Assembly (NCBI RefSeq): GCF_019039055.1
Contig: NZ_JAHOPB010000003.1
Coordinates: 124,001 to 188,000 of the forward strand
DNA: 64,000 bases
From: Reyranella humidisoli
Lineage (GTDB): Bacteria > Pseudomonadota > Alphaproteobacteria > Reyranellales > Reyranellaceae
Reading direction: 5' to 3'
Below, in pieces: positions 1 to 64,000 of this stretch. Position 1 is the first letter of the stretch, and each line of letters begins with the position of its first letter. Both the position numbers and the translations under genes were made by a program. The notes beneath the pieces were generated by a model, which had not been told where the DNA came from, made no database searches, and saw only the letters and a program-made list of their open reading frames with translations.

Positions 1-117
1 ACACGCTCCTTCGGCAGCATCGGCTTCCCGTTGTTCGTCGACGGGGTGATGTTCCTGATCATGGCGCTCGTCCTGATCTTCAAGCCCAGCGGCCTGTTCG
101 GCCGCCCACACCGGTAG
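1..117 (+). CDS. livH: branched-chain amino acid ABC transporter permease LivH, C-terminal fragment
   Basis: Only the last 38 codons are inside the window; the frame is open from base 1 to the TAG at 115-117. The visible tail ends with a hydrophobic segment followed by FKPSGLFGRP, the usual C-terminus of LivH-type inner-membrane permeases. The gene lies 6 bp before livM on the same strand, which supports the assignment. It would be one of the two membrane subunits of a high-affinity importer for leucine/isoleucine/valine-like substrates (family knowledge). The substrate cannot be deduced because the binding protein is not in view. Confidence 0.85.
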   Translation, partial: TRSFGSIGFPLFVDGVMFLIMALVLIFKPSGLFGRPHR

Positions 118-123
118 GCGGCG

Positions 124-1131
124 ATGGCGGGACGTTGGCGTGATCTCGGCCTCGCGCTACTGGGGCTCCTGCTGTTGCTGCTGGTGCCGCTGTTCGGTGC
201 CTCACCGGCAATCCGCGACTTCATCATGTTCGGCATGGCCTATGGGCTGCTGGCCATGTCGCTCAACCTGCTGATCGGCTACACCGGACTTGTGTCGTTC
301 GGCCATGCGATGTTCTTCGCCGCCGGTGCCTATGCATTCGGCCTTGCGATGCAGTCGGGCAAGTTTTCGATCCCGGGTGCTTTCCTGCTGGCGATGGCGT
401 TCACGGCGACGATGGCGCTGGTCGTCGGCGCCATCTGTGTGCGGCTGAACGAAATCTACTTCGCGTTCCTCACGCTCGCCTTCCAGATGCTGTTCTACAA
501 CGTCATCCTGGGCTGGGTGTCGTTCACGGGCGGCGACCAGGGATTGATGGGCGGTATCCCGCGGCCGAAGTTCCTGGGCATCGACCTCGCCGACCGGACA
601 CAGCTCTACATCTTCTGCTCCGTGGCGTTCGTCGTCTGCATCGCCATCCTGCGGCAGGTCGTGACATCCCCGTTCGGCTACACGCTGCGCATGATCCGCG
701 ACAATCAGGAGCGGGCGGCGTTCCTGGGCATCAACGTGCCGATGGTGAAGCTCGCGTGCTTCGTAATCTCCGCCTGCATCGCGGGCGTGGGCGGCATCCT
801 GCTGACCCTGTTCGTGTCCGGCGCCTATCCCAACTTCGGCTTCTGGACGACGTCGGGCGAGGCGATCTTCATGATCATGCTGGGGGGATCGAATGTCTTC
901 CTGGGGCCGCTGGTCGGGACGGTGATCCTGCGCCTGCTGAACGACATCACGGTCAGCTACACCAGCCACACTGAACTCGTGCTCGGAGTCGTGATCCTGG
1001 TGCTCGTGCTCGGCCTGCGCAAAGGCCCGCTCGACCTGCTGGCCGAGCGCTGGGAGAACCGGCGCCAGGCGGCGGCTCAGGCGGTGCGCGATGCGGCCGA
1101 CAAGGATGCGCAAAAGGGCAGGGACGGCTGA
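124..1131 (+). CDS. livM: branched-chain amino acid ABC transporter permease LivM
   Basis: Predicted 335-residue inner-membrane permease. Hydrophobic segments run through most of the protein, and the N-terminal part carries the family motif GYTGLVSFGHAMFFAAGAYA (about residues 50-70). The central RMIRDNQERAAFLGINV stretch is the cytoplasmic coupling loop that meets the ATPases. Length is typical for LivM. The ATG at 124 follows livH by 6 bp, and the TGA overlaps the spacer before livG by one base, so livH-livM-livG-livF form one transcript. The hydrophilic C-terminal tail (ERWENRRQAAAQ onward) is unremarkable. Confidence 0.93.
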   Translation: MAGRWRDLGLALLGLLLLLLVPLFGASPAIRDFIMFGMAYGLLAMSLNLLIGYTGLVSFGHAMFFAAGAYAFGLAMQSGKFSIPGAFLLAMAFTATMALVVGAICVRLNEIYFAFLTLAFQMLFYNVILGWVSFTGGDQGLMGGIPRPKFLGIDLADRTQLYIFCSVAFVVCIAILRQVVTSPFGYTLRMIRDNQERAAFLGINVPMVKLACFVISACIAGVGGILLTLFVSGAYPNFGFWTTSGEAIFMIMLGGSNVFLGPLVGTVILRLLNDITVSYTSHTELVLGVVILVLVLGLRKGPLDLLAERWENRRQAAAQAVRDAADKDAQKGRDG

Positions 1132-1132
1132 G

Positions 1133-1903
1133 ATGCTCAAGCTCGAGAATCTCAAGAAGTCCTTCGGCGGCGTCGCGGCCACCCGCGACGTGACGCTCGA
1201 CTTCGCCGACGGCTCGCTGAGCGCCATCATCGGTCCCAACGGCGCCGGCAAGACGACGCTGTTCAACCTGATCACCGGCCGCTTTCCCCCCGACTCCGGG
1301 CGCATCCTGCTGGCGGGCGAGAACATTGCAGGCCTGTCGCAACGGCGGATCGTGCGGCTTGGCATCGGCCGCGCCTTCCAGGTCGCCAGCCTGTTCCCGA
1401 CGCTCACCGTGACGGAGGCCCTCGCGGCTGCGGCTCAGGCGCATCAGCACCGCGAAACCGTACTCCGGTCGCCCTTTCCGCTCGCCGCGACCACGCGACA
1501 GGGCGATGAGATCATGGAACTGCTGGGGCTCACGCGGGTCGCCGGCATCCTCAGCCGCAATCTCAGCCACGGCGACCAGAAGCTGCTCGACATTGGCCTG
1601 GCGCTGGCGCTGGAGCCGAAGGTGCTGCTGCTCGACGAGCCGACCGCCGGCATGGGGCCCGAGGAACGCTGGCGGATGATCGAGACGGTCCAGCGCCTGT
1701 GGCGCGCCCGTCGCATGACCCTGATCTTCATCGAGCACGACATGGATATCGTCTTCAAGGTCGCCGAGACCGTTCGGGTCCTGTCCTACGGCGCGGTGCT
1801 CGCCGAGGGCACGCCCGACGAGGTCAGAACCAACCCGAAGGTCATCGAGGCCTATCTCGGCAAGTCCGCGCACGGAACTTCCGGACAAGGGGCGGCGGCA
1901 TGA
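1133..1903 (+). CDS. livG: branched-chain amino acid ABC transporter ATPase LivG
   Basis: ATP-binding subunit of 256 residues that energises LivH/LivM on the cytoplasmic face. Walker A is GPNGAGKTT and Walker B is KVLLLDEPTAGM. The signature position reads NLSHGDQKLLDIGLAL, an LSHGDQ variant of LSGGQ that is common in LivG-type proteins. I chose the ATG at 1133 because MLKLENLKKSFGG is the normal family N-terminus; an upstream in-frame start at 1091 would add 14 residues inside livM. The stop overlaps livF by 4 bases (ATGA). Confidence 0.93.
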   Translation: MLKLENLKKSFGGVAATRDVTLDFADGSLSAIIGPNGAGKTTLFNLITGRFPPDSGRILLAGENIAGLSQRRIVRLGIGRAFQVASLFPTLTVTEALAAAAQAHQHRETVLRSPFPLAATTRQGDEIMELLGLTRVAGILSRNLSHGDQKLLDIGLALALEPKVLLLDEPTAGMGPEERWRMIETVQRLWRARRMTLIFIEHDMDIVFKVAETVRVLSYGAVLAEGTPDEVRTNPKVIEAYLGKSAHGTSGQGAAA

Positions 1904-2616
1904 GCGCCGCGGAGATCCTGCGCGTCGAGGACATCGACGTTTTCTACGGCGCCAGCCAGATCCTGTTCGGCGTATCGTTCGGGGTGGAGAAGGGCCAGTC
2001 GCTCGCGCTGCTCGGCCGCAACGGCGCGGGCAAGAGCACGACGATGAAGTCGATCATCGGCATCGCGCCGGCCAAGCGTGGCACGGTCACCGTGCGGGGA
2101 ACGCCGGTGCAGATATTCACGCCCGATCGCATCGCGCGCGAGGGTGTCGGGTTCGTGCCCGAGGACCGGCAGATCTTTCCCGAGCATTCGGTCGACGACA
2201 ATCTCAGGATTGCGATCAAGCCGGGCATCGGCGGCCGGATCGACTGGACGCTGGAGAAGATCTACGACGTTTTCCCGATACTGGCCTCGATGCGCGGCCG
2301 CATGGGCGGTCGCCTGTCCGGCGGCGAGCAGCAGATGCTCACCATCGCGCGCACGCTCATGGGCAATCCGGACGTGGTGCTGCTGGACGAGCCCAGCGAG
2401 GGGCTGGCGCCGATCATCGTCGAGAAGATCGGCGAACTGATCCAGCGCCTGCGCGACATGGGCACGACCCTGATCGTGGCCGAGCAGAACATGCATTTCT
2501 GCCTCGATATCGCCAGCCATGTCGCGGTGATCGACAAGGGTCATATCGTCTTCCGCGGCTCGATCGACGAGCTGCGCGCCAACGACGACGTGAAGAAGCG
2601 CTACCTGGCCGTCTGA
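1900..2616 (+). CDS. livF: branched-chain amino acid ABC transporter ATPase LivF
   Basis: Second ATPase of the Liv system, 238 residues from the ATG at 1900 that overlaps the livG stop. Walker A is GRNGAGKST, the signature is RLSGGEQQML, and Walker B is VVLLDEPSEGL followed by the AEQNMHFCL switch region, as is typical of LivF. The start is set by the ATGA overlap and by the family N-terminus (MSAAEILRVEDIDVFYG). The last 16 bases overlap the 3' end of the convergent histidine kinase gene, so the operon ends here. Confidence 0.93.
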   Translation: MSAAEILRVEDIDVFYGASQILFGVSFGVEKGQSLALLGRNGAGKSTTMKSIIGIAPAKRGTVTVRGTPVQIFTPDRIAREGVGFVPEDRQIFPEHSVDDNLRIAIKPGIGGRIDWTLEKIYDVFPILASMRGRMGGRLSGGEQQMLTIARTLMGNPDVVLLDEPSEGLAPIIVEKIGELIQRLRDMGTTLIVAEQNMHFCLDIASHVAVIDKGHIVFRGSIDELRANDDVKKRYLAV

Positions 2617-3986
2617 AGGACGACGCGCAGCCCGGGCTTTGCATCCTCGAGCCGGATCGTGAGCCCATGCAGGCCCGCGATCGCCTTGACCATGGCGAGG
2701 CCGAGGCCGCTGCCGGAGGTCGATCGGCTGCGGTCGAGCCGGTAGAAGCGGTCGAACACCTTGTCGCGCTCGGAAGCGGGGATGCCGGGGCCATTGTCGG
2801 CCACCTCGATCTCGAACCCGTCGTCCTGGCGCTTCAGGCCAAGCCGGACTTTCGTGCCCGCTTGCGTGTGGCGCAGCGCGTTTTCCAGCAGGTTGGAGAC
2901 GAGCTGCGCGATCAGCTGGCGGTCGCCGGTCATGGTGGCGCCGGGCTCCACCCGCACGTCGAGAGCACGCTCGCAATCCTCCGCGACAGGCTCGTAGGTC
3001 TCGCCCAGGCTCGTCAGCAAGGCCGAGACGTCGAACGGTGCGAAGCCGCTCTTCTGGGCTCCGGCCTCGACCTGGGCGATGCGCAGCAAGGCCGAGAAGG
3101 TCTCCAGCAGCGCGTCGGCCTCCTCGATGGCGGCGTCGGTGGCGGCGCTGTAGTCGGCCACCGTGGTGGCTCGTTCGCGGGCATCCTCGAGCTGCTGGCG
3201 CAGCCGGCCGAGCGGGGTGCGCAGGTCGTGGGCGATGTCGCTCGATACCTGCCGCAGCCCATCCATGAGCTGCTGGATTCGCGCCAGCATGGCGTTGAGG
3301 CTGGCCACGAGCTGGTCGATCTCGTCGTGGGTGCCGCGCTCGGGGATTCGGGCGGAAAGATCGCCTTCCATGATCGCGCGGCTGGTGCGCGTGATCGTGT
3401 CGATGCGCCGGAGGAAATTGCTGCCGAGCAGCGCGCCGCCGGCGATGGCGAGCAGCAGGGTGAGGCCGCCGGACCAGGCGAAGGCGCGGATGATGGCGCG
3501 CTGCATGTCGACCAGGCGATTGGCGTCCTGCGCCACCAGCAGGAACGATCCGTCGGGCAGCGTCAGGCCGAAGCCGGTAAGCTTGGGGCGCTCGCCGGCG
3601 CGCTCGGGGTCGATGGGCTCCGGCTGTTCGCCCTGGGGCTCGAAGTCGACGGCGCCGTTGACCGGCGGCATGCCGGGCAAGTTGCCGACGACCACCCGGC
3701 GGTTGGGTGCCTGCAGCAGGTAGAAGATCGGTCCCTTGGTGCGGAAGTTGATTCGCCGGGTGATCTGCTCGGCCAGTCCCGCGAGCCCGGTGCGGCGATG
3801 GACTTCGGCGAGCTGGTAGGCCTCGGAGCGCAGCACCGCCGCCATGTCGTTCTGCATCGCCGCGGTCGCGGTCCAGTAGACGCTCACGAACAGCACGGCC
3901 GCCGACAGGATGAACAGCACCGCGTAGAGCAGCGGCAGGCGGAAGCTCGCCGAGCGCAGGATCCTAGTCAGGCGCGCGGATGACAT
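2601..3986 (-). CDS. two-component sensor histidine kinase
   Basis: 461-residue membrane sensor kinase. A first membrane helix (about 16-40) is followed by a periplasmic loop of roughly 125 residues, a second helix (about 168-190) and a HAMP linker (about 190-240). The HisKA helix carries the phospho-acceptor in SSDIAHDLRTPLGRL (His253). The ATPase domain shows the N box (NLLENALRHT), G1 (VADNGPGIP) and G2 (GSGLGLAMVKAI). It is translated after the response regulator with a 23-base overlap, so the two form one unit. Overall form is the CzcS/QseC class. The signal is unknown; the divergent HtrA-type protease gene suggests envelope stress, but that is inference. Confidence 0.88.
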   Translation of the reverse strand: MSSARLTRILRSASFRLPLLYAVLFILSAAVLFVSVYWTATAAMQNDMAAVLRSEAYQLAEVHRRTGLAGLAEQITRRINFRTKGPIFYLLQAPNRRVVVGNLPGMPPVNGAVDFEPQGEQPEPIDPERAGERPKLTGFGLTLPDGSFLLVAQDANRLVDMQRAIIRAFAWSGGLTLLLAIAGGALLGSNFLRRIDTITRTSRAIMEGDLSARIPERGTHDEIDQLVASLNAMLARIQQLMDGLRQVSSDIAHDLRTPLGRLRQQLEDARERATTVADYSAATDAAIEEADALLETFSALLRIAQVEAGAQKSGFAPFDVSALLTSLGETYEPVAEDCERALDVRVEPGATMTGDRQLIAQLVSNLLENALRHTQAGTKVRLGLKRQDDGFEIEVADNGPGIPASERDKVFDRFYRLDRSRSTSGSGLGLAMVKAIAGLHGLTIRLEDAKPGLRVVLQTAR

Positions 3987-4638
3987 AGCCGGCCCCCCTG
4001 ATCGTATGGAGAAGCGGCTTGTCGAAGCCCTTGTCGATCTTGGAGCGGAGGCGGCTGATGTGCGTCTCGACGATGTTGGTCTTGGGATCGAAATGGAAGT
4101 CCCAGACCTTCTCCAGCAGCATGGTGCGCGTCACCACCTCGCCGGCATGGCGCAGCAGGTATTCGAGGACCTTGAACTCCTGGGCCAGCAGCTCGATGCG
4201 CTTGCCGGCGCGCGTCACCGTGCGGGCCAGCAGGTCCATCTCCAGGTCACCGACGACCAGTGACGTGGCGGCCACGATCGGCGGACGCCGCGAGAGGGCG
4301 CCAATGCGCGCCCGGAGTTCGGCGAAGGCGAAGGGCTTGGTGAGATAGTCGTCGGCGCCGGCTTCGAGGCCGGCCACCCGGTCGTCGACGCCGCCCATGG
4401 TCGTCAGGAACAGGACCGGCGCCTTCACGCCGGAGGCGCGGGCCGCCTTCACGAGCGACAGCCCGTCCATCTGCGGCAGCATGCGGTCGACGATCAGAAC
4501 GTCGTATTTCTCGCCGGTGGCGAGGTACAGGCCGTCGCGCCCGTTGTCGGCATGGTCGACCACGTGGCCGTGCTCGCGCAGGCCCTTGGCGATGTAATCG
4601 GCGGTTTGCTTGTCGTCTTCGACGAGGAGGATCTTCAC
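3964..4638 (-). CDS. OmpR/PhoB-family response regulator
   Basis: 224-residue transcription regulator. The receiver domain (1-115) has the acidic pair D8/D9, the phospho-acceptor Asp51 in VLIVDRMLPQMDG, and the Lys in YLTKPFAF. A winged-helix DNA-binding domain follows (about 125-220), with TRTMLLEKVWDFHFDPKTN and the C-terminal IRGAGYVIR hairpin typical of the OmpR class. The start is GTG at 4636-4638. It partners the overlapping histidine kinase gene. The 135-bp gap to the divergent degP-like gene is the natural place for its binding site, but I could not identify a clear direct repeat there. Confidence 0.9.
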   Translation of the reverse strand: MKILLVEDDKQTADYIAKGLREHGHVVDHADNGRDGLYLATGEKYDVLIVDRMLPQMDGLSLVKAARASGVKAPVLFLTTMGGVDDRVAGLEAGADDYLTKPFAFAELRARIGALSRRPPIVAATSLVVGDLEMDLLARTVTRAGKRIELLAQEFKVLEYLLRHAGEVVTRTMLLEKVWDFHFDPKTNIVETHISRLRSKIDKGFDKPLLHTIRGAGYVIRAPD

Positions 4639-4773
4639 GGCGCCCGTCTATCCGGCGCCGGCTCCCGGCGCAACGTTCCCCAACTATACAAACATTCAAT
4701 CCTGCGGCCATCAGGGCGCTACGGGTCCTCCCCCATATTCCGCTCACCCCCCAAGGAGGAGGCTGTAGTTATC

Positions 4774-6288
4774 ATGACCAAGACCAAGTCCCGTATCCTG
4801 ACTGCCCTGGCGCTCACCACCGCCCTGACGGCGCCTGCCCTGATCGCCCCGATGTTCACCGCCCCCGCGGCCATCGCCGGCCAGACGGCCATGCCCGTTC
4901 AGGACTTCTCGGACCTGGCCGCCAAGGTGACCCCTGCGGTCGTCAACGTCGCCGTCACCATGAAGGCCGGCGCGGACGACGACGGCGAGGCCCGCATGTC
5001 GGACTCGCAGCAGAAGCAGATGGAAGAGTTCATGAAGCGCTTTTCGGAGCGTTTCGGCCAGCCGATGCAGCCGGGTCGCCCGGACGGCAAGGGCCGCCCG
5101 CAGTCGAAGGACAAGGCCCAGGCCGTCGGCACGGGCTTCATCGTCGACGCCAAGGGCGTGATCGTCACCAACTATCACGTCGTCGGCAAGGCCGACTCGA
5201 TCACGATCACCATGGCGGACGGCACCAAGCTGCCGGCCAAGATGGTGGGCGGCGACGAGAAGACCGACCTGGCCGTGCTCAAGGTCGAGAGCGACAAGCC
5301 GCTCCCGTTCGTCTCGTTCGGTGACGCGACCAAGATCCGCGTCGGCCAGCCGGTGATGGCGGTGGGCAACCCGTTCGGCCTCGGTGGCACCGTGACGACG
5401 GGCATCGTGTCGGCGCGCGGCCGTGACATCCACTCCGGTCCGTTCGACGACTACATCCAGACCGATGCGGCCATCAATCGCGGCAATTCGGGCGGCCCGC
5501 TGTTCGACATGGACGGCAACGTGATCGGCATCAACACGGCCATCTACTCGCCGACCGGCGGCAGCATCGGCCTGGGCTTCGCCATCCCGTCCTCTCTGGC
5601 GCAGCCGGTGGTCGCGGAGCTGAAGGACAGCGGCCGGGTCGAGCGTGGACTGCTCGGTGTCCAGATCCAGCCTGTCTCGAAGGCGATCGCCGAGAGCCTG
5701 TCGCTCAAGGACGAGAAGGGCGCCCTGGTGGCGGTGGTCCAGCCGGACAGCGCGGCACTCGCCGCCGGTGTCCAGTCGGGTGACGTGATCATGAGCGTCG
5801 ACGGCAAGAAGATCGACGGCATCAAGGAGCTGACCCGCACCATCTCCGCGGTCAAGCCCGGTAACTCGGTGAAGCTGGGTGTCTGGCGCGACGGCAAGGA
5901 GATGAGCCTGACCGCCAAGGTCGGTGGCCAGAAGGACGACGCGATCGTCAAGGCCAGCGCCGACGGCAAGGGCCCGGCCGCCAAGGCCGAGCCGATGGCC
6001 TACGGTGTCTCGCTGGCGCCGCTCTCTGCGGAGGCGCGCAAGCAGCTCGGCCTCGATGGCGACGTGAAGGGTGTGGTGGTTGCCACGGTCGAGCCGGGTA
6101 GCCCGGCAGACGACCAGGGCCTCAAGGCCGGCGACATCCTCCAGCAGGTCGGCAAGGACGCCGTCGACAGCCCGAAGGTGGCCGTCGAGAAGCTCAAGGA
6201 AGCGAAGACCACCGGCAAGCCGGTGCTCATGAAAGTGTTTCGAGAGGGGATGACGCGCTTTGTCGCTATCTCTCCCCGGGCGGCCTAG
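4774..6288 (+). CDS. degP: DegP/HtrA-type periplasmic serine protease (Do family)
   Basis: 504-residue envelope protease/chaperone. A cleavable signal peptide ends near residue 35 (AAIAGQ). The trypsin-like domain shows the complete triad: His135 (VTNYHVVGK), Asp165 (KTDLAVLKV) and Ser239 (NRGNSGGPLF). Two PDZ domains follow (about 270-370 and 400-500), the normal DegP/DegQ layout for degrading or refolding damaged periplasmic proteins. The region about 66-115 is a charged linker rich in Gln and Lys, comparable to the LA loop. The ATG at 4774 is preferred: it has an AAGGAGGA ribosome site at 4753-4760 and gives a good signal peptide. The two-component pair lies divergent to it. Confidence 0.93.
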   Translation: MTKTKSRILTALALTTALTAPALIAPMFTAPAAIAGQTAMPVQDFSDLAAKVTPAVVNVAVTMKAGADDDGEARMSDSQQKQMEEFMKRFSERFGQPMQPGRPDGKGRPQSKDKAQAVGTGFIVDAKGVIVTNYHVVGKADSITITMADGTKLPAKMVGGDEKTDLAVLKVESDKPLPFVSFGDATKIRVGQPVMAVGNPFGLGGTVTTGIVSARGRDIHSGPFDDYIQTDAAINRGNSGGPLFDMDGNVIGINTAIYSPTGGSIGLGFAIPSSLAQPVVAELKDSGRVERGLLGVQIQPVSKAIAESLSLKDEKGALVAVVQPDSAALAAGVQSGDVIMSVDGKKIDGIKELTRTISAVKPGNSVKLGVWRDGKEMSLTAKVGGQKDDAIVKASADGKGPAAKAEPMAYGVSLAPLSAEARKQLGLDGDVKGVVVATVEPGSPADDQGLKAGDILQQVGKDAVDSPKVAVEKLKEAKTTGKPVLMKVFREGMTRFVAISPRAA

Positions 6289-6301
6289 CAAACCTCTCGA
6301 T

Positions 6302-6327
6302 CGGTCGGAGCCTTAGGGCTCCGACCG
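6302..6327. terminator. strong hairpin after the degP-like gene
   Basis: Perfect 11-bp inverted repeat (6302-6312 with 6317-6327) and a 4-base TTAG loop, 13 bp after the protease stop codon. There is no run of T after it, so it may stabilise the 3' end or act with Rho rather than alone. Confidence 0.55.
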
Positions 6328-6417
6328 TAGCCTTCTACTCAAGCGTAGCGCTTGTTCTTCGAGGTTGAAGCGGAGCCATTATCTTTCCCCGGATGGCCGA
6401 GCGAACCTCTGTAAGAG

Positions 6418-6450
6418 GCCGGCGGTGGCCCCACCATCGCCGGCTTTCTT
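6418..6450 (+). terminator. probable intrinsic terminator
   Basis: An 11-bp stem with one G-U pair (6418-6428 with 6434-6444) and a 5-base loop is followed by TTTCTT. It is the second hairpin downstream of the degP-like gene and the better terminator of the two. Confidence 0.55.
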
Positions 6451-6477
6451 ACAACCGACGCCTTCTCTCAGGGGGGC

Positions 6478-6510
6478 CGCGTCATTCCCGGCGAAGACCG
6501 GGAAGACGCG
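6478..6510. repeat. REP-like palindromic element
   Basis: Inverted repeat with two stem blocks (6478-6483 with 6505-6510, and 6485-6491 with 6498-6504) separated by a single bulged A, with a 6-base loop. The core GTCATTCCCGGCGAAGACCG resembles short dispersed intergenic palindromes common in alphaproteobacterial genomes. Only this copy was noticed in the window. Confidence 0.4.
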
Positions 6511-6573
6511 ATCATGAGGGGGAGCGGGAGGTCCGCAGCCTGGTGTGGCGGTGCTGCGGATCTCCCCAACCCC

Positions 6574-7590
6574 TCAGGCGCCGACTGTAAAGGCCGGCAT
6601 CACTTCCTTGGCGAGCAATTCGACCGAGCGTGCCGACTCCTCGAACGTCAAGTCGCCGAAGGCCAGGCGGAAAAGGCAGTAGTTGATGCCGGAGGTCTCG
6701 TTGTCGCGCCGGAGCCGGTCGCGCACGGTCGCAGGTGAACCTGCCACGATGTAACCGGCCTCCAGGGCGTTCTCGAATTCGGCGGGGATCATCTGACGGG
6801 GGAGGCCCACGCCATGGGCGCGCCACAGGTGGATGAGCGCATCGTACCAGAGCGCGAACGCACGCTTGGCGGCTGACCGCGCCTCCACATCGGTATCGCC
6901 CACCACGACATGGCGGCTCAGCCCGATCAGCGGCATGTCGGCGTCGGCCCGCCCCAGCGCCTTCCAGGCCGCGCGATAGCGGGTCGAGAACCGCCCGACG
7001 CCTTCGGCATTCATCCCGACCACCGCGTTGCAGCCCTGTTGCGCCAGGCGATCGGCGCTTTCGAGCGAGTTTGCGCCGTACCAGAGCGGCGGGTGCGGCT
7101 GCTGTACCGGTCGCATCTCTATCGGCACGTCCGTGAACGTGAAGTACTTGCCCTCGTGTTGGAGCCGCCGCTCCGTCAGTCCCTTCAGCAGTACTGTCAG
7201 CGCTTCGGCAAAGCGCTCCGCGCCGGTGGCCGGGTCGACGCCGAAGTAGCCGACCTCGTAAGGCGAGATGCCGCGCCCGACACCGAGTTCCAGCCGACCT
7301 CCGCTCATCTGGTCGAGCATGCAGATCTCGTCGATCAGACGCAGGGGGTGATAGAGGTTGACCGTGTAGACCAGTGGCCCGAAGCGCAGGGTCTTCGTGC
7401 GCTGGGCGACTGCAGCGAGAAAGACGCTGGGCGAGGGGGCCATGCCGAGTGGCGTCGCGTGATGTTCTGCCAGGTGATAGGCGTGAAAGCCCGCACGCTC
7501 GTAGAGCTCGATAAGCTTCAGCCTGTCGTCGAACTGCTGCCCGAGGTCGGGACCGGCACGGTCCATATGATCGAAGACGCCGAACTTCAT
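6574..7590 (-). CDS. LLM-class (bacterial luciferase-like) flavin-dependent oxidoreductase
   Basis: 338-residue TIM-barrel flavoenzyme of the luciferase-like monooxygenase group, expected to use reduced FMN or F420-like flavin and O2. Family features include the N-terminal MKFGVFDHMD strand, YHLAEHHATPLG (about 39-50), RLELGVGRGISPYE (about 110-123) and PLWYGANSLESADRLAQQG (about 170-190). Length is typical. The gene stands alone between hairpins on its 3' side and a 296-bp gap on its 5' side. An inverted repeat at 6531-6539/6553-6561 lies just after its stop. The substrate cannot be assigned from sequence. Confidence 0.85.
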   Translation of the reverse strand: MKFGVFDHMDRAGPDLGQQFDDRLKLIELYERAGFHAYHLAEHHATPLGMAPSPSVFLAAVAQRTKTLRFGPLVYTVNLYHPLRLIDEICMLDQMSGGRLELGVGRGISPYEVGYFGVDPATGAERFAEALTVLLKGLTERRLQHEGKYFTFTDVPIEMRPVQQPHPPLWYGANSLESADRLAQQGCNAVVGMNAEGVGRFSTRYRAAWKALGRADADMPLIGLSRHVVVGDTDVEARSAAKRAFALWYDALIHLWRAHGVGLPRQMIPAEFENALEAGYIVAGSPATVRDRLRRDNETSGINYCLFRLAFGDLTFEESARSVELLAKEVMPAFTVGA

Positions 7591-7886
7591 GGTCGTTTCC
7601 CCGCTTTCAAGTCTTGGCGCGACGCGGACCGGCGGCTCACAGCAGATCGCGCCAATCGTAGCTTTTTTGCACGCCAGGTTGTTGCGCGGCGTCGATCATC
7701 AAGGCTCAGTCGAGCGAAAGGCGGGTTCGTCGGTATGTGCCAGGCTGCCGGAAGGGTTGCCTTGGTGCAGGTCAGCGCGATAGCTGAATCCCGAAAGTGA
7801 ACGTTGCTTGCAGGGCGTGCCGTGGACCCGAAGCGTGATGGCGACCCATCGGGTGAATGGTGAGCGGTTCACGCCGACGAGGTGGA
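7591..7886. other. intergenic region, no gene supported
   Basis: 296 bp between two minus-strand genes. Short open frames cross it on both strands, but none has a convincing ribosome site or recognisable protein. It should contain the promoter of the luciferase-like gene, which I could not place. Confidence 0.4.
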
Positions 7887-8375
7887 TCACAGCGCGCGCT
7901 TCTTCGAGGAGATGACGCCGCTGGCGATGCCGTGCCACTCGATGGTGCCGGCGAGGCGGGAATGCTCGATCTTGGGGCAGCGATTCATAACCACCTTGAG
8001 CCCGGCCTTTTCGGCGCGCTCGGCGGCTTCCATGTTCACCACGCCGAGCTGCATCCAGACGACCTTGGCGCCATGCCTGATCGCCTCGTCGGTGATCGGC
8101 CCGGCGGCCTCGGAATTGCGAAAGATGTCGACCATGTCGGCCTTTACCGGCAGTTCGTCCAGCGAGCCATAGACCTTCTGGCCGAGGATCTCCTGGCCCT
8201 TGGCGGCGGGATTGACCGGAATGACCTTGTAACTGCGGTCCAGCAGATATTTCGCAGCAAAGAAGCTGGGTCGATTCCAGTTGGCCGATAGGCCGACCAT
8301 GGCGATAGTCTTCGTGTCGCGCAGGATCTTGCGCAGGTAGAGATCGTCATAGCGGTCGCTGAAGGCGGCTTTCAT
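7887..8375 (-). CDS. CoA-binding domain protein (YccU-like)
   Basis: 162-residue single-domain protein with a CoA-binding Rossmann fold like the N-terminal part of acyl-CoA synthetase (NDP-forming). Motifs are TIAMVGLSANWNRPSFFAAKYL (about 20-41, glycine turn), YKVIPVNPAAKGQEI and VVWMQLGVVNMEAAE. The true start is taken as the ATG at 8373-8375 (MKAAFSDRYDDLYL), the usual family N-terminus; an upstream in-frame start would run into the divergent gene. Its cellular role is unknown across the family. It is divergent from the flavin oxidoreductase with starts only 13 bp apart. Confidence 0.82.
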   Translation of the reverse strand: MKAAFSDRYDDLYLRKILRDTKTIAMVGLSANWNRPSFFAAKYLLDRSYKVIPVNPAAKGQEILGQKVYGSLDELPVKADMVDIFRNSEAAGPITDEAIRHGAKVVWMQLGVVNMEAAERAEKAGLKVVMNRCPKIEHSRLAGTIEWHGIASGVISSKKRAL

Positions 8376-8388
8376 GGGGGGATTATAC

Positions 8389-9549
8389 ATGGCCGGTCCG
8401 ATGCTGTTCGAGCCGATTTCGATCCGCGACGTCACCCTGAAGAATCGGGTGGTCGTGGCGCCTATGCATCAGTACGCGGCGGAAAAGGGCTTCGCGATCG
8501 ACTGGCACCTGGTGAATGCCGGCCGCTACGCCGCCGGCGGCGCCGGGCTGGTGATCATGGAATCCACCAAGGTGGAGCGCCGCGGCTGCGGCACGGTGGG
8601 CGACCTCGGCCTGTGGGACGATGCGTTCATTCCGGGCCTGAAGCGCTGCGTTGACTTCATCCGGCTGCACAATTCCGTGCCGGGCATCCAGCTCGGCCAC
8701 TCCGGCCGCAAGGCGCGGCGCTTCCGTCCGTGGGAAGGCGGTGCGCCGCTGAAGCCTTCGCCCGAGATCGACGACTGGGACGAGTGGGAGCTCGTCTCGT
8801 CCAGCGGCATCAACTCGCCCGACACCGATCCGACGCCGCGGGCCCTGACGCTCGCGGAAATTCCGGAAGCCGTCGAGCGCTGGGGGCAGGCGGCGCGCCG
8901 CGCGCACGAGGCGGGCTTCGACGTGCTCGACATCCACATGGCGCATGGATACCTGATTCATCAATTCCTTTCGCCGTTCTCCAACGTGCGCAACGACCAG
9001 TATGGCGGCAGCGAGCTCAACCGCATGCGCTTCGCCATCGAGGTGGTGGAGAGCGTCCGCGCGCACTGGCCGGCCTCGAAGCCGCTGTTCGTGCGCTTCT
9101 CGGTCGAGGACGATTCCGGCTGGGGACCGGACCAGAGCGTGGCGCTGGCGAAGATCCTTAAGCCCAAGGGTGTCGACGTGATCGACTGCAGTTCGGGCGG
9201 CATGCGCGGCTCGCCGGTCGTGAGCGCCGGTCCGGTGACGTACGGCTACCAGGTTCCCTATGCAGACCGGCTGAAGAACGACGCCGACATCCTCAGCATG
9301 GCCGTCGGGCTGATCGTGCATGCCGACCAGGCCGAGAAGATCCTGCAGGAAGGCCGGGCCGACCTGATCGCGCTGGCACGCGAGCTTCTCTACAATCCGA
9401 ACTGGCCGATGGATGCGGCGCAGAAGCTGGGCGTCGACCCGAAGTTCGCCTCGGTGCCGGCGGCGCAGGCCTATTGGCTGGCCAAGCGTGCCCAGTCCGT
9501 GAAGTCGGTCGTGCCGTCGACATACATGAAAGGCCTGCACGTCGACTGA
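8389..9549 (+). CDS. NADH:flavin oxidoreductase, old yellow enzyme family
   Basis: 386-residue FMN-dependent oxidoreductase with an OYE TIM barrel. Diagnostic stretches are LFEPISIRDVTLKNRVVVAPM at the N-terminus, IQLGHSGRKA, GFDVLDIHMAHGYLIHQFLS with the NVRNDQYGGS turn (about 180-210), and ADLIALARELLYNPNWP near the end. Such enzymes reduce activated C=C bonds. ATG 8389 is preferred because GGGGGA ends 7 bases upstream; in-frame starts at 8374 and 8401 are possible. The ribosome site overlaps the leader of the divergent CoA-binding gene, leaving almost no promoter space, so the promoters must overlap or lie inside a gene. Confidence 0.88.
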   Translation: MAGPMLFEPISIRDVTLKNRVVVAPMHQYAAEKGFAIDWHLVNAGRYAAGGAGLVIMESTKVERRGCGTVGDLGLWDDAFIPGLKRCVDFIRLHNSVPGIQLGHSGRKARRFRPWEGGAPLKPSPEIDDWDEWELVSSSGINSPDTDPTPRALTLAEIPEAVERWGQAARRAHEAGFDVLDIHMAHGYLIHQFLSPFSNVRNDQYGGSELNRMRFAIEVVESVRAHWPASKPLFVRFSVEDDSGWGPDQSVALAKILKPKGVDVIDCSSGGMRGSPVVSAGPVTYGYQVPYADRLKNDADILSMAVGLIVHADQAEKILQEGRADLIALARELLYNPNWPMDAAQKLGVDPKFASVPAAQAYWLAKRAQSVKSVVPSTYMKGLHVD

Positions 9550-9633
9550 ACGAGGCAGTCACCGGGACGTGACACCGCCGCGACGCGTCGCGCGTTATGA
9601 TCTTCGCCACCCTGAATTCCGGCGGAGAAGATC

Positions 9634-10173
9634 ATGAAGCGGATTGCGGCAACGGCCCTCGCGCTCGCCTGTGTCCTCGCAATGCCCGTGTGGGCCGCCC
9701 TGAAGCCCGGCGACACGGCGCCGGTGTTCACGGCCCAGGCCGCGCTGGACGGAAAGGACTATGAGTTTTCACTGGCCGACGCGCTGAAGAAGGGTCCGGT
9801 GGTCCTCTATTTTTTCCCCAAGGCCTTCACGACGGGCTGCACGGCCGAGGCGCATGAATTCGCCGAGGCGGCGGACCAGTTCAAGGCATTGGGGGCGACG
9901 CTGATCGGCATGTCGGCCGACGATATCGGCACGCTGCACAAGTTCTCGACGCAGGCCTGTTCCGGCAAGTTTCCGGTCGCTGCCGATCCCGACCTCAAAG
10001 TCATCAAGGCCTATGATTCGGCGCTGATTCGTGTCGGCAGCGTCGGGATTGCCGACCGCATTTCCTATGTCATCGGGCAGGACGGCAAGATCGTTTACGC
10101 CTTCTCGGACCGCAATCCCGACAAGCATGTCGCCAACACGCTGGCGGCGGTCAAGGCGCTGCAGAAGAAGTAG
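9634..10173 (+). CDS. secreted peroxiredoxin (AhpC/TSA, BCP/PrxQ-like)
   Basis: 179-residue thiol peroxidase with a cleavable signal peptide (MKRIAATALALACVLAMPVWA). The peroxidatic cysteine is Cys69 in FTTGCTAEAHEF; Cys109 (STQACSGKF) is a candidate resolving cysteine. FPKAFTTGC is a variant of the PrxQ signature FYPKDFTPGC. It should detoxify peroxides in the periplasm. A GGAGAAG ribosome site precedes ATG 9634. A perfect 14-bp palindrome lies at 9579-9592 upstream. The 3' end overlaps the convergent ABC permease gene by 23 bp. Confidence 0.85.
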   Translation: MKRIAATALALACVLAMPVWAALKPGDTAPVFTAQAALDGKDYEFSLADALKKGPVVLYFFPKAFTTGCTAEAHEFAEAADQFKALGATLIGMSADDIGTLHKFSTQACSGKFPVAADPDLKVIKAYDSALIRVGSVGIADRISYVIGQDGKIVYAFSDRNPDKHVANTLAAVKALQKK

Positions 10174-10960
10174 CCATCCGGTTCCGTTCGGCGCGCTTGC
10201 GCAGGAGATGCGCGGCGCCCATCAGCGCGGCCGTCAGCACGATCGTCAACGTCGAGACGGCGGCGATGGTCGGATCGATCTGGAAGCGCAGATCGTCCCA
10301 CATGCGGCGCGGCAGGGTGACGGCGCCGGTGCCGGAGATGAAGAGCGCCACAATCAGCTCGTCGAACGAGGTGATGAAGGCGAAAAGCGCGCCGACGAGT
10401 ACGCCCGGCTGGATCAGAGGCAGAGTCACCTGGAAGAAGGTGGCGCCCGGCGTGGCGCCGAGGCTGAGGGCGGCCTGCTCCAGCCGCGGGTCGATGCCCG
10501 ACAGGCTCGCCGTCACGCTGGTAACGACAAAAGGTACGGCGAGACAGGTGTGCGCCAGCACCATCGCGATCGGCGTGCCGACCAGGCCGTAGCGGGAGTA
10601 GGCGTAGTAGATGCCGATCGCGACGACGATGCCGGGCACGATCAGCGGCGACAGGATCAGGCCGGCCGCAACGACGCGCATCGCCTTGGGCAGGCGTGCG
10701 ATGCCGAGCGCGGCCAGCGTGCCGAGGAAGGTCGCCAGCACGACGACGGCGCACGCGACCCAGATGCTGACCCAGGTGGGCTTCAGCCAGTCCGGATTGC
10801 TGAAATACGCCTCGTACCAGCGCAGGCCGAAGGCGGGTGGCGGGAAAGTGAGATAGGTCGCCGAGGAGAAGGACACGATCGCCACCACGACGATCGGAAA
10901 GGCCAGGAAGAACAGGATGAGGCCGACGATGCTCGCCGGGACGATGCGCGCCAGCATCAT
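10151..10960 (-). CDS. spermidine/putrescine-type ABC transporter permease (PotC-like)
   Basis: 269-residue binding-protein-dependent permease with about six membrane helices. The coupling motif EQAALSLGATPGATFFQVTLPLIQPG (EAA loop) lies near residues 165-190. Length and the FSSATYLTFPPPAFGLRWYEAYF stretch after helix 1 are typical of PotC subunits. The start ATG overlaps the stop of the preceding permease (ATGA). It is the last gene of the minus-strand operon monooxygenase-binding protein-ATPase-permease-permease. Polyamine-type import is inferred from family; the true substrate is open. Confidence 0.88.
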   Translation of the reverse strand: MMLARIVPASIVGLILFFLAFPIVVVAIVSFSSATYLTFPPPAFGLRWYEAYFSNPDWLKPTWVSIWVACAVVVLATFLGTLAALGIARLPKAMRVVAAGLILSPLIVPGIVVAIGIYYAYSRYGLVGTPIAMVLAHTCLAVPFVVTSVTASLSGIDPRLEQAALSLGATPGATFFQVTLPLIQPGVLVGALFAFITSFDELIVALFISGTGAVTLPRRMWDDLRFQIDPTIAAVSTLTIVLTAALMGAAHLLRKRAERNRMATSSAAP

Positions 10961-11853
10961 CGCATGCTCGTCTTGAAGGCATTGCCGACGCCCGGCAGCT
11001 TGCGCGCCACGGCAAGGATGGCGAGCGCCGTCGCCAGCAGCACGGCGGAGAGCGTCGCGGCATAAGCCCAGTTGAGCTGGTCGACCTGCTGGGCGATCAG
11101 CATCGAGAGCGTGATGTCGCGCGGCCCGCCCACCATGGCCGGTGTGATGTAGAAGCCGAGTGCCAGCACGAAGGTGAGGAGGGTCCCTGCCGCCACGCCC
11201 GACATGGAGAGCGGCAAGATCACCTGACGGAAGGTCATGAAGGGTGTCGCGCCGAGTCCCGACGCGGCGCGGATCAGCGACGGATCGATCTGCCGCAGCG
11301 CATTGGCGATCGGCAGGATCATGTAGGGCAGGAGGATATGGATCATCGCGATCTGCGTCGCGAGGGGCGTGTTCAGGATGCGGATCGGACGGTCGATCAT
11401 GCCGAGCGCCAGCAGCGACTCGTTGACCAGCCCGTGGCGCCCCAGCAGCACCATCCAGGCGTAGCTGCGGACCAGGACGCTGGTCCAGAACGGCAAGAGG
11501 ATGATCACCAGGATGAAGGGCGCCATCGACTTGGCGCGGACCAGGCCCATCGCCACCGGATAGCCCAGAATCAGGCAGCCCAGCGTGACCGTGACCGAGG
11601 TGTTGATTGTGATCCAGAACGTCTTCTGGAAAACCACGTCGTCGAAGAGGGTGGCGTAGTGAGAGAGCGTCCAGGAAGGATCGTTCACGCTTCGCAGCAG
11701 CATCGCCACGACGGGCAATGCGTAGAAGACAAGCATGTAGACAAGAAGTGGCGCCGCCAGCAGCAGGGGCACCGCACGGCGCCAGTCGAACGGTGCCGAC
11801 TGCGGTCGGGCGACCGCAAGGGCAAGCGAGGCGGGCTGTGCGACCTCAGACAC
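10957..11853 (-). CDS. spermidine/putrescine-type ABC transporter permease (PotB-like)
   Basis: 298 residues from a GTG at 11851-11853, chosen because it has a GAGGT ribosome site 6 bases upstream and leaves an 8-bp gap to the ATPase stop; the longer upstream frame is only overlap with the ATPase gene. About six membrane helices, with the EAA loop RAASGLGATPFMTFRQVILPLSMSG (about 195-220). PotB/PotC heterodimers form the membrane channel, and the gene order ATPase-PotB-PotC is conserved in the family. Confidence 0.88.
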   Translation of the reverse strand: MSEVAQPASLALAVARPQSAPFDWRRAVPLLLAAPLLVYMLVFYALPVVAMLLRSVNDPSWTLSHYATLFDDVVFQKTFWITINTSVTVTLGCLILGYPVAMGLVRAKSMAPFILVIILLPFWTSVLVRSYAWMVLLGRHGLVNESLLALGMIDRPIRILNTPLATQIAMIHILLPYMILPIANALRQIDPSLIRAASGLGATPFMTFRQVILPLSMSGVAAGTLLTFVLALGFYITPAMVGGPRDITLSMLIAQQVDQLNWAYAATLSAVLLATALAILAVARKLPGVGNAFKTSMR

Positions 11854-11861
11854 GGCCCACC

Positions 11862-12998
11862 TCAGACAAGGATCGTATCCGCGACCGACCAGGCGATTTC
11901 CGCCCGCTCGCCGACGGCGCGGCGGCGGATGGCGGCGCTGGACGGCTCCTTGAGCACGATCGAGGTGCCGTCGCCGGCCTGCAGCATGTAGCGGCAGCGC
12001 TCGCCGGCAAAGACTGCTTCGGTGACGGTGACGCTCATCCGGTTCTGCGGTGTCGTTGCAGCCCATGCACTGTCCGCAAATCGCAGGCGCTCCGGCCGGG
12101 TCGTGAGGGTCACCTTCTCGCCGCTAACGGGCCGGCCGGGACACAGGGCGCGGATGAGGGTGCCGTCGCACTCGGCGATGACCACGTCATCCTCCATGCC
12201 GCGCACGACCGCCGGCAGGAAGTTCGATTCGCCGATGAAACCCGCGACGAAGCGATTGTCAGGTCGGTCGTAGAGATCCTCCGGGCGCCCGACTTGCGCC
12301 ACCTTGCCGTCGTTCATGACGGCGATGCGGTCGGACATGGTGAGCGCTTCTTCCTGATCGTGCGTCACGTAGATGAAGGTGATTCCGAGATCAGCATGCA
12401 GGCGGCGCATCTCGAGTTGCAGATTTTCGCGAAGCTGCTTGTCGAGCGCGCCCAGCGGCTCGTCCATAAGCAGCAGGCGCGGCTTGAAGACGACGGCGCG
12501 GGCCACGGCGACACGCTGCTGCTGGCCGCCCGAAAGCTGGCGCGGATAGCGGGCGCCGTAGCCGGGCAGGTGCACCAGCTCCAGCGCTTCCGCCACCAGC
12601 CTGGCCCGCTCGGCCTTCGGCACGCCGCGCTGCTTCAGCGGGAATCCGATATTCTCCTCGACGGTGAGGTGGGGAAAGAGCGCGTAGTTCTGGAACACCA
12701 TGCCGATGTTGCGCCGGTAGGGCGGCATGGCGACGACCGACGTGCCGTCTATGGCGATGTCGCCCGCGGTCGGCGTCTCGAAGCCGGCGATCATCATCAG
12801 GGTGGTGGTCTTGCCCGAGCCGCTGGGGCCGAGAAGCGTCAGGAACTCGCCCGAGCGGATGTCGAGCGAGACGCCATCCACGGCTTTGGCGGCGGCATTG
12901 GCGCGATCGTAGGTCTTCTCCAGGCTGGAGAGCGTCACCGACGCGCCCCGGCCGGACAGAGGATCCGAGCCAGTCCGGCTCGCGCCAGTGCCGTTCAT
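11862..12998 (-). CDS. spermidine/putrescine-type ABC transporter ATPase (PotA-like)
   Basis: 378-residue ATPase with Walker [11 protein letters not shown], signature [16 protein letters not shown], Walker [15 protein letters not shown] and switch His in [12 protein letters not shown]-terminal TOBE-like domain (about 280-375) is the regulatory region of the PotA/FbpC/CysA group. It starts 4 bp after the stop of the binding protein gene and ends 8 bp before the PotB-like start, so expression is coupled. Family members energise import of polyamines, polyols or iron; here the PotB/PotC partners favour the polyamine-like branch. Confidence 0.9.
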
Positions 12999-13002
12999 GG
13001 CT

Positions 13003-14106
13003 TCAGCTCAACAGCCACTTGTTGAACTTTGGAATGACCGTCTCGCGATTATCGATCCACCAATCGTAGTTGTAGTTGACGAGTTGCTTCTTGATGTCCG
13101 GCGCGCTGGGCAGAACGGCCAGCCGTTCCGCCGGAATGTACTCGTTCGACTTGGCGTTCACCGAGCCGTAGGGGATGCCGAGACAGACGCGGGCCTGCGG
13201 GATGGCCATGGTCGAATAGGCGGCGAACTTCATGGCGTTGACCTTGTTCTTGGCGCCCTTGGGGATACCCCAGGCATCCCGCTTCAGCAGACCCTGGTTC
13301 CAGTTGACGGCCGCCGGCACGCCGGCGGACTGAAGTGCAGCCATCCGGCCGTTCCATACCGTGGTCATCGTGACCTCACGGTCGGTCAGCAGCTGGATCG
13401 GCACGGCGCCGGTGTCCCACCACTTGAAGACGTCCTTCTTGATCTTGGCGTAGCTCGCCAGCGCCTTGTCGACGTCGATCGGATAGAGCTGATCCGGTGG
13501 TACACCGGCCGCCATCAACGCAAATTCCATCTCGGGCCAGCCGCCGCTGTTGGTCCCGAACATGGCGCGATCGCCGGGGAATTTCTTGGTATCCCAGAAG
13601 TCTGCCCAACCGGAGGGCACGGCGCCCTTGAAGGCATCGGTGCGGTAGGCGAGGACCTGCGCCCAGACCAGCATCTCGAGCCCATACTCGAAGCGGTACT
13701 GCTTCTCGACGCCCGGATCGACGATGTCGTAGTCGATCTTCTCGAAGTAGTCGCCGCGCTTCTGGAGGTTCATGATCGAGCCACGGCTGAGCTGGGCCAT
13801 GTCCCATTCGACGTTGCCGGTGTCGACCATGGCCTTGATCTTGGTTGCGTCGGAACCCGGGAAAGCGCGCACCTTGATTCCCGTGATTTTCTCGAAGGGC
13901 TCGAAATAGGCCTTTTGCTGAACCTCCTGCATCGAGCCGCCGAAGGTGGCGATGCGGACCTCGCCGCTCCCCTTGAGGATGTCGGGCACCGTCGTTTGCT
14001 CGGGCCAGGCGGCCTGGCCGAAGCTCGGCCGGATGAAAGGGGCCGCCACGAGGCCCGCACCCACGATACCGAGAGTAGCGCGCCGGCCGATTGTCTTCCT
14101 GCTCAT
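13003..14106 (-). CDS. extracellular solute-binding protein, PotD-like
   Basis: 367-residue periplasmic binding protein of ABC cluster family 1 (PotD/spermidine-putrescine type). The N-terminus MSRKTIGRRATLGIVGAGLV is a twin-arginine-like signal, so Tat export is possible. Mature-domain features include EVRIATFGGSMQEVQQKAYF (lobe 1 start), EWDMAQLSRG and AFKGAVPSGWADFWDTKKFPGDRA, a stretch shared by PotD-like proteins. Start at ATG 14104-14106, 25 bp after the monooxygenase gene. It delivers ligand to the ATPase/permease genes that follow. Confidence 0.88.
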   Translation of the reverse strand: MSRKTIGRRATLGIVGAGLVAAPFIRPSFGQAAWPEQTTVPDILKGSGEVRIATFGGSMQEVQQKAYFEPFEKITGIKVRAFPGSDATKIKAMVDTGNVEWDMAQLSRGSIMNLQKRGDYFEKIDYDIVDPGVEKQYRFEYGLEMLVWAQVLAYRTDAFKGAVPSGWADFWDTKKFPGDRAMFGTNSGGWPEMEFALMAAGVPPDQLYPIDVDKALASYAKIKKDVFKWWDTGAVPIQLLTDREVTMTTVWNGRMAALQSAGVPAAVNWNQGLLKRDAWGIPKGAKNKVNAMKFAAYSTMAIPQARVCLGIPYGSVNAKSNEYIPAERLAVLPSAPDIKKQLVNYNYDWWIDNRETVIPKFNKWLLS

Positions 14107-14131
14107 GGTGTCATCCCTTCGTTCGGCTGGA

Positions 14132-15448
14132 TCAGTAGGCCAGAAGATTGTCCCTGAACTGCTTGTGCTCGTAGGCCTTGCGCACCAGGCCGCGGTCCTG
14201 GAGCGCGGGCACCAGACCGTCCTCGATCTCGGCCAGGGTGCGGCGGTTGACGTTGGGCATGGAGAAGAGGAAGCCGTCGCCACCGACTTCCTGCATGACC
14301 TCGCCCATTCGCGCGGCCACCGAATCGCAGGTGCCGCAGAGGTCGATCGACAAGTCGACGGCATTGAACGAGGCCATCGTCTTGCGGATCGAGCGGCCGT
14401 TGGCCAATGCCCGGAACTGCTCGAGGTTGAGCTGGTGGCCATTGGTGGTCACGTCGTCGGGCAGGGGCTTGTCGAGGTCGAACTTGCCGAAGTCGATGTT
14501 GGTGACCTTGCCGAAGTGGGCGAGGCGCTCCTGGATGTTGGCCTGCGCCATGCTCTCGCGCTTCTTCTTGCGCTCCAGTGCCTCTTCCATGGTCTCGCCG
14601 AGGATCGGATTGATGAGGTACAGCACCTTGCAATCGCTCGGCTTGCGGCCCTGCGCGACCATGTGCTTGTGCACGTCGTCGCGGTAGGCGCGCATGGCGT
14701 CGATGCCCTTGGCGTTGACGACGATCGTGTCGGCATGGGCGGCGGCGAAGCGGCGGCCGCGCGGCGAGCCGCCGGCCTGGGCAATCACCGGCCGGCCCTG
14801 CGGGCTGGGGCCCGAGTTGAGCGGGCCGCGGGTCTGGAAGTACTTGCCGGCGTAGTTCACGCCGTGGACCTTGGTGTGGTCGATCAGGTTCCCGCTCTTG
14901 CGGTCGGCGATGATCGCGCCGGGCTCCCACGAGCCCCAGAGGCCGCGGACCACGTCCATGTACTCGTCGGCCATGTCGTAGCGCAGGTCGTGCTCGGGCA
15001 TGCCGGGCATGCCGAAGTTCATCGCCGCGAAATCGGAGCTGCCGGTGACGGCGTTCCAGCCGGCACGGCCCGCCGACACCTGGTCGAGTGTCGCCATGAG
15101 TCGGGCCAGCAGATAGGGGTGATAGGCATAGGTGCCGAAGGTCGGCACGATACCGATGCGCGAGGTCACCTGGGTCATCAGCGCGGCGACCACGGACGGG
15201 TCCTGCCGCGGCACGGCGATGGCCTTCTTAAGATAGATCTCGGTCGAGCCCCCGAAGCTCTCGCCCACATAAGAGGAGTCTTCGAGAAGGATGTAGTCGA
15301 AGCAGGCCCGCTCCAGGCTACGGGCCATGTCGAGGAACAGTTCCGGCTGCTCCCAGGTCGTCCCGATGTGTCCGGTCCAGGGTTCTCCCCAGGCCTGCAC
15401 ACTGGAGCCTTGCAAGAACCACGCGAGATGAAATGGGTTGGTCGCCAC
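14132..15448 (-). CDS. flavin-dependent monooxygenase, NtaA/SnaA/DszA family
   Basis: 438-residue luciferase-like monooxygenase. The start is taken as GTG 15446-15448 (VATNPFHLAWFLQG) with GGAGGG five bases upstream, because FHLAWF is where NtaA/DszA proteins normally begin; an upstream in-frame ATG would add 30 unlike residues. Motifs: EDSSYVGESFGG, GIVPTFGTYAYHPYLLARLMATLDQVSAGRAGWN, AEHDLRYDMADEYMDVVRGLW, and GRPVIAQAGGSPRGRRFAA. Family members use FMNH2 from a partner reductase to oxidise chelators, sulfur compounds or antibiotics. It heads the PotABCD-like operon, so its substrate may be what that transporter imports (inference). Confidence 0.88.
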   Translation of the reverse strand: MATNPFHLAWFLQGSSVQAWGEPWTGHIGTTWEQPELFLDMARSLERACFDYILLEDSSYVGESFGGSTEIYLKKAIAVPRQDPSVVAALMTQVTSRIGIVPTFGTYAYHPYLLARLMATLDQVSAGRAGWNAVTGSSDFAAMNFGMPGMPEHDLRYDMADEYMDVVRGLWGSWEPGAIIADRKSGNLIDHTKVHGVNYAGKYFQTRGPLNSGPSPQGRPVIAQAGGSPRGRRFAAAHADTIVVNAKGIDAMRAYRDDVHKHMVAQGRKPSDCKVLYLINPILGETMEEALERKKKRESMAQANIQERLAHFGKVTNIDFGKFDLDKPLPDDVTTNGHQLNLEQFRALANGRSIRKTMASFNAVDLSIDLCGTCDSVAARMGEVMQEVGGDGFLFSMPNVNRRTLAEIEDGLVPALQDRGLVRKAYEHKQFRDNLLAY

Positions 15449-15615
15449 GCACGCCCTCCGATCCGCCCAGACACCGGATCGGAGACGCAAATACTGTGCC
15501 GAAAATTCGCAGGGCGGCTCTGCGTGCCGCAGGGGCAAGAGTGCGTCGCACCCCCGCTAAAGTTGCGTTACGATGACCGCCACGGTATCGGCCGACACAC
15601 AAGCAGGAGCGCGAG

Positions 15616-16377
15616 ATGGATACGGTGATGCAATCCGACAAGCAGGATATGACCGAAGCCGAATGGCAGGCTCGTTGCGACCTGGCGGCGCTCTACCGGA
15701 TTACCGACCTCTTCGGCTGGACCGACACGATCGACACCCACATGACGGTGCGCATCCCGGGCGAGCCCAAGTGCTTCCTCATCAACAACTACGGCGACCT
15801 GTTCGACGAGATCACCGCGTCGAGCCTCGTGAAGATGGACATCGACGGCAACGTCTACGCCAAGGACGGCAAGTTCAACGCCGCGGGCTTCACCATCCAT
15901 AGTGGTGTCTACAAGGCACGCCCCGATGCAAACTGCGTGATGCATACGCACACCCGCGCCGGCACCGGCGTCTCGGTCCTGAAGAAGGGCATTCGCCCGA
16001 TCAGCCAGGACGCGCTCTCGGTTTATGACGACCTCGTCTATCACGAGTACGGCATGCCGACGTCCCAGGAAGAATGCGACGCGCTGGGCGTCTCCTGCCA
16101 GCACGGCAACTCGGTGGTGCTGCGCAACCACGGCCTGCTGACCGTCGGCGGCACGATCCCGGGCGCGCTGCGGCGCATGTACATGCTCGAGCGTGCCTGC
16201 GAGGTCGAGGTCATCGCCCGCAGCCTCGACGAAGAGGCCGCGCCGATCGAGGAGGATGTCATCCGCCAGTACGGTGAGCGCGCCAAGCAGCAGCGCGCCA
16301 ATCCGGAGTACGGCATGACCTACTGGAAGGCCGCGCTCCGCCAGATCGAGGGCAAGGGCATCGACTGGCGCCAGTAA
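15616..16377 (+). CDS. class II aldolase/adducin family protein
   Basis: 253-residue zinc-dependent aldolase-fold protein. The metal-site histidines are visible in VMHTHTRAG (HTH) and in VVLRNHGLL, as in fuculose-phosphate aldolase and the adducin head domain. Other family marks are TDLFGWTDTIDTHMTVRIPG and FTIHSGVYKARPDANCVMHT. It may be an aldolase, epimerase or decarboxylase; sequence alone does not decide. It starts 167 bp from the divergent monooxygenase gene and is followed by a clear terminator, so it is monocistronic. Confidence 0.87.
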   Translation: MDTVMQSDKQDMTEAEWQARCDLAALYRITDLFGWTDTIDTHMTVRIPGEPKCFLINNYGDLFDEITASSLVKMDIDGNVYAKDGKFNAAGFTIHSGVYKARPDANCVMHTHTRAGTGVSVLKKGIRPISQDALSVYDDLVYHEYGMPTSQEECDALGVSCQHGNSVVLRNHGLLTVGGTIPGALRRMYMLERACEVEVIARSLDEEAAPIEEDVIRQYGERAKQQRANPEYGMTYWKAALRQIEGKGIDWRQ

Positions 16378-16402
16378 CCCTCCAGGCTCAGGGCCAAACG
16401 TA

Positions 16403-16428
16403 AAGAGCGCGCCGCAAGGCGCGCTCTT
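16403..16428 (+). terminator. intrinsic terminator after class II aldolase gene
   Basis: Perfect 11-bp stem (16403-16413 with 16418-16428), GCAA tetraloop, A-rich 5' side and a T-containing 3' side, 25 bp after the aldolase stop. Confidence 0.75.
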
Positions 16429-16458
16429 CTGATTCAGGGTAGGGCAGTCATATGAATT

Positions 16459-16558
16459 AAGGATCCCTCATTTCGTTCGGGATGACACCGATTCTAGAAT
16501 CGGCGCACTGCGAAAGCCCAAGCAATGGTGTCATCCCGAACGACAGTGAGGGATCCTT
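16459..16558. repeat. 100-bp intergenic palindromic (REP/MITE-like) element
   Basis: Two long arms, 16459-16489 and 16527-16558, are inverted copies differing by a one-base gap and a mismatch. Each arm carries AGGATCCCTCA and TCGTTCGGGATGACACC or its complement. Between the arms sits a perfect 16-bp palindrome (16488-16503, CCGATTCTAGAATCGG). No open frame. The GTCATCCCGAACG...GAGGGATCCT arms look like a dispersed repeat unit. It fills the space between the aldolase terminator and the Bug protein stop. Confidence 0.7.
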
Positions 16559-16578
16559 CGCTTCGGAGGCGGGCGTTC

Positions 16579-17556
16579 CTATTTGGCGGGCGCCGACAGC
16601 TTGACGATCTCGGTCCAGCGGCGAAGCTCGCCGGCGAGATAGGCGCTCAACTCGGCGGGACCGCCGCGCCTGTCCTCGATGCCCTGGACGCGGAAAGACT
16701 CCTTGAGCTTCGGACTGTCCAGCGCCTTGTCGACGGCGCGGTAGAGCTTCTCCACGATCGGCTGCGGCGTACCCTTCGGCGCCATCATGTAGAAGGAGAC
16801 GTCGGCCACGATATCGGGATAGCCCAACTCCTTGAAGGTCGGGGTGTCGGGAAACACCGCGGCCCGCTTTTCGCCGGTGACGGCGAGCAGGCGCGCCTGC
16901 TTGGCGTTGTAGACCGGCACGCCGGAGGCGACCGGCGTGAACCAGATCTGGATGCGGTTGGTCAGCAGGTCGCCCAGCGCGTCGGTCGTGCTCTTGTAGG
17001 GCACCATCACCGTGTTGATCTTGGCCGCGCGATTGAGCATCTCGCCCAGGAACTGCGGCACGCCGCCGACGAAGCCCGAGAAATTGATCTTGCCGGGTTC
17101 CCGGCGGGCGAGTTCGACCAGCTCGGCGACATTCTTTGCCGGCAGTTCGTTGGGCACGAACATCGAATAGAGCACGCCGCCGGTAAAGCTGACGGGCGCG
17201 AAGTCGTTGAGCAGGTTGGCGGTCGTGTTGCCGGTCGCCTGGTTGATGATGTTGCTCAGCGAGGCGATCACCACCGTATGGCCGTCGGGGCGCGACTTCG
17301 CGACATAGTCGGCGCCGATATTGCCCGTGGCGCCAGGCCGGTTCTCGACGATGACGCTTTGACCCAGGGTCGCCGTCATGTCCTGGGCGAGCAGGCGGGC
17401 GATGATGTCGTTGGTCGTTCCGGGACCGAACGGCGCGACGATCGTGATCGGCTTGCCCTGCTGGAAGTCCTGCGCCTGCGCTGGAGCCGTCGCCGCCGCG
17501 ACACTCGCCATCGCCGATGCGACGGCTGCGCGCCGCGACAATTTCATGATCCTCAT
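16579..17556 (-). CDS. Bug/TctC-family periplasmic binding protein
   Basis: 325-residue tripartite tricarboxylate transporter-type receptor. Signal peptide ends at AQAQ (about residue 29) and the mature part starts QGKPITIVAPFGPGTTNDIIARLLAQ, the hallmark of Bug proteins. GATGNIGADYVAKSRPDGHT and NFSGFVGGVPQFLGEML are further family marks. The GGGAGAG ribosome site supports ATG 17556; a second in-frame ATG is three codons in. No TctA/TctB membrane genes are near, so it is an orphan receptor, as is usual for this family. It lies 29 bp after the enoyl-CoA hydratase homologue. Confidence 0.9.
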   Translation of the reverse strand: MRIMKLSRRAAVASAMASVAAATAPAQAQDFQQGKPITIVAPFGPGTTNDIIARLLAQDMTATLGQSVIVENRPGATGNIGADYVAKSRPDGHTVVIASLSNIINQATGNTTANLLNDFAPVSFTGGVLYSMFVPNELPAKNVAELVELARREPGKINFSGFVGGVPQFLGEMLNRAAKINTVMVPYKSTTDALGDLLTNRIQIWFTPVASGVPVYNAKQARLLAVTGEKRAAVFPDTPTFKELGYPDIVADVSFYMMAPKGTPQPIVEKLYRAVDKALDSPKLKESFRVQGIEDRRGGPAELSAYLAGELRRWTEIVKLSAPAK

Positions 17557-17585
17557 GAGTTCTCTCCCTTTGCTTTCTTGATTGT

Positions 17586-18383
17586 TTACTTGCCCGTCCA
17601 GTCCGGCTTCGGCCTCTTGTTCACGAAGGCGTCGATGCCGGCCTGCGCATCCTCGCGCTGGATGGCACCGGCCATGTAATCGGTCGCGTAGGCATAGGCC
17701 TGCTCGACGTTCATCTCCATGTGCTTGCGGAACATCGCCTTGCCGGAGGCGATCTGCTGCGGGGGCTGGCTGGCGATGCGCTCGGCCAGCGCCTTTGTCT
17801 CGCGGTCGAGATCGGCCGCGGGGACGACTCGGCTCACCAGCCCGTCGCGCATCGCGGTCGCGGCATCGACGAACGTGCCGGTGAACAGCATGTCGAGGGC
17901 GCGCTTGGGCCCGATGTTGCGGCCGACCGCCACGGAGGGCGTGCCGCAGAACAGGCCGTTGTTGATGCCCGAGGTGGCGAAGGTGGCGTCGCTCGAGGCG
18001 ACGGCGAGATCGCAGGCGGCCACGAGCTGGCAGCCGGCGGCGGTCGCGACCGCTTTCACCTTGGCGATGACGGGCTGGGGCAGGCGGCCGATCGACAGCA
18101 TCATCGCCGAGCAGCGCGTCATCAGGCTGTGATGAAACGCATAGTCGCGGGTCGAGGCGACCTCCCGCAGGTCATGGCCGGTCGAGAAGGCGCGGTCGCC
18201 CTGGGCTTCGATGACGACGCAGCGGATGGCGGCGTCCCCGGCCAGCCTGTCGAATTCCGTCTGCAGCGCATCTATAAGTTCGCCCGAGAGCGCGTTCATG
18301 GCGCGGGGGCGGTTGAGCGTGAGGAAGGCGACGCGACTCTCGTCGCGGCGGAGAAGCACGGATTCGTTGGAGGCAGCGGTCAT
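17586..18383 (-). CDS. enoyl-CoA hydratase/isomerase family protein (ECHDC3-like)
   Basis: 265-residue crotonase-fold protein. The first oxyanion-hole stretch is DRAFSTGHDLREVAS (about 65-79) and the second segment is SGINNGLFCGTPSVAVGRN (about 128-146). In classical hydratases the second segment includes a catalytic Glu; here the sequence resembles the ECHDC3 subgroup (GLFCSTPGVAL), which appears to lack it. Dehydratase activity is therefore doubtful. The gene is divergent (33 bp) from a hotdog thioesterase and co-oriented with the Bug gene, suggesting CoA-ester metabolism. Confidence 0.85.
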   Translation of the reverse strand: MTAASNESVLLRRDESRVAFLTLNRPRAMNALSGELIDALQTEFDRLAGDAAIRCVVIEAQGDRAFSTGHDLREVASTRDYAFHHSLMTRCSAMMLSIGRLPQPVIAKVKAVATAAGCQLVAACDLAVASSDATFATSGINNGLFCGTPSVAVGRNIGPKRALDMLFTGTFVDAATAMRDGLVSRVVPAADLDRETKALAERIASQPPQQIASGKAMFRKHMEMNVEQAYAYATDYMAGAIQREDAQAGIDAFVNKRPKPDWTGK

Positions 18384-18416
18384 GGCGGCATTCTATGGGA
18401 AGCGACGAGGGGCGTC

Positions 18417-18836
18417 ATGCCGGTGATGTCGCCCGCGGAACTGATCGAGTTCCTCGACGAGCACTTCCCGCAGGCTGCCCATCTCGGCCTCGCGATAGAG
18501 CATCTCGACGACAAGACGATCCGGCTGCGGCTGCCGACGCACGAGCGGCATCTGCGGCCCGGTGGCACGATCTCCGGCCCGACCTTGATGTGGCTGGTCG
18601 ACTGCGGCTTCTACCTGCTGATCCTGGCCCAGCTCGGGCCGGTGGCGCTGGCGGTCACCACCAGTCTCAACATCAACTTCATGCGCAAGCCAGAGCCCGC
18701 CGACCTGATCGGGGAGGGGCGGCTGATGAAGCTCGGCAAGACCCTGGCGGTCGGCGACTTCACGATCTGGAGCGACGGCAAGCCCGAACCGGTGGCGCAC
18801 GCCACCGTGACATATGCCATACCACGCAAGGCTTAA
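18417..18836 (+). CDS. PaaI-like hotdog-fold thioesterase
   Basis: 139-residue acyl-CoA thioesterase-like protein. ATG 18417 is chosen for the AGGGG ribosome site 5 bases upstream and the typical N-terminus MPVMSPAELIEFLDEHFP. The hotdog helix region is HLRPGGTISGPTLMWLVDCGFYLLI (about 45-70), where the PaaI active site (G-G-x-x-x-x-x-x-D) sits, followed by LNINFMRKPEPADLIGEGRLMKLGK. It should hydrolyse small acyl- or aryl-CoA esters. A much longer upstream frame is only antisense overlap with the neighbouring hydratase gene. Confidence 0.85.
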   Translation: MPVMSPAELIEFLDEHFPQAAHLGLAIEHLDDKTIRLRLPTHERHLRPGGTISGPTLMWLVDCGFYLLILAQLGPVALAVTTSLNINFMRKPEPADLIGEGRLMKLGKTLAVGDFTIWSDGKPEPVAHATVTYAIPRKA

Positions 18837-18840
18837 GTGA

Positions 18841-18858
18841 GAGGTAATATAATACCTC
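18841..18858. repeat. AT-rich inverted repeat before rplM
   Basis: GAGGTA-ATATAA-TACCTC: perfect 6-bp arms with a 6-base centre, 4 bp after the thioesterase stop. It could be a weak terminator or an operator for the rplM promoter about 40 bp on; neither can be decided. Confidence 0.35.
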
Positions 18859-18898
18859 AATTCTAAGTTCTTGATTTTGCGTCGCTATTTGCGGCGAT

Positions 18899-18927
18899 TT
18901 GACAAGTCGCCAGACACTCCCCATAAG
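18899..18927 (+). promoter_or_regulatory. probable sigma-70 promoter of rplM-rpsI
   Basis: Perfect -35 TTGACA at 18899-18904, 17-bp spacer, and CATAAG at 18922-18927 as a -10 (4 of 6 bases). The expected transcript would start near 18934, leaving a short leader with GGAAGAAAG before the rplM ATG at 18953. Confidence 0.6.
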
Positions 18928-18952
18928 CGCGCGCTCATTGGAAGAAAGACTC

Positions 18953-19432
18953 ATGCACGCCCTCACGCACTCCACTCCCAGCATCAAGACCGCCGACGTC
19001 AAGAAGAAGTGGTTTCTGATCGACGCTGAAGGCCTCGTTCTCGGCCGGCTCGCCACGATCATCGCCATGCGCCTGCGCGGCAAGCACAAGCCGATGTTCA
19101 CGCCGCATATCGATTGCGGCGACAACATCGTCGTGATCAACGCCGAAAAGGTTCGCCTCACCGGCCGCAAGGCCGAGCGTGAAGTGTTCTACTGGCATAC
19201 CGGTCATCCCGGCGGCATCAAGGGCGAGACCCTGGGCAAGCGCCTCGAAGGCCGCTTCCCGGAGCGCGTCCTGATCAAGGCCGTCGAGCGCATGATCACG
19301 CGCGGGCCCCTCGGCCGGGCGCAAATGAAGAACCTGCGCGTCTACGCCGGACCGAACCACGAGCAAGAGGCCCAGCAGCCCGAGAAGCTCGACATCGCTG
19401 CTATGAACCCCAAGAACTCGAGGATCGGCTAA
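18953..19432 (+). CDS. rplM: 50S ribosomal protein L13
   Basis: 159-residue large-subunit ribosomal protein. [30 protein letters not shown] is the standard L13 N-terminal region; [19 protein letters not shown] and [31 protein letters not shown] complete the family pattern. ATG 18953 has a GGAAGAAAG ribosome site two bases upstream. A TTG-initiated extension of 18 codons would overlap the promoter and is rejected. rpsI follows after one base, the universal rplM-rpsI operon. Confidence 0.97.
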
Positions 19433-19433
19433 C

Positions 19434-19916
19434 ATGGCTACCGAACTTTCGTCGTTTGCCGAACTGAAGAAGGCTCCGGCCGCCGGAGCGCAGGTTGCCG
19501 GCGCTCCCCGCGAAAAGGAAATCGACGCACAGGGGCGTGCGTACGCCACGGGCCGCCGCAAGAACGCGGTCGCCCGCGTCTGGGTCAAGCCCGGCACCGG
19601 CAAGATCACCATCAACGGTCGCGACCAGACGATCTACTTCGCTCGTCCCACGCAGCGCATGATGATCCAGCAGCCGTTCGATGTGACCCAGCGCAACGGC
19701 CAGTTCGACGTCGTCGCCACGGTTTCCGGCGGCGGCCTGTCGGGCCAGGCGGGCGCCGTGCGTCACGGCATCTCGCAGGCCCTCACCAAGTTCGAGCCCG
19801 GCCTGCGCGGCAGCGTCAAGGCTGCCGGCTTCCTCACCCGCGACAGCCGCGTGGTCGAGCGCAAGAAGTACGGCCGCGCCGGTGCCCGTCGCCGCTTCCA
19901 GTTCTCGAAGCGCTAA
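19434..19916 (+). CDS. rpsI: 30S ribosomal protein S9
   Basis: 160-residue small-subunit protein. A variable N-terminal extension (about 1-38) precedes the conserved [25 protein letters not shown] core, and the C-terminus ends in [17 protein letters not shown] with the invariant basic tail that reaches the decoding site. The N-terminal extension is normal in alphaproteobacteria. It ends in a textbook terminator 22 bp later. Confidence 0.97.
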
Positions 19917-19938
19917 ACCCGCGTTTCCGATATCCTCG

Positions 19939-19967
19939 AAGGGCGCCTCAGGGCGCCCTTCTTTTTT
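19939..19967 (+). terminator. intrinsic terminator of rplM-rpsI
   Basis: Perfect 9-bp GC-rich stem (19939-19947 with 19952-19960), TCAG loop, followed by CTTTTTT. Confidence 0.92.
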
Positions 19968-19999
19968 GCGCTCTTGCTGGTTTGTGGAGTGACGATCCG

Positions 20000-20536
20000 A
20001 TGTCCGGACTCATCGTGCCCTTCAACGGCTTCGTGCCCCAGGTCCACAGCACGGCCTTCATCGCGCCCAACGCGACGCTGATCGGTGAGGTCGAGATCGC
20101 CGCCAACTGCAGCATCTGGTTCGGCGCCGTGCTGCGCGGCGACGGGCCAGGCATCAGGATCGGCGAGAACTCGAACATCCAGGACGGGACGGTGATCCAC
20201 ATCGCCGCCCGGGGCGTCAGCACGGTCGTCGGCCGCAACGTCACGGTGGGTCACCTCGCATTGCTGCACGCCTGCGAAGTCCAGGACGATGCCTTCATCG
20301 GCATGCATTCGACGGTGCTGGACGAGGCGGTGGTCGAGACCGGCGCCATGGTTGCCGCCGGAGCGGTGGTGACGCCGCGCAAGATCGTGCGCAAGGGCGA
20401 ACTGTGGGCCGGCAACCCCGCCGTGAAAATGCGCGACGTTACCGAGAAGGACCTCGAATCCTTCCGCCGCTCGGCGGCCGCCTACGTGCGGCTGGGCCAG
20501 GCCTATCGCGGCGGCGTTCCGAAGGCGGCGGAGTAG
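20000..20536 (+). CDS. gamma carbonic anhydrase family protein
   Basis: 178-residue left-handed beta-helix protein with hexapeptide repeats (for example IGENSNIQDGTVIHIAA). The three metal-ligand histidines of the gamma class are present at His67 (VIHIAA), His85 and His90 (GHLALLHACEV). Trimeric family members bind Zn or Fe and hydrate CO2, although many bacterial homologues (YrdA/CaiE type) have weak or unknown activity. ATG 20000 is preferred over an upstream in-frame start at 19982 because of the GGAGTGACG ribosome site. Convergent with phaC, 27 bp apart. Confidence 0.88.
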   Translation: MSGLIVPFNGFVPQVHSTAFIAPNATLIGEVEIAANCSIWFGAVLRGDGPGIRIGENSNIQDGTVIHIAARGVSTVVGRNVTVGHLALLHACEVQDDAFIGMHSTVLDEAVVETGAMVAAGAVVTPRKIVRKGELWAGNPAVKMRDVTEKDLESFRRSAAAYVRLGQAYRGGVPKAAE

Positions 20537-20563
20537 GCTGGTCAGGCTGCTCCGGAGGCGAGT

Positions 20564-22381
20564 TTACTGCTCGCCGGAGCGGACCTTCACGTAGCTGCCG
20601 GGCGCATCCTCGAGTGCAGGCAATCCACCGGCGCCAGGTACGCGCGCCGGGACCTTCGCGCCCGACAGGGCCGACAGCCACTTGTCCCAGTCGTGCCACC
20701 ACGAGCCCGGGAATTCCTGGGCGCCGGCCTGCCATTCGGCCAGAGTCGGAGGGTTCTTCGCCGTCTCGTTCAGCCAGTGCTGGTACTTCTTGTTGCGCGG
20801 CGGATTGACGACGCCCGCGATGTGACCCGAGCCCGCCAGCATGAAGCGCGCCGGACCGCTGAAGATCTGCGTCGCCTTGTAGACCGAGCGTGCCGGCGCT
20901 ATGTGGTCTTCCTTGCCGGCCTGGATATAGACGGGGATCTGGATCTTGCGCAGGTCGATCGGCACGTTGTCGATGACGATGCCGCCCGGCTGGCTGAGCA
21001 GGTTCTTCTGGTACATGTTGCGCAGGTAGAAGCTGTGCATCGCTGCGGGCATGCGCGTGGCGTCGGCGTTCCAGAACAGCAGGTCGAAGGGGAAGGGGTC
21101 CTTGCCCATCAGGTAGTTGTTCACGACGAACGACCATATGAGATCGTTGGCGCGCAGCATGTTGAAGGTCGTTGCCATCTCGCTGCCTTCGAGATAGCCC
21201 TTCTTGCTCATCATCTCCTCGACGCTGGCGAGCTGGTCCTCGTCGATGAAGACGCCGAGTTCGCCCGGTTCGCTGAAGTCGACCTGGGCGGTGAAGAAGG
21301 TGCAGGCGGCGATGCGGTCGTCGCCGCGCGCGGCCATGTAGGCGAGCGTCGCGGCCATCAGCGTGCCGCCGATGCAGTAGCCGATTGCCGAGACCTTGCG
21401 CGCGCCCGTCGCCTTCTCGATGGCGTCGAGCGCCGCGAGCGGGCCCTGGTTCATATAGTCCTCGAACACCATCTTCGCGAGGCGCTCGTCGGGATTGACC
21501 CAGGAGACCACGAACACCGTGTAGCCCTGTTCGGTCGCCCACTTGATGAACGAGTTCTCGGGCTTGAGGTCGAGGATGTAGAACTTGTTGATCCACGGCG
21601 GCACGATCAGCAACGGCACCTCGTAGACCTCTTCGGTCGCGGGCGCGTACTGGATGAGCTGGATGACGTCGTTCTGGAAGACGACCTTGCCGGGCGAGGT
21701 GGCGACGTTGCCGCCGACCTTGAAGGCATCCATGTCGGTCTGGCGGATGGCGAGGTTGCCCTTGCCGCGCTCGAGATCGCCCAGCAGGTTCTTGAGGCCC
21801 TTGAGAAGGTTCTCGCCCTTGGACTCGACTGTCGCCTTGACGACCTGCGGATTGGTCATGGCGAAGTTCGAGGGCGACACCGCGTCGATGAACTGGCGGG
21901 TGTAGAAGTCCACCTTCTTGGCGGTCTTCTCGTCGACGCCCTCGACTTCCTTGATCGTCCCCTGCAGCCAGCGCGCCGTGAGCAGATAGGACTGCTTCAG
22001 GTAATCGAAGACGACCTCGTCCTTCCAGGCGGGATCGTTGAAGCGCTTGTCGCCGCGCGCGGGCTCCGCCACCGGCTCGACCGTCTGGCCCATCATGCGC
22101 TGGGCCGTGACCTGCCAGAGCTTCATGTACTGCTGCCAGAGTTCGACCTGCGCCTGAACCAGCCGGTTCGGGTCAGCCATCATCTTGGCCGTGAAGTCCA
22201 TGAAGGTCTGGGTGAGGTGCAGCGGATCGGTCGGCTGCGGTCCTTCGGACTGGTACTTCTGGGAAAAATCCTGCAGCAGCTTCTGACTGCGCGTCGCGAT
22301 GTCCTTGAAGGCCTCCTGGAGCTTCGCGGACTCCTCCGGCGACAGGCCGCCAAGGGCCGTGGGGGCGGGCGTGTCGGACAT
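20564..22381 (-). CDS. phaC: class I poly(R)-hydroxyalkanoic acid synthase
   Basis: 605-residue PHA synthase that polymerises (R)-3-hydroxyacyl-CoA into storage granules. The lipase-like box GYCIGG gives nucleophile Cys336; Asp492 (GKEDHIAP) and His520 (GSGHIAGVVNPP) complete the triad. Length and absence of a phaE neighbour indicate class I. ATG 22381 (MSDTPAPTALGG) is chosen with GGAAGGGGAAACGC upstream rather than an in-frame ATG 7 codons earlier. No phaA/phaB/phaZ gene is adjacent. The 199-bp upstream gap has a small GCGGT/ACCGC inverted repeat. A hairpin spans the stop and the gap to the carbonic anhydrase gene. Confidence 0.95.
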   Translation of the reverse strand: MSDTPAPTALGGLSPEESAKLQEAFKDIATRSQKLLQDFSQKYQSEGPQPTDPLHLTQTFMDFTAKMMADPNRLVQAQVELWQQYMKLWQVTAQRMMGQTVEPVAEPARGDKRFNDPAWKDEVVFDYLKQSYLLTARWLQGTIKEVEGVDEKTAKKVDFYTRQFIDAVSPSNFAMTNPQVVKATVESKGENLLKGLKNLLGDLERGKGNLAIRQTDMDAFKVGGNVATSPGKVVFQNDVIQLIQYAPATEEVYEVPLLIVPPWINKFYILDLKPENSFIKWATEQGYTVFVVSWVNPDERLAKMVFEDYMNQGPLAALDAIEKATGARKVSAIGYCIGGTLMAATLAYMAARGDDRIAACTFFTAQVDFSEPGELGVFIDEDQLASVEEMMSKKGYLEGSEMATTFNMLRANDLIWSFVVNNYLMGKDPFPFDLLFWNADATRMPAAMHSFYLRNMYQKNLLSQPGGIVIDNVPIDLRKIQIPVYIQAGKEDHIAPARSVYKATQIFSGPARFMLAGSGHIAGVVNPPRNKKYQHWLNETAKNPPTLAEWQAGAQEFPGSWWHDWDKWLSALSGAKVPARVPGAGGLPALEDAPGSYVKVRSGEQ

Positions 22382-22580
22382 GCGTTTCCCCTTCCGAATC
22401 ATTGCCTTTGCAGCATTTCTTGCGGTAAATTCACCGCTTCGGTGCCATACCTAGTGCAGAACCTACCGGAATCGATACTTGCTTCCCATAGGTAGGCTGC
22501 GACAACTGACGGGTCAAATTTCCTCTCGGTCTCCGCTAGACAGGCGGAGGATACCGGGCTTCAAGCGGACACAGCAGGTG

Positions 22581-23867
22581 ATGAAGATGCAGCGACCCCA
22601 GGACACGATCGGCAGCGGCCGCTGGCTCGGCCTGCTCGGAGTGTCTGCGTTCGCCCTTTTGACGGGCTGCGGCTGGTTCGACGGCTCCGCACCTGTCGGT
22701 CCGCCGCCGCGTCCCGGCGTCGAGCGCGACGTCGCGCCCGCCAGTGCCCTTCCGCCGGCGCCAGGCAACCGCCAGTACGATGCGGCGGTCACCGCAGGAG
22801 ACGAAACGCGCAACACAACGGCGTCAATCGGCTCGGTGATTTCGGCCAAGGGCGGGCAGAAGGCACAGAAGGAAGCACTCGAGAAGGAGCAAGCCGAGCG
22901 CGACCGCAAGGACCGCGAGGCACGCCTCGAGCGGGAAGCTGCCGACAAGGAACTGAAGAGCAAGGAGAAGCAGGAGGGAGCGCCTGCCGCGGCTCCGGCC
23001 GCCGCTCCGGTCGGTGCTCCGCCCGTCGGTGCCGGCACCATCACGTCTGATCCGGCGCCGGTTTCGGCACCCGTGCCGCCGCCGGCTCCGGTGACCACGG
23101 CGCCGATGGCGCCGCCGTCTGCCGCGCCCGATCCCGCGACAGCACCGACGCCCGTGCCGGCGCCGGCACCTGCGGGAAATCCGAACCGGGCATTCACTCC
23201 GCCACCGAATTGGACGCCGCCGGGAGCGGAGCCGGGGTCTGTGACGACCGGTGCACCGCCAGCCTCTCCCGCGCCGCCCGCCGCGGCGCCCCCACCGGCA
23301 CCGCCGGCAGATCCGAACAAGGCCTTCGCGCCGCAGCCGGGCTGGAAACCGTCGGGCGTCGACGTGGGATCGCTGCTGCCTCTGGCGCCACTGCCGGTGG
23401 CACTCGCGGCTTCTGACTTCGCGGACGATGCCTGCGGCGAGCCGATGCCCGCCATGGCCAACATCGCCGCCGCCCAATCGGGTGCGGTGCCGTTCAGCAG
23501 CCTCAAGTCGCCGCCCTTCGATGGGTCGATCCAGGTTGCCCTGATCCAGTTCGGCCAGGCCTCGGCAGGCCTCGACGAAACCGACCAGGCCGTGCTCGCC
23601 CGCGTGGCCGAGATTCAGCGCGATAACGGCGGGACCGTGCGCATCGTTGGCCATGCTGCCGCGGATGCGGTGTCGATCGCTCAATCGGACAACTTCGACG
23701 TATCGCGCCATCGCGCGCTCGCGGTCGCGCGGCAATTGCTCCGTCTCGGCGTGCCCGCCGACCAGCTGATGGCGGAAGCCGCTTCCGACGACGAACCGAT
23801 CTATCAGACCAGCACTGCTCGCGGCCTCGCCGCAAACCGGCGCGCCGACGTCTTCATCGATTTCTAG
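22581..23867 (+). CDS. proline-rich lipoprotein with C-terminal OmpA-like domain
   Basis: 428-residue probable outer-membrane lipoprotein. Lipobox LLTGC lies about 30 residues in. A charged Lys/Glu/Arg helix (about 95-135, with QKEALEKEQAERDRKDREA) is likely coiled coil. A long Ala/Pro linker (about 140-300) holds two similar copies of a Pro-rich unit, NRAFTPPPNWTPPGAEPGS and NKAFAPQPGWKPSGVDVGS. The C-terminal 120 residues resemble an OmpA/MotB peptidoglycan-binding domain (TVRIVGHAA, SRHRALAVARQLLRLGVPADQL, NRRADVFI). It probably tethers envelope to cell wall. ATG 22581 is used; ATG 22587 is also possible. Confidence 0.8.
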   Translation: MKMQRPQDTIGSGRWLGLLGVSAFALLTGCGWFDGSAPVGPPPRPGVERDVAPASALPPAPGNRQYDAAVTAGDETRNTTASIGSVISAKGGQKAQKEALEKEQAERDRKDREARLEREAADKELKSKEKQEGAPAAAPAAAPVGAPPVGAGTITSDPAPVSAPVPPPAPVTTAPMAPPSAAPDPATAPTPVPAPAPAGNPNRAFTPPPNWTPPGAEPGSVTTGAPPASPAPPAAAPPPAPPADPNKAFAPQPGWKPSGVDVGSLLPLAPLPVALAASDFADDACGEPMPAMANIAAAQSGAVPFSSLKSPPFDGSIQVALIQFGQASAGLDETDQAVLARVAEIQRDNGGTVRIVGHAAADAVSIAQSDNFDVSRHRALAVARQLLRLGVPADQLMAEAASDDEPIYQTSTARGLAANRRADVFIDF

Positions 23868-23885
23868 GCGCCAAGGAAGAACGAC

Positions 23886-25142
23886 ATGGACGACTCGGAA
23901 TTTCACCGCCTGAAGCGCCTGCCGCCCTACGTGTTCGCGGAAGTGAACGCCATGAAGGCTCGCGCCCGTGGCGCCGGTCAGGACGTCATCGATCTCGGCA
24001 TGGGCAATCCCGACCTGCCGACCGCGCCGCACATCGTGGCCAAGCTCGCCGAGGCCGCCGCCAACCCGCGCGCCCATGGCTACTCGGCGTCGCGTGGCAT
24101 CCCGGGCCTCCGCAAGGCGCAGGCTGCCTACTACTCGCGCCGTTTCGGCGTCGAACTCGATCCTGATTCCGAAGTCATCGTGACCCTGGGATCGAAGGAG
24201 GGGCTGGCCAACCTCGCGCAGGCGATTACCTCGCCGGGCGACACGGTGCTGGTGCCGAACCCCAGCTATCCAATCCATCCCTACGGCTTCATCATCGCAG
24301 GCGGTTCGGTGCGCCACATTCCGGTGCCGGGCTCGACCTCGATCGAGGAGTTCCTGCCGGCGCTGGAGCGCGCCGTGCGCCATGCCGTGCCGAAGCCGCT
24401 GGCGCTGGTGCTGAACTATCCGTCGAACCCGACGGCGCAGGTCGTCGATCTCGATTTCTATGGAGCCATCGTCGATTTCTGCAAGCGCGAGGGCATCTGG
24501 ATCCTGTCCGACCTCGCCTATGCCGAGATCTACTTCGACGGCGTGCCGCCACCGTCCGTGCTGCAGGTTCCGGGCGCCCGCGACATTGCCATCGAGTTCA
24601 CCTCGATGAGCAAGACCTACTCGATGGCCGGCTGGCGCATGGGCTTCGCGGCCGGCAACAAGACGCTCATCCAGGCGCTGACCCGCATCAAGTCCTACCT
24701 CGACTACGGCGCCTTCACGCCGATCCAGGTCGCGGCGACGGCGGCGTTGAACGGGCCACAGGATTGCATCGCCGAGGCGCGCAACACCTACAAGGAGCGC
24801 CGCGACGTCCTGATCGAAGGGCTGAAGGGCGCGGGCTGGGACCTGCCGGCTCCGTCGGCGAGCATGTTCGCCTGGGCGCCGCTGCCCAAGGAATTTGCCG
24901 AGCTGGGCTCGCTGGCCTTCTCGAAGCTGCTGCTGACCCAGGCCAATGTCGCGGTCTCGCCCGGCATCGGATTCGGCGAGCACGGCGACGCTCATGTCCG
25001 CATTGCCCTGGTCGAGAACAAGCACCGGATCCGCCAGGCCGTCCGCAACATCCGCACGGTGATGGCCGACCCCGGTCGCGCCATCGACCTCTACCTGCGG
25101 GGCGTTGGGGACAATATCACGCCGATCAAGGCTCGCGCCTGA
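23886..25142 (+). CDS. alaC: PLP-dependent aminotransferase AlaC
   Basis: 418-residue class I aminotransferase closely matching E. coli AlaC in N-terminal FHRLKRLPPYVFAEV, GYSASRGIPGLRKAQ, VLVPNPSYPIHPYGFIIAG and the PLP lysine segment SMSKTYSMAGWRMGF. Expected reaction is alanine/pyruvate transamination with glutamate/2-oxoglutarate; some annotations call this group LL-diaminopimelate aminotransferase. It starts 18 bp after the lipoprotein gene and precedes hom by 25 bp, the gene order seen in many alphaproteobacteria, linking it to amino acid biosynthesis. Confidence 0.92.
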   Translation: MDDSEFHRLKRLPPYVFAEVNAMKARARGAGQDVIDLGMGNPDLPTAPHIVAKLAEAAANPRAHGYSASRGIPGLRKAQAAYYSRRFGVELDPDSEVIVTLGSKEGLANLAQAITSPGDTVLVPNPSYPIHPYGFIIAGGSVRHIPVPGSTSIEEFLPALERAVRHAVPKPLALVLNYPSNPTAQVVDLDFYGAIVDFCKREGIWILSDLAYAEIYFDGVPPPSVLQVPGARDIAIEFTSMSKTYSMAGWRMGFAAGNKTLIQALTRIKSYLDYGAFTPIQVAATAALNGPQDCIAEARNTYKERRDVLIEGLKGAGWDLPAPSASMFAWAPLPKEFAELGSLAFSKLLLTQANVAVSPGIGFGEHGDAHVRIALVENKHRIRQAVRNIRTVMADPGRAIDLYLRGVGDNITPIKARA

Positions 25143-25167
25143 TCCTATCCTGTCGTATCAGGCGCCC

Positions 25168-26460
25168 ATGAATTCTCCTCTCAGGATCGGCATCGCCGGG
25201 CTCGGAACCGTGGGCGCCGGCGTCGTGAAGCTGCTGGCCGAACACGGCCGGCTCCTCTCCGTGCGCGGTGGACGGCCGCTCAAGATCGTGGCCGTCAGCG
25301 CGCGCAGCAAGGCCAGGAAGCGCGATATCGACCTCTCCGGCATGCGCTGGGAGAAGGATCCGATGGCGCTGGCGACCGCGCCGGACATCGACGTGGTGGT
25401 CGAGCTGATCGGCGGTTCGGGTGGCGTCGCGCGGCGTCTCGTCCAGAAGGCGTTGGCCTCGGGCAAGCACGTCGTCACCGCCAACAAGGCGCTGCTGGCG
25501 CTGCATGGCACCGAGCTTGCCGCGCTGGCCGAGAAGAAGCAGCGCAGCCTCGCCTTCGAGGCGGCGGTGGCGGGCGGCATTCCGATCATCAAGGCGCTGC
25601 GCGAGGGTCTGGTCGGCAATCGCGTGAAGCGGCTCTACGGAATCCTCAACGGCACCTGCAATTACATCCTGACGACCATGCGCGAGACCGGTCGCGATTT
25701 CGACGTCGTGCTGGCCGAGGCACAGGCGGCGGGCTACGCCGAGGCCGACCCGACGTTCGACGTCGACGGCATCGACGCCGCCCACAAGCTCGCGGTGCTG
25801 ACCGGCGCGGCCTTCGGCGCCAGGGTCGACTTCGCCGGCGTGCATGTCGAGGGTATCCGCCGCGTCACCTCGATGGACATCGAATTCGCGCAGGAGCTGG
25901 GCTACCGCATCAAGCTGCTGGGCCTCGCACGCGAGACGCGCCACGGCATCGAGCAGCGCGTGCATCCCTGCATGGTGCCGCTCGACACGCCGATCGCGCA
26001 TATCGAGGGCGTGTTCAACGCCGTCGTCGTCGAGGGCGATTTCGTGGGTACGACGATGTTCCAGGGCCGCGGTGCGGGGCAGGGACCGACCGCCTCGGCC
26101 GTCGTCGCCGACCTGGTCGACGTGGCGCGCGGCCGGCACATGCCGGCCTTCGTCGTGCCCGCCGAGAAGCTCGCGACCAAGAAGGCTTCGCCGATGGACC
26201 GTCATGTCGGCGCCTACTACATGCGCCTGATGGTGCAGGACCGGCCGGGGGTGATCGCCGCGGTGTCGGGCGCGCTCGCCAAGGAACGCATCTCGCTCGA
26301 ATCGATGCTGCAGCGCGGGCGCTCGGAGTCGGGCGAAGTGCCGGTGGTGCTGACGACACACGAGACAGAAGAGGCTGCGATGCGGCGCGCCCTGGCGCGC
26401 ATCGCCAAGCTCGGCGCCGTCGCCGAAGAGCCGTGCGTGATCAGGATCGAGGCATTCTAG
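25168..26460 (+). CDS. hom: homoserine dehydrogenase
   Basis: 430-residue enzyme reducing aspartate semialdehyde to homoserine with NAD(P)H, on the route to threonine and methionine. Rossmann motif GLGTVGAGVVKLL at the N-terminus, catalytic-domain mark LYGILNGTCNYILTTM, AEADPTFDVDGIDAAHKLAVL, and a C-terminal ACT domain (about 345-430, VQDRPGVIAAVSGALAKERISLESMLQ) for allosteric control. ATG 25168 is chosen by the N-terminal family pattern; a 21-codon upstream extension overlaps alaC. Confidence 0.95.
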   Translation: MNSPLRIGIAGLGTVGAGVVKLLAEHGRLLSVRGGRPLKIVAVSARSKARKRDIDLSGMRWEKDPMALATAPDIDVVVELIGGSGGVARRLVQKALASGKHVVTANKALLALHGTELAALAEKKQRSLAFEAAVAGGIPIIKALREGLVGNRVKRLYGILNGTCNYILTTMRETGRDFDVVLAEAQAAGYAEADPTFDVDGIDAAHKLAVLTGAAFGARVDFAGVHVEGIRRVTSMDIEFAQELGYRIKLLGLARETRHGIEQRVHPCMVPLDTPIAHIEGVFNAVVVEGDFVGTTMFQGRGAGQGPTASAVVADLVDVARGRHMPAFVVPAEKLATKKASPMDRHVGAYYMRLMVQDRPGVIAAVSGALAKERISLESMLQRGRSESGEVPVVLTTHETEEAAMRRALARIAKLGAVAEEPCVIRIEAF

Positions 26461-26490
26461 AAGGCGCTGAGAGACGCCGCGGAGGGAACG

Positions 26491-27489
26491 ATGGCCGATA
26501 CGAGAGAAGAAACAGGCAGGATGGACCGCAACCTTGCGCTGGAAGCGGTGCGGGTGACCGAGGCGGCAGCCCTCGCGGCCTCCAAGCTCATGGGACGCGG
26601 CGACGAGAAGATGGCCGACCAGGCCGCCGTCGATGCGATGCGCACGTCGCTCAACTCGCTGGCCATCGAGGGCACCGTCGTGATCGGCGAGGGTGAGCGC
26701 GACGAAGCGCCGATGCTCTATATCGGCGAGAAGGTCGGCATGGGCGGCGGCCCGAAGATCGACATCGCGCTCGATCCGCTGGAAGGCACGACCATCACCG
26801 CCAAGGGCTTGCCCAATTCGCTCGCCGTGATGGCGATGGCCGAGCATGGCGGGTTCCTCAATGCGCCCGACGTCTACATGGACAAGATCGCCGTCGGCGG
26901 CGGCCTGCCGGAAGGTATCGTCGACCTCGACAAGAGCGTGTCGGAGAATCTCAAGGATCTGGCGAAGGCCAAGCAGGTCGACGTCCTCGACCTGGTGGTC
27001 TGCATTCTCGACCGGCCGCGCCATTCCGAACTGATCGCCAAGGTCCGTGAGGCCGGCGCGCGCATCATGCTGATCGGAGACGGCGACGTGTCGGGCGTGA
27101 TCGCCACCTCGACCGGCGATTCGGGCATCGATATCTACATGGGTTCGGGCGGCGCGCCGGAAGGCGTGCTCGCGGCGGCGGCCTTGCGTGCGATCGGCGG
27201 CCAGATCCAGGGTCGCCTGCTGTTCCGCAACGACGACGAGAAGGCCCGCGCCAAGAAGTGGGGCATCACCGACCTCAACCGCAAATACTCGATGACCGAC
27301 ATGGCCAAGGGCGACGTGATGTTCGCGGCGACGGGCGTCACCTCGGGTTCGATGCTGAAGGGCGTGCGCCGCTTCCACAACGGCGCCGAGACCCATTCGA
27401 TCGTGATGCGCTCCAAGACCGGCACCGTGCGCTGGGTCTCGGCGCACCACAATTTCTCGATCAAGACCGGCCTGCCGAGCTGGGCGTAA
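26491..27489 (+). CDS. glpX: class II fructose-1,6-bisphosphatase
   Basis: 332-residue GlpX-type phosphatase of gluconeogenesis, dependent on Mg/Mn. Family marks: MDRNLALEAVRVTEAAALAA, GEGERDEAPMLYIGE (metal site), DIALDPLEGTT, and IGDGDVSGVIATS. GGAGGGAACG precedes ATG 26491. It lies 30 bp after hom and 62 bp before recJ. The hom-glpX-recJ order is widely conserved in alphaproteobacteria. Confidence 0.95.
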   Translation: MADTREETGRMDRNLALEAVRVTEAAALAASKLMGRGDEKMADQAAVDAMRTSLNSLAIEGTVVIGEGERDEAPMLYIGEKVGMGGGPKIDIALDPLEGTTITAKGLPNSLAVMAMAEHGGFLNAPDVYMDKIAVGGGLPEGIVDLDKSVSENLKDLAKAKQVDVLDLVVCILDRPRHSELIAKVREAGARIMLIGDGDVSGVIATSTGDSGIDIYMGSGGAPEGVLAAAALRAIGGQIQGRLLFRNDDEKARAKKWGITDLNRKYSMTDMAKGDVMFAATGVTSGSMLKGVRRFHNGAETHSIVMRSKTGTVRWVSAHHNFSIKTGLPSWA

Positions 27490-27551
27490 GCCTGGCTTCG
27501 ACGGCCGGCTCGCCGGAGCGGTGCCATCGCGCTTCGGGTTAGGGTGGCCGT

Positions 27552-29372
27552 ATGTCCGATTCCTTCAGAAACGAGCGCGCAGCATTCCTCGGCGTCGAGC
27601 GCTCGCTGACGGGAAAGCGCTGGGCCACGCGGCTCGGCGACGAGCGGCTGGCGTTGGCCATCGCACAGCGTCACGGCCTGCCCGATGCAATCAGCCGCCT
27701 GCTGGCGGCTCGCGACGTCGACCTCGACTCTGTTGCTGACTTTCTCGAACCGACTCTTCGCAAGTTCCTGCCCGATCCCTCGCACCTGAAGGACATGGAT
27801 GCCGCCGTGGCGCGCCTCGTCCGGGCCGTGCAGACGGGCGAGCGCATCGTGGTGTTCGGCGATTACGACGTGGATGGTGCGACCTCCTCGGCGCTGCTGC
27901 TGCGCTTCTTTCGGGCGGTCGGCGGCAATATCGGCGTCTATATTCCGGACCGCCGCAAGGAAGGCTACGGCCCCAATGCGCCGGCGCTGCTGAAGATCAG
28001 GGAAGAGGGCGCCTCCGTCGTCGTCACGGTCGATTGCGGCATCACCGCCTTCGAGCCGCTGGCCGAGGCCAGGCGTGTGGGCCTCGACCTCATCGTGATC
28101 GACCATCATATGGCGGAAATCGCGCTGCCCGAGGCGGTGGCCGTGGTCGATCCCAACCGGATCGACGATGCCAGTCCCCACAAGCATCTTGCCGCCGTCG
28201 GCGTCGCGTTCCTGCTGGCCGTCGGCGTCAACCGGGCGCTGCGCGACGCCAACTGGTACGGCACCTCGCGACCCGAGCCCGACCTTCGGCAATGGCTCGA
28301 TCTCGTGGCCCTGGGCACGGTCTGCGACGTAGTCCCGCTGCTCGGCGTCAACCGCGCGCTGGTGAGGGCGGGCCTGCAGGTCATGGCTCAGCGGCGCAAT
28401 GTGGGCCTCTCGGCGCTGGCCGACGTCGCCCGCCTCAAGGAAACGCCGGAAGCCTACCACCTCGGCTTTCTGCTGGGCCCCCGGGTCAATGCCGGCGGCC
28501 GGGTCGGCCAGGCCGATCTCGGCGCGCGCCTGCTGTCGAGCGACGACCCGCACGAGGTCGGGGCGCTCGCGATCCGGCTCGATGAATTCAATGCCGAGCG
28601 ACGCGCCATAGAGCGCGATGTGCTCGACCAGGCGATCACGCGCATCGAGGGCCTGTACGGCGCCGACCGCCAGAACCTCCCGTCGGTGCTGCTGGTCGAG
28701 AGCGAGGGTTGGCATGTCGGCGTGATCGGCATCGTGGCGAGCCGCCTGGTCGAGCGTTACGGCCGGCCGGCTTTCGTGATCGGCATGGACGGGGCGTTGG
28801 GCAAGGGCTCGGGCCGCTCGGTGCGTGGCGTCGATCTCGGAGCGGCGGTGATCGCGGCACGGCAGGAAGGTCTGCTGGTCAATGGAGGCGGGCATGCGAT
28901 GGCCGCCGGCCTCACCGTGGCGCGCGATTCGCTGCCCGAACTGATGCGCTTCCTCGACGGGCGGATCGCGCCCCAACTCGGCGCCGCCCCGCCGGTTCGT
29001 GAATTGGGGATCGATGCCGCGCTCGCTCCCGCGGCGGCCACCAAGGAACTCATCTCGATGATCGAGCGTGTCGGACCATTCGGCTCCGGCAACGCCCAGC
29101 CGCGATTTGCCCTCACCGGCGTGCGCGTCAGTTATGCCCAGCCCGTCGGGGAGGGGCATGTTCGCTGTACCCTGGTCGGCGCCGAGCGCGGCCGGGTCGA
29201 CGCCATCGCCTTCCGGGCCAATCAGAGCGAGCTGGGACCGGCGCTTCTGGATTCCGCGCGGCCCGTGCTGCATGTTGCCGGAGCGCTCAAAATCGACCGC
29301 TTCGGCGGCCGGGAGACGGTGCGCCTTCAGATCGATGACGCTGCATCGGCAGCCGGCTCCGTGCTTGCTTGA
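27552..29372 (+). CDS. recJ: single-stranded-DNA-specific exonuclease RecJ
   Basis: 606-residue 5'-3' exonuclease of recombination and mismatch repair. DHH-superfamily metal motifs are FGDYDVDGATSSALLL (about 105-120), VTVDCGITA, VIDHHMAE (DHH) and GPRVNAGGRVG. The DHHA1 part has GWHVGVIGIVASRLVERYGRPA and GGGHAMAAGL, followed by a C-terminal OB-like region. Length is normal (about 570-620). It ends 46 bp before tRNA-Glu. Confidence 0.94.
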   Translation: MSDSFRNERAAFLGVERSLTGKRWATRLGDERLALAIAQRHGLPDAISRLLAARDVDLDSVADFLEPTLRKFLPDPSHLKDMDAAVARLVRAVQTGERIVVFGDYDVDGATSSALLLRFFRAVGGNIGVYIPDRRKEGYGPNAPALLKIREEGASVVVTVDCGITAFEPLAEARRVGLDLIVIDHHMAEIALPEAVAVVDPNRIDDASPHKHLAAVGVAFLLAVGVNRALRDANWYGTSRPEPDLRQWLDLVALGTVCDVVPLLGVNRALVRAGLQVMAQRRNVGLSALADVARLKETPEAYHLGFLLGPRVNAGGRVGQADLGARLLSSDDPHEVGALAIRLDEFNAERRAIERDVLDQAITRIEGLYGADRQNLPSVLLVESEGWHVGVIGIVASRLVERYGRPAFVIGMDGALGKGSGRSVRGVDLGAAVIAARQEGLLVNGGGHAMAAGLTVARDSLPELMRFLDGRIAPQLGAAPPVRELGIDAALAPAAATKELISMIERVGPFGSGNAQPRFALTGVRVSYAQPVGEGHVRCTLVGAERGRVDAIAFRANQSELGPALLDSARPVLHVAGALKIDRFGGRETVRLQIDDAASAAGSVLA

Positions 29373-29418
29373 TTTTCTGCTTCCAAGCCGGTATCTCACC
29401 CACGCGCTTGGAGGCTTC

Positions 29419-29494
29419 GTTCCCTTCGTCTAGAGGCCTAGGACACTGCCCTTTCACGGCGGCGACACGGGTTCGAATCCCGTAGGGAACGCCA
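29419..29494 (+). tRNA. tRNA-Glu (anticodon UUC)
   Basis: 76 bases including encoded CCA (29492-29494). Acceptor stem GTTCCCT/AGGGAAC, anticodon stem CTGCC/GGCGG with one G-U pair, anticodon TTC at 29453-29455 within loop CTTTCAC, and T-loop GGTTCGAATCC. Near-identical layout to bacterial tRNA-Glu. It marks the boundary between the housekeeping block and the less GC-rich region that follows. Confidence 0.96.
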
Positions 29495-29522
29495 CTCCCG
29501 AAAAAAGAGAGAACTTCGGGAG
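29495..29522 (+). terminator. hairpin directly after tRNA-Glu
   Basis: Perfect 8-bp stem (29495-29502 with 29515-29522) with a 12-base purine-rich loop, beginning at the base after the tRNA CCA. Likely terminates or trims the tRNA transcript. Confidence 0.55.
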
Positions 29523-29893
29523 ACGACTTTGACAGCCCCCGGTACGCGAGCTTCTCCAGGATGACGGGGAGAGCCTTCGAGCCGGATGCTGTTGTGGTCG
29601 ACCGGGACGAGTTTATACGACCACACTTGGTTGGCTCCCGCTGGTGTCTGGGCATCTGCTAGTCGGACTTTTCACGTTCTTGGCGGATACGCCATAGGAC
29701 GTCCCGCCGATCGACGTCGCGTACTACGAGGAAGTCCGCCGCCATCCCTGCCCGCGGTTTCAATTCCGCTGACGGCAATGGGGTCGACGCGAAGGCCTCT
29801 TGATCTGCGTCAAGGTTCCTTGGCCTTTGGGCTATAGCATTAATAAATTCGTAATGTGAGCTGCGGTGCTCACCGCCTTCCGGGAAGAGCTCG
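29523..29893. other. intergenic region after tRNA-Glu
   Basis: About 370 bp without a supported gene. It holds one FNR-like box (29800-29813) and a TATAGC-type -10 (29833-29838) ahead of the DUF2252 gene. I looked for a second copy of the tRNA 3' end as an attachment site and saw none. A short minus-strand frame (29659-29745) reads protein-like but has no supported start. Confidence 0.4.
29800..29813 (+). promoter_or_regulatory. FNR/FixK-like box upstream of DUF2252 gene
   Basis: TTGATCTGCGTCAA matches TTGAT-N4-RTCAA. Its centre lies about 87 bp before the ATG at 29894; a TATAGC sequence about 29 bp downstream of the centre is roughly where a class II activator would want its -10. Confidence 0.65.
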
Positions 29894-31315
29894 ATGAGCA
29901 ACGTGACAAGGCTGCCAACCAAGACCGGCGTGCCAGAAGCCGAGCGTCCAGTGCACTCAGTGCCAGCGAATGATCTCGTCGCAGCCGGCAAGCGCCTGCG
30001 CGACGCGGTCCCGCGGGCGAGCCAGGGCGTGTGGAAGCGGCACAAGGACCGGCCGGACCCGCTCGAGCTTCTTCAGGCCTCCGATGTCGGTCGCGTTCCT
30101 GAACTGATCCCGATTAAGTATGGCCGGATGCTGAAGTCGCCGTTCACGTTCTACCGGGGAGCGGCTGGCGTCATGGCCGCCGACCTCGCCACGACTCCCT
30201 CGATGGGGGTCAATGTCCAGGCCTGCGGTGACTGCCATCTGTTGAACTTTGGCGGATTCGCTACGCCCGAACGCAACATTGCCTTCGACATCAACGACTT
30301 TGATGAAACGCTGCCGGCTTCTTGGGAGTGGGACGTCAAGCGGTTGGTCGCCTCGTTCGTGCTGGCGGCCAGGTCCAATGGCCTGTCGAACTCGGCTGGT
30401 CGCGACGCGGCCGTGAACTGTGCCCGCAGTTATCGCGAGCGACTACGGGAAGTCGCGGAGATGAGTCCGCTGGAGGCTTGGTACGCACATATCAGTGCAG
30501 AGGATGTCATCGCCCGGCTCGACGACGCGGGTTTGAAGAAGCGCGTGCGGCGCCGGATCGATAAGGCACAGGAGGAGGGCGGATCGGACGTCGACTACCC
30601 GAAGCTGGCCGAAATGGTCGGCGGTCAGGTACATATCAAGGACCAGCCTCCGCTGATATTCCACGCCGATGCAACACGTGAAGAAGGCTTCCGAGATTTC
30701 CTGGACAAGGCGTTGGCCGAGTATCGGGAGACGCTCCCCGACGACCGGCGCGCGCTACTGGACCGCTACCGCCTTGTGGATGTGGCCATAAAGGTCGTGG
30801 GGATTGGCAGTGTCGGGCGGTACTGCTCCATTGGCCTGTTCATGTCCTCGTCCAATGAGCCTCTGTTTCTGCAGTTCAAGCAGGCTGTCGCATCGGTGCT
30901 CGAGCCTTACGCGGGCAAGAGCCTCTATAGTCACTCGGGCCAGCGCGTGGTTCAGGGGCAGCGCCTGATGCAATCCTCGTCAGATGTCTTTCTTGGCTGG
31001 TTGACGGGTCTCGAAGGCCGTCAGGTCTACGTGCGTCAGTTGCGTGACGCGAAGATCAAGCCACTCGTCGAAACGTTTGATCGCAGCATGCTGGCGATCT
31101 ACGGCGAACTCTGTGGTTGGGCGCTGGCGCGGGCGCATGGCCGGGCCAGCCATCCGTGGCTGATCAGCGGCTACCTTGGTAGCAGCGATGCCTTCGACGT
31201 GGCCATGGGGAATTTTGCGGTTGCCTACGCCGACCAGGCCGAGCGCGACCACGCCGCCCTCAAGGCTGCCGTAAGTGCCGGCAAGATTCAGGTCCACGTT
31301 GAGGAAGACAGGTAG
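29894..31315 (+). CDS. DUF2252 family protein
   Basis: 473-residue cytosolic protein. DUF2252 marks are MLKSPFTFYRGAAGVMAADLA (about 80-100), VQACGDCHLLNFGGFATPE, and FDINDFDETLPASWEWDVKRL (about 135-155); later GIGSVGRYCSIGLFM and YVRQLRDAKIKP also fit. The GDxHxxNFG and DxNDFD pair resembles the catalytic and metal loops of kinase-like phosphotransferases, so small-molecule phosphorylation is plausible but unproven. GAAGAG precedes the ATG. Preceded by an FNR-like box, and 23 bp ahead of a probable lipoprotein gene that is likely co-transcribed. Confidence 0.8.
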   Translation: MSNVTRLPTKTGVPEAERPVHSVPANDLVAAGKRLRDAVPRASQGVWKRHKDRPDPLELLQASDVGRVPELIPIKYGRMLKSPFTFYRGAAGVMAADLATTPSMGVNVQACGDCHLLNFGGFATPERNIAFDINDFDETLPASWEWDVKRLVASFVLAARSNGLSNSAGRDAAVNCARSYRERLREVAEMSPLEAWYAHISAEDVIARLDDAGLKKRVRRRIDKAQEEGGSDVDYPKLAEMVGGQVHIKDQPPLIFHADATREEGFRDFLDKALAEYRETLPDDRRALLDRYRLVDVAIKVVGIGSVGRYCSIGLFMSSSNEPLFLQFKQAVASVLEPYAGKSLYSHSGQRVVQGQRLMQSSSDVFLGWLTGLEGRQVYVRQLRDAKIKPLVETFDRSMLAIYGELCGWALARAHGRASHPWLISGYLGSSDAFDVAMGNFAVAYADQAERDHAALKAAVSAGKIQVHVEEDR

Positions 31316-31338
31316 CCGTCGGCCTTGGGAGACGCCTT

Positions 31339-32433
31339 ATGGCCGCATGTCGGATTTCAGCCGTTGTTGCGGCCCTATTGATTACCTCAGTAACCGGGGC
31401 ATGTAGCAGTATTGGTCCATCCACCGTTTCACGGGATCGATCCGATTACAGCGCGGCGATTGGTGACTCCTGGAAGCAACAGACGCTGCTCAATATCGTC
31501 AAGCTGCGCTATGCGGATTTTCCAGTGTTCATGGAAATTGCGCAGGTGATCGCCGGCTACCAGCTACAGACTACTGTCGGTGCGGGCTTCACCGCGCAAA
31601 ACTACTTGACCAATGCCGTAAATATTCCGGCCGCCGTCGGGGGCACTGCCGCCGTTGGCGCAACCTACATCGACCGTCCGACGATCATGTACGCGCCGCT
31701 GACGGGAAACGATTTCATCAAGAAGCTGATGACGCCAATCCCTCCCAGCGCCGTAATGTTCCTGTTGCAGTCTGGGTATCCTGCCACTCTGGTCATGCCG
31801 CTCGTGGTCGACTCGATCAATGGCATTGCCAATGAATCCAAGCGTTCTGCTATGAGCCGCCCCGGCGACCCGGAGTTTTCTCGCCTTGCGCAGCTCCTTT
31901 ACGAATTGCAGCGCGCCAATGCGCTCCAGATCCGTGTTGAGCGCGCGAAAAACAATTCCGAAATCTCAATCGTCGGTTTTCCGCCCACCAATGTATCGCC
32001 CGACATCGCCGCAAAGATCGCGGAAGTAGGGCGCATCCTGCACCTTTCTGGGACGGGCCGGGTCCATCAGGTTCGCTATGGCGGCTGGTCGGGCAAAGGT
32101 GACGAGATCGCGCTAGTGACCCGCTCGATGCTGCAGGTCATGGTTGAGTTGGGTGTGCTCGCACAAGTTCCCGAAGACGACATTGCGGCAGGCAAGGCCG
32201 CACCCGGAGGGCCGCCACGCGCCGATGAACGGCCGTCGCTACTCAATATTGCGAGTGGAACTGCACCACCAGCTGAGGCGCATGTTGCCGTCCAGTACAA
32301 GGGACGCTGGTTCTGGATCGCGGACACCGACTTCCGCTCGAAGTCGACTTTCAACAGCGTAATGCTGCTCTTCGCGATTTCGGACGTCGGCGTGCGCTCG
32401 GCCCCGCCGGTCGTCACGGTGCCAGCCAATTGA
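31339..32433 (+). CDS. probable lipoprotein of unknown function
   Basis: 364 residues, not recognised. The N-terminus (MAACRISAVVAALLITSVTGACSS) is a signal peptide ending in a weak lipobox VTGAC. The mature part has QQTLLNIVKLRYADFPVFMEIAQVIAGY, a Gly/Ala-rich stretch (about 80-115), IPPSAVMFLLQSGYPATLVMPLVVDSINGI, and a C-terminal domain with two Trp-rich strands (YKGRWFWIADTDFRSKSTF). Base composition is lower in GC than the flanks: one hand-counted 60-base line (31381-31440) is 52%, against 63% for a recJ line. Probably forms a unit with the DUF2252 gene; a patatin-like lipoprotein gene converges on it. Confidence 0.65.
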   Translation: MAACRISAVVAALLITSVTGACSSIGPSTVSRDRSDYSAAIGDSWKQQTLLNIVKLRYADFPVFMEIAQVIAGYQLQTTVGAGFTAQNYLTNAVNIPAAVGGTAAVGATYIDRPTIMYAPLTGNDFIKKLMTPIPPSAVMFLLQSGYPATLVMPLVVDSINGIANESKRSAMSRPGDPEFSRLAQLLYELQRANALQIRVERAKNNSEISIVGFPPTNVSPDIAAKIAEVGRILHLSGTGRVHQVRYGGWSGKGDEIALVTRSMLQVMVELGVLAQVPEDDIAAGKAAPGGPPRADERPSLLNIASGTAPPAEAHVAVQYKGRWFWIADTDFRSKSTFNSVMLLFAISDVGVRSAPPVVTVPAN

Positions 32434-32557
32434 AAAACCTCGTCGGGGACGCGATCCGCCCATCCGCCTTGGCAATCAACATGGTGCCCAAGGCGAATCA
32501 ATTTTTTGCTATAGCGATCCAGTGCCAGCTGATTTGACGTGACGCAACCTCAAGTCA

Positions 32558-33763
32558 TCACACGGCAAATGGGGGCTTCTTTGACCAAGGATAACCCTGT
32601 CGTGCCCGCACATAGCCATACTCAAACAGTTTCCGCATATAGCTTTGGTCGAAGGGTGCCGGCGACACGTCATTGAAATCGGTGCCGATGTAGGCAAGGT
32701 TGAAGTCGATGCCATCAGTTCGCGTCGTGTTATACATGCGCACCACATCGTTTATTCCACTGACGGTGATCATGGTGTCGATCGTCCGACCGATGATCCC
32801 CAGGGTCTGTCGCTTGGTGGTCGACCAGTTGGGATCGAGCCTGCCGTTGCGAATGATGTAAGCATCAACGGGAAGGACGCGCTGACGCGCCGCGGCGCGT
32901 TGACGGCGCTGCTGCGTCAGTGAGGGGGGATAGAGGAAGGCTTGGGCGAAAGCGCCGCCGTCCACATGCATCTCCTGATACGGCTTTCCGTCCAGAGTCA
33001 CATCGAACATGGTCGGTGGAAATGCACCTGGGATCGCCGCCGAAGCGAGCAGGATGCGCGCTATGGTGTCCTGCGCGCGCGGATGGCCACTTGCTGCAAT
33101 CGCGCCGATATTCCAGATGACTCCCTGCTGCGAGTCGAGGTCACTCGTGCCGATCAAAAGCAGCCGACCGTCGTTGTAAGCCTTGGCAAGATCAGCGACC
33201 ATCTGCTGGTCAAGGTAACGGGACAGGGTAATGAAGAGTGGCGCATTGTCCGCTAGCGCATCGTCGTTGAGCGCCGCAATCAGTCCGCGCTCCCTCAGGA
33301 CATCCTTAGCCGTGATGTTCGTATATACTTCGCGTAGCTTGGCGTCATAAGCGGTACCAAGGAACGCAAATGGCGCGGTCAGGGCTCCTGTGCTGATGCC
33401 CGTCACCCAGTCGAACACCGGACGGTCGCCGCGTTCGCTCCACCCACACAAAAGGCCGGCCCCGAAAGCCCCATTCTCGCCGCCGCCGGATACCGCCAGC
33501 ATGTTGTACTCCGGCATATCGAACGGGGTCGCCACGCCAAAGAAGCGTCGCCGGCGCTCCGCTGCCTGCAACAACTCGTCCTGAGCGAGCTTCACATCGA
33601 CAATGGGATGGAAACGCTCATTGGCGACGCCGAGCACGGTTGCGTGCGTCGCCTTCGCGCGTGGCACGGCGGGCCCACGTGGAACTTCGCCACAGGCCGA
33701 CAGGCCGATCATCGCTCCGCTTCCGGCTAGTAGCCGGAAGGTGCTTCGACGTGTTTTTGTCAT
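32558..33763 (-). CDS. patatin-like phospholipase, lipoprotein
   Basis: 401 residues from ATG 33763, chosen for AGGGGGCAGG upstream and a clean signal with lipobox LSAC (Cys24). Patatin catalytic elements are all present: oxyanion loop GGGENGAFGAG (93-103), nucleophile Ser124 in GISTG, and Asp268 in VDGGAF. It should be a lipid-anchored serine acyl hydrolase acting on phospholipids or other acyl esters at the envelope. A divergent FNR-like box lies 50 bp upstream (33813-33826). Less GC-rich than the housekeeping flank, like its two neighbours. Confidence 0.85.
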   Translation of the reverse strand: MTKTRRSTFRLLAGSGAMIGLSACGEVPRGPAVPRAKATHATVLGVANERFHPIVDVKLAQDELLQAAERRRRFFGVATPFDMPEYNMLAVSGGGENGAFGAGLLCGWSERGDRPVFDWVTGISTGALTAPFAFLGTAYDAKLREVYTNITAKDVLRERGLIAALNDDALADNAPLFITLSRYLDQQMVADLAKAYNDGRLLLIGTSDLDSQQGVIWNIGAIAASGHPRAQDTIARILLASAAIPGAFPPTMFDVTLDGKPYQEMHVDGGAFAQAFLYPPSLTQQRRQRAAARQRVLPVDAYIIRNGRLDPNWSTTKRQTLGIIGRTIDTMITVSGINDVVRMYNTTRTDGIDFNLAYIGTDFNDVSPAPFDQSYMRKLFEYGYVRARQGYPWSKKPPFAV

Positions 33764-33812
33764 CCTGCCCCCTAGTTTGCGAGACTTCGTAGCTACCACC
33801 GTTGGGGCGGCC

Positions 33813-33826
33813 TTGATCTAGCTCAA
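33813..33826 (-). promoter_or_regulatory. FNR/FixK-like box near patatin-like gene
   Basis: TTGATCTAGCTCAA fits the looser FixK form TTGA-N6-TCAA, with one base off TTGAT-N4-ATCAA. Centre is 56 bp before the patatin-like ATG, which allows a start near 33778 at class II spacing; the -10 there (TACGAA) is weak. Confidence 0.5.
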
Positions 33827-34083
33827 TGGAATGTTCGTTAGTGCGCTTGATCATACAGCTAACGATGCGGCGCGCGCTGGGTAGTCAAACACCGCCCAGT
33901 GGCTATCGGCGACCTGCGTGGATACTCAATCATTTCGGCTGCTCCGACTAAGATTAAGACAACGACTCGTGGCCACTCCGACACGCCAAGCGACTACTCC
34001 GGCGACAAGTCGACCTTCCGGCGGCATCGCGAGCCTTGGACCTCGCGGCGCGATGCCAAAAGCTGCGCCTGTCGCGGCCGGCT

Positions 34084-34097
34084 TTGACTTTAGTCAA
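34084..34097 (+). promoter_or_regulatory. FNR/Dnr-like box upstream of glycine-zipper lipoprotein operon
   Basis: TTGACTTTAGTCAA, symmetric in its arms. A CACAAT hexamer at 34120-34125 is centred 32 bp downstream, exactly where the -10 of a class II FNR promoter should be; the transcript would start near 34132, 17 bases before ATG 34149. Confidence 0.7.
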
Positions 34098-34148
34098 ACC
34101 GGCCCACGGCCGGACCCTTCACAATGGTCTCCCTTAGGGGAGGCACCG

Positions 34149-34370
34149 ATGCGTACCATGGTTCTGTTGATCGCCCTGGCAGGCGTGACCTGCGGCTGCG
34201 ACCAGTTCGACAATATGTCTTCCGGCCAGAAGGGCATGGTCACCGGCGCGGCGCTGGGGACCGGCATCGGCCTGGTGTCGGGCGGCAGCTTCGGGACCGT
34301 CGTCGGCGCGGGCCTGATCGGTGGCGCGGTCGGCTATGTCGGTGGCACGGCCATCGGCAACAAGAACTGA
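34149..34370 (+). CDS. small glycine-zipper lipoprotein
   Basis: 73-residue protein. Signal with a lipobox-like VTCGC ahead of DQFDNMSSGQ, then a glycine zipper (GMVTGAALGTGIGLVSGGSF and on to GGTAIGNKN), typical of small outer-membrane or stress-linked lipoproteins related to OsmB/SlyB. ATG 34149 has a strong AGGGGAGG ribosome site; the longer upstream frame starts within the promoter region and is rejected. First gene of a four-gene operon under an FNR-like box. Confidence 0.75.
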   Translation: MRTMVLLIALAGVTCGCDQFDNMSSGQKGMVTGAALGTGIGLVSGGSFGTVVGAGLIGGAVGYVGGTAIGNKN

Positions 34371-34386
34371 GCTGGAGGATCGTCGC

Positions 34387-34725
34387 ATGACCAGCAGGAC
34401 GCTTGCCGTACTGACCACGCTCGCCGGGCTCGCCGCCGGTTCCACCGCCGCGCTCGCCCAGACCGCGACCGTCACCTTCGACCAGGCGGCCTACGTCACC
34501 TGCCGCGAAGCCCACATCATGCCGCCGAACCAGCGCATCGCCCTCTCGGTGTTTCTCGCCAATCATGCGGCGCGGCAGCGTGGCGTCACGATCCCGGACG
34601 GTGACCAGGGTGCCCAGCTCGCCGGCCTGGTCCGCGGCGGCTGCACGCTTTCGCCGGATGCCTATCTTTTCGCGGTGATCGACCGGGCGATCGTCGCCGA
34701 GTCGAGCAGACTGCCGAAGCGCTGA
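34387..34725 (+). CDS. periplasmic HdeA/HdeB-like small protein
   Basis: 112 residues with signal peptide ending TAALAQ (about 25). The mature ~87 residues contain just two cysteines (VTCREAHIMPP and RGGCTLSPD), spaced about as in the HdeA fold, and end in DAYLFAVIDRAIVAE. HdeA/HdeB are acid-stress chaperones held by one disulfide; similarity here is judged from size, export and cysteine pattern, so the family call is tentative. It sits 16 bp after the glycine-zipper gene and 20 bp before the Ca2+:H+ antiporter gene. Confidence 0.55.
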   Translation: MTSRTLAVLTTLAGLAAGSTAALAQTATVTFDQAAYVTCREAHIMPPNQRIALSVFLANHAARQRGVTIPDGDQGAQLAGLVRGGCTLSPDAYLFAVIDRAIVAESSRLPKR

Positions 34726-34745
34726 CGAGCCGGCGGGCCATACCG

Positions 34746-35840
34746 ATGAAGACGATCCGCAGTGTACTGGCCGAGGCGCCGCTGGCATGGCTGCTTCTGG
34801 CCGTCCCGATTGCCGCCTGGATGCACCATGCCCGTCCCGACGCGCCGCTCCTGGTGTTCGGGCTCGCCTGCGTCGCCATCGTGCCGCTGGCCGGCCTGCT
34901 GGGCGTGGCGACGGAGAAGCTGGCGGCACGGCTGGGCGAGGGGATCGGCGGCTTTCTCAATGCGACGCTGGGCAATGCCGCCGAGCTGATCATTGCCCTT
35001 GTGGCGTTGCGCGCCGGCATGATCGACGTGGTCAAGGCGTCGCTCACGGGATCCATTATCGGCAACCTGCTGCTGGTGTTGGGTGCGGCCTTCTTGGCCG
35101 GCGGCCTGCGCCACAAGGTCCAGAGCTTCGCCACCATCGGCGTCCGCACCCAGATCGGCATGATGGCGCTGGCCGCCATCGCGATCCTGGTGCCGTCGAT
35201 CTTCGCAGCCACGGGCTCGGGTGAGATGGCGAGCCGGTCCATCACTTACAGCATCGTCGTCTCGGCCGTCCTGCTGGTGGTCTATGCGCTCAGCCTCCTG
35301 TTCCTGCTGCGCACCCATGCCCACCTGTTCCGCGGCGGGGAGCCGGCGGCCGAAGGGGAGCATCACGGCATTCCGTGGCCCGTCTCCATGACGGTCGGCG
35401 TCATGACCGGCGTCACGCTGCTGATCGTCTGGATGAGCGAGATCCTTGTCGGGACGGTGGAACATGCTTCTGCCGCCCTGGGCCTATCCAAGCTGTTCGT
35501 CGGCATCGTGGTGGTGGCTGTCGTCGGCAATGCCGCCGAGCACAGCACCGCCGTTCTGGTCGCCATGCGCAATCGCATGGAAATGGCGGTCGGCATCGCC
35601 ATCGGCAGCAGCACGCAGATCGCCCTCTTCGTGGCGCCGCTGCTGGTGCTGCTCAGCCTCTTCGTGGCGCCCGAGCCGCTCAGCCTGGCTTTCTCCGGCG
35701 TCGAGGTCTTTCTCATGCTTGCCGCCACCTTCGTCGCCTCCGTCCTGATCGTCGATGGCAAGTCGACATGGTTCACCGGCGTGCAGCTCATCGCTGTCTA
35801 TCTGGTGATGGCGATCACCGTGTTCGCGATTCCGGCCTAG
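34746..35840 (+). CDS. calcium/proton antiporter (CaCA/CAX family)
   Basis: 364-residue membrane protein with about eleven helices. The two alpha-repeats carry the acidic motifs GNAAELIIALVALRAG (about 75-90) and GNAAEHSTAVLVAMRNRMEMA (about 260-280), followed by IGSSTQIALFVAPLLVLLS, diagnostic of CAX/ChaA Ca2+:H+ exchangers. It expels Ca2+ (or Na+/K+) using the proton gradient. The ATG is 20 bp after the HdeA-like gene and the stop is 8 bp before a K+ channel gene, so it belongs to an ion and acid homeostasis operon. Confidence 0.9.
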   Translation: MKTIRSVLAEAPLAWLLLAVPIAAWMHHARPDAPLLVFGLACVAIVPLAGLLGVATEKLAARLGEGIGGFLNATLGNAAELIIALVALRAGMIDVVKASLTGSIIGNLLLVLGAAFLAGGLRHKVQSFATIGVRTQIGMMALAAIAILVPSIFAATGSGEMASRSITYSIVVSAVLLVVYALSLLFLLRTHAHLFRGGEPAAEGEHHGIPWPVSMTVGVMTGVTLLIVWMSEILVGTVEHASAALGLSKLFVGIVVVAVVGNAAEHSTAVLVAMRNRMEMAVGIAIGSSTQIALFVAPLLVLLSLFVAPEPLSLAFSGVEVFLMLAATFVASVLIVDGKSTWFTGVQLIAVYLVMAITVFAIPA

Positions 35841-35848
35841 GCGGGGCG

Positions 35849-36301
35849 ATGCTGCTGCAGTTCGTTGTCGGCGCGGCGGCCTGCGTGAGCAACATCGTCA
35901 TCCACGCCCTGGTCATGCTCGTCCTGGTGCGCGTCGCTCAGGGCGTCGCCGCGAACCCGAGACGGTCGCCATCCCTGCTTCTGACCTCGACCATGGTGGC
36001 GACAGTCTCCGTCCTGATGATGGCGCACGGTCTCGAAGTCTGCGTGTGGGCTTTGACCTACGAGATAGTGGGGGCCGTGCCTGCTGGCGCCGATGTTCTT
36101 TACTTCGCCTTCGTGAACTACACGACGCTCGGGTATGGCGACGTCGTTCCCGTCGAGCGGTGGAGGCTCATCGGACCGACGACGGCGATGTGCGGGGTGC
36201 TTATGTTCGGCTGGTCGACGGCCGTGATCTTCGAGGTTCTGCGGCAGGCGCTATCGATCGTCTCGACGACGCCACGGCGAGGTATCAGGGCCGGAGATTG
36301 A
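35849..36301 (+). CDS. two-transmembrane potassium channel-like protein
   Basis: 150-residue membrane protein. The pore loop FAFVNYTTLGYGDVVPVERW contains the K+ selectivity filter T-L-G-Y-G-D (about 88-95). Hydrophobic segments before it (about 1-30 and 48-75) and one after (IGPTTAMCGVLMFGWSTAVIF) suggest three helices, one more than a minimal KcsA-type pore. ATG 35849 lies 8 bp after the antiporter stop; the longer frame upstream is antiporter overlap. No ligand-binding RCK domain is attached. Confidence 0.8.
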   Translation: MLLQFVVGAAACVSNIVIHALVMLVLVRVAQGVAANPRRSPSLLLTSTMVATVSVLMMAHGLEVCVWALTYEIVGAVPAGADVLYFAFVNYTTLGYGDVVPVERWRLIGPTTAMCGVLMFGWSTAVIFEVLRQALSIVSTTPRRGIRAGD

Positions 36302-36356
36302 GCCTCCCGGGCCCTGATCGCGCCTTTCGCGTCCGGATGGCGAGGGCCTGAGTTCC

Positions 36357-37136
36357 ATGTTATCGTGCATGGTGAATGAGATTACGAACTTAGGTCGGCC
36401 GCCGGTTCTTGGAACGTCGCAAAGGACCAAGGCCGCCCTGAGTCTGCCCTGCGACGCCTGTATTGGCAGGACGCTGAATTTGTGCCGGCCGTTGGACGAT
36501 TCGCGCCTGCAGCACATGCTTTCCCTCGGTGGCGTGCGGCACTGGAAGAGGCATGAAACGCTCTTTCGCGCTGGCGATCCGATGGGTGCTTTCTTCAAGA
36601 TCCGCAAAGGCATCGTCGCGGTTTCGCACACGCTCGATGACGGCCGTCGCCAAATCGTGGCCTTGCGCGCGCCCGGTGATTGCGTCGGCTACCTCGACGA
36701 AAATGGTGCGTATGCCTTCGAGGGGGAGGCCCTGACCGACGTGGAGGCCTGCGCCTTCGATCGACGCAAGTTCGATGTCTTTGCCTCACAACACCCGGAC
36801 CTGGCGGCGGCCCTCGCCGAGGCCCTGTCGAGCGCGTTGAAACAGACTGGTGTCCTGACACTTGTACTCGGGCAACTCCGGTCGACGGAGCGGGTGGCGC
36901 ATTTCCTGGCCGCGATCAGCGCGCTCTATGCCGAGCGGCATGTGTCCGCGGCCCAACCCCTGACGCTGCACATGGGGCGGAACGAGATTGCGGACTATCT
37001 CGGCCTCACGATCGAAACCGTCAGCCGGTCGATCGGTAAGCTCAAGAGCCGCAACATCATCGCCCTGGTCGAGAGCGGCGAGGTCGTGATCCTGGATTTC
37101 AATCGACTTCGCGAGGCCGGCAAGGTGACGTCCTAG
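36357..37136 (+). CDS. Crp/Fnr-family oxygen-responsive regulator (FnrN/FixK-like)
   Basis: 259 residues. The N-terminal cysteines C32-x2-C35-x7-C43 plus a core cysteine Cys132 (DVEACAFDRR) match the FnrN/FnrL arrangement for an O2-labile [4Fe-4S] cluster. A cyclic-nucleotide-type beta-roll (about 45-140) and dimer helix (150-185) follow. The C-terminal HTH recognition helix has E220-T-V-S-R224, the E-x-x-S-R signature that reads TTGAT half-sites. The flanking genes carry six such boxes, so it is probably the local activator. No box was seen in its own 55-bp leader; it may be read from the channel operon. Confidence 0.88.
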   Translation: MLSCMVNEITNLGRPPVLGTSQRTKAALSLPCDACIGRTLNLCRPLDDSRLQHMLSLGGVRHWKRHETLFRAGDPMGAFFKIRKGIVAVSHTLDDGRRQIVALRAPGDCVGYLDENGAYAFEGEALTDVEACAFDRRKFDVFASQHPDLAAALAEALSSALKQTGVLTLVLGQLRSTERVAHFLAAISALYAERHVSAAQPLTLHMGRNEIADYLGLTIETVSRSIGKLKSRNIIALVESGEVVILDFNRLREAGKVTS

Positions 37137-37180
37137 AGCTGTGCGCGGAGAGGTCTTCACAATCCGATCGCACCGGTGGT

Positions 37181-37194
37181 TTGATTTTGGTCAA
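37181..37194 (+). promoter_or_regulatory. FNR/FixK-like box upstream of Tat-exported protein
   Basis: TTGATTTTGGTCAA, 107 bp before ATG 37302. Good TTGAT-N4-RTCAA match; no clear -10 at class II spacing. Confidence 0.6.
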
Positions 37195-37301
37195 GGACAG
37201 GCGTTGACCCGTAGCTGAAGCTTGCTGTCCTGGCATGCGATCCACTGGCCGGGCAGGCTTGGGAAGCAGCCGTACTTTCAACCCGAGGGGAGAGACCGAC
37301 A

Positions 37302-37937
37302 ATGACCCATTCATCCCGCCGTACCGCACTGAAGCTGATGGCTGGCGGCACGCTTGCCGCAACCGGTATGGCCGCGTTCGCCACGACGGCCTCGGCGCAG
37401 GAGTTCGTGGTCACCAACAACTACCAGAACTTCAAGCGCGGCAAGATCGACGGGCTGCATCCGGATCGCCGCGTCCTCAACATCACCTGGGAGGATATGG
37501 GACGCATCAAGATGCGCGCTGCCGACCTGGTCACCAACTACTCGTCGCTGCGCGAGGGCATGATCGTCGATTGCAACTACTTCGACTATATCGACGTGCT
37601 GATCGCCAAGAAGTCTCCGCAGACGGACGCTCAAGCCAAGTCTTTGATCGAGAAAGGTGCGCAACTCACCGGAATTCCAGGCGCGCGTGAGCCGATCCGC
37701 ATGTGGAGCATGTCGGGCATGGTCACCCAGGTGTCGCCGGCCAGCGGTGGCCTGTCGATTATCAACGCGTCGAACGGCCGGCCGGAAGAGCCGTCGCCCA
37801 ACAGCGGCGAGGTCATCACCCTGCCGCAGATCCAGACCGCGGCCGGCAAGCAGGCGCTGGGCACCCTGAAGCCCGGCGACATCGTCAACACGGTCTGGAC
37901 CCACCAGACCGCCATCGCCGTGAAGATCATCCGCTAG
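37302..37937 (+). CDS. Tat-exported periplasmic protein of unknown function
   Basis: 211 residues, not recognised. MTHSSRRTALKLMAGGTLAA is a twin-arginine signal, cleaved near ASAQE (about 34). The mature protein looks all-beta. Two similar strand pairs occur: LREGMIVDCNYFDYIDVLIAK (about 83-103) and LKPGDIVNTVWTHQTAIAVKI (about 190-210), suggesting an internal duplication. The Tat route implies a cofactor or folded export, but no cofactor motif is visible. GAGGGGAGAGA precedes the ATG; FNR-like box upstream and terminator downstream make it monocistronic. Confidence 0.65.
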   Translation: MTHSSRRTALKLMAGGTLAATGMAAFATTASAQEFVVTNNYQNFKRGKIDGLHPDRRVLNITWEDMGRIKMRAADLVTNYSSLREGMIVDCNYFDYIDVLIAKKSPQTDAQAKSLIEKGAQLTGIPGAREPIRMWSMSGMVTQVSPASGGLSIINASNGRPEEPSPNSGEVITLPQIQTAAGKQALGTLKPGDIVNTVWTHQTAIAVKIIR

Positions 37938-37974
37938 GACGGCGGTCGCCGATTCAGGCGGCAGTGCCATAATG

Positions 37975-38009
37975 CCGGGCGTTGCAGACCATGCAGCGCC
38001 CGGTTCTTT
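37975..38009 (+). terminator. intrinsic terminator after Tat-exported protein gene
   Basis: 12-bp stem with one G-U pair (37975-37986 with 37992-38003), 5-base loop, followed by TTCTTT. Confidence 0.72.
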
Positions 38010-38029
38010 GTGGAATGCTGTGCGAGCGG

Positions 38030-38043
38030 TTGACCAAAATCAA
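38030..38043 (+). promoter_or_regulatory. FNR/FixK-like box upstream of PPK2 gene
   Basis: TTGACCAAAATCAA. Centre is 62 bp before ATG 38099; GATAGC at 38064-38069 is 30 bp downstream of the centre and may be the -10. Confidence 0.65.
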
Positions 38044-38098
38044 AGGCTGCATGGATTATCGAGGATAGCCTCTTCCCTTCACACCCATCGAGGTGCGT

Positions 38099-38917
38099 AT
38101 GGCCAAGAAGAATGATGCCGGCACCGGCAATGGTCCGGACAAGTTGAAGCGCAAGGTCTACGAGAAGGAATTGCGCGAGCTGCAGGTCGAGCTTTGCCGC
38201 CTGCAGGAGTGGATCAAGGTCTCCGGCGAGCGCGTGATCATCGTGCTGGAGGGACGCGACGCGGCGGGCAAGGGCGGGACCATCAAGGCCCTGACCGAGC
38301 GTGTCAGCCCGCGGGTGTTCCGCGTCGTCGCGCTGCCGGCGCCGTCCGACCGCGAGAAATCGCAGATGTACGCCCAGCGCTACGCCGAGAAGTTCCCGGC
38401 CGGCGGCGAGATCGTGATCTTCGACCGCAGCTGGTACAACCGCGCCGGCGTCGAATACGTGATGGGCTTCTGTACGCCCGAACAGCACCAGCGCTTCCTC
38501 GAGATCTGCCCTATCTTCGAGAAATTCGTCATCGACGGCGGCATGCGGCTCATCAAGATCTGGCTGGAGGTCGGGCAGGAGGAGCAGGACCGGCGTTTCA
38601 GGGCGCGGATCGAGGATCCCGTGCGCCAGTGGAAGCTGAGCCCGATGGACGTCGAGTCCTACTCACGCTGGTACGACTACTCCCGGGCGCGCGACCTGAT
38701 GTTCCAGTACACCGACTCCGAACACTCGCCTTGGCACATCGTCCATTCAGACGACAAGAAGCGCGCGCGCCTGAACGTGATCGCGCACATCCTGTCGCAG
38801 ATTCCCTACAAGAAGGTCGATCGCGCCAGGGTGAAGCTGCCGTCGCGCTCCGACAAGCGCGCCTACGATGACCGGGCCTCGATCGCCGATCGTCGTTACG
38901 TCTCACAGAAATACTAG
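38099..38917 (+). CDS. ppk2: polyphosphate kinase 2
   Basis: 272-residue single-domain PPK2 that moves phosphate between inorganic polyphosphate and nucleoside di- or triphosphates. Walker A is EGRDAAGKGGTIK (51-63); the Walker B/lid start is IVIFDRSWYNRAGVE (105-119); later KIWLEVGQEEQDRRFRAR and the YDYSRARDLM motif match PPK2. ATG 38099 with GAGGTG upstream is preferred to the GTG two codons earlier. Controlled by its own FNR-like box, implying polyphosphate-driven nucleotide supply when O2 falls (inference). Confidence 0.92.
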   Translation: MAKKNDAGTGNGPDKLKRKVYEKELRELQVELCRLQEWIKVSGERVIIVLEGRDAAGKGGTIKALTERVSPRVFRVVALPAPSDREKSQMYAQRYAEKFPAGGEIVIFDRSWYNRAGVEYVMGFCTPEQHQRFLEICPIFEKFVIDGGMRLIKIWLEVGQEEQDRRFRARIEDPVRQWKLSPMDVESYSRWYDYSRARDLMFQYTDSEHSPWHIVHSDDKKRARLNVIAHILSQIPYKKVDRARVKLPSRSDKRAYDDRASIADRRYVSQKY

Positions 38918-38951
38918 GCGTAAACACTTCATTTCATCCGGGGAGTTGAGG

Positions 38952-39389
38952 ATGTCCAAGCTGCTGAGTGTCAAGGAACTGCACATAAAGCTTGCCGAAG
39001 CGGAGGGCGCCAAGGCGTCGGCTGCGCTGAAGGCTCAGGCGGCGGAAGAGGCCGAGAAGAAGGCCTTCATCGAGCACCTGCTTGCGCCGTCGGGATTGAC
39101 CGACGAGCAGGCAAGCGAGAAGGCCTCGCTCATCATCGGCCGCGCGATGGACAACGGCCTGACTTCCGTCCAGGTGCTGCGCTTCCCCAACCATATCTGT
39201 ACCGACAGCGGCCGGGCGATCAATCAGGTGGAGGAGGGCTGGGAGAAAACGCTCACCGGACTTCCCAAGGAAATCTACGAGTTCTGGAAGCGCAAGCTGC
39301 GGCCGCTCGGCTACCACATCCGCTATCACATCGTCGACTATCCAGGCGGCATGCCGGGCGATGTCGCGATCACGCTGAGCTGGGGATGA
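38952..39389 (+). CDS. conserved-looking protein of unknown function
   Basis: 145 residues, not recognised. The N-terminal third (about 5-45) is an Ala/Glu/Lys-rich helix, likely coiled coil. The rest contains VLRFPNHICTDSGRAINQVEEGWEK and a C-terminal LGYHIRYHIVDYPGGMPGDV strand region, with only one cysteine. No signal peptide. GGGAGTTGAGG lies before ATG 38952. It follows ppk2 by 34 bp and overlaps the next gene, so all three are probably one transcript. Confidence 0.65.
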   Translation: MSKLLSVKELHIKLAEAEGAKASAALKAQAAEEAEKKAFIEHLLAPSGLTDEQASEKASLIIGRAMDNGLTSVQVLRFPNHICTDSGRAINQVEEGWEKTLTGLPKEIYEFWKRKLRPLGYHIRYHIVDYPGGMPGDVAITLSWG

Positions 39390-39790
39390 TGGTGAATATC
39401 CATATCCAGTCGAGACGGGTATTCGTCGCCGGGATACTGGCGTCGCTGAGTTCGGCTGGTTTTGCCCAATCGGCGGGGAGCATCTTCGTCGGAACCTGGA
39501 AGGGCGACGTTCCCGGCATCGGCGAGGCCACCCTTATCGTCACCTCGATCGGTGCCGGCGGACGCGTGGAAGGCAGGATGGAGTTCGCGCCTCAGGGCTT
39601 CGTCTCGACCTTCGGCGACAAGCCTGACTCGATCAAGCGCATCAATCAGGGCATCGTTGCCGATGGCACGCTCACGATCGAAGCTGCGCTCGGCGGACGA
39701 TACGTGCTCCGGCGCAATGGCGATGCGCTGAGTGGCCGATATATCCGGGGCACGACCATGGACGTGCCGGTGACCTTCAAGAAATCCTGA
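39386..39790 (+). CDS. small exported protein of unknown function
   Basis: 134 residues. Signal peptide with an SRRVFVAGILASL start and cleavage near GFAQS (about 28), so Tat or Sec export. The mature ~106 residues form alternating beta strands (GTWKGDVPGIGEATLIVTSI, GRMEFAPQGF, RYVLRRNGDALSGRYIRG), a lipocalin-like or beta-barrel pattern, often seen in small ligand-binding domains. ATG 39386 overlaps the stop of the preceding gene; ATG 39389 is an alternative. It ends 3 bp from the convergent acyl kinase gene. Confidence 0.65.
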   Translation: MMVNIHIQSRRVFVAGILASLSSAGFAQSAGSIFVGTWKGDVPGIGEATLIVTSIGAGGRVEGRMEFAPQGFVSTFGDKPDSIKRINQGIVADGTLTIEAALGGRYVLRRNGDALSGRYIRGTTMDVPVTFKKS

Positions 39791-39793
39791 CGG

Positions 39794-40975
39794 TCAGCCG
39801 CGCAGCGCCGCCCGTGTGTAGCGGGCGATCATGCGTTGCTCGTCGGTCGGCACGACCCAGGCCGATACGGCCGCGCTGTCGACGCTGATGCGGCCGTTGC
39901 CGGCGGCGTTGAGCGCCGGGTCGAGCTTCAGCCCAAGCCAGGCGCAGCCGGCGGATATCTCGGCACGCGTTGCGGGGTCGCGTTCGCCGATGCCGGCAGT
40001 GAAGACGATGCCGTCGACCCCACCCAGCGCGGCCGCGAGCGATCCGATTTCCCGGACGATGCGATAGACGAAAAGGTCGATGGCCTCGCGCGCTTCCGGC
40101 GCCGCCGAGGCGCGCAGGGTGCGCATGTCGGATGAGATGCCCGACACGCCCAGGAGCCCGGACTTGCGATAGAGCAAATCCTCGATGCCTGTGGCGTCGA
40201 GGCCTCGTTCCTTCAGCAGGTAGAGCAGGACCCCCGGATCGAGTGCGCCGGTGCGGGTGCCCATCATCAGCCCGTCGACCGCCGTGAACCCCATGGTGCT
40301 GGCGACGCTGCGACCGTCGCGTACGGCGCACAGGCTGGCGCCATTGCCGAGATGGGCAATGATCAGCCGGGACTTCGCCAGCTCCGGCTGGATCTCCTTC
40401 AGGCGGGCCATGACATAGTCGTAGGACAGGCCGTGGAATCCGTAGCGACGCACGCCGTCCGCGGTCAGTTCGCGCGGCAGGGCGAACTTCTGGGCGAGTG
40501 CCGGTTGGCTGCGATGGAAGGCGGTGTCGAAGCAGGCGATTTGCGGCAGGTGCGGGGTTGCTTTCAGAATCGCCGCGATGGGCGCCAGATTGTGCGGCTG
40601 GTGCAGTGGCGCGAGCGGCACGAGCTTCCGAAGCTCGGTGAGGACGGCTGCGTCGATCCGTGTCGGCGCGGCGTAGGCGGTTCCGCCATGTACGACCCGG
40701 TGGCCGAACGCCAGTACGTGCCGGCCGGACAGCAGCTCGCGCCCTGCGGACATGATCTCATCGGTAGCGCCATGGTGATCGAGCGTACCGTCCCGCCAGT
40801 CCTTCTCGGCGACGAGCGTGCCGTCCGCCTTGAATGCCTGAAGGCGGGGGCTGGTGCCGATGCCTTCGACCTGGCCGTGAAAGAGTTGCGTGCCGTCGTC
40901 ATGGGCATCGTAGATCGCGAACTTGATGCTCGACGAGCCGGCGTTGAGGACGGCAATGCAGCCGATCTTGTCCAT
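39794..40975 (-). CDS. ackA: acetate/propionate/butyrate-type kinase (AckA family)
   Basis: 393 residues forming ATP from acyl-phosphate and ADP. Family marks: IAVLNAGSSSIKFAIYD (phosphate loop), FGHRVVHGG, FDTAFH, LPRELTADGVRRYGFHGLSYDYV, IIAHLGNGASLCAVRDGRSVASTMGFTAVDGLMMGTRTGALDPG, and DGIVFTAGIGE. ATG 40975 is chosen, 10 bp after the enoyl reductase stop; a 14-codon upstream extension overlaps that gene. Last gene of the operon DUF3141-phosphotransacylase-FabI-kinase. Acetate is the default substrate, but the context leaves propionate or butyrate open. Confidence 0.92.
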   Translation of the reverse strand: MDKIGCIAVLNAGSSSIKFAIYDAHDDGTQLFHGQVEGIGTSPRLQAFKADGTLVAEKDWRDGTLDHHGATDEIMSAGRELLSGRHVLAFGHRVVHGGTAYAAPTRIDAAVLTELRKLVPLAPLHQPHNLAPIAAILKATPHLPQIACFDTAFHRSQPALAQKFALPRELTADGVRRYGFHGLSYDYVMARLKEIQPELAKSRLIIAHLGNGASLCAVRDGRSVASTMGFTAVDGLMMGTRTGALDPGVLLYLLKERGLDATGIEDLLYRKSGLLGVSGISSDMRTLRASAAPEAREAIDLFVYRIVREIGSLAAALGGVDGIVFTAGIGERDPATRAEISAGCAWLGLKLDPALNAAGNGRISVDSAAVSAWVVPTDEQRMIARYTRAALRG

Positions 40976-40985
40976 GCCTTGTTCC

Positions 40986-41765
40986 TCAGGCGACGATGTT
41001 CGTGCCGCCATCGACATAGACCGTACCGCCGGTCACGCGCTGCGCGAAGGGAGTGGCGAGATAGGCGCAGGTATAGCCCACGTCCATGATGTCCACGAGC
41101 TCGCCCAGCGGCGCCTTCTTCGCGGCCTCGTTGAGCAGCAGTTCGAAATCCTTGAGGCCCGAGGCGGCACGTGTCTTCAGCGGGCCGGGTGAGATCGCAT
41201 GGACGCGGATGCGCTGGGGCCCGAGCTCGTAGGCGAGATAGCGGCAGGAGGCTTCGAGCGCGGCCTTTACCGGGCCCATGACGTTGTAGTTCGGCACGAC
41301 GCGATTGGCGCCGTAGTAGCTCATGGCGAACATCGTGCCGCCGTCCTTCATCAGCGGTGCGGCGAGGCGCGACATGCGGATGAAGGAATGACAGGAAATG
41401 TCCATCGCCTTGGCGAATCCTTCGGCCGAGCAGTCTAGCAGGCCGCCCTGCAGGTCGTTCATCGGCGCGAATGCGATGGAGTGGACCAGTATGTCGAGCT
41501 GGCCCCATGTTTTGCCGATCCGGTCGAACACCGCTTCGAGCTGCCCCGGTTCGGCGACGTTCAGCTCGGCCGTAATCGGCGCCTCCAGCTCCTGCGCCAG
41601 GGGCTCGACATACTTGCGCGCCTTTTCGTTCAGCCATGTCACGGCGAGATCGGCGCCGGCCTCGCGGAAGGCCTTGGCACAGCCGTAGGCGATGGATTGG
41701 TCGTTGGCGATGCCGACGACCAGGGCCTTCTTGCCGGTGAGGACGGGACGGATCTGCTCGTTCAT
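40986..41765 (-). CDS. fabI: NADH-dependent enoyl-ACP (or enoyl-CoA) reductase FabI
   Basis: 259-residue short-chain reductase with FabI-specific features: GKKALVVGIANDQSIAYGCAK (NAD site), LDILVHSIAFAP, SYYGANRVVPNYNVMGPVKAALE with the catalytic Tyr-x6-Lys, and SPGPLKTRAASGL. It normally reduces trans-2-enoyl-ACP in fatty acid synthesis. Its place between phosphotransacylase and acyl kinase genes is unusual and suggests a dedicated role, perhaps on short enoyl thioesters as an NADH sink. Gaps of 6 and 10 bp to its neighbours show one operon. Confidence 0.9.
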   Translation of the reverse strand: MNEQIRPVLTGKKALVVGIANDQSIAYGCAKAFREAGADLAVTWLNEKARKYVEPLAQELEAPITAELNVAEPGQLEAVFDRIGKTWGQLDILVHSIAFAPMNDLQGGLLDCSAEGFAKAMDISCHSFIRMSRLAAPLMKDGGTMFAMSYYGANRVVPNYNVMGPVKAALEASCRYLAYELGPQRIRVHAISPGPLKTRAASGLKDFELLLNEAAKKAPLGELVDIMDVGYTCAYLATPFAQRVTGGTVYVDGGTNIVA

Positions 41766-41771
41766 GTTTCC

Positions 41772-42725
41772 TCAGGGGATTACGGAAGCTGCACTCGCCC
41801 GTCGCGCCGCAGCGACGAGGCAGGCCACGGCACAGGAGGCGAGACGCGTCGTCACCGAGTCGGCCCGGCTCGTCAGGATGATCGGAACGCGGGCGCCCAG
41901 AACGATGCCCGCGGCATCGGCGCCGGCCAGGAAGGAGAGGCTCTTGGCCAGCATGTTGCCGGCCTCCAGGTCAGGCACGATCAGCACGTCGGCGCGGCCC
42001 GCCACCGGCGAGACGATGTTCTTGATGGCGGCCGCTTCGACGCTGATCGCATTGTCGAGCGCCAGGGGGCCATCGAGGATGCCGCCTTTGATCTGGCCGC
42101 GCTCGGCCATCTTGCACAGCGCCGCGGCATCGATCGTCGAGGCGACCTTGGCACTCACCGTTTCCATGGCGCTCAGGATCGCAACGCGCGGCTGGGTGAC
42201 GTCCAGCGCATGTGCGAGGTCGATGGCGTTCTGGACGATGTCGACCTTGTCTTCCAGAGTCGGCGCGATGTTCACGGCGGCGTCGGAGATGATGAGCGCC
42301 TGGCCGTGGCCGGGCACGTCCATGACGAAGCAATGGCTGATGCGGCGCGCGGTCCGGATGCCGCTCGTCCGCGACACCACGGCACCCATCAGCTCGTCTG
42401 TATGCAGGCTGCCCTTCATCAGCGCCTCGGCGCGCCCGCAGCGCACCAGTTCGACCGCCTTGGCGGCCGAATCGTGACTGTGGGCCGAGTCGACGATCTC
42501 GAAGGATCCGATATCGAGGGATGCCTTGTGCGCGACGTCGAGGATGCGTGCCGACGGTCCGACGAGGATGGGCTTCAGGAGACCGTTGCCGGCTGCCTGT
42601 ACGGCGCTCTCCAGCGAGACCGCGTCGCACGGATGGGCGACGGCGGTCAGCATCGGTGGATGCTTTCGCGCCACGGCAATCAGCCGGTCGTACTTTTCGT
42701 GCGGCTGTGCCGTCAGTGTCGTCAC
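41772..42725 (-). CDS. phosphate acetyl/butyryltransferase (enoyl-CoA hydratase/Pta family, transferase part only)
   Basis: 317-residue phosphotransacylase converting acyl-CoA plus phosphate to acyl-phosphate. Family marks: ALMKGSLHTDELMGAVV, RISHCFVMDVPGHGQALIISDAAVNI, and VLIVPDLEAGNMLAKSLSFLAGADAAGIVLGA. Related proteins often carry an N-terminal MaoC-type hydratase domain; this one does not. Start is GTG 42723-42725 with AGAGAGGAT seven bases upstream. It precedes fabI by 6 bp and follows DUF3141 by 18 bp. Confidence 0.9.
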   Translation of the reverse strand: MTTLTAQPHEKYDRLIAVARKHPPMLTAVAHPCDAVSLESAVQAAGNGLLKPILVGPSARILDVAHKASLDIGSFEIVDSAHSHDSAAKAVELVRCGRAEALMKGSLHTDELMGAVVSRTSGIRTARRISHCFVMDVPGHGQALIISDAAVNIAPTLEDKVDIVQNAIDLAHALDVTQPRVAILSAMETVSAKVASTIDAAALCKMAERGQIKGGILDGPLALDNAISVEAAAIKNIVSPVAGRADVLIVPDLEAGNMLAKSLSFLAGADAAGIVLGARVPIILTSRADSVTTRLASCAVACLVAAARRASAASVIP

Positions 42726-42743
42726 GTCAGATCCTCTCTGTCA

Positions 42744-44894
42744 TCACCGCGAAGGGCGTGCCGCCGCGAAGAGCTGCTGCAGGTGGGCAAGGCGTTCGCG
42801 GCCCTCCGCCGACAGGTCGCCGGAAGCGCCGAGCACCTCCTCGACGACCTGCCACCCGCGTGCCCGTTGATCCGGATCGTCCGGCAGCAGGAACGGGATG
42901 GCCCGCACCGCACGCTCCTCGTCGAGATGCAGCAGCAGGTACTGATCGCGGAACAGCGTCTTCAGCTCGTCGAAGCTCAGGCGCCGGTTCGCAGGCTGCA
43001 TGCGACGCACGGCCTGCAGCACGGAGAAACCGCGCTCGTCGACGGTCCGCTGCGGCAGGCGCACATGCATGATCGAACGGATCACCGCCTCGACGAGACC
43101 GCCGACCTCGAACATCTTCTCGAGATGAGCCCGCCAGTTCGCGGCGATGGCGTCCTGGGCCGGGTCCGTGCCGTGCTTGGCCGGCGCCGTTGTTTCTGCC
43201 GCCAGCCCCACCATCGCCTGGAGGGCCGGGGAGCCGTAGGTGCCGAGGAACATCGCTTCCGTCATGGCATCGCGTGTCAGCCGGTAGGTCTCCCAGCAGG
43301 TCGAGATCCAGGTGGACGCGACCTTCTCCATCGTGTGGAGGGGATTGTCCGGCGAGACCGGCTTGCGGCCGGCACGTACCGCCTCGGCCAGCGGCTTGAC
43401 CGACGCCATGAAGGGATTGCGGTCGGAGAAGGCGGCGAACCGCATCCGGTGCGGATGGGTCTCGCGCAGCATCTTTGCCGATGTCTCGCTCGCCATCGCA
43501 CGGACGACCGGCTGGGCAAACGTCCGGTAGAGGCCAGTGTTGATCTCCGAAACGCGCGCCGCGGCGGCGAATCGCCGGTCGTCTTCCTCGCTGTTCGCAC
43601 CCAGCGCCCGGATGTCGTCGAGAGTGCGCGCTTCCAGGCGAAACAGGTGCTTGCCGTGGATCAGGCCGGGGTTGGCCGTCGTCTCGTCGATCTCCGTGAT
43701 GACCGCCTCGTAGAGGCCGGGCGGCAGCAGGTCAATCATCTCCATGCAGGAGGCGAACTCGGCATGCTCCTTGGTTGCCACCTTGCTCGACACGAAGATG
43801 CCGAGATGGCCGATCGTCTGGTGCAGCGTATAGACGATGGTCTGTCCATTGGCGACGATCTGCTCTTCGTGGTCGTAGAGGTCGGTGACCCAGCCGAGCG
43901 CCTGCTGCGGCGGCGTGATGTTGTCGCCCCAGGAACACAGTACGATGATCGGCGAGCGGATGCTGCGCAGGTCGACGCGGGTACCGTCAGGCGTACGGAT
44001 TTCGCCCCGGGTGAGCTTGTTGCCGACGAACAGATTGTCGGCGATCCACTGCATCTCGACGGCGTTCAGCGTCACCGGGCTGCCCCACCAGGTCTCGAAG
44101 TCGAGGAAGCGCGCGCCCTCGGTGTCGGCCCTGGCGTAGAGATTGTAGGGCTTCTCCCAGTAGGTGTTGGCCGGGTTGAGCGATTCGAAGTTGGCGACGA
44201 GATTGGCGCCGTCGAACGTGCCATGGCCGAGATCACCGGAGAGTGCGGTCAGCCAGGTGCCGCCCAGCGTGCCACCGAGATACCGCATCGGATTGCGGCC
44301 GCGAACGCCCGCCCAGTAGGAGAGCGGCGAGCCGGCCAGCAGGATCGGGCCGAACAGGTCGGGCCGGATGGCGGCCGTCATCATGAGCTGCCAGCCGGCT
44401 TGGCAATTGCCAATCACCACGGGCTTGCCTTCGGCATCCGGATGGCGCGCGGCGACGGCTTCCAGGAACGCCGCTTCGGCGACGCAGACATCGGCGATGG
44501 TCTGTTCCGGCATGGGCTTGGACAGGAAGCCCACGAAGTAGCAGGCGTGCCCGGCGGCGAGGGCGACGCCGATTTCGCTCTCCTGCTTCATGCCGCCGAT
44601 GCCGGGCCCGTGCCCGGCGCGCGGGTCGACGATCACGAAGGGTGGCTTGGCGGGGTCGACGATCGCGCCCTCGGGAGGAACGATGCTGACGAGGACGTAG
44701 TTGACCGGGCGGGGCAGGGTACGCCCGTCCAGCACCACCTCGAAGGCGAAGCCCAGGACGTGCGGTGCATTCTCGGCGGCGCGTTCGACGAACGTGTTGC
44801 CACGCTCACGCAGGATATCGAGCGTGAGGATCGAGCGCTGCCAGGCGTCGATCCAGTATTCCTGGAAGAAATTGAGGCTGGCTTGATCTGCCAT
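42744..44894 (-). CDS. DUF3141 protein, PHA-synthase-like alpha/beta hydrolase
   Basis: 716 residues. The N-terminal 60% is an alpha/beta-hydrolase fold resembling PHA synthases: nucleophile box GNCQAG (Cys164), Asp324 (CSWGDNITPP) and His363 (TIGHLGIFVS), with N-terminal NFFQEYWIDAWQRSILTLDILRERGN and WWGSPVTLNAVEMQWIADNLFVGNKL also PhaC-like. The last ~330 residues are helical and specific to this family, with TTANPGLIHGKHLFRLEAR and a C-terminal LFRDQYLLLHLDEERAVRAIPFLLPDD. Biochemical role is not established to my knowledge. It heads the Pta-FabI-AckA operon and has an FNR-like box at class II spacing. Confidence 0.85.
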   Translation of the reverse strand: MADQASLNFFQEYWIDAWQRSILTLDILRERGNTFVERAAENAPHVLGFAFEVVLDGRTLPRPVNYVLVSIVPPEGAIVDPAKPPFVIVDPRAGHGPGIGGMKQESEIGVALAAGHACYFVGFLSKPMPEQTIADVCVAEAAFLEAVAARHPDAEGKPVVIGNCQAGWQLMMTAAIRPDLFGPILLAGSPLSYWAGVRGRNPMRYLGGTLGGTWLTALSGDLGHGTFDGANLVANFESLNPANTYWEKPYNLYARADTEGARFLDFETWWGSPVTLNAVEMQWIADNLFVGNKLTRGEIRTPDGTRVDLRSIRSPIIVLCSWGDNITPPQQALGWVTDLYDHEEQIVANGQTIVYTLHQTIGHLGIFVSSKVATKEHAEFASCMEMIDLLPPGLYEAVITEIDETTANPGLIHGKHLFRLEARTLDDIRALGANSEEDDRRFAAAARVSEINTGLYRTFAQPVVRAMASETSAKMLRETHPHRMRFAAFSDRNPFMASVKPLAEAVRAGRKPVSPDNPLHTMEKVASTWISTCWETYRLTRDAMTEAMFLGTYGSPALQAMVGLAAETTAPAKHGTDPAQDAIAANWRAHLEKMFEVGGLVEAVIRSIMHVRLPQRTVDERGFSVLQAVRRMQPANRRLSFDELKTLFRDQYLLLHLDEERAVRAIPFLLPDDPDQRARGWQVVEEVLGASGDLSAEGRERLAHLQQLFAAARPSR

Positions 44895-44954
44895 AACCGC
44901 ACCCTCGGGTTCCTGAACGTCTCCCTCTGATCCACTTTATGCTGCACTGCGTCA

Positions 44955-44968
44955 TTGACTTTGATCAA
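44955..44968. promoter_or_regulatory. FNR/FixK-like box between DUF3141 operon and MFS gene
   Basis: TTGACTTTGATCAA. Centre is 67 bp upstream of the DUF3141 ATG, allowing a start near 44920 if the protein binds at -41.5. On the other side it is only 11 bp from the MFS ATG at 44980, so it would repress that gene or the MFS gene starts further in (ATG 45025). Confidence 0.7.
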
Positions 44969-44979
44969 ATGAAAGTTCG

Positions 44980-46338
44980 ATGTCGGAACATGCCCTCGCG
45001 CCGCCGAGCCGGGCGCGGCGGCCGATGATCGACGAAATACGACGACTCATTTACGGTCCAGCATCATCAGCTTTTCGGCAGGCGATCATTGCAACGGGGA
45101 ACATGACGGGGTTTCTTCACAATCGCTGGGCCCAGCTTTTCGCCGGCATCGTCTGCATGGTGATGATCTCCAGCCTCCAGCACGGCTGGACGCTGTTCGT
45201 GCACCCGATCAACGAGAAGCACGCCTGGGGACGGGCGGCCATCCAGATCGCCTTCACGGTGTTCATCCTGAGCGAGACCTTGCTGGTGCCGTTCGAGGGC
45301 TGGGTTGTCGACAGGTTCGGTCCCCGCCCGGTGGCGCTCGCGGGCGGCGTGCTGGTGGCCGTCGCGTGGAGCCTGAACTCCGTGGCCGACTCGCTGCCTT
45401 TGCTCTATCTCGGTGCCGCGCTGGGAGGAATCGGCGCGGGCTGCGTCTACGGCACCTGCCTGGGCAGTGCGCTGAAGTGGTTCCCCGACCGCCGGGGCCT
45501 GGCCGCCGGCCTGACCGTCGCGGGCTATGGGATCGGCTCGGCGTTCACCATCATCCCGATGCATCACACGATCGAGCATCACGGCTACGAGGCGGCGTTC
45601 CTCTGGTTCGGCCTGGGACAGGGCGCGATGATCTGCCTCGTGTCCCTGGCGTTGCGCAAGCCGGAGGCGGAGGTCCTGGCGATTCCGGAGCGACTGCCCC
45701 ACGCGGTACACGACCACAAGCCCGGCGAGGTGCTGCGCTCGCCGCTCTTCTGGATCCTGTTCGCGATGTCGCTGCTGGTGACCGCGGCCGGGCTGACCTT
45801 CACCGCCAATCTGGCAGGGATCGCCCGCAGCTTCGGGGTGGCCGACGTGCCCGTCAGCCTGGTGGGTCTCACTTTGCCGGCGCTGACCTTCGCGCTGACG
45901 CTCGACCGCGTCGCGAATGGCATTGCGCGGCCTCTGTGCGGATGGCTCTCGGATTACATCGGGCGCGAGAACACGATGTTCTTCGCCTTCACCCTGGGCG
46001 CGCTCAGCATCCTGGCCTTTGCGCGGTGGGGCAACGAGCCGGTCATGTTCGTGCTGCTCGTCTGCCTGGTCTTCTTCGCCTGGGGCGAGGTGGCGAGCCT
46101 CTTCCCGGCGACCTGCACCGACTATTTCGGGTCCGGTTACGCCACCACCAATGCCGGCATGCTGCACACGGCCAAGGGCTTCGCCGCCATGCTGGTGCCT
46201 CTTGCGGATCCGCTGGTGCGCGCGACGGGCGACTGGCAGCTGGTCTTCGCGCTCGCCGTGGGCGCCAACGCGGTCGCCGCGTTCCTGGGCATCGCCGTCC
46301 TGCGGCCGATGCGGGCGGCCTGGCTGCGGCGCGAGTGA
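44980..46338 (+). CDS. MFS transporter, OxlT-like (oxalate/formate antiporter group)
   Basis: 452-residue major facilitator with 12 predicted helices. After a 35-residue hydrophilic N-terminus comes FLHNRWAQLFAGIVCMVMISSLQHGWTLFVHPI, the conserved start of OxlT-like proteins, then EGWVVDRFGPRPVALAGG (motif A), YGTCLGSALKWFPDRRGLAAGLTVAGYG and GWLSDYIGRENTMF. The family exchanges small carboxylates, so it may export or import fermentation acids made by the neighbouring operon (inference). ATG 44980 has only a weak AAAG ribosome site; ATG 45025 is a real alternative. Confidence 0.85.
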   Translation: MSEHALAPPSRARRPMIDEIRRLIYGPASSAFRQAIIATGNMTGFLHNRWAQLFAGIVCMVMISSLQHGWTLFVHPINEKHAWGRAAIQIAFTVFILSETLLVPFEGWVVDRFGPRPVALAGGVLVAVAWSLNSVADSLPLLYLGAALGGIGAGCVYGTCLGSALKWFPDRRGLAAGLTVAGYGIGSAFTIIPMHHTIEHHGYEAAFLWFGLGQGAMICLVSLALRKPEAEVLAIPERLPHAVHDHKPGEVLRSPLFWILFAMSLLVTAAGLTFTANLAGIARSFGVADVPVSLVGLTLPALTFALTLDRVANGIARPLCGWLSDYIGRENTMFFAFTLGALSILAFARWGNEPVMFVLLVCLVFFAWGEVASLFPATCTDYFGSGYATTNAGMLHTAKGFAAMLVPLADPLVRATGDWQLVFALAVGANAVAAFLGIAVLRPMRAAWLRRE

Positions 46339-46341
46339 GGT

Positions 46342-47319
46342 CTATTCGACCTTCAGAAGGCCGCTCTTCTGCAACTCCTCGATCAGCGCATCCTCCTTCT
46401 GCAGGAAACTGACGAGCTGTTGCGGCGTGAGCGCTTCGGTCTCGGCGCCGAGATCGTTCAGCTTCTCCCTGACCGCCGGGTCCGACAGGGCACCGGCGAC
46501 GGCTTCGTTCAGTTTCTTCACGATATCCGCTGGAGTACCGGCCGGCGCCATGAGGACGATCGGCGTGGTGCTCGCGAAGTCCTTGACGCCGGTCTCCTGC
46601 AGGGTCGGTACATCGGGAAGCTGGCCGGCACGGCGCGCGGTCGTCACGACGATGGCGCGCAGGCGACCGCCGCGGATATGGCCGATCGAGGCCGGCACCT
46701 GGTCGATCACGGCATCGATCTGGCCGGCCAGGAGATCGTTCAAGGCGAGGCCGTTGCTCTTGTAGGGAATGATGTTGAAGCGCACGTCGAGCGCCTTCTG
46801 CATCTGCAGCAGGGCCAGGTGGTTGGTACTGCCGTTGCCGGGATGACCGACCGTGAGCTTGCCGGGGTTGGCGCGCAAGTAAGCGAGCATGCCGGCCCAA
46901 TCCTTGATCGGATTGTTGGCGTTGATCACGATGTCCATCGGCGAGGTGCTGAGGAGCGCGACCGGCGCGAAGCTCGCCAAGGTGTAGGGCGGCTTGCCGC
47001 CGGTCATGCGCGGGCTGACGAGGAACGTGCCGGTCGATCCCAGGACCAGCGAATAGCCGTCGGGCGCCGACTTCGCGACCGCTTCGGCGCCAATGGCCCC
47101 GCCGGCGCCGCCGCGATTCTCGACGATCACCTGCTGTCCCAAACGCTTGGTCAAGGCCTCGGCGAAGAGCCGGCCTGTGAGATCGGCATTGCCGCCGGGG
47201 GCGAACGGCACCACGAGGCGGATCGGCTTGTCGGGATAGCCGGCCTGCGCAAGGGCGCGGGCGGCCGGCAGGGCCGCCAGAAGGGCTGCGATCGTCGTGC
47301 GCCGCGTCAACGACTTCAT
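46342..47319 (-). CDS. Bug/TctC-family periplasmic binding protein
   Basis: 325 residues from ATG 47319 (MKSLTRRTTIAALLAALPAA), the start that gives a proper signal peptide; an upstream frame of 71 codons overlaps the divergent FAD gene. Mature-domain marks are GYPDKPIRLVVPFAPGGNADLTGR, NRGGAGGAIGAEAVAKSAPDGYS and LRANPGKLTVGHPGNGSTNHL. Orphan receptor with no membrane subunits near. It converges on the MFS gene with a 3-bp gap and is divergent (36 bp) from the FAD oxidoreductase. Confidence 0.88.
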   Translation of the reverse strand: MKSLTRRTTIAALLAALPAARALAQAGYPDKPIRLVVPFAPGGNADLTGRLFAEALTKRLGQQVIVENRGGAGGAIGAEAVAKSAPDGYSLVLGSTGTFLVSPRMTGGKPPYTLASFAPVALLSTSPMDIVINANNPIKDWAGMLAYLRANPGKLTVGHPGNGSTNHLALLQMQKALDVRFNIIPYKSNGLALNDLLAGQIDAVIDQVPASIGHIRGGRLRAIVVTTARRAGQLPDVPTLQETGVKDFASTTPIVLMAPAGTPADIVKKLNEAVAGALSDPAVREKLNDLGAETEALTPQQLVSFLQKEDALIEELQKSGLLKVE

Positions 47320-47355
47320 TTCCTGAAACCTCTCCTCACCGTCTAATGTCGGCGC

Positions 47356-48633
47356 ATGATAACCGAGGGCAGGCTGGGCGCACGCGCCGTCATCGTCGGA
47401 GCGGGCATTGCAGGTCTCGCCGCCGCGGCTTCCGTCGCATCGTTCTTCGAAACGGTGGAAGTATTCGACAAGGACGAGTTGCCGGACACGGCGCGTCCGC
47501 GAAAGGGCGTTCCGCAGGACCTGCAGGTCCACATCCTCCTAAAGGGCGGTGAGCTGGCGCTCGAAAGTCTGCTGCCCGGCACGCGGGCGGCGTTGCTGGC
47601 CGCCGGCGCCGTCGAAGTGCGGCAGACGGGCGACGTCTCGCTCTGGGAACGCGACGCCTGGCATCCGGCCCGCGACCTTGGGTACAGCCAGCTCATGATG
47701 AGCCGGCCGGCCTTCGAGCAGGTGTTGCGCCGGCAGGTGCTGAAGCTCGGCAATGTCGCGATCCGGGATCGGACGACGGTCGACTTGTTGCCGTCCGATG
47801 CCGACCTGACGGTGGTTGCGACGGGACGGGGAGATCGGCTGCTGGCCAATTTCGACGTGCCTGAAACAAAACTCGGCATCGAGGTGAGCTACAGTTCGGC
47901 GAGGTTCACCAAGCCGGATCGCTTCCGCGGCGAGGGGCGGTTCATCGGCTGCATCCCGCAGCCGCCGGACGATCGCTATGGGCTGGTCTGTCCCATCGAG
48001 AACGACGAATGGCTGATCACGCTCTGCAGCCGTTTCGACAACAGGGTACCGGACGATATCGACGGATTTCGTGCCTACGCGGCCGCGCTACCTGCTCCGG
48101 ACATAGCAGACCGGCTCCGCGAGGCCGTGCCGCTGACGCCCGTGCGCAGCTATCGCATCGGCGAGGCGCGCTGGCGGCACTTCGAGCGCGCCGTGGGCCT
48201 GCCGTCGCGCGTGCTGCCGATCGGCGACTGCATCTCGAGCTTCAATCCGACCTTCGGGCAGGGAATGTCTGTCGCGGCCGGCCATGCCGTCGCGTTGCGC
48301 AACGTGCTGGCGAACTGGAGCGGCAGCCTCGACGGTGTCGCCGCGGCCTATCTGCCGCTTGCGGCCGAAGTCAGCCGGCAGGCCTGGTCGCTCGCCGCCA
48401 TGGTCGATCTCGAATATCCCCGCACGGAGGGCGAGCGGCCGGCGAACTTCGACAAGTTCGTGGCGGGAAGCGAGGCGATGCGGCGGGCGGCGATGCTGCA
48501 TCCCGAGGTCCAGCGCCTGCGTTTCGAGATCGGCAATCTCGTCAAGCCGGACTCGGCAGCCCGTAGTGGACCTGCCGCGCGGCTGGTGGCGCGCGAGATG
48601 GCACGGGCGGGAGGGCGGTCGCGTGAGCGCTGA
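47356..48633 (+). CDS. FAD-dependent oxidoreductase (hydroxylase/geranylgeranyl reductase-like)
   Basis: 425 residues. N-terminal Rossmann motif AVIVGAGIAGLAAAASVASF binds FAD; VLPIGDCISSFNPTFGQGMSVAAGHAVALRN (about 290-320) is the second FAD motif (G-D-x6-P-x-x-G-x-G) of the PHBH/UbiH superfamily. Between them the FAD-linked DG motif is degenerate (VVATGRGDRLL). It looks cytosolic. Substrate unknown. The stop overlaps a small membrane protein gene by 11 bases, so the two are translated together. Confidence 0.82.
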   Translation: MITEGRLGARAVIVGAGIAGLAAAASVASFFETVEVFDKDELPDTARPRKGVPQDLQVHILLKGGELALESLLPGTRAALLAAGAVEVRQTGDVSLWERDAWHPARDLGYSQLMMSRPAFEQVLRRQVLKLGNVAIRDRTTVDLLPSDADLTVVATGRGDRLLANFDVPETKLGIEVSYSSARFTKPDRFRGEGRFIGCIPQPPDDRYGLVCPIENDEWLITLCSRFDNRVPDDIDGFRAYAAALPAPDIADRLREAVPLTPVRSYRIGEARWRHFERAVGLPSRVLPIGDCISSFNPTFGQGMSVAAGHAVALRNVLANWSGSLDGVAAAYLPLAAEVSRQAWSLAAMVDLEYPRTEGERPANFDKFVAGSEAMRRAAMLHPEVQRLRFEIGNLVKPDSAARSGPAARLVAREMARAGGRSRER

Positions 48634-48952
48634 GCCCCCGCCCGATCTCGACATGCTGCGTCGGATCATGCGGCAGCGGCAGCAGCAGGCGACGGCGGAG
48701 GTTCGGACCTACAATCGCGGCTCGTGGATCCGCTTCGCCCTGATGTTCATCCCGGTGCCTCTGGTCGTCGTGATCTTCCGGCTCTATCTGGAGGCTTGGC
48801 ACTACTACATCCTGGGCGGCGCCTTCCTCTTCTTCGCCTGCCTCCTCTACGCACTCGACGACCGCGCGGCGACGCGGCGCGAGGCGTCGCTCAAGGCCGC
48901 GAATGCAGCGCGCGTCGCCTATCAGGAGGCGCGGTCAGCGGCGCAACGTTAA
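48623..48952 (+). CDS. small membrane protein of unknown function
   Basis: 109 residues from GTG 48623 (VSAEPPPDLDMLRRIM), supported by the GGGAGGG ribosome site inside the end of the FAD gene; an ATG at 48653 is an alternative. Two membrane helices, FALMFIPVPLVVVIFRLYL (about 40-58) and YYILGGAFLFFACLLYAL (about 64-81), are followed by a basic Ala-rich helical tail. Not recognised. The translational overlap suggests it serves the FAD enzyme, perhaps as membrane anchor (inference). Confidence 0.65.
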   Translation: MSAEPPPDLDMLRRIMRQRQQQATAEVRTYNRGSWIRFALMFIPVPLVVVIFRLYLEAWHYYILGGAFLFFACLLYALDDRAATRREASLKAANAARVAYQEARSAAQR

Positions 48953-49386
48953 AGACGATTGCGCGCCGTGCAGCGGCATTTGTCGACCTGGTGAAGCTCG
49001 ACCATGTTGCCGCATGGATCGTTGAGGAAGAGCTGCAGCGAATCGGGACTGGTGAGCCCCTCGATTGCCCAGTAGGTCACGCCCAAGCGCTCCAGTTCCT
49101 TGCGACTGTCGACGATGTCGGCCACGGCGAGCGCGATGTGCGGCAGGGTCGGGTCCTGGCCGGGCCCCTTGGCGACGGGCGAGGGCTGGTTGCCGCCGAA
49201 CAGGTGGATCTGGCCGACTTCGCCGACATTGATCCAGAGGCCGGGTATGCCGGGTATGGTGGGGCGACCCTTGTCGCGGTCGAGGCCCAGCACGTCGCTG
49301 TAGAAGCTCGCCGTGTCCTCGAGCTTCTCCGCGCCGGTGTCGAGCCGGTATCCGGTGTGATGGATCTCCAGGACCTTGATCGCCAT
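48949..49386 (-). CDS. VOC-superfamily (glyoxalase/bleomycin resistance) protein
   Basis: 145 residues from ATG 49386 with GGAGGG before it. One VOC module: metal-site His in EIHHTGYRL near the start, SFYSDVLGLDRDKGRP (about 28-43), HIALAVADIVDSRKELERLG with the second His, and NDPCGNMVELHQV with the Glu ligand near the end. The complete set suggests an active metalloenzyme (lyase, isomerase or dioxygenase). It follows the EmrB-like gene by 14 bp on the same strand, so it may be co-regulated by the MarR protein. Confidence 0.82.
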   Translation of the reverse strand: MAIKVLEIHHTGYRLDTGAEKLEDTASFYSDVLGLDRDKGRPTIPGIPGLWINVGEVGQIHLFGGNQPSPVAKGPGQDPTLPHIALAVADIVDSRKELERLGVTYWAIEGLTSPDSLQLFLNDPCGNMVELHQVDKCRCTARNRL

Positions 49387-49400
49387 GTTCGTTCCCTCCG

Positions 49401-50942
49401 TCATCTTCTTGCGCGCCGGCCGATCAGCAGGATCAGGGGAATCGCCAGCGCCGAGCAGGCCGTGTAGAGGCCGAAGGCGTTGATATAGCCGATCATCGCG
49501 GCCTGCCGGTTGATTTCCTTCGACAGCTTCGCAAGGCCCGACACGGTCTCGTAGTCCCAGCCCCCCGTCACCCAGGGTAGCGCCAGCGCCTTGTTATAGG
49601 GATTCACCAGCTCGACCATGCGGCTGTAGTTGGTGCTGGTGGCGCGGACGATCTCGGCGACGCAGATCGAGATGAAGAAGCTGGAGCCGATGTTGCGCAG
49701 AAGGTGATAGACCGCCGTGCCTTCGGCCAGGTTCGCCGCGCTCATGTTGGAGAAGGTGACCAGGGTGAGCGGCACCCAGATCACGCCGACAGCGATGCCC
49801 TGCAGCAGGCTGTTCAACATCAGCGTGTTCATGTCGACGTTGAGGTCGATCGCCATCAGCCATACGCCGGACAGGGTCTGTACCGTGAAGCCGGCGATCA
49901 GGCCGATGCGCGGGTCCATGCGGCCGACGAAGATGGCGAGGAAGAAGCCGATCGTGGCGCCGACTCCGCGGGCGGCGATGACCTCGCCGATCAGCGCGTC
50001 GGGAAAGCCCGCGTGCTGTTGCAGGAGCGGCGGCAGCAGGACCATCGGCGTGAAGTTCAGCATGCCGTAGATCAGCACCAGGACGAGACCCAGCGCGTAG
50101 TTTCGGTCGAGCAGGAGCTTGAGGTTGAGGAACGGCCGCTCGGCGGTGAGGCTGTGGGCCAGGAAAACCCAGAAGGAGACGACGGCGATGAAGGCCTCGA
50201 TCTGGATCTCGGCCGATTCGAACCAGTCGAGCCGCTGGCCGCGCGACAGGACGAGCTGCACGCAGGCGATGGTGACCGAGAGGGAGAGGAAGCCCGTCCA
50301 GTCGAGACTGGTCCGGCCGGTCGGCCGGTCGTAGGGAAGGGTGAGGCGCAGGCCGAGGAACGAGAGCAGGCCGACCGGCACGATCATGTAGAAGGCCCAG
50401 CGCCAGCTGTAGATCTCGGAGAGCATGCTGCCGACGGTCGGGCCGATCACCGGGCCGATGACGACGGCCATGCCGAAGATCGACGTGACGAGCCCCTGCT
50501 GCCGCTTGGGGAACGTGTCGAGCAGGATGGTCTGCGACAGCGGGATCACCGGGGCGCCCAGGGCGCCCTGCAGGACGCGCCACAGGATGAGCGTTTCCAG
50601 CGAATCGGCCAGCCCGCACATCAGCGTCGTCAGGGTAAAGGCGAACACCGACCAGATCATCGTCTCGCGCCGTCCGAAGCGCGCCGCCAGCCAGCCGGTC
50701 ATGGGCGTCGCGACGGCGGTGGCCAGGATGTTGAAGGTCATGGCCCAGGCGATCTCGTCCTGGGTGGCCGACATGGTGCCCTGCATCTGGGGCAGCAGCG
50801 TCGAGGCGATCAGCAGCGTGGTGGCGTAGAGGGTGGAGCCCAGGACCACCATGACGAGAATCAGGATGCGCTTGCCCAGCGACGTCTCGGACTCGTCGGG
50901 GGCCGGCGGAGCGATGTCGGCGGTGGTAGCGCTTGAACTCAT
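49401..50942 (-). CDS. emrB: EmrB/QacA-type multidrug efflux MFS transporter (DHA2)
   Basis: 513 residues with 14 predicted helices. Family marks: STLLPQMQGTMSATQDEIAWAMTF (helix 1-2), GWLAARFGRRETMIWSVFAF (motif A), WRVLQGALGAPVIPLSQTIL, and GPVIGPTVGSMLSEIYSWRWAFYMIVPVG (motif C plus WRWxF). It works with the HlyD/EmrA-like gene on the opposite strand to export toxic compounds across both membranes. ATG 50942 is 10 bp from a palindromic operator, and the MarR gene is divergent. Confidence 0.92.
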   Translation of the reverse strand: MSSSATTADIAPPAPDESETSLGKRILILVMVVLGSTLYATTLLIASTLLPQMQGTMSATQDEIAWAMTFNILATAVATPMTGWLAARFGRRETMIWSVFAFTLTTLMCGLADSLETLILWRVLQGALGAPVIPLSQTILLDTFPKRQQGLVTSIFGMAVVIGPVIGPTVGSMLSEIYSWRWAFYMIVPVGLLSFLGLRLTLPYDRPTGRTSLDWTGFLSLSVTIACVQLVLSRGQRLDWFESAEIQIEAFIAVVSFWVFLAHSLTAERPFLNLKLLLDRNYALGLVLVLIYGMLNFTPMVLLPPLLQQHAGFPDALIGEVIAARGVGATIGFFLAIFVGRMDPRIGLIAGFTVQTLSGVWLMAIDLNVDMNTLMLNSLLQGIAVGVIWVPLTLVTFSNMSAANLAEGTAVYHLLRNIGSSFFISICVAEIVRATSTNYSRMVELVNPYNKALALPWVTGGWDYETVSGLAKLSKEINRQAAMIGYINAFGLYTACSALAIPLILLIGRRARR

Positions 50943-50952
50943 GGCCTGGGCT

Positions 50953-50972
50953 ATTGTAGCCTAGGCAACAAT
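50953..50972. promoter_or_regulatory. MarR-type palindromic operator
   Basis: ATTGTAGCCTAGGCAACAAT: 20 bp, 9 of 10 base pairs symmetric, in the 46-bp gap between divergent emrB-like and marR-like genes. Length and AT-rich arms fit MarR-family sites; it would control both directions. Confidence 0.75.
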
Positions 50973-50988
50973 CTTCAGCGAGCAGCGA

Positions 50989-51438
50989 TTGGGCCCCGAC
51001 GACGACGAATATATCGGTTACGTGCTGTCGGATGTGGCGCGCCTCATCCGCACCGTGTTCGACCGGCGCGTGCGGGACATCGGCCTGACGCGTGCCCAAT
51101 GGCTCGTGCTCACCCGCCTCTATCGCCGGCCGGGCGCCAGCCAGACCGAGCTGGCGGACATGTTGGAAATCGACCGCGCCAGCGCGGGCCGCATGATCGA
51201 CCGCATGCAGAAGAACGGCTGGGTCGAGCGCCGCGCCGACACGGGCGACCGCCGCGTCAACCGTCTGCATCTCACCGCCGACGCCCGCCGCGCGCACAGA
51301 GGCATGTGGGCGATCGCGGAAGCCACCGTCGACGACGCGCTGGCGCCGCTCTCGGCCGCCGAGCGTGACCAGTTCACGCGGCTCGCGGCGCGGGTGAAGG
51401 GCCAACTCCAGTCGATGGCAGGGGCGAACGGATCATGA
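50989..51438 (+). CDS. MarR-family transcriptional regulator
   Basis: 149-residue winged-helix repressor. DIGLTRAQWLVLTRLYRRPGASQTELADML (about 25-54) and the recognition region DRASAGRMIDRMQKNGWVERRADTGDRRVNRLHLT (about 57-91, with the D-x-R wing) are diagnostic. Start is TTG 50989 (no ATG nearby), with weak GAGCAGCGA upstream; low expression would suit an autorepressor. It overlaps the EmrA-like gene by 4 bases (ATGA) and faces the operator at 50953-50972. Confidence 0.88.
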   Translation: MGPDDDEYIGYVLSDVARLIRTVFDRRVRDIGLTRAQWLVLTRLYRRPGASQTELADMLEIDRASAGRMIDRMQKNGWVERRADTGDRRVNRLHLTADARRAHRGMWAIAEATVDDALAPLSAAERDQFTRLAARVKGQLQSMAGANGS

Positions 51439-52541
51439 GCCGCCGCCCCGTCCCCGTGCTGCGCCTGGCCCTTTTGTTCGTGGTTCCGTTGCTCGCGGTC
51501 GCCGGGGCGGGGTGGTGGTGGCTGTCGGGCGGACGTTACGTCTCGACCGACAATGCCTACGTGAAGGCCCACATCGTCCAGATCTCGCCCGAGGTCTCGG
51601 GCCAGGTCCGTCGCGTCCTGGCCAAGGACCATGCGACCGTCGAGGCGGGCCAACCACTGCTCACCATCGAATCGAGGCCGTTCCGGCTGGCGCTCGACAG
51701 CGCCGAGGCCGAGCTCGATACGGCGCGCGCCCATGTCGAGACCCTGCGTGGCATCTGGCGCGAGGCCGTCGCCGAACTGGCCGACGCCGAGGCACGGGCC
51801 GTCTATTTCCAGCGCCAGGCGCAGCGGCAGGAGGAACTTGCGATCAAGGGCGTGGCCTCGGCGAGCAAGCGGGACGAATCGCAGAACGACGCCCGCGCGG
51901 CGGCCGATCGGGTGTCGACCGCGCGCGAGAAGCTGCAGCGCGTGCTGACGGCGCTGAACGGCGACCCGCAGCTTCCCGCCGATTCCCACCCCATGGTTCG
52001 CGAGAAGATCGCGGCACGGGAACGGGCGGCCCTCGATCTTTCACGCACGACAGTCCGCGCGCCGGTGGACGGTGTGGTCGTGAATATGCGCCTGCAGCAG
52101 GGCGAGCAGATCAGGGCGGCGACGCCGCTCTTCTCGCTGGTGGTGCTGAGCCGTCCCTGGGTCGAGGCGAACTACAAGGAAACCGAGCTCACCCATGTGA
52201 AGGTCGGCCAGAAGGCGACCGTGATGCTCGACACCTATCCCAACGAAACCTGGGAAGCGATCGTCGAGAGCGTCAGCCCGGCGACGGGCGCGGAGTTCGC
52301 GATCCTGCCGCCGCAGAATGCCAGCGGGAACTGGGTGAAGGTCGTGCAGCGCCTGCCGGTGAAGTTGCGGCTGCTGCCGCATGTCGGCGAGTCGCCGCTG
52401 CGCGCGGGCATGACCGCCACGGTGAAGATCGACACCGGCCGCCAGCGTGACCTGACGAGCTTGATCGGCAGCACGAAGGAGGCGCCGCGGCCGCCAGCGT
52501 CATCGTCCACGCCGCACGACGTGACGGCTCAGTCGAAGTAA
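51435..52541 (+). CDS. emrA: HlyD/EmrA-family membrane fusion protein
   Basis: 368-residue periplasmic adaptor. Single N-terminal helix (about 8-28), biotinyl-lipoyl domain start STDNAYVKAHIVQISPEVSGQV (about 37-58), a long coiled-coil hairpin (about 85-185), then DLSRTTVRAPVDGVVVNMRLQQGEQI and the beta-barrel region. It links the EmrB pump to an outer-membrane channel. ATG 51435 overlaps the marR stop. The split arrangement (marR-emrA on plus, emrB on minus) is less common than an emrAB operon. Confidence 0.9.
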   Translation: MSRRPVPVLRLALLFVVPLLAVAGAGWWWLSGGRYVSTDNAYVKAHIVQISPEVSGQVRRVLAKDHATVEAGQPLLTIESRPFRLALDSAEAELDTARAHVETLRGIWREAVAELADAEARAVYFQRQAQRQEELAIKGVASASKRDESQNDARAAADRVSTAREKLQRVLTALNGDPQLPADSHPMVREKIAARERAALDLSRTTVRAPVDGVVVNMRLQQGEQIRAATPLFSLVVLSRPWVEANYKETELTHVKVGQKATVMLDTYPNETWEAIVESVSPATGAEFAILPPQNASGNWVKVVQRLPVKLRLLPHVGESPLRAGMTATVKIDTGRQRDLTSLIGSTKEAPRPPASSSTPHDVTAQSK

Positions 52542-52581
52542 AAACCCGTCGTCTCGAGCGGCGTGTTTGTGTCGAGCCTTT

Positions 52582-53634
52582 CTAGCCGCAGGCCAGCGAA
52601 TAGATGTGCTGGACTTCGCCGGGCAGCGGCATCGCCTGCCAGGTCTTGCCGGCATCGCGGGTACCGAAGACTTCGCCGTCGTAGCGGGCGCCGATATAGA
52701 CCTGCCCTGCATCGGTCGGGTGGAGGCCGATCGACATGATGGTGCCGTTCACCTTGACCTTGTCGAAGCGGCTCCAACTCTCGCCGCCATCCTCGCTGCG
52801 GTAGAGACCGCCGTCCTTGCTGGCGGCGGCGACCGAGAGGGCGGAGTAGAGCGTGTTGGGCTCGACCGGCGAGACGCGGATGTCGCGGCCGTAGGTGGTC
52901 GGCGAAAAGCGACCGACCTCCATGTCCCTCCAGGTACGGCCCTGGTCGGCACTGCGGAACAGGCCCATCCGGACGGCAAGCCAAAGCCCGTCGGGGTCGG
53001 CGGGATTGATGGTGACGGCGTGGCTGTCGAGCATCCCTTCGGCGGTGGTGTCGCTGACGATCCTGCTCTTGAGATGCTCGTGCTCGGCGAGCTTCAGCAG
53101 GCCGGCACTGCAATCGGTCCAGGTCTGGCCGAGATCGATGCTGCGCATGACACCGTTGATCTCGAGGGCCGCATAAATCTCGTCGTGGCGCTTCGGGTGC
53201 TGCACGAGCCGCATCACGCGCGACGCAAAGGGACCCTTGCAATGCGTGTCGATGGCGGGCGTCGGCAGGCGCCGCCAAGAGGCCCCTCCATCGTCACTGC
53301 GGTAGACGTCGATCGGCGACGCCCCAGCGAAGATGCGGCTGGGATCGCGCGAATCGACCATGAAGGACCAGACCTCCTTGCCCGCGTCGGGAAAGGCGGT
53401 CCGGCGGAAGGTGGCGCCGCGGTCCGTGCTGCGCCACACGCCGTCGTTGGTGCCGGCGAACACCGTCTCCGGATCCTTCGGATGGACGAAGACGGTGAAG
53501 GCCTGGACGGTGCCCAGCACGTGCTGCCAGTCACCGCCCGCGGTGCCGCGGCGGAAGATGCCGACGCGGCCTGGATGATCGGGTTTCCCGAAATAGCCGG
53601 CGACGCCGACATAGATGTTCGACTGCTCGGCCAT
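52582..53634 (-). CDS. BNR/sortilin-type beta-propeller repeat protein
   Basis: 350 residues from ATG 53634 (MAEQSNIYVGVAGYFG). Repeated Asp-box (BNR) motifs of the S-x-D-x-G-x-T-W form occur at least four times: RSTDRGATFRR, RSDDGGASWRR, RSADQGRTWRD, RSEDGGESWSR, plus GTRDAGKTWQA, arranged as blades of a beta-propeller like the VPS10/sialidase superfamily. No signal peptide is visible, so it appears cytosolic. It lies 14 bp after the binding protein gene. Catalytic residues of sialidases are not evident; function unknown. Confidence 0.8.
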   Translation of the reverse strand: MAEQSNIYVGVAGYFGKPDHPGRVGIFRRGTAGGDWQHVLGTVQAFTVFVHPKDPETVFAGTNDGVWRSTDRGATFRRTAFPDAGKEVWSFMVDSRDPSRIFAGASPIDVYRSDDGGASWRRLPTPAIDTHCKGPFASRVMRLVQHPKRHDEIYAALEINGVMRSIDLGQTWTDCSAGLLKLAEHEHLKSRIVSDTTAEGMLDSHAVTINPADPDGLWLAVRMGLFRSADQGRTWRDMEVGRFSPTTYGRDIRVSPVEPNTLYSALSVAAASKDGGLYRSEDGGESWSRFDKVKVNGTIMSIGLHPTDAGQVYIGARYDGEVFGTRDAGKTWQAMPLPGEVQHIYSLACG

Positions 53635-53648
53635 GACGGGACTCCGGC

Positions 53649-54863
53649 TCAGTTCTTCTTGACCAGCGGGCACTCGCTGTCGGCCAGCGGCCGGAACGCG
53701 TCCTCGCCCGAGATCTCTGACAGCAGCTTGTAGTAGTCCCACGGGCCCTTCGACTCCGACGGCTTCTTGACCTCGAAGAGGTACATGTTGTGCATCTTGC
53801 GGCCATCCTGGCGGACATAGCTCGGGCCGAAGATCGGGTCTTCCCACTTGGTGGCCTTCATCGCGGCCATCACCTTGTCGGCATCGTCGGTACCGGTCGC
53901 CTTGACCGCATTCAGGTAGGCGAGGGTGGCCGAGTAGAAGCCGGCCTGCACACTGGTCGGCATCTTGCCGTTGAAGCGGGCGGCAAAGCGCTTGGCGAAG
54001 GCACGCGTCCGGTCGTTGAGGTCCCAGTAGAACGCCTCGGTCAGGTTCAGCCCCTGCGAGCGCTCGAGGCCCAGCGAATGGATGTCGGAGATGAAGACCA
54101 GGAGGCCGGCGAGCTTCTGGCCGCCCTTGACGATGCCGAACTCGGAGGCCTGCTTGATCGAGTTGATCGTGTCGCCGCCGGCATTGGCGAGACCGATGAT
54201 CTGAGCCTTCGAGCCCTGCGCCTGCAGCAGGAAGGACGAGAAGTCGTTGGTGTTGATCGGGTGCTTGACGCCGCCGACCACTGTGCCTCCCGCCTTCTTG
54301 ACGACGGCGGAGACGTCGCGTTCCAGCGCGTAGCCGAAGGCGTAGTCGGCGGTGAGGAAGAACCAGGTCTTGCCGCCGGCCTTCACGACCGCCGAGCCGG
54401 TGCCGTTGGCGAGGGCCGCCGTGTCGTATACCCAATGGATCAGGTAGGGGTTGCAGAGCTTGCCGGTGAGGTCCGACGAGGCGGGGTCTGGGGCGATGAA
54501 GATCTTCTTCTTGTCGCCGGCGACGCGCGCCGCGGCGATCGACGAGGACGAGGCGCCGGCGCCCATCACCATGTCGACTTTCTCGTTGTCATACCAGCGG
54601 CCGACGGTGGTTGCCGCCACGTCCGCCTTGTTCTGGATGTCGCCGGAGACGAACTCGATCTTCTGGCCGAGCACGGTGCCGCCGAAATCCTCGATCGCCA
54701 TCTGGGCCGCGAGAACGGCACCGGGGCCGTTGATGTCGGCGTAAAGGCTCGACAGGTCGGTGGCGAGACCGATCTTGAGCGTGTTGTCGGATAGCTGGGC
54801 GGCTGCCGGAAGTGCCCATGCCGCAAGGCAGAATGCGGCCGTGCCAAGCAGGTTACGTCTCAT
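53649..54863 (-). CDS. branched-chain amino acid-type ABC binding protein (LivJ/LivK-like)
   Basis: 404 residues from ATG 54863 with a GGGAGAG ribosome site. Signal peptide ends ALPAAAQL (about 23). The mature part begins NTLKIGLATDLSSLYADINGPGAVLAAQMAIEDFGG, the periplasmic-binding-protein type I start; later YDNEKVDMVMGAGASSSSIAAARVAGDKKKIFIAP and RDVSAVVKKAGGTVVGGVKHP fit the family. No permease or ATPase genes adjoin it, so it must feed a transporter elsewhere. Likely co-transcribed with the BNR-repeat gene. Confidence 0.88.
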   Translation of the reverse strand: MRRNLLGTAAFCLAAWALPAAAQLSDNTLKIGLATDLSSLYADINGPGAVLAAQMAIEDFGGTVLGQKIEFVSGDIQNKADVAATTVGRWYDNEKVDMVMGAGASSSSIAAARVAGDKKKIFIAPDPASSDLTGKLCNPYLIHWVYDTAALANGTGSAVVKAGGKTWFFLTADYAFGYALERDVSAVVKKAGGTVVGGVKHPINTNDFSSFLLQAQGSKAQIIGLANAGGDTINSIKQASEFGIVKGGQKLAGLLVFISDIHSLGLERSQGLNLTEAFYWDLNDRTRAFAKRFAARFNGKMPTSVQAGFYSATLAYLNAVKATGTDDADKVMAAMKATKWEDPIFGPSYVRQDGRKMHNMYLFEVKKPSESKGPWDYYKLLSEISGEDAFRPLADSECPLVKKN

Positions 54864-54941
54864 CGTTTCTCTCCCTAGGTTTTGTCGTTGAGACAAGCCT
54901 AGCAAGCTGGCGCCAAGCCGCAAAGCCGTAGGAGACGGAAG

Positions 54942-55682
54942 ATGATCGAGAAAATTCTGGACATCCCGACCAGGGATGGAGCGATGGAGACCTTCATCTG
55001 CCATCCGGAGCGGGGCGGCCCGTATCCCCCGGTGCTCATGCTGATGGATGCCCCCGGCATCCGCGAGGAACTTTACGACATGGCCCGCCGCCTCGCGACG
55101 GTCGGCTACTATGTGATGCTGCCCAATCTTTACTACCGCGCCGGCACCGACACGAAGTACGGGCCGGACGTGCTGAAGCATGGCAGCGACGAGCACAAGC
55201 GCATGCGCGCGGTCCGAACGAAAATGACCATCCCGCCGGTCATGGACGACGTGGCGGCGATGATCGCCTATGCCGACGCCCAGAAGGAATCGAAGAAGGG
55301 ACCGGTCGGGACCCATGGCTACTGCATGAGCGGCCCATATTCCCTGGCGGCGGCGGCGCGCTATCCCGACCGGATTGCGGCGGCGGCCTCGTTCTACGGT
55401 ACTTGGCTGGTGAGTGATGCGGTCGAGAGTCCGCACCTGACGCTCGGCAAGGCCAAGGGCGAGCTCTACATCTCCTGCGCCGAACACGACGAGCTGGCGC
55501 CGCCGGACATGGTCAAAGACCTCAAGGCGCTGTTCGACAAGTCAGGCGCCAAGGGTGAACTGGAAGTCCATCCGACCGTACATCACGGCTTCGCCTTCCC
55601 GCAGCGCTGGTGCTACGACAAGCCGGCTGCCGAGCGGCACTGGGAGCGCCTGATCGCGCTCTACCGCCGCAATCTCGGCTAG
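54942..55682 (+). CDS. dienelactone hydrolase family protein (cytosolic)
   Basis: 246-residue alpha/beta hydrolase. Nucleophile Cys in THGYCMSGPYSL (about 127), acid Asp in SCAEHDELAPPDM (about 184), and His in VHPTVHHGFAFP (about 216) match the dienelactone hydrolase triad. N-terminal marks: DIPTRDGAMETFICHPE and VLMLMDAPGIREELYDMARRLA. No signal peptide. GGAGACGGAAG precedes the ATG. It is 19 bp before a second, exported homologue. Substrate unknown. Confidence 0.87.
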   Translation: MIEKILDIPTRDGAMETFICHPERGGPYPPVLMLMDAPGIREELYDMARRLATVGYYVMLPNLYYRAGTDTKYGPDVLKHGSDEHKRMRAVRTKMTIPPVMDDVAAMIAYADAQKESKKGPVGTHGYCMSGPYSLAAAARYPDRIAAAASFYGTWLVSDAVESPHLTLGKAKGELYISCAEHDELAPPDMVKDLKALFDKSGAKGELEVHPTVHHGFAFPQRWCYDKPAAERHWERLIALYRRNLG

Positions 55683-55701
55683 ACGACGCAGGGGGCTCGC
55701 G

Positions 55702-56589
55702 ATGGATGGGCAGGTTCTGACGCAGACGGAGATCGATCGGCGCATCTTCGATCTCTACGACGAGTACTGTCATGGCGGCATGGATCGCCGCACTTTCCTG
55801 TCGCGAGCGGCCGCCGTGACGGTCGGCGGACTTGCCATGGCGCAGGCCCTGATGCCGCGCTATGCGCAGGCCCAGACGATCTCCTTCACCGACGATCGCA
55901 TCAAGGCCAAATACGTGACCTATGCGTCGCCCGGCGGGACGTCGGGCACGATGCGCGGCTACCTCGTTCAACCGAAGGGCAATGGCCCGTTCCCGGTGGT
56001 GTTGGTCGTCCACGAGAATCGAGGGCTCAATCCCTATATTGAGGACGTGGCGCGCCGCGCGGCGACCGAGGGGTTCCTGGCGCTGGCCCCGGACGGCCTG
56101 TTCCCGGTTGGCGGCTATCCCGGAAACGACGATGACGGCCGCACGCTGCAGGCCAAACTCGACCAGGCCAAGCTGCGCACGGACATGGTGAACAGCGCGC
56201 GCTTCCTGAAGGCCCATGCGATGTCGACCGGCAAGCTGGGCGTCACCGGCTTCTGCTGGGGCGGTGGCACGACCAACTTCCTGGCCGCGACCCTCGGCGC
56301 CGACATGAATGCCGGAGTGCCGTTCTACGGCGCGGCGGCGGAGACCGCTTCGGTGCCGAACATCAAGGCACCCTTGCTGGTGCAGTACGCCGAGACCGAC
56401 GAGCGCATCAACGCCATGTGGCCGGCCTACGAGGCCGCGCTGAAGTCGGCGGGAGCATCCTACGAGATGTTCATCTATCCCGGCACGCAGCACGGCTTTC
56501 ACAACAATTCGACGCCGCGCTACAACGAGGCCCAGGCCAAGATCGCCTGGGACCGCACCATCGCCTTCTTCAGGAAGAACCTGGCCTGA
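55702..56589 (+). CDS. dienelactone hydrolase family protein, Tat-exported
   Basis: 295 residues. A 27-residue hydrophilic stretch (TEIDRRIFDLYDEYCHGGM) precedes a Tat signal DRRTFLSRAAAVTVGG with cleavage near YAQAQT (about 58). Catalytic triad: Cys in VTGFCWGGGTTNF, Asp in YAETDERINAM, His in GTQHGFHNN. It should act in the periplasm, unlike its upstream neighbour. The extended n-region before a Tat motif recurs in this subgroup and is probably real; an internal ATG at the MDRRTF position is the alternative start. Confidence 0.87.
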   Translation: MDGQVLTQTEIDRRIFDLYDEYCHGGMDRRTFLSRAAAVTVGGLAMAQALMPRYAQAQTISFTDDRIKAKYVTYASPGGTSGTMRGYLVQPKGNGPFPVVLVVHENRGLNPYIEDVARRAATEGFLALAPDGLFPVGGYPGNDDDGRTLQAKLDQAKLRTDMVNSARFLKAHAMSTGKLGVTGFCWGGGTTNFLAATLGADMNAGVPFYGAAAETASVPNIKAPLLVQYAETDERINAMWPAYEAALKSAGASYEMFIYPGTQHGFHNNSTPRYNEAQAKIAWDRTIAFFRKNLA

Positions 56590-56618
56590 CTTGGCGTCCG
56601 CAAGATCGGACGGCAGGC

Positions 56619-57122
56619 TCAGGCGGCTCTTGCAGGCTTGGGCTTGCCGGCCTGCCATTCGTCGAGCTTGCGGCGAGCACCGTTCTTGGCCGGGTCCAGC
56701 GCCGATTCCTGGCCCGGCACCTTGGCGGACAGCTCGATCACGTAGCCATTGGGATCGCGGAAGTAGATCGACCGGATGAAATGATGGTCGGAGACGCCAC
56801 GGACCTCGCGGCCTTCCGCCTTGCCTTTGGCGAGCATGCGGTCGAGTGCGTCGGGTTCGACCTCCAGCGCGATGTGGAGGTCGAAATCGTGCTGGTCCTT
56901 GAAGGCGAATGGCATGTCCGGCGCCTCGAAGAAGGCGAGGCAGGAGCCGTCGTCGAGCTGGAAGAAGGTGTGCAGGACGCCCGCGCCGGTCGCGCGGCCG
57001 GTCTTGGTCTGCTCGATCTTGAGCGTATGAACGAGGGGGAGGCCGAGGAAGTCCTCGTAGAACTTCCTCGTCTCCTCCGAATCGCGGCAGCGATAGGCGT
57101 TGTGGTGCAGACCCTTGATCAT
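56619..57122 (-). CDS. VOC-superfamily protein (glyoxalase/dioxygenase-like)
   Basis: 167 residues. Metal-site elements: IKGLHHNAYRCRD at the N-terminus (His), HIALEVEP (about 85) and RDPNGYVIELSAKVPG with the Glu near residue 127; SEETRKFYEDFLGLPLVHTL is the usual VOC helix. The pattern fits a single-module extradiol dioxygenase or lactoylglutathione-lyase-type enzyme. It converges on the exported hydrolase gene, 29 bp apart. Confidence 0.82.
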   Translation of the reverse strand: MIKGLHHNAYRCRDSEETRKFYEDFLGLPLVHTLKIEQTKTGRATGAGVLHTFFQLDDGSCLAFFEAPDMPFAFKDQHDFDLHIALEVEPDALDRMLAKGKAEGREVRGVSDHHFIRSIYFRDPNGYVIELSAKVPGQESALDPAKNGARRKLDEWQAGKPKPARAA

Positions 57123-57164
57123 CGAAACCTCCGATCAGATCGTTTGCACGAGCCTAGCGCGCTC

Positions 57165-58751
57165 CTAGCGGTCGAGCCAGACGTCCTCGAAGCGCCAGTG
57201 ATTGTAGATCGTGTTGACCGCAAGATTGACGGCCTTCACTTCGGGGCGCCAGCAGGTGCCGCCCCAGCCATGCTGGATGACGGGACGGGCGCCGTCTTCC
57301 TGCAGCTTCTTGTCGATCTCCCACACGAGCTTCCGGCGGGCCTCGATGTCGGTCATCATCGACTGCTGGTCGAACAGCTTCTCGACATCCGGATTGCAGT
57401 AGTTGGTGTAGTTGCGCTCCGAGCCGCAGCGGAAGGTCTCGTAGAACACGACGTCCGGATCGTCGACGCCGACACCTTGGATGTTCATGCCGATGGCGAA
57501 GTCGCGGCGCATCATGCGGTTGTACCAGACCGCGGTTTCGAGCGGCTCCAGCTCGGCCTGGATGTTCACCTGCTTCAGATGGTCGATCAGGATGACTGCG
57601 GGATCCCTGTAACTCGGGATGTTGCGCGTCGAGACCTTGATCTTCAGTGGCTTGTCGGTCGTGTAGCCGAGCTCCGCCATGATCTTGCGGCCTTCCTCGC
57701 GCGCCTTGGCGACGTCGGGGCCGTAGCCGGCCACAGTCGAGAGGAACTCTGTCGGCATGCCCCAGAGTCCCTCCGGTGGCGGCAGCATGGCGCCGCCGAT
57801 CCGGTAGTTGCCTTGTCCCAGTATCTCGTTGAAGGCATTGCGGTCGATCGACAGGGCCATGGCCCGGCGGATCTTCGCGTCGTCGAAGGGTGGCTTCTCG
57901 CGGTTGACCAGCAGGTTGGCCTGCGTGTTGGTCGGCTGCGCCTCGCAGATCGCCGTCGGTGCCTGGACCTTGAGATCGTTGACCATGGCCGGCGTGACGA
58001 CCGACGTGAAGGTCATGTCGAGCTTCCCGGCGACGAAAGTCAGGAGCGAGGTCGCTCGGTTCGGGATGATGGAGAATTCGATCGCGTCGAGATAGGGGCG
58101 ACCGGGTTTCCAGTAATCCGGATTGCGGGCGAGCTTGATCGACTCGTTCTGTTTCATCTCGACGAACTTGAACGGGCCGGTGCCGATCGGCTTCTGCCGC
58201 ATCTGCGCCGTCGGGACGTGGCAGGGATAGACCGGTGAGAAGGCCGCGGCGAGCATGGTGAGCAGGGAGGGCTGCGGCCGCTTGAGATGAAAGGTCGCCT
58301 CACGGTCGCCGTTGACCGTGACCTTCTCGAGATTGAAGTACCAGGTCTTGCGCGGGTTCTTGCGCAGCTTCGATTCGTCGGAGATCACCATGTCCCAGGT
58401 GCACTTCACGTCGGCGCTGGTGAAGGGCTTGCCGTCATGCCACTTCACGCCGTCGCGCAGCTTGAAGGTGAGCTGCTTGCCGTCGTCGCTCCATTTCCAC
58501 TCGGTGGCGAGGTCGGGGATGATGTTGTCCGGCCTGTTCTGCTTGGTCTTGGGGTCGAACATCACCAGGTTGTTGTAGACCGACATGAACGGCATGACGG
58601 TCGAGATGGTCGCTTCCTCGTGGATCGACGCGCTCGGCGGATTGTCCATGTGGGCGATCTTGAGTGTCCCGCCGGATTTCTGCGCCCAGGCGGCCGGCGC
58701 CGCAGACAAGGCCAGGATCGCCGCGACGAGCGGCAGTGTCGGATTTGCCAT
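57165..58751 (-). CDS. oligopeptide/dipeptide-type ABC transporter binding protein
   Basis: 528-residue cluster 5 (SBP_bac_5) binding protein. Signal peptide ends PAAWAQ (about 23). Family marks: IPDLATEWKWSDDGKQLTFKLRDGVKWHDGKPFTSADV (about 80-118), PIGTGPFKFVEMKQNESIKLARNPDYW, and a late RRDFAIGMNIQGVGVDDPD. Members bind peptides, nickel, glutathione or other organics. No DppBCDF genes adjoin it, so it is another orphan receptor. It is divergent from the Bug gene with a 61-bp gap. Confidence 0.88.
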   Translation of the reverse strand: MANPTLPLVAAILALSAAPAAWAQKSGGTLKIAHMDNPPSASIHEEATISTVMPFMSVYNNLVMFDPKTKQNRPDNIIPDLATEWKWSDDGKQLTFKLRDGVKWHDGKPFTSADVKCTWDMVISDESKLRKNPRKTWYFNLEKVTVNGDREATFHLKRPQPSLLTMLAAAFSPVYPCHVPTAQMRQKPIGTGPFKFVEMKQNESIKLARNPDYWKPGRPYLDAIEFSIIPNRATSLLTFVAGKLDMTFTSVVTPAMVNDLKVQAPTAICEAQPTNTQANLLVNREKPPFDDAKIRRAMALSIDRNAFNEILGQGNYRIGGAMLPPPEGLWGMPTEFLSTVAGYGPDVAKAREEGRKIMAELGYTTDKPLKIKVSTRNIPSYRDPAVILIDHLKQVNIQAELEPLETAVWYNRMMRRDFAIGMNIQGVGVDDPDVVFYETFRCGSERNYTNYCNPDVEKLFDQQSMMTDIEARRKLVWEIDKKLQEDGARPVIQHGWGGTCWRPEVKAVNLAVNTIYNHWRFEDVWLDR

Positions 58752-58812
58752 CCTTCGTTTCCTCCTCTTGTTTGTGATGACGCTAGCACTTCGCTGTGCC
58801 TAGAGTCGGTCC

Positions 58813-59763
58813 ATGAAGCTCATAAGTTTGCTGGTCGGAATGCTGCTCGCGATGCCGGCCGCCGCCCAGGACTATCCGGCCAGGCCGATCAAGATCATCA
58901 CGGCCTTCGGGCCGGGCACGGCAACCGACATCGCCGCGCGCGTGATCGGCCAGGACATCGCCGTCCAGACCGGCCAGACCGTCGTCATCGACAACAAGTC
59001 AGGTGCCGAAGGCCAGATCGCGGCGCAGTCCGCCGCGGCGGCGGCCCCGGACGGGTACACGCTGTTCTTCACGACGCAGACCACGCAGGCGATCAACCCG
59101 CACGTCTACAAGTCGCTGGCCTACGATCCGGTGAAGAGCTTTGCGCCGATCGCCGGCATCACGCTCGGCGCCCAGATCGTGATGGTACGCAACGACCTTC
59201 CGGCGAAGACCATCCAGGAGTTCATCGCACTTGCGAAGGCGCAGCCCGGCAAGCTGAGTTTCGGCAGCGGCAACGGGTCGAGCCGCGGCGGCGCCGAGCT
59301 GTTCCGCATCATGACCAGGACCGACCTGCTGGGTGTGCCCTACAAGACCCAGCCGCAGGCGATCACCGACCTGCTGGGCGGTCGCATCGACATCATCTTC
59401 TCGGACTTCACGGTCGGCCTCCCGCCGGTCCTCGACGGCCGTGCGCGCGGGCTCGCCGTCACCAGCAAGCAGCGCATCCCGGGCCTCGACCAGTTCCCGA
59501 CGGTCGACGAAAGCGGCGTGCCGGGCTTCGAGATGTGGGCGTGGACGGCGATGTACGCGCCAGCCGGTACGCCGAAGCCCATCGTCGACAAGCTGAATGC
59601 GCTGGTGCGGCAGGCAGCCAAGTCACCAGCCTATCTCAACCTGCTCAAGGCCAACTATGGCGTCTCGTTCGTCGGCTCGCCGGAGGAACTCGCTGCCTTC
59701 CAGGCGACCGAAACCAAGAAATGGGCCGAGATCGTGTCGATCGCCGGCATGAAGGAACCCTGA
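58813..59763 (+). CDS. Bug/TctC-family periplasmic binding protein
   Basis: 316 residues; third Bug protein in the window. Signal peptide MKLISLLVGMLLAMPAAAQ, then YPARPIKIITAFGPGTATDIAARVIGQD, IDNKSGAEGQIAAQSAAAAAPDGYTLFF and LSFGSGNGSSRGGAELFRIM. The 3' end is 7 bp from the convergent MFS gene. Bug proteins bind small carboxylates or aromatics; the neighbouring minus-strand operon for CoA-linked acid breakdown makes a dicarboxylate ligand plausible (inference). Confidence 0.9.
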   Translation: MKLISLLVGMLLAMPAAAQDYPARPIKIITAFGPGTATDIAARVIGQDIAVQTGQTVVIDNKSGAEGQIAAQSAAAAAPDGYTLFFTTQTTQAINPHVYKSLAYDPVKSFAPIAGITLGAQIVMVRNDLPAKTIQEFIALAKAQPGKLSFGSGNGSSRGGAELFRIMTRTDLLGVPYKTQPQAITDLLGGRIDIIFSDFTVGLPPVLDGRARGLAVTSKQRIPGLDQFPTVDESGVPGFEMWAWTAMYAPAGTPKPIVDKLNALVRQAAKSPAYLNLLKANYGVSFVGSPEELAAFQATETKKWAEIVSIAGMKEP

Positions 59764-59770
59764 GGGAACC

Positions 59771-61000
59771 TCAGACCGGGCGCCGCCGCAGCCGGGCGGA
59801 GACCATGATCTGCCAGATCGCGGCGAAGAGGACGCAAACCGCGACGAGGAAGAAGGCGCTGCGATAGTCGGCGACCGCCGCGATCAGGCCGAAGAGCGGC
59901 GGTCCGATGACGGCGCCGGAAAAGGCGAGGGCGGTCTGTACCGCGGCCACGGCGGCGACCTGGCCCGGTGGAGCGAGCGCCGCGAACTCCGCGATCGACA
60001 CGCCGTTCCAGCTTATGACGACCGTTCCGTAGGCGAAGACGATCAGGCCGATAAGCCAGTAGGGCGTTTCGGCCGATATGAGGCCGGTGGCCACGGCGCC
60101 CAGCGCGATTCCGATGCCGGTCCAGCCCAGCAGCATCATGCGCGGGAAACGGTCGCCCAGCGCACCCAGGATCAGGCGCTGAACCGTGCCGCCGATCTGC
60201 GCCAGGAACAGCAGGAAGCCGGCCTCGGCGATACTGAGGCGGCAATGCTCGTAGAGGTAGGTGACCAGGAAGAACGTGAAGGTGTGCTGCGCCACGACGT
60301 ACAGCAGGGCCGACCAGCCGAGCACGCGCATCTCCGGATGCCGCATCACGTAGGCGACGGACGACCAGATTCCCTGCGACGGCGCGGAGGGCGCGACGGA
60401 CGCATCGAGCCGCGCTCGCAGGAGTTCCAGAACGCCGACGCCGACCAGCATGAGGGCGGCGGCTGCAAGCGAGGCGCCCTGCCATCCCAGCGCGGGCAGC
60501 AGCAGCGGCAGCACGATGCCGGCAGCGGCGAAGCCCAGCGGCACGCCGGTCTGCTTCACGGAAAAGACGAGGCTGAACCAGGCTCGCGGCACGCGCTGGC
60601 TGAGAATGTGCGCCGAGGCCGGATTGATCGGGCCTTGGGCAAAGCCGATGAAGGCAACCGCGACGACAGTCGCCGCCACGAACGCCGTCGCGTTGAGGGC
60701 GAGGCCCGCTGCCGCCGCCAGCATCGCGAACTGGCAGACGCGGACGGCGCCCAGCCGCGAGATCGGCGCCGCGCTCCACAGCGCGACGCCCGAGGCGATG
60801 GCGTAGGTGACGGCCGTGAAGGCACCGACCAGTTTCGGTGCGATCCCGAGGTCGCTTGCAACGGCCGGCATCAGCACGCTGAGCGAAAGCACCGCCAGCG
60901 AGATGAGCACCTGCGTGCCCAGCATCGCCCCAACCGGGACGAGCGCTTGGCGCAGTCCCGGGCGCGGAGTGTCCGTATCGGGAACCGCGCCCGGTGACAT
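59771..61000 (-). CDS. MFS transporter
   Basis: 409 residues, 12 predicted helices. Motif A-like ALGDRFPRMMLLGWTGIG sits in the middle loop (about 275-292); an N-terminal APISRLGAVRVCQFAMLA is the first-half equivalent. Pattern fits anion/sugar-acid type facilitators, but the substrate is not recognisable. It is the last gene of the minus-strand operon that begins beyond 64000 (acyl-CoA dehydrogenase, MaoC, CoA transferase, lyase, MFS); its start is 1 bp from the lyase stop, so it probably imports the operon's substrate. Confidence 0.82.
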   Translation of the reverse strand: MSPGAVPDTDTPRPGLRQALVPVGAMLGTQVLISLAVLSLSVLMPAVASDLGIAPKLVGAFTAVTYAIASGVALWSAAPISRLGAVRVCQFAMLAAAAGLALNATAFVAATVVAVAFIGFAQGPINPASAHILSQRVPRAWFSLVFSVKQTGVPLGFAAAGIVLPLLLPALGWQGASLAAAALMLVGVGVLELLRARLDASVAPSAPSQGIWSSVAYVMRHPEMRVLGWSALLYVVAQHTFTFFLVTYLYEHCRLSIAEAGFLLFLAQIGGTVQRLILGALGDRFPRMMLLGWTGIGIALGAVATGLISAETPYWLIGLIVFAYGTVVISWNGVSIAEFAALAPPGQVAAVAAVQTALAFSGAVIGPPLFGLIAAVADYRSAFFLVAVCVLFAAIWQIMVSARLRRRPV

Positions 61001-61001
61001 C

Positions 61002-61916
61002 CTACAGACCGTAGAGGTCGGCCTTGTTCAGGATCGTGTTGCGCAGGATGCGGATCGAGGCGACGTCGACCATTATACCGTCGACGTTGATCGCACCCAG
61101 GCCGGCTGCCTCGGCCTCGGCATAGGCCTTCTCGAGCTTGCGGGCACGCGCGATGTCCTCGGCCTTCGGCGAATAGACATCGAGCGCGATGTCGATCTGC
61201 GAGGGGTGGATCGCCCACTTGCCGACGCAGCCCAGAATCATCGAGCGCTGGCACTCCTCGCGATAGGCGTCGGGGTTCTTGAAGTCGGCGAACGGGCCGT
61301 CGACCGGATCGATACCGGCGGCGCGGCAGGCCATCACCAGCCGGAAGCGGGCATAGTGCCAGACGTCGCCAGGGTAGCCGGCGGAGTCGCCGACGTTCTT
61401 GTTGGTGACGCCCATCGAAGCCGAGAAGTCGCCCATGCCGAACACCAGGCATTCGAGGCGCGGCGTGCAGGCAGCGATCGCGTCGACGTTCTGCATGCCC
61501 TCGACCTCCTCAATCAGCGCCTCCAGGCCGATCTTGCGCTTCATCTTCAGCTTCTTCTCCATCTGGTGAAGCAGCTTGTCGGCGAACAGCACGTCGGCCA
61601 CGGTCTGGACCTTGGTCATCATGATCGTGTCGAGATGCTCGCCGGCACCCTCGACGATCTCGATGATGTCCTCATAGGCATACTCGGTGGTCAGGTCGTT
61701 GATGCGCACGCAGCGCGTCTTGCCCTTCCAGTTCAGCTCCTTGAGGCCCTGGATGATCTTCTTGCGGGCGTCGCGCTTCTGGCTGGGGGCGACGGCGTCC
61801 TCGAGGTCGAGAAAGACGTGGTCGGCCTTCGACTCCGACGCCTTCTGGATCATCTTCTCGCTGGAGCCGGGCGTCGAAAGCTGGACGCGGCGGGCGCGCT
61901 TGGGGCGGTCAGTCAT
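61002..61916 (-). CDS. CoA-ester lyase (HpcH/HpaI family, malyl/citramalyl-CoA lyase-like)
   Basis: 304 residues. CitE/Mcl-type marks: RVQLSTPGSSEKMIQKA at the N-terminus, DHVFLDLEDAVAPSQKRDAR (acid ligands Glu/Asp for Mg), KTRCVRINDL, and CVGKWAIHPSQIDIALDVYSP near the C-terminus. Enzymes of this group split malyl-CoA, methylmalyl-CoA or citramalyl-CoA into acetyl- or propionyl-CoA plus a 2-oxoacid. It follows the CoA transferase gene by 10 bp and has GAGGAGACAG upstream. Confidence 0.88.
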   Translation of the reverse strand: MTDRPKRARRVQLSTPGSSEKMIQKASESKADHVFLDLEDAVAPSQKRDARKKIIQGLKELNWKGKTRCVRINDLTTEYAYEDIIEIVEGAGEHLDTIMMTKVQTVADVLFADKLLHQMEKKLKMKRKIGLEALIEEVEGMQNVDAIAACTPRLECLVFGMGDFSASMGVTNKNVGDSAGYPGDVWHYARFRLVMACRAAGIDPVDGPFADFKNPDAYREECQRSMILGCVGKWAIHPSQIDIALDVYSPKAEDIARARKLEKAYAEAEAAGLGAINVDGIMVDVASIRILRNTILNKADLYGL

Positions 61917-61926
61917 GTCTGTCTCC

Positions 61927-63153
61927 TCAAATCACGATCTTGTCGTCGCGCAGGCGGGCGATGTCCGCCGAACTGCAGCCGATGCTCTGCAAATACTGGT
62001 CCGTGTGCTCCCCGAGCAAGGGGGCGCGATGGCGCACTCGGCCGGGTGTCTCGGTCATCTTCACCGCAACGCCCGCAATCTGGACCTCGTGGTCGAGGCC
62101 GGGATGTGGCACCCAGGGCAGCATCTCGCGGGCCTCGAAGTGCGGATCGGCCACGATGTCGCGCACGTTGTAGACGGGTGAGAACGGCACCTTGCCGCCG
62201 AAATGCTTCAACAAATCCTGCTTGGTGCGCTGGCGGGTGAAGTCGGAAACGGCGGCGATGAGTACGTCCTGGTTGGCCCGCCGGTCCTGCACCGTGATGA
62301 ACCGCGGCTCGGTGGCGAATTCGGGCTTGTCGATCAGGCGGCACAGGATCGGGAAGTGCGCGTCGGCATGCGCCGCGATCGTCACGAAGCCGTCCTTCGC
62401 CGGGAACATGCCGAACGGGCAGAGCAGGGGATGATGGTTGCCTTCGGGATGCGGCAGCGTCTGCGCATAGGAATGCTGGTGCATGATACGCTCGCAGACC
62501 GCGAGGATCGCGTCGACCATGCCGACATCGACGAACTGCCCCTTGCCGGTTTTGTAGGCGCGGAAGATCGCCGAGACGATGCCGAAGGCGCAGGTGATGG
62601 CCGGCACGATGTCGCCGACTCCGGGGCCGACCTTCATCGGCGTATCCTTGTCCGGGCCGGTGATGGCCATGATGCCGCCCATCGCCTGGCTGATCACGTC
62701 GTAGGCCGGGAAGTCCGAGTAGGGACTCTTGCCCGTGCGCACGTCGCCGAAGCCGCGGATCGTGGCATAGACCAGCTTCGGGTTGCGGGCGTGCAGCGTT
62801 TCGTAGCTGAGGCCGAGGCGATCCATGACGCCGCCGCGATAGTTCTCGACCACTGCATCGGCATTGTCGCAGAGCTTCAGGACCAGCTCGCGTCCCGCCG
62901 CCGTCTTGAGGTCGATGCCGATCGACTTCTTGTTGCGGTTCACCGACGCGAAGTAGCCGCCGAACGCCCTGAGTTTGTCGTCGGCGTGATAGGGCCCGAT
63001 GATGCGTGTGTGATCGCCGTCGAGCGGCTCGACCTTGATCACTTCCGCACCCTGGTCGGCCAGCAGCATCGTACAGTAAGGGCCGGCCAGCATCTGCGTG
63101 AGGTCGACAATCCTTACGCCATCGAGCGCACCCAGAACTTCAATGTCGCTCAC
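61927..63153 (-). CDS. CoA transferase family III (CaiB/BaiF)
   Basis: 408 residues starting at GTG 63151-63153, with GGGGAGA five bases upstream, overlapping the MaoC stop by 4 bases. Class III marks: GVRIVDLTQMLAGPYCTMLLADQGAEVIKVEPLDGDHTR, NRNKKSIGIDLKTAAGRELVLKLCDNADAVVENYRGGVMDRLGL, and a likely catalytic Asp in FPAYDVISQAMGG. It activates a carboxylic acid with CoA from a donor such as succinyl-CoA, the entry or exchange step of the pathway encoded by this operon. Confidence 0.9.
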   Translation of the reverse strand: MSDIEVLGALDGVRIVDLTQMLAGPYCTMLLADQGAEVIKVEPLDGDHTRIIGPYHADDKLRAFGGYFASVNRNKKSIGIDLKTAAGRELVLKLCDNADAVVENYRGGVMDRLGLSYETLHARNPKLVYATIRGFGDVRTGKSPYSDFPAYDVISQAMGGIMAITGPDKDTPMKVGPGVGDIVPAITCAFGIVSAIFRAYKTGKGQFVDVGMVDAILAVCERIMHQHSYAQTLPHPEGNHHPLLCPFGMFPAKDGFVTIAAHADAHFPILCRLIDKPEFATEPRFITVQDRRANQDVLIAAVSDFTRQRTKQDLLKHFGGKVPFSPVYNVRDIVADPHFEAREMLPWVPHPGLDHEVQIAGVAVKMTETPGRVRHRAPLLGEHTDQYLQSIGCSSADIARLRDDKIVI

Positions 63154-63629
63154 TTGTCTCCCCAGTGACTGCGCCGCTTGATCAGCACGGTGCGCTCACC
63201 TTCGAAGATGTTCTTGTCGTCCTGGTTCACGCCGTAGTGCTTGAAGCGGACGATGCCGGCATCTTCCTGCCTGGCATCTTTCTTCTCCAGCACCTCGGTG
63301 TAGCAGTAGAGCGTGTCGCCGTGATGAAGCGGGCCCTTGAGCCGGATCTTGTCCATGCCGAGTTCCATCAAGGCGTTCTCGGCGGTGTCCTCGGCGGCGA
63401 GGCCGATGCACATGGAGATCGTGACGCCGCCGAAGCCCAGCCGCTTGCCGTAGGGCATCGACTGGGTGAGGTGTTCGTTGAAGTGGGCCTCGGCCGTGTT
63501 CATGGTCACGTTGGTGATCCAGACCTGCTCCATCGGTTCCACGGTCTTGCCGCGCGCGTGCTTCATCACGTCGCCGACCGTGAAGTCCTCGAAGTAGTTG
63601 GTCTTGCCGGTGAGTGCGGAGACTTTCAT
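63150..63629 (-). CDS. MaoC-like hydratase (mesaconyl-CoA hydratase-like)
   Basis: 159-residue hotdog-fold protein. N-terminal NYFEDFTVGDVMKHARGKTV resembles mesaconyl-CoA hydratases; NTAEAHFNEHLTQSMPYGKRLGFGGVTISMCIGL (about 50-83) covers the hydratase active site with Asn/His, and KGPLHHGDTLYCYTEVLEKKDAR is the usual second strand pair. Shorter than the double-hotdog enzymes (about 340), so it should act as a homodimer. Its ATG shares one base with the acyl-CoA dehydrogenase stop. Confidence 0.83.
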   Translation of the reverse strand: MKVSALTGKTNYFEDFTVGDVMKHARGKTVEPMEQVWITNVTMNTAEAHFNEHLTQSMPYGKRLGFGGVTISMCIGLAAEDTAENALMELGMDKIRLKGPLHHGDTLYCYTEVLEKKDARQEDAGIVRFKHYGVNQDDKNIFEGERTVLIKRRSHWGDK

Positions 63630-64000
63630 CAGTTCCTCCCGCGGCCGAGCAGGCGGTCCGAGATGATGCGCTTCTGGATCTCCGAGGTACCCTCGAAGAT
63701 CTTGGTGAGACGCGCGTCGCGCCAGTGACGCTCGACGGCATGCAGGGTGGTGTAGCCGGCGCCGCCGTGGATCTGGATGCCCTCGCTGGTGACGCGCTCG
63801 GCCATCTCGGAGGCGAACAGCTTCACCATCGAGGCCTCCTTGTCGCAGCGCTGGCCGGTGTCGATCTGCTCGCAGACGAAATACATGAGCTGGCGCGCCG
63901 CCTCGATCTGCGTCGCCATGTCGGCGATCTTGAAGCGGATGGCCTGGAAGTCCGAGATCGAGTGGCCGAACTGCTTGCGGTCGTTGGCGTACTGGATCGA
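63629..64000 (-). CDS. acyl-CoA dehydrogenase, C-terminal part (runs off the window)
   Basis: 123 codons of the C-terminal domain are visible; the frame stays open to base 64000. QYANDRKQFGHSISDFQAIRFKIADM and YFVCEQIDTGQRCDKEASMVKLFASEMAERVTSEGIQIHGGAGY are conserved helices of the fourth domain, and ERHWRDARLTKIFEGTSEIQKRIISDRLLGR is the standard end, with the catalytic-base region in IFEGTSEIQ. FAD-dependent oxidation of an acyl-CoA to the enoyl-CoA would feed the MaoC hydratase next to it. Confidence 0.92.
   Translation of the reverse strand, partial: SIQYANDRKQFGHSISDFQAIRFKIADMATQIEAARQLMYFVCEQIDTGQRCDKEASMVKLFASEMAERVTSEGIQIHGGAGYTTLHAVERHWRDARLTKIFEGTSEIQKRIISDRLLGRGRN

Follow-up and report, generated by a model that had tools for sequence, protein, structure and literature searches.

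How a DUF3141 protein, a phosphotransacylase, an enoyl-thioester reductase and an acyl kinase might work together is the question raised by a locus of Reyranella humidisoli (NCBI RefSeq assembly GCF_019039055.1, contig NZ_JAHOPB010000003.1, positions 124,001 to 188,000; these 64,000 nucleotides are called the window below). The four genes lie on the minus strand with gaps of 18, 6 and 10 bp (Table 1), in agreement with a sequence-only reading of this DNA, which had also placed an FNR-like box ahead of them and proposed a branch from PHA or acyl-CoA to ATP. We put the probability at about one half that together they are a fermentation module for acyl thioesters, linked to PHB, that works at low oxygen and makes acid and ATP.

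Table 1 Features of the window, with positions counted from its first nucleotide.
Feature	Position	Strand	Remarks
PHA synthase PhaC (canonical, outside the operon)	20564-22402	-	PF07167, E 1.7e-78
CRP/FNR-family regulator	36357-37136	+	FNR-like cysteines C32, C35, C43, C132
FNR-type box TTGACCAAAATCAA, upstream of PPK2	38030-38043		own box of PPK2
PPK2 polyphosphate kinase	38093-38917	+	TIGR03707 356 bits, cut-off 301.8
AckA-type acyl kinase	39794-40975	-	TIGR00016 352.8 bits, cut-off 293.4
FabI-type enoyl-thioester reductase	40986-41765	-	NF005717 451.7 bits, cut-off 337
Phosphotransacylase (PTA)	41772-42725	-	Pta/Ptb family; NF008852/NF006045 over cut-off
DUF3141 protein (PF11339)	42744-44894	-	716 aa; Pfam E 4.5e-267
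FNR/FixK-type box TTGATCAAAGTCAA	44955-44968	read on minus strand	60 bp before DUF3141 ATG
MFS transporter, oxalate/formate-antiporter family	44980-46338	+	TIGR04259 550 bits, cut-off 335

Linkage of the four genes and their predicted control

Of the 117 DUF3141 loci fetched, 52 have the complete set together, as do 21 of 37 loci in a sample spread evenly over phyla, and the gene order takes several forms; in one MAG (L125) DUF3141 and Pta are fused in frame. Judged from these comparisons, the array is no chance grouping. DUF3141 without the other three genes nearby (45/117 loci) counts against a four-gene module. Another possible ATG of the kinase gene lies upstream at 41017 and would make it overlap fabI.

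The box ahead of the operon (TTGATCAAAGTCAA) has one mismatch to TTGATNNNNATCAA and is conserved, with the bases downstream of it, among close relatives; a predicted FNR/FixK site is present where the sequence-only reading had put it. The window contains seven sites with at most one mismatch where 0.69 would be expected, and none of the shuffles reached seven. A box of this quality precedes DUF3141 in 25 of 63 PTA/ACK-linked loci and in 3 of 52 others, and boxes also stand at the operon counterparts of NGR234 and Rhodobacter CZR27; members of the family in Sphingomonas, Caulobacter and Burkholderiales lack them, which counts against a low-oxygen module. Many soil bacteria keep the set together under a predicted oxygen-sensor switch. 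Directly after the box upstream of DUF3141 there is a possible PhaR-type TGC-rich stretch. Scans for sigma-70 promoters and terminators gave matches not above chance.

The CRP/FNR-family regulator is likely an oxygen sensor acting on the nearby boxes, if the roles of its cysteines are read by analogy with FNR. PPK2 is a recurrent neighbour of the operon (26 loci). The MFS transporter, divergent from the operon and sharing its intergenic region, is present in 5 loci and is probably accessory because few relatives have it.

In Bradyrhizobium, blr3456-blr3459 (pta and ackA included) carry predicted PhaR motifs, and under microoxia PhaR represses them about 7-fold (PMC10888616); in NGR234 bacteroids ackA and pta are up 118- to 228-fold (PMC3732241). 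Comparative genomics and these published expression data support the view that the operon works as a single functional unit and is controlled by low oxygen.

Family traits of the four enzymes

The DUF3141 protein matches PF11339 over its full length (profile 1-577/582) and belongs to the PhaC/PhaZ superfamily as an alpha/beta hydrolase with a Cys-Asp-His triad; a further helical region of about 300 residues follows at the C-terminus. All 114 homologues compared keep C164, D324 and H363, and the AF2 model is confident (pLDDT 89, pTM 0.90), which bears out the intact triad claimed earlier; in the model these residues follow strands of the alpha/beta-hydrolase core. With the model as query, the top 14 PDB matches of Foldseek are all PhaC, so that the predicted structure joins a triad to a PhaC-like catalytic-domain fold, as in a PHA synthase. 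A PhaC-like box, GNCQAG, is present ([GA]NCQAG in 108/114 homologues). Profile searches of the protein found neither PhaC_N (PF07167) nor the PhaZ profile PF06850, and the PhaC synthase subfamily TIGR01838 gave 22 bits (cut-off 623); aligned to a PhaZ by hhalign the probability is 1%, and the C, D and H columns coincide, including GHxGIF. Such proteins are labelled variously as PHA synthase (often wrongly), PHB depolymerase or unknown. No biochemical work on the DUF3141 protein or FabI of this operon was found in the literature.

The phosphotransacylase, the only stand-alone Pta of the genome (the remaining PTA_PTB domains sit in malic enzymes), resembles phosphate butyryltransferase more than it does classical Pta: it scores 306 bits with P_butyryltrans versus 83 bits with pta, and its best solved relative is a phosphate butyryltransferase (7vg9). 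With the phosphotransbutyrylase equivalog TIGR02706 it scores 306.5 bits, below the cut-off of 410.5. The kinase is the sole AckA of the genome (only PF00871 match), with conserved catalytic His/Arg/Asp motifs. Of the residues that make up the canonical acetate pocket, Val93, Leu122 and Phe179 are kept; Pro232 is replaced by Ala in this kinase and in 52 of 57 operon kinases overall. Retention of the Val93 equivalent, typical of acetate kinases, counts against the module reading.

The catalytic residues Y156 and K163 are present in 60 of 60 operon FabIs, which form a separate clade (support 0.90); two further paralogues in the genome share 45% and 40% identity with the operon FabI. At E. coli position 204, which we take to be part of the ACP-docking patch, 56 of 60 operon FabIs carry Asp or Glu (Glu in the window, for E. 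coli Arg204), versus Arg or Lys in 30 of 31 housekeeping FabIs. The basic docking residue is thus lost and its charge reversed, which supports a predicted function of the operon FabI off ACP; ordinary fatty-acid synthesis is unlikely because the ACP patch is lost. The clade probably lies outside that pathway, which matters for annotation. CoA binding, too, would gain nothing from acidic residues at the entrance of FabI, a point against the module reading.

Proposed pathway and alternatives

When oxygen falls, an FNR/FixK-type regulator would turn the operon on. The DUF3141 protein would act catabolically and most likely transfer 3-hydroxyacyl (3-hydroxybutyryl) units to CoA from PHB or its oligomers; an enoyl thioester would then arise through a PhaJ-type hydratase whose gene lies elsewhere in the genome, to be reduced with NADH by the operon FabI, its ACP-docking charge lost; and the Ptb-like phosphotransacylase and AckA-like kinase would convert acyl-CoA to acid and ATP. 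We infer in this way the substrates, direction, order of steps and product (butyrate or 3-hydroxybutyrate); 3-hydroxybutyrate, butyrate, propionate and acetate are possible products. For the last branch, from short-chain acyl-CoA to ATP, the enzyme families give good support. The pathway put forward in the sequence-only reading is further favoured by the separate FabI clade with its changed position 204, by the Ptb-like Pta and the PhaJ-like domain that Pta carries elsewhere, by the DUF3141-Pta fusion, and by a genome that has PhaC, PhaZ, PhaR and PhaJ and a single AckA. A more specific version is tentative: in hypoxia DUF3141 might thiolyse PHB and the non-ACP FabI reduce the derived enoyl thioester, with NADH used and one ATP gained via Ptb/AckA per C4 unit and butyrate excreted, PHB serving as internal electron acceptor.

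The genome carries PhaC (within the window itself, as the sequence-only reading had said of the genome), PhaZ, PhaR and an intact PhaJ with SGDxNPIH. DUF3141 would not be needed for PHB mobilisation as such, because two PF06850 depolymerase homologues are already present. The link to PHB is supported by comparative genomics and the published expression data. The presence of phaC taken by itself is weak evidence and was rejected as support: it does not discriminate, for alphaproteobacteria lacking DUF3141 have PhaC almost as often (30/33) as those with it (34/34; p = 0.11). A hydratase is absent from this operon, as had been claimed, and its Pta has no MaoC domain; in other lineages a PhaJ-like domain is fused to Pta. 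The idea that this fusion simply supplies the missing hydratase is weakened by its residues: wherever the motif can be read, Asn stands in place of the catalytic Asp, and His is often Asn or Met. Because of the Asn, the fused domains may bind rather than hydrate, which counts against the proposed pathway. No FNR box with at most one mismatch was found near stand-alone MaoC genes. Pyruvate formate-lyase was rejected as the origin of acetyl-CoA: a locus of the same genus (L062) has a PFL-like gene next to the operon, but this genome has none.

The FabI step could be bypassed if DUF3141 thiolysed PHB to 3-hydroxybutyryl-CoA and Ptb and AckA turned this directly into 3-hydroxybutyrate and ATP, FabI being a side branch for NADH disposal. 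Buk and Ptb accept 3-hydroxybutyrate, and the engineered Buk-Ptb-PHA synthase pathway is the reverse of this route, which needs no hydratase and suits a Ptb-like Pta and a kinase in which the Ala for Pro232 could admit a larger acid. It is nevertheless quite unlikely, as it leaves the consistent retention of FabI (60 loci) and the PhaJ-like fusion unexplained. Plain acetate or propionate overflow in hypoxia, with Pta/AckA converting acetyl-CoA (or acetyl phosphate formed by phosphoketolase) to acetate with gain of ATP, and DUF3141 and FabI doing unrelated lipid or thioester housekeeping, is unlikely as well. It agrees with the kept Val93 equivalent, with a phosphoketolase close to the operon counterpart on S. 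meliloti pSymA and with the acetate-metabolism reading of blr3456-blr3459 by the Bradyrhizobium authors (PMC10888616); a FabI without the ACP patch, a Ptb-like Pta, the DUF3141-Pta fusion and four genes that remain together despite rearrangement speak against it.

An anabolic direction is very doubtful; here organic acids would be activated to acyl-CoA by AckA and Ptb, and DUF3141 would be a divergent PHA synthase that polymerises 3-hydroxyacyl-CoA. PhaC is indeed the nearest solved fold, the box is PhaC-like, and a Halomonas TD01 protein was named PhaC2 (PMC3227634); PhaC2 of Halomonas O-1 (box GNCQAG), however, is reported to give no PHA in E. coli (PMC8686332), DUF3141 has no PhaC_N domain, and catabolism accords better with FNR control and with a reductase among the operon genes.

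Should the fermentation module operate in this way, rhizobia and soil alphaproteobacteria short of oxygen would also ferment their PHB, as a sink for electrons and a source of ATP, a point that touches the long-standing question of the role of PHB in microoxic cells and bacteroids. If PHB does act as electron acceptor, storage-polymer fermentation would be widespread in bacteria classed as aerobes, nodule bacteroids included.

Comparison with known systems

Bradyrhizobium diazoefficiens blr3456-blr3459 and the pNGR234b operon of NGR234 encode the same enzymes, with microoxic, PhaR-linked or bacteroid expression, and differ in the order DUF3141-pta-ackA-fabI. In Cobetia marina and Halomonas SF2003 (synteny phaC1-fabI-bi-pta-ackA) FabI, MaoC-Pta and AckA likewise adjoin a PHA gene (PMC8686332); there PhaC1 is a canonical synthase, whereas here DUF3141 takes its place and Pta has no MaoC domain. 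Halomonas PhaC2 (TD01, O-1) resembles DUF3141 in the box GNCQAG, a LysR neighbour and large size, but stands alone near topA/lysR, away from pta, fabI and ackA. The clostridial Ptb-Buk branch likewise leads from acyl-CoA through acyl phosphate to acid and ATP, and the Pta here is closest to Ptb; the present operon differs in its AckA-type instead of Buk-type kinase, in a FabI-like reductase instead of Bcd/Etf, and in its linkage to DUF3141 and an FNR box.

Operon layout and conservation

The four minus-strand genes of the sequence-only reading, with gaps of 18, 6 and 10 bp, were reproduced exactly, and the FNR-like box that it had placed ahead of them was located (table).

Operon genes, promoter box and nearby regulator in the window
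Feature	Position	Strand	Remark
DUF3141 gene	42744-44894	minus	
Phosphotransacylase (PTA) gene	41772-42725	minus	
FabI gene	40986-41765	minus	
AckA gene	39794-40975	minus	
FNR-type box TTGATCAAAGTCAA	44955-44968		60 bp upstream of DUF3141 start
CRP/FNR-type regulator	36357-37136		Cysteines C32, C35, C43, C132 positioned as in FNR

The complete four-gene set is present at 52 of 117 DUF3141 loci from whole-genome and named-genome searches, and at 21 of the 37 that come from an even phylum sample. The nearest named relatives are Reyranella. Gene order is DUF3141-PTA-FabI-AckA at 25 loci, DUF3141-PTA-AckA-FabI at 12 and FabI-DUF3141-PTA-AckA at five; divergent forms and DUF3141-AckA-PTA-FabI also occur. 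Since the genes are kept together despite changing order, their linkage is best explained by a common function. In a single case, a MAG (L125), DUF3141 and PTA share one 1136-aa open frame with a lysine/alanine-rich linker between them. PPK2 (polyphosphate kinase) recurs beside 26 DUF3141 loci; directly after it in the window, a protein of unknown family (38868-39389, plus strand), kept in 30 surveyed loci, gave no match in Pfam and NCBIfam searches.

A pyruvate-formate-lyase-like gene adjoins the operon in a same-genus genome (L062, 5300-7564, minus strand); none was found in the window's genome. On S. meliloti pSymA (L170), the surroundings of the operon include ccoS (cbb3 oxidase assembly), a CBS-domain protein, adhP and a phosphoketolase (1372-1632 and 17784-22079). 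The ml56 ackA there is split over two frames (13138-14290), through either a frameshift or an error in sequencing this one strain; the gene is intact in Rm41 and S. medicae. Stop codons interrupt DUF3141 at G166:C5:14081-15736 and G209:C41:40030-41647, with PTA, FabI and AckA not nearby.

Promoter boxes

Allowing no more than one mismatch, a box was found within 300 bp upstream of DUF3141 at 25 of 63 PTA- or AckA-linked loci versus 3 of 52 others (p = 2e-5, ignoring relatedness); shuffles put the chance occurrence at about 1% or less per locus. Close relatives conserve the box and the following ~18 bases between diverged flanks, and the operons of Rhodobacter CZR27 and pNGR234b are likewise preceded by boxes. 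Seven boxes within the same mismatch limit lie in the window itself (0.69 expected; shuffles never gave seven), five of them within 29.8-45 kb, including one ahead of PPK2 (38030) and one ahead of the operon; this stretch looks like a low-oxygen gene island. Boxes also precede a DUF2252 gene (box 29800, gene 29894) and a 151-aa ORF (box 37181, ORF 37235), and one at 33813 adjoins a patatin gene (32558-33799).

Enzymes and the proposed pathway

All 60 operon FabIs fall into a single clade (support 0.90) that includes none of 31 housekeeping FabIs, and all 60 retain Tyr156 and Lys163; the window's genome encodes two further paralogues. At E. coli Arg204, which FabI-ACP complex work (entry 2FHS) reportedly identified as an ACP-docking residue, 30 of 31 housekeeping FabIs carry Arg/Lys, and 56 of the 60 from operons carry Asp/Glu. 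Arg218 shows a similar loss, and the net charge of residues 198-222 shifts from +1.8 to -2.1. The operon FabI therefore probably does not work on ACP. Acidity of the surface is in itself no argument for CoA, and the enzyme may instead dock to a basic partner protein.

The Pta scores far higher as phosphotransbutyrylase than as classical Pta, yet under the curated Ptb cut-off; among solved structures, a phosphate butyryltransferase comes nearest to it. In about nine relatives the Pta has a PhaJ-like hotdog domain at its N-terminus. This domain most resembles (R)-specific enoyl-CoA hydratase, with the catalytic Asp replaced by Asn in every fusion with a readable motif; an intact PhaJ is present elsewhere in the window's genome. 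In AckA, the equivalents of Val93, Leu122 and Phe179 are kept, and Pro232 is Ala in 52 of 57 operon members (Pro in 5 of 5 aligned solved acetate and propionate kinases). The operon supplies the genome's sole AckA and sole stand-alone Pta.

The Cys164-Asp324-His363 triad of DUF3141, earlier called intact, is invariant in 114 homologues (alignment reaching down to 37% identity) and is placed as in an alpha/beta hydrolase in a confident AlphaFold model (pLDDT 89, pTM 0.90); the PhaC-like box is GNCQAG or ANCQAG in 108 of 114. In a Foldseek comparison with the PDB, PHA synthases fill the first 14 places (best E 1.9e-8), with alignments over about half of DUF3141, and the helical C-terminal ~300 residues had no known counterpart in this comparison. 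DUF3141 falls outside PhaC (PhaC_N domain lacking; score of 22 bits, cut-off 623) and also outside the PhaZ family, though its C, D and H line up with those of PhaZ, including GHxGIF. In Burkholderiaceae (L124, L125, L127, near 12060-12420) the C-terminus is a lysine/alanine-rich, histone-H1-like tail recalling PHB-granule/nucleoid proteins.

Halomonas TD01 and O-1 'PhaC2' share the GNCQAG box and large size (PMC8686332, PMC3227634), the TD01 protein also the lysR neighbour of surveyed Halomonas DUF3141 loci, and O-1 PhaC2 in E. coli was reported without PHA yield (PMC8686332). DUF3141 is likely this inactive 'PhaC2' type. DUF3141 is therefore more likely a catabolic enzyme that transfers or hydrolyses acyl groups than the synthase that a rival, anabolic route would employ.

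The simplest reading employing all four genes is a low-oxygen PHB pathway, whose chemistry, direction and product we infer from the gene-level features observed. With PHB present and oxygen low, DUF3141 would convert PHB or a 3-hydroxyacyl thioester to 3HB-CoA, PhaJ would dehydrate it, FabI would reduce the product with NADH, and phosphorolysis by the Ptb-like Pta would let AckA yield acid and ATP. Its other rivals are direct conversion of 3HB-CoA to 3HB and ATP, and plain acetate overflow.

Relation to known systems

The operon is real, conserved and regulated, and its separate pieces are already known. An S. meliloti orfA-pta-ackA operon under PhoB control was reportedly described in 1999. 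New elements comprise a FabI clade that probably works off ACP, the change in the kinase pocket, the gene fusions, conservation of the box, and DUF3141 as the likely equivalent of the inactive Halomonas 'PhaC2'; no paper describing the whole pathway was found in the open-licence literature searched. In Bradyrhizobium diazoefficiens, the blr3456-blr3459 operon includes pta (blr3457) and ackA (blr3458) and is repressed about sevenfold in microoxia by PhaR, for which motifs are predicted upstream of it (PMC10888616). Judged by the gene order of Bradyrhizobium-like genomes in the sample, blr3456 would be DUF3141. PhaR is encoded in the window's genome. In NGR234 bacteroids, ackA (NGR_b13640) and pta (NGR_b13630) are up 118- to 228-fold (PMC3732241), and by position these would be genes of the DUF3141-PTA-AckA-FabI operon at ~1.36 Mb of pNGR234b. 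The published data from both organisms agree with the promoter-box findings.
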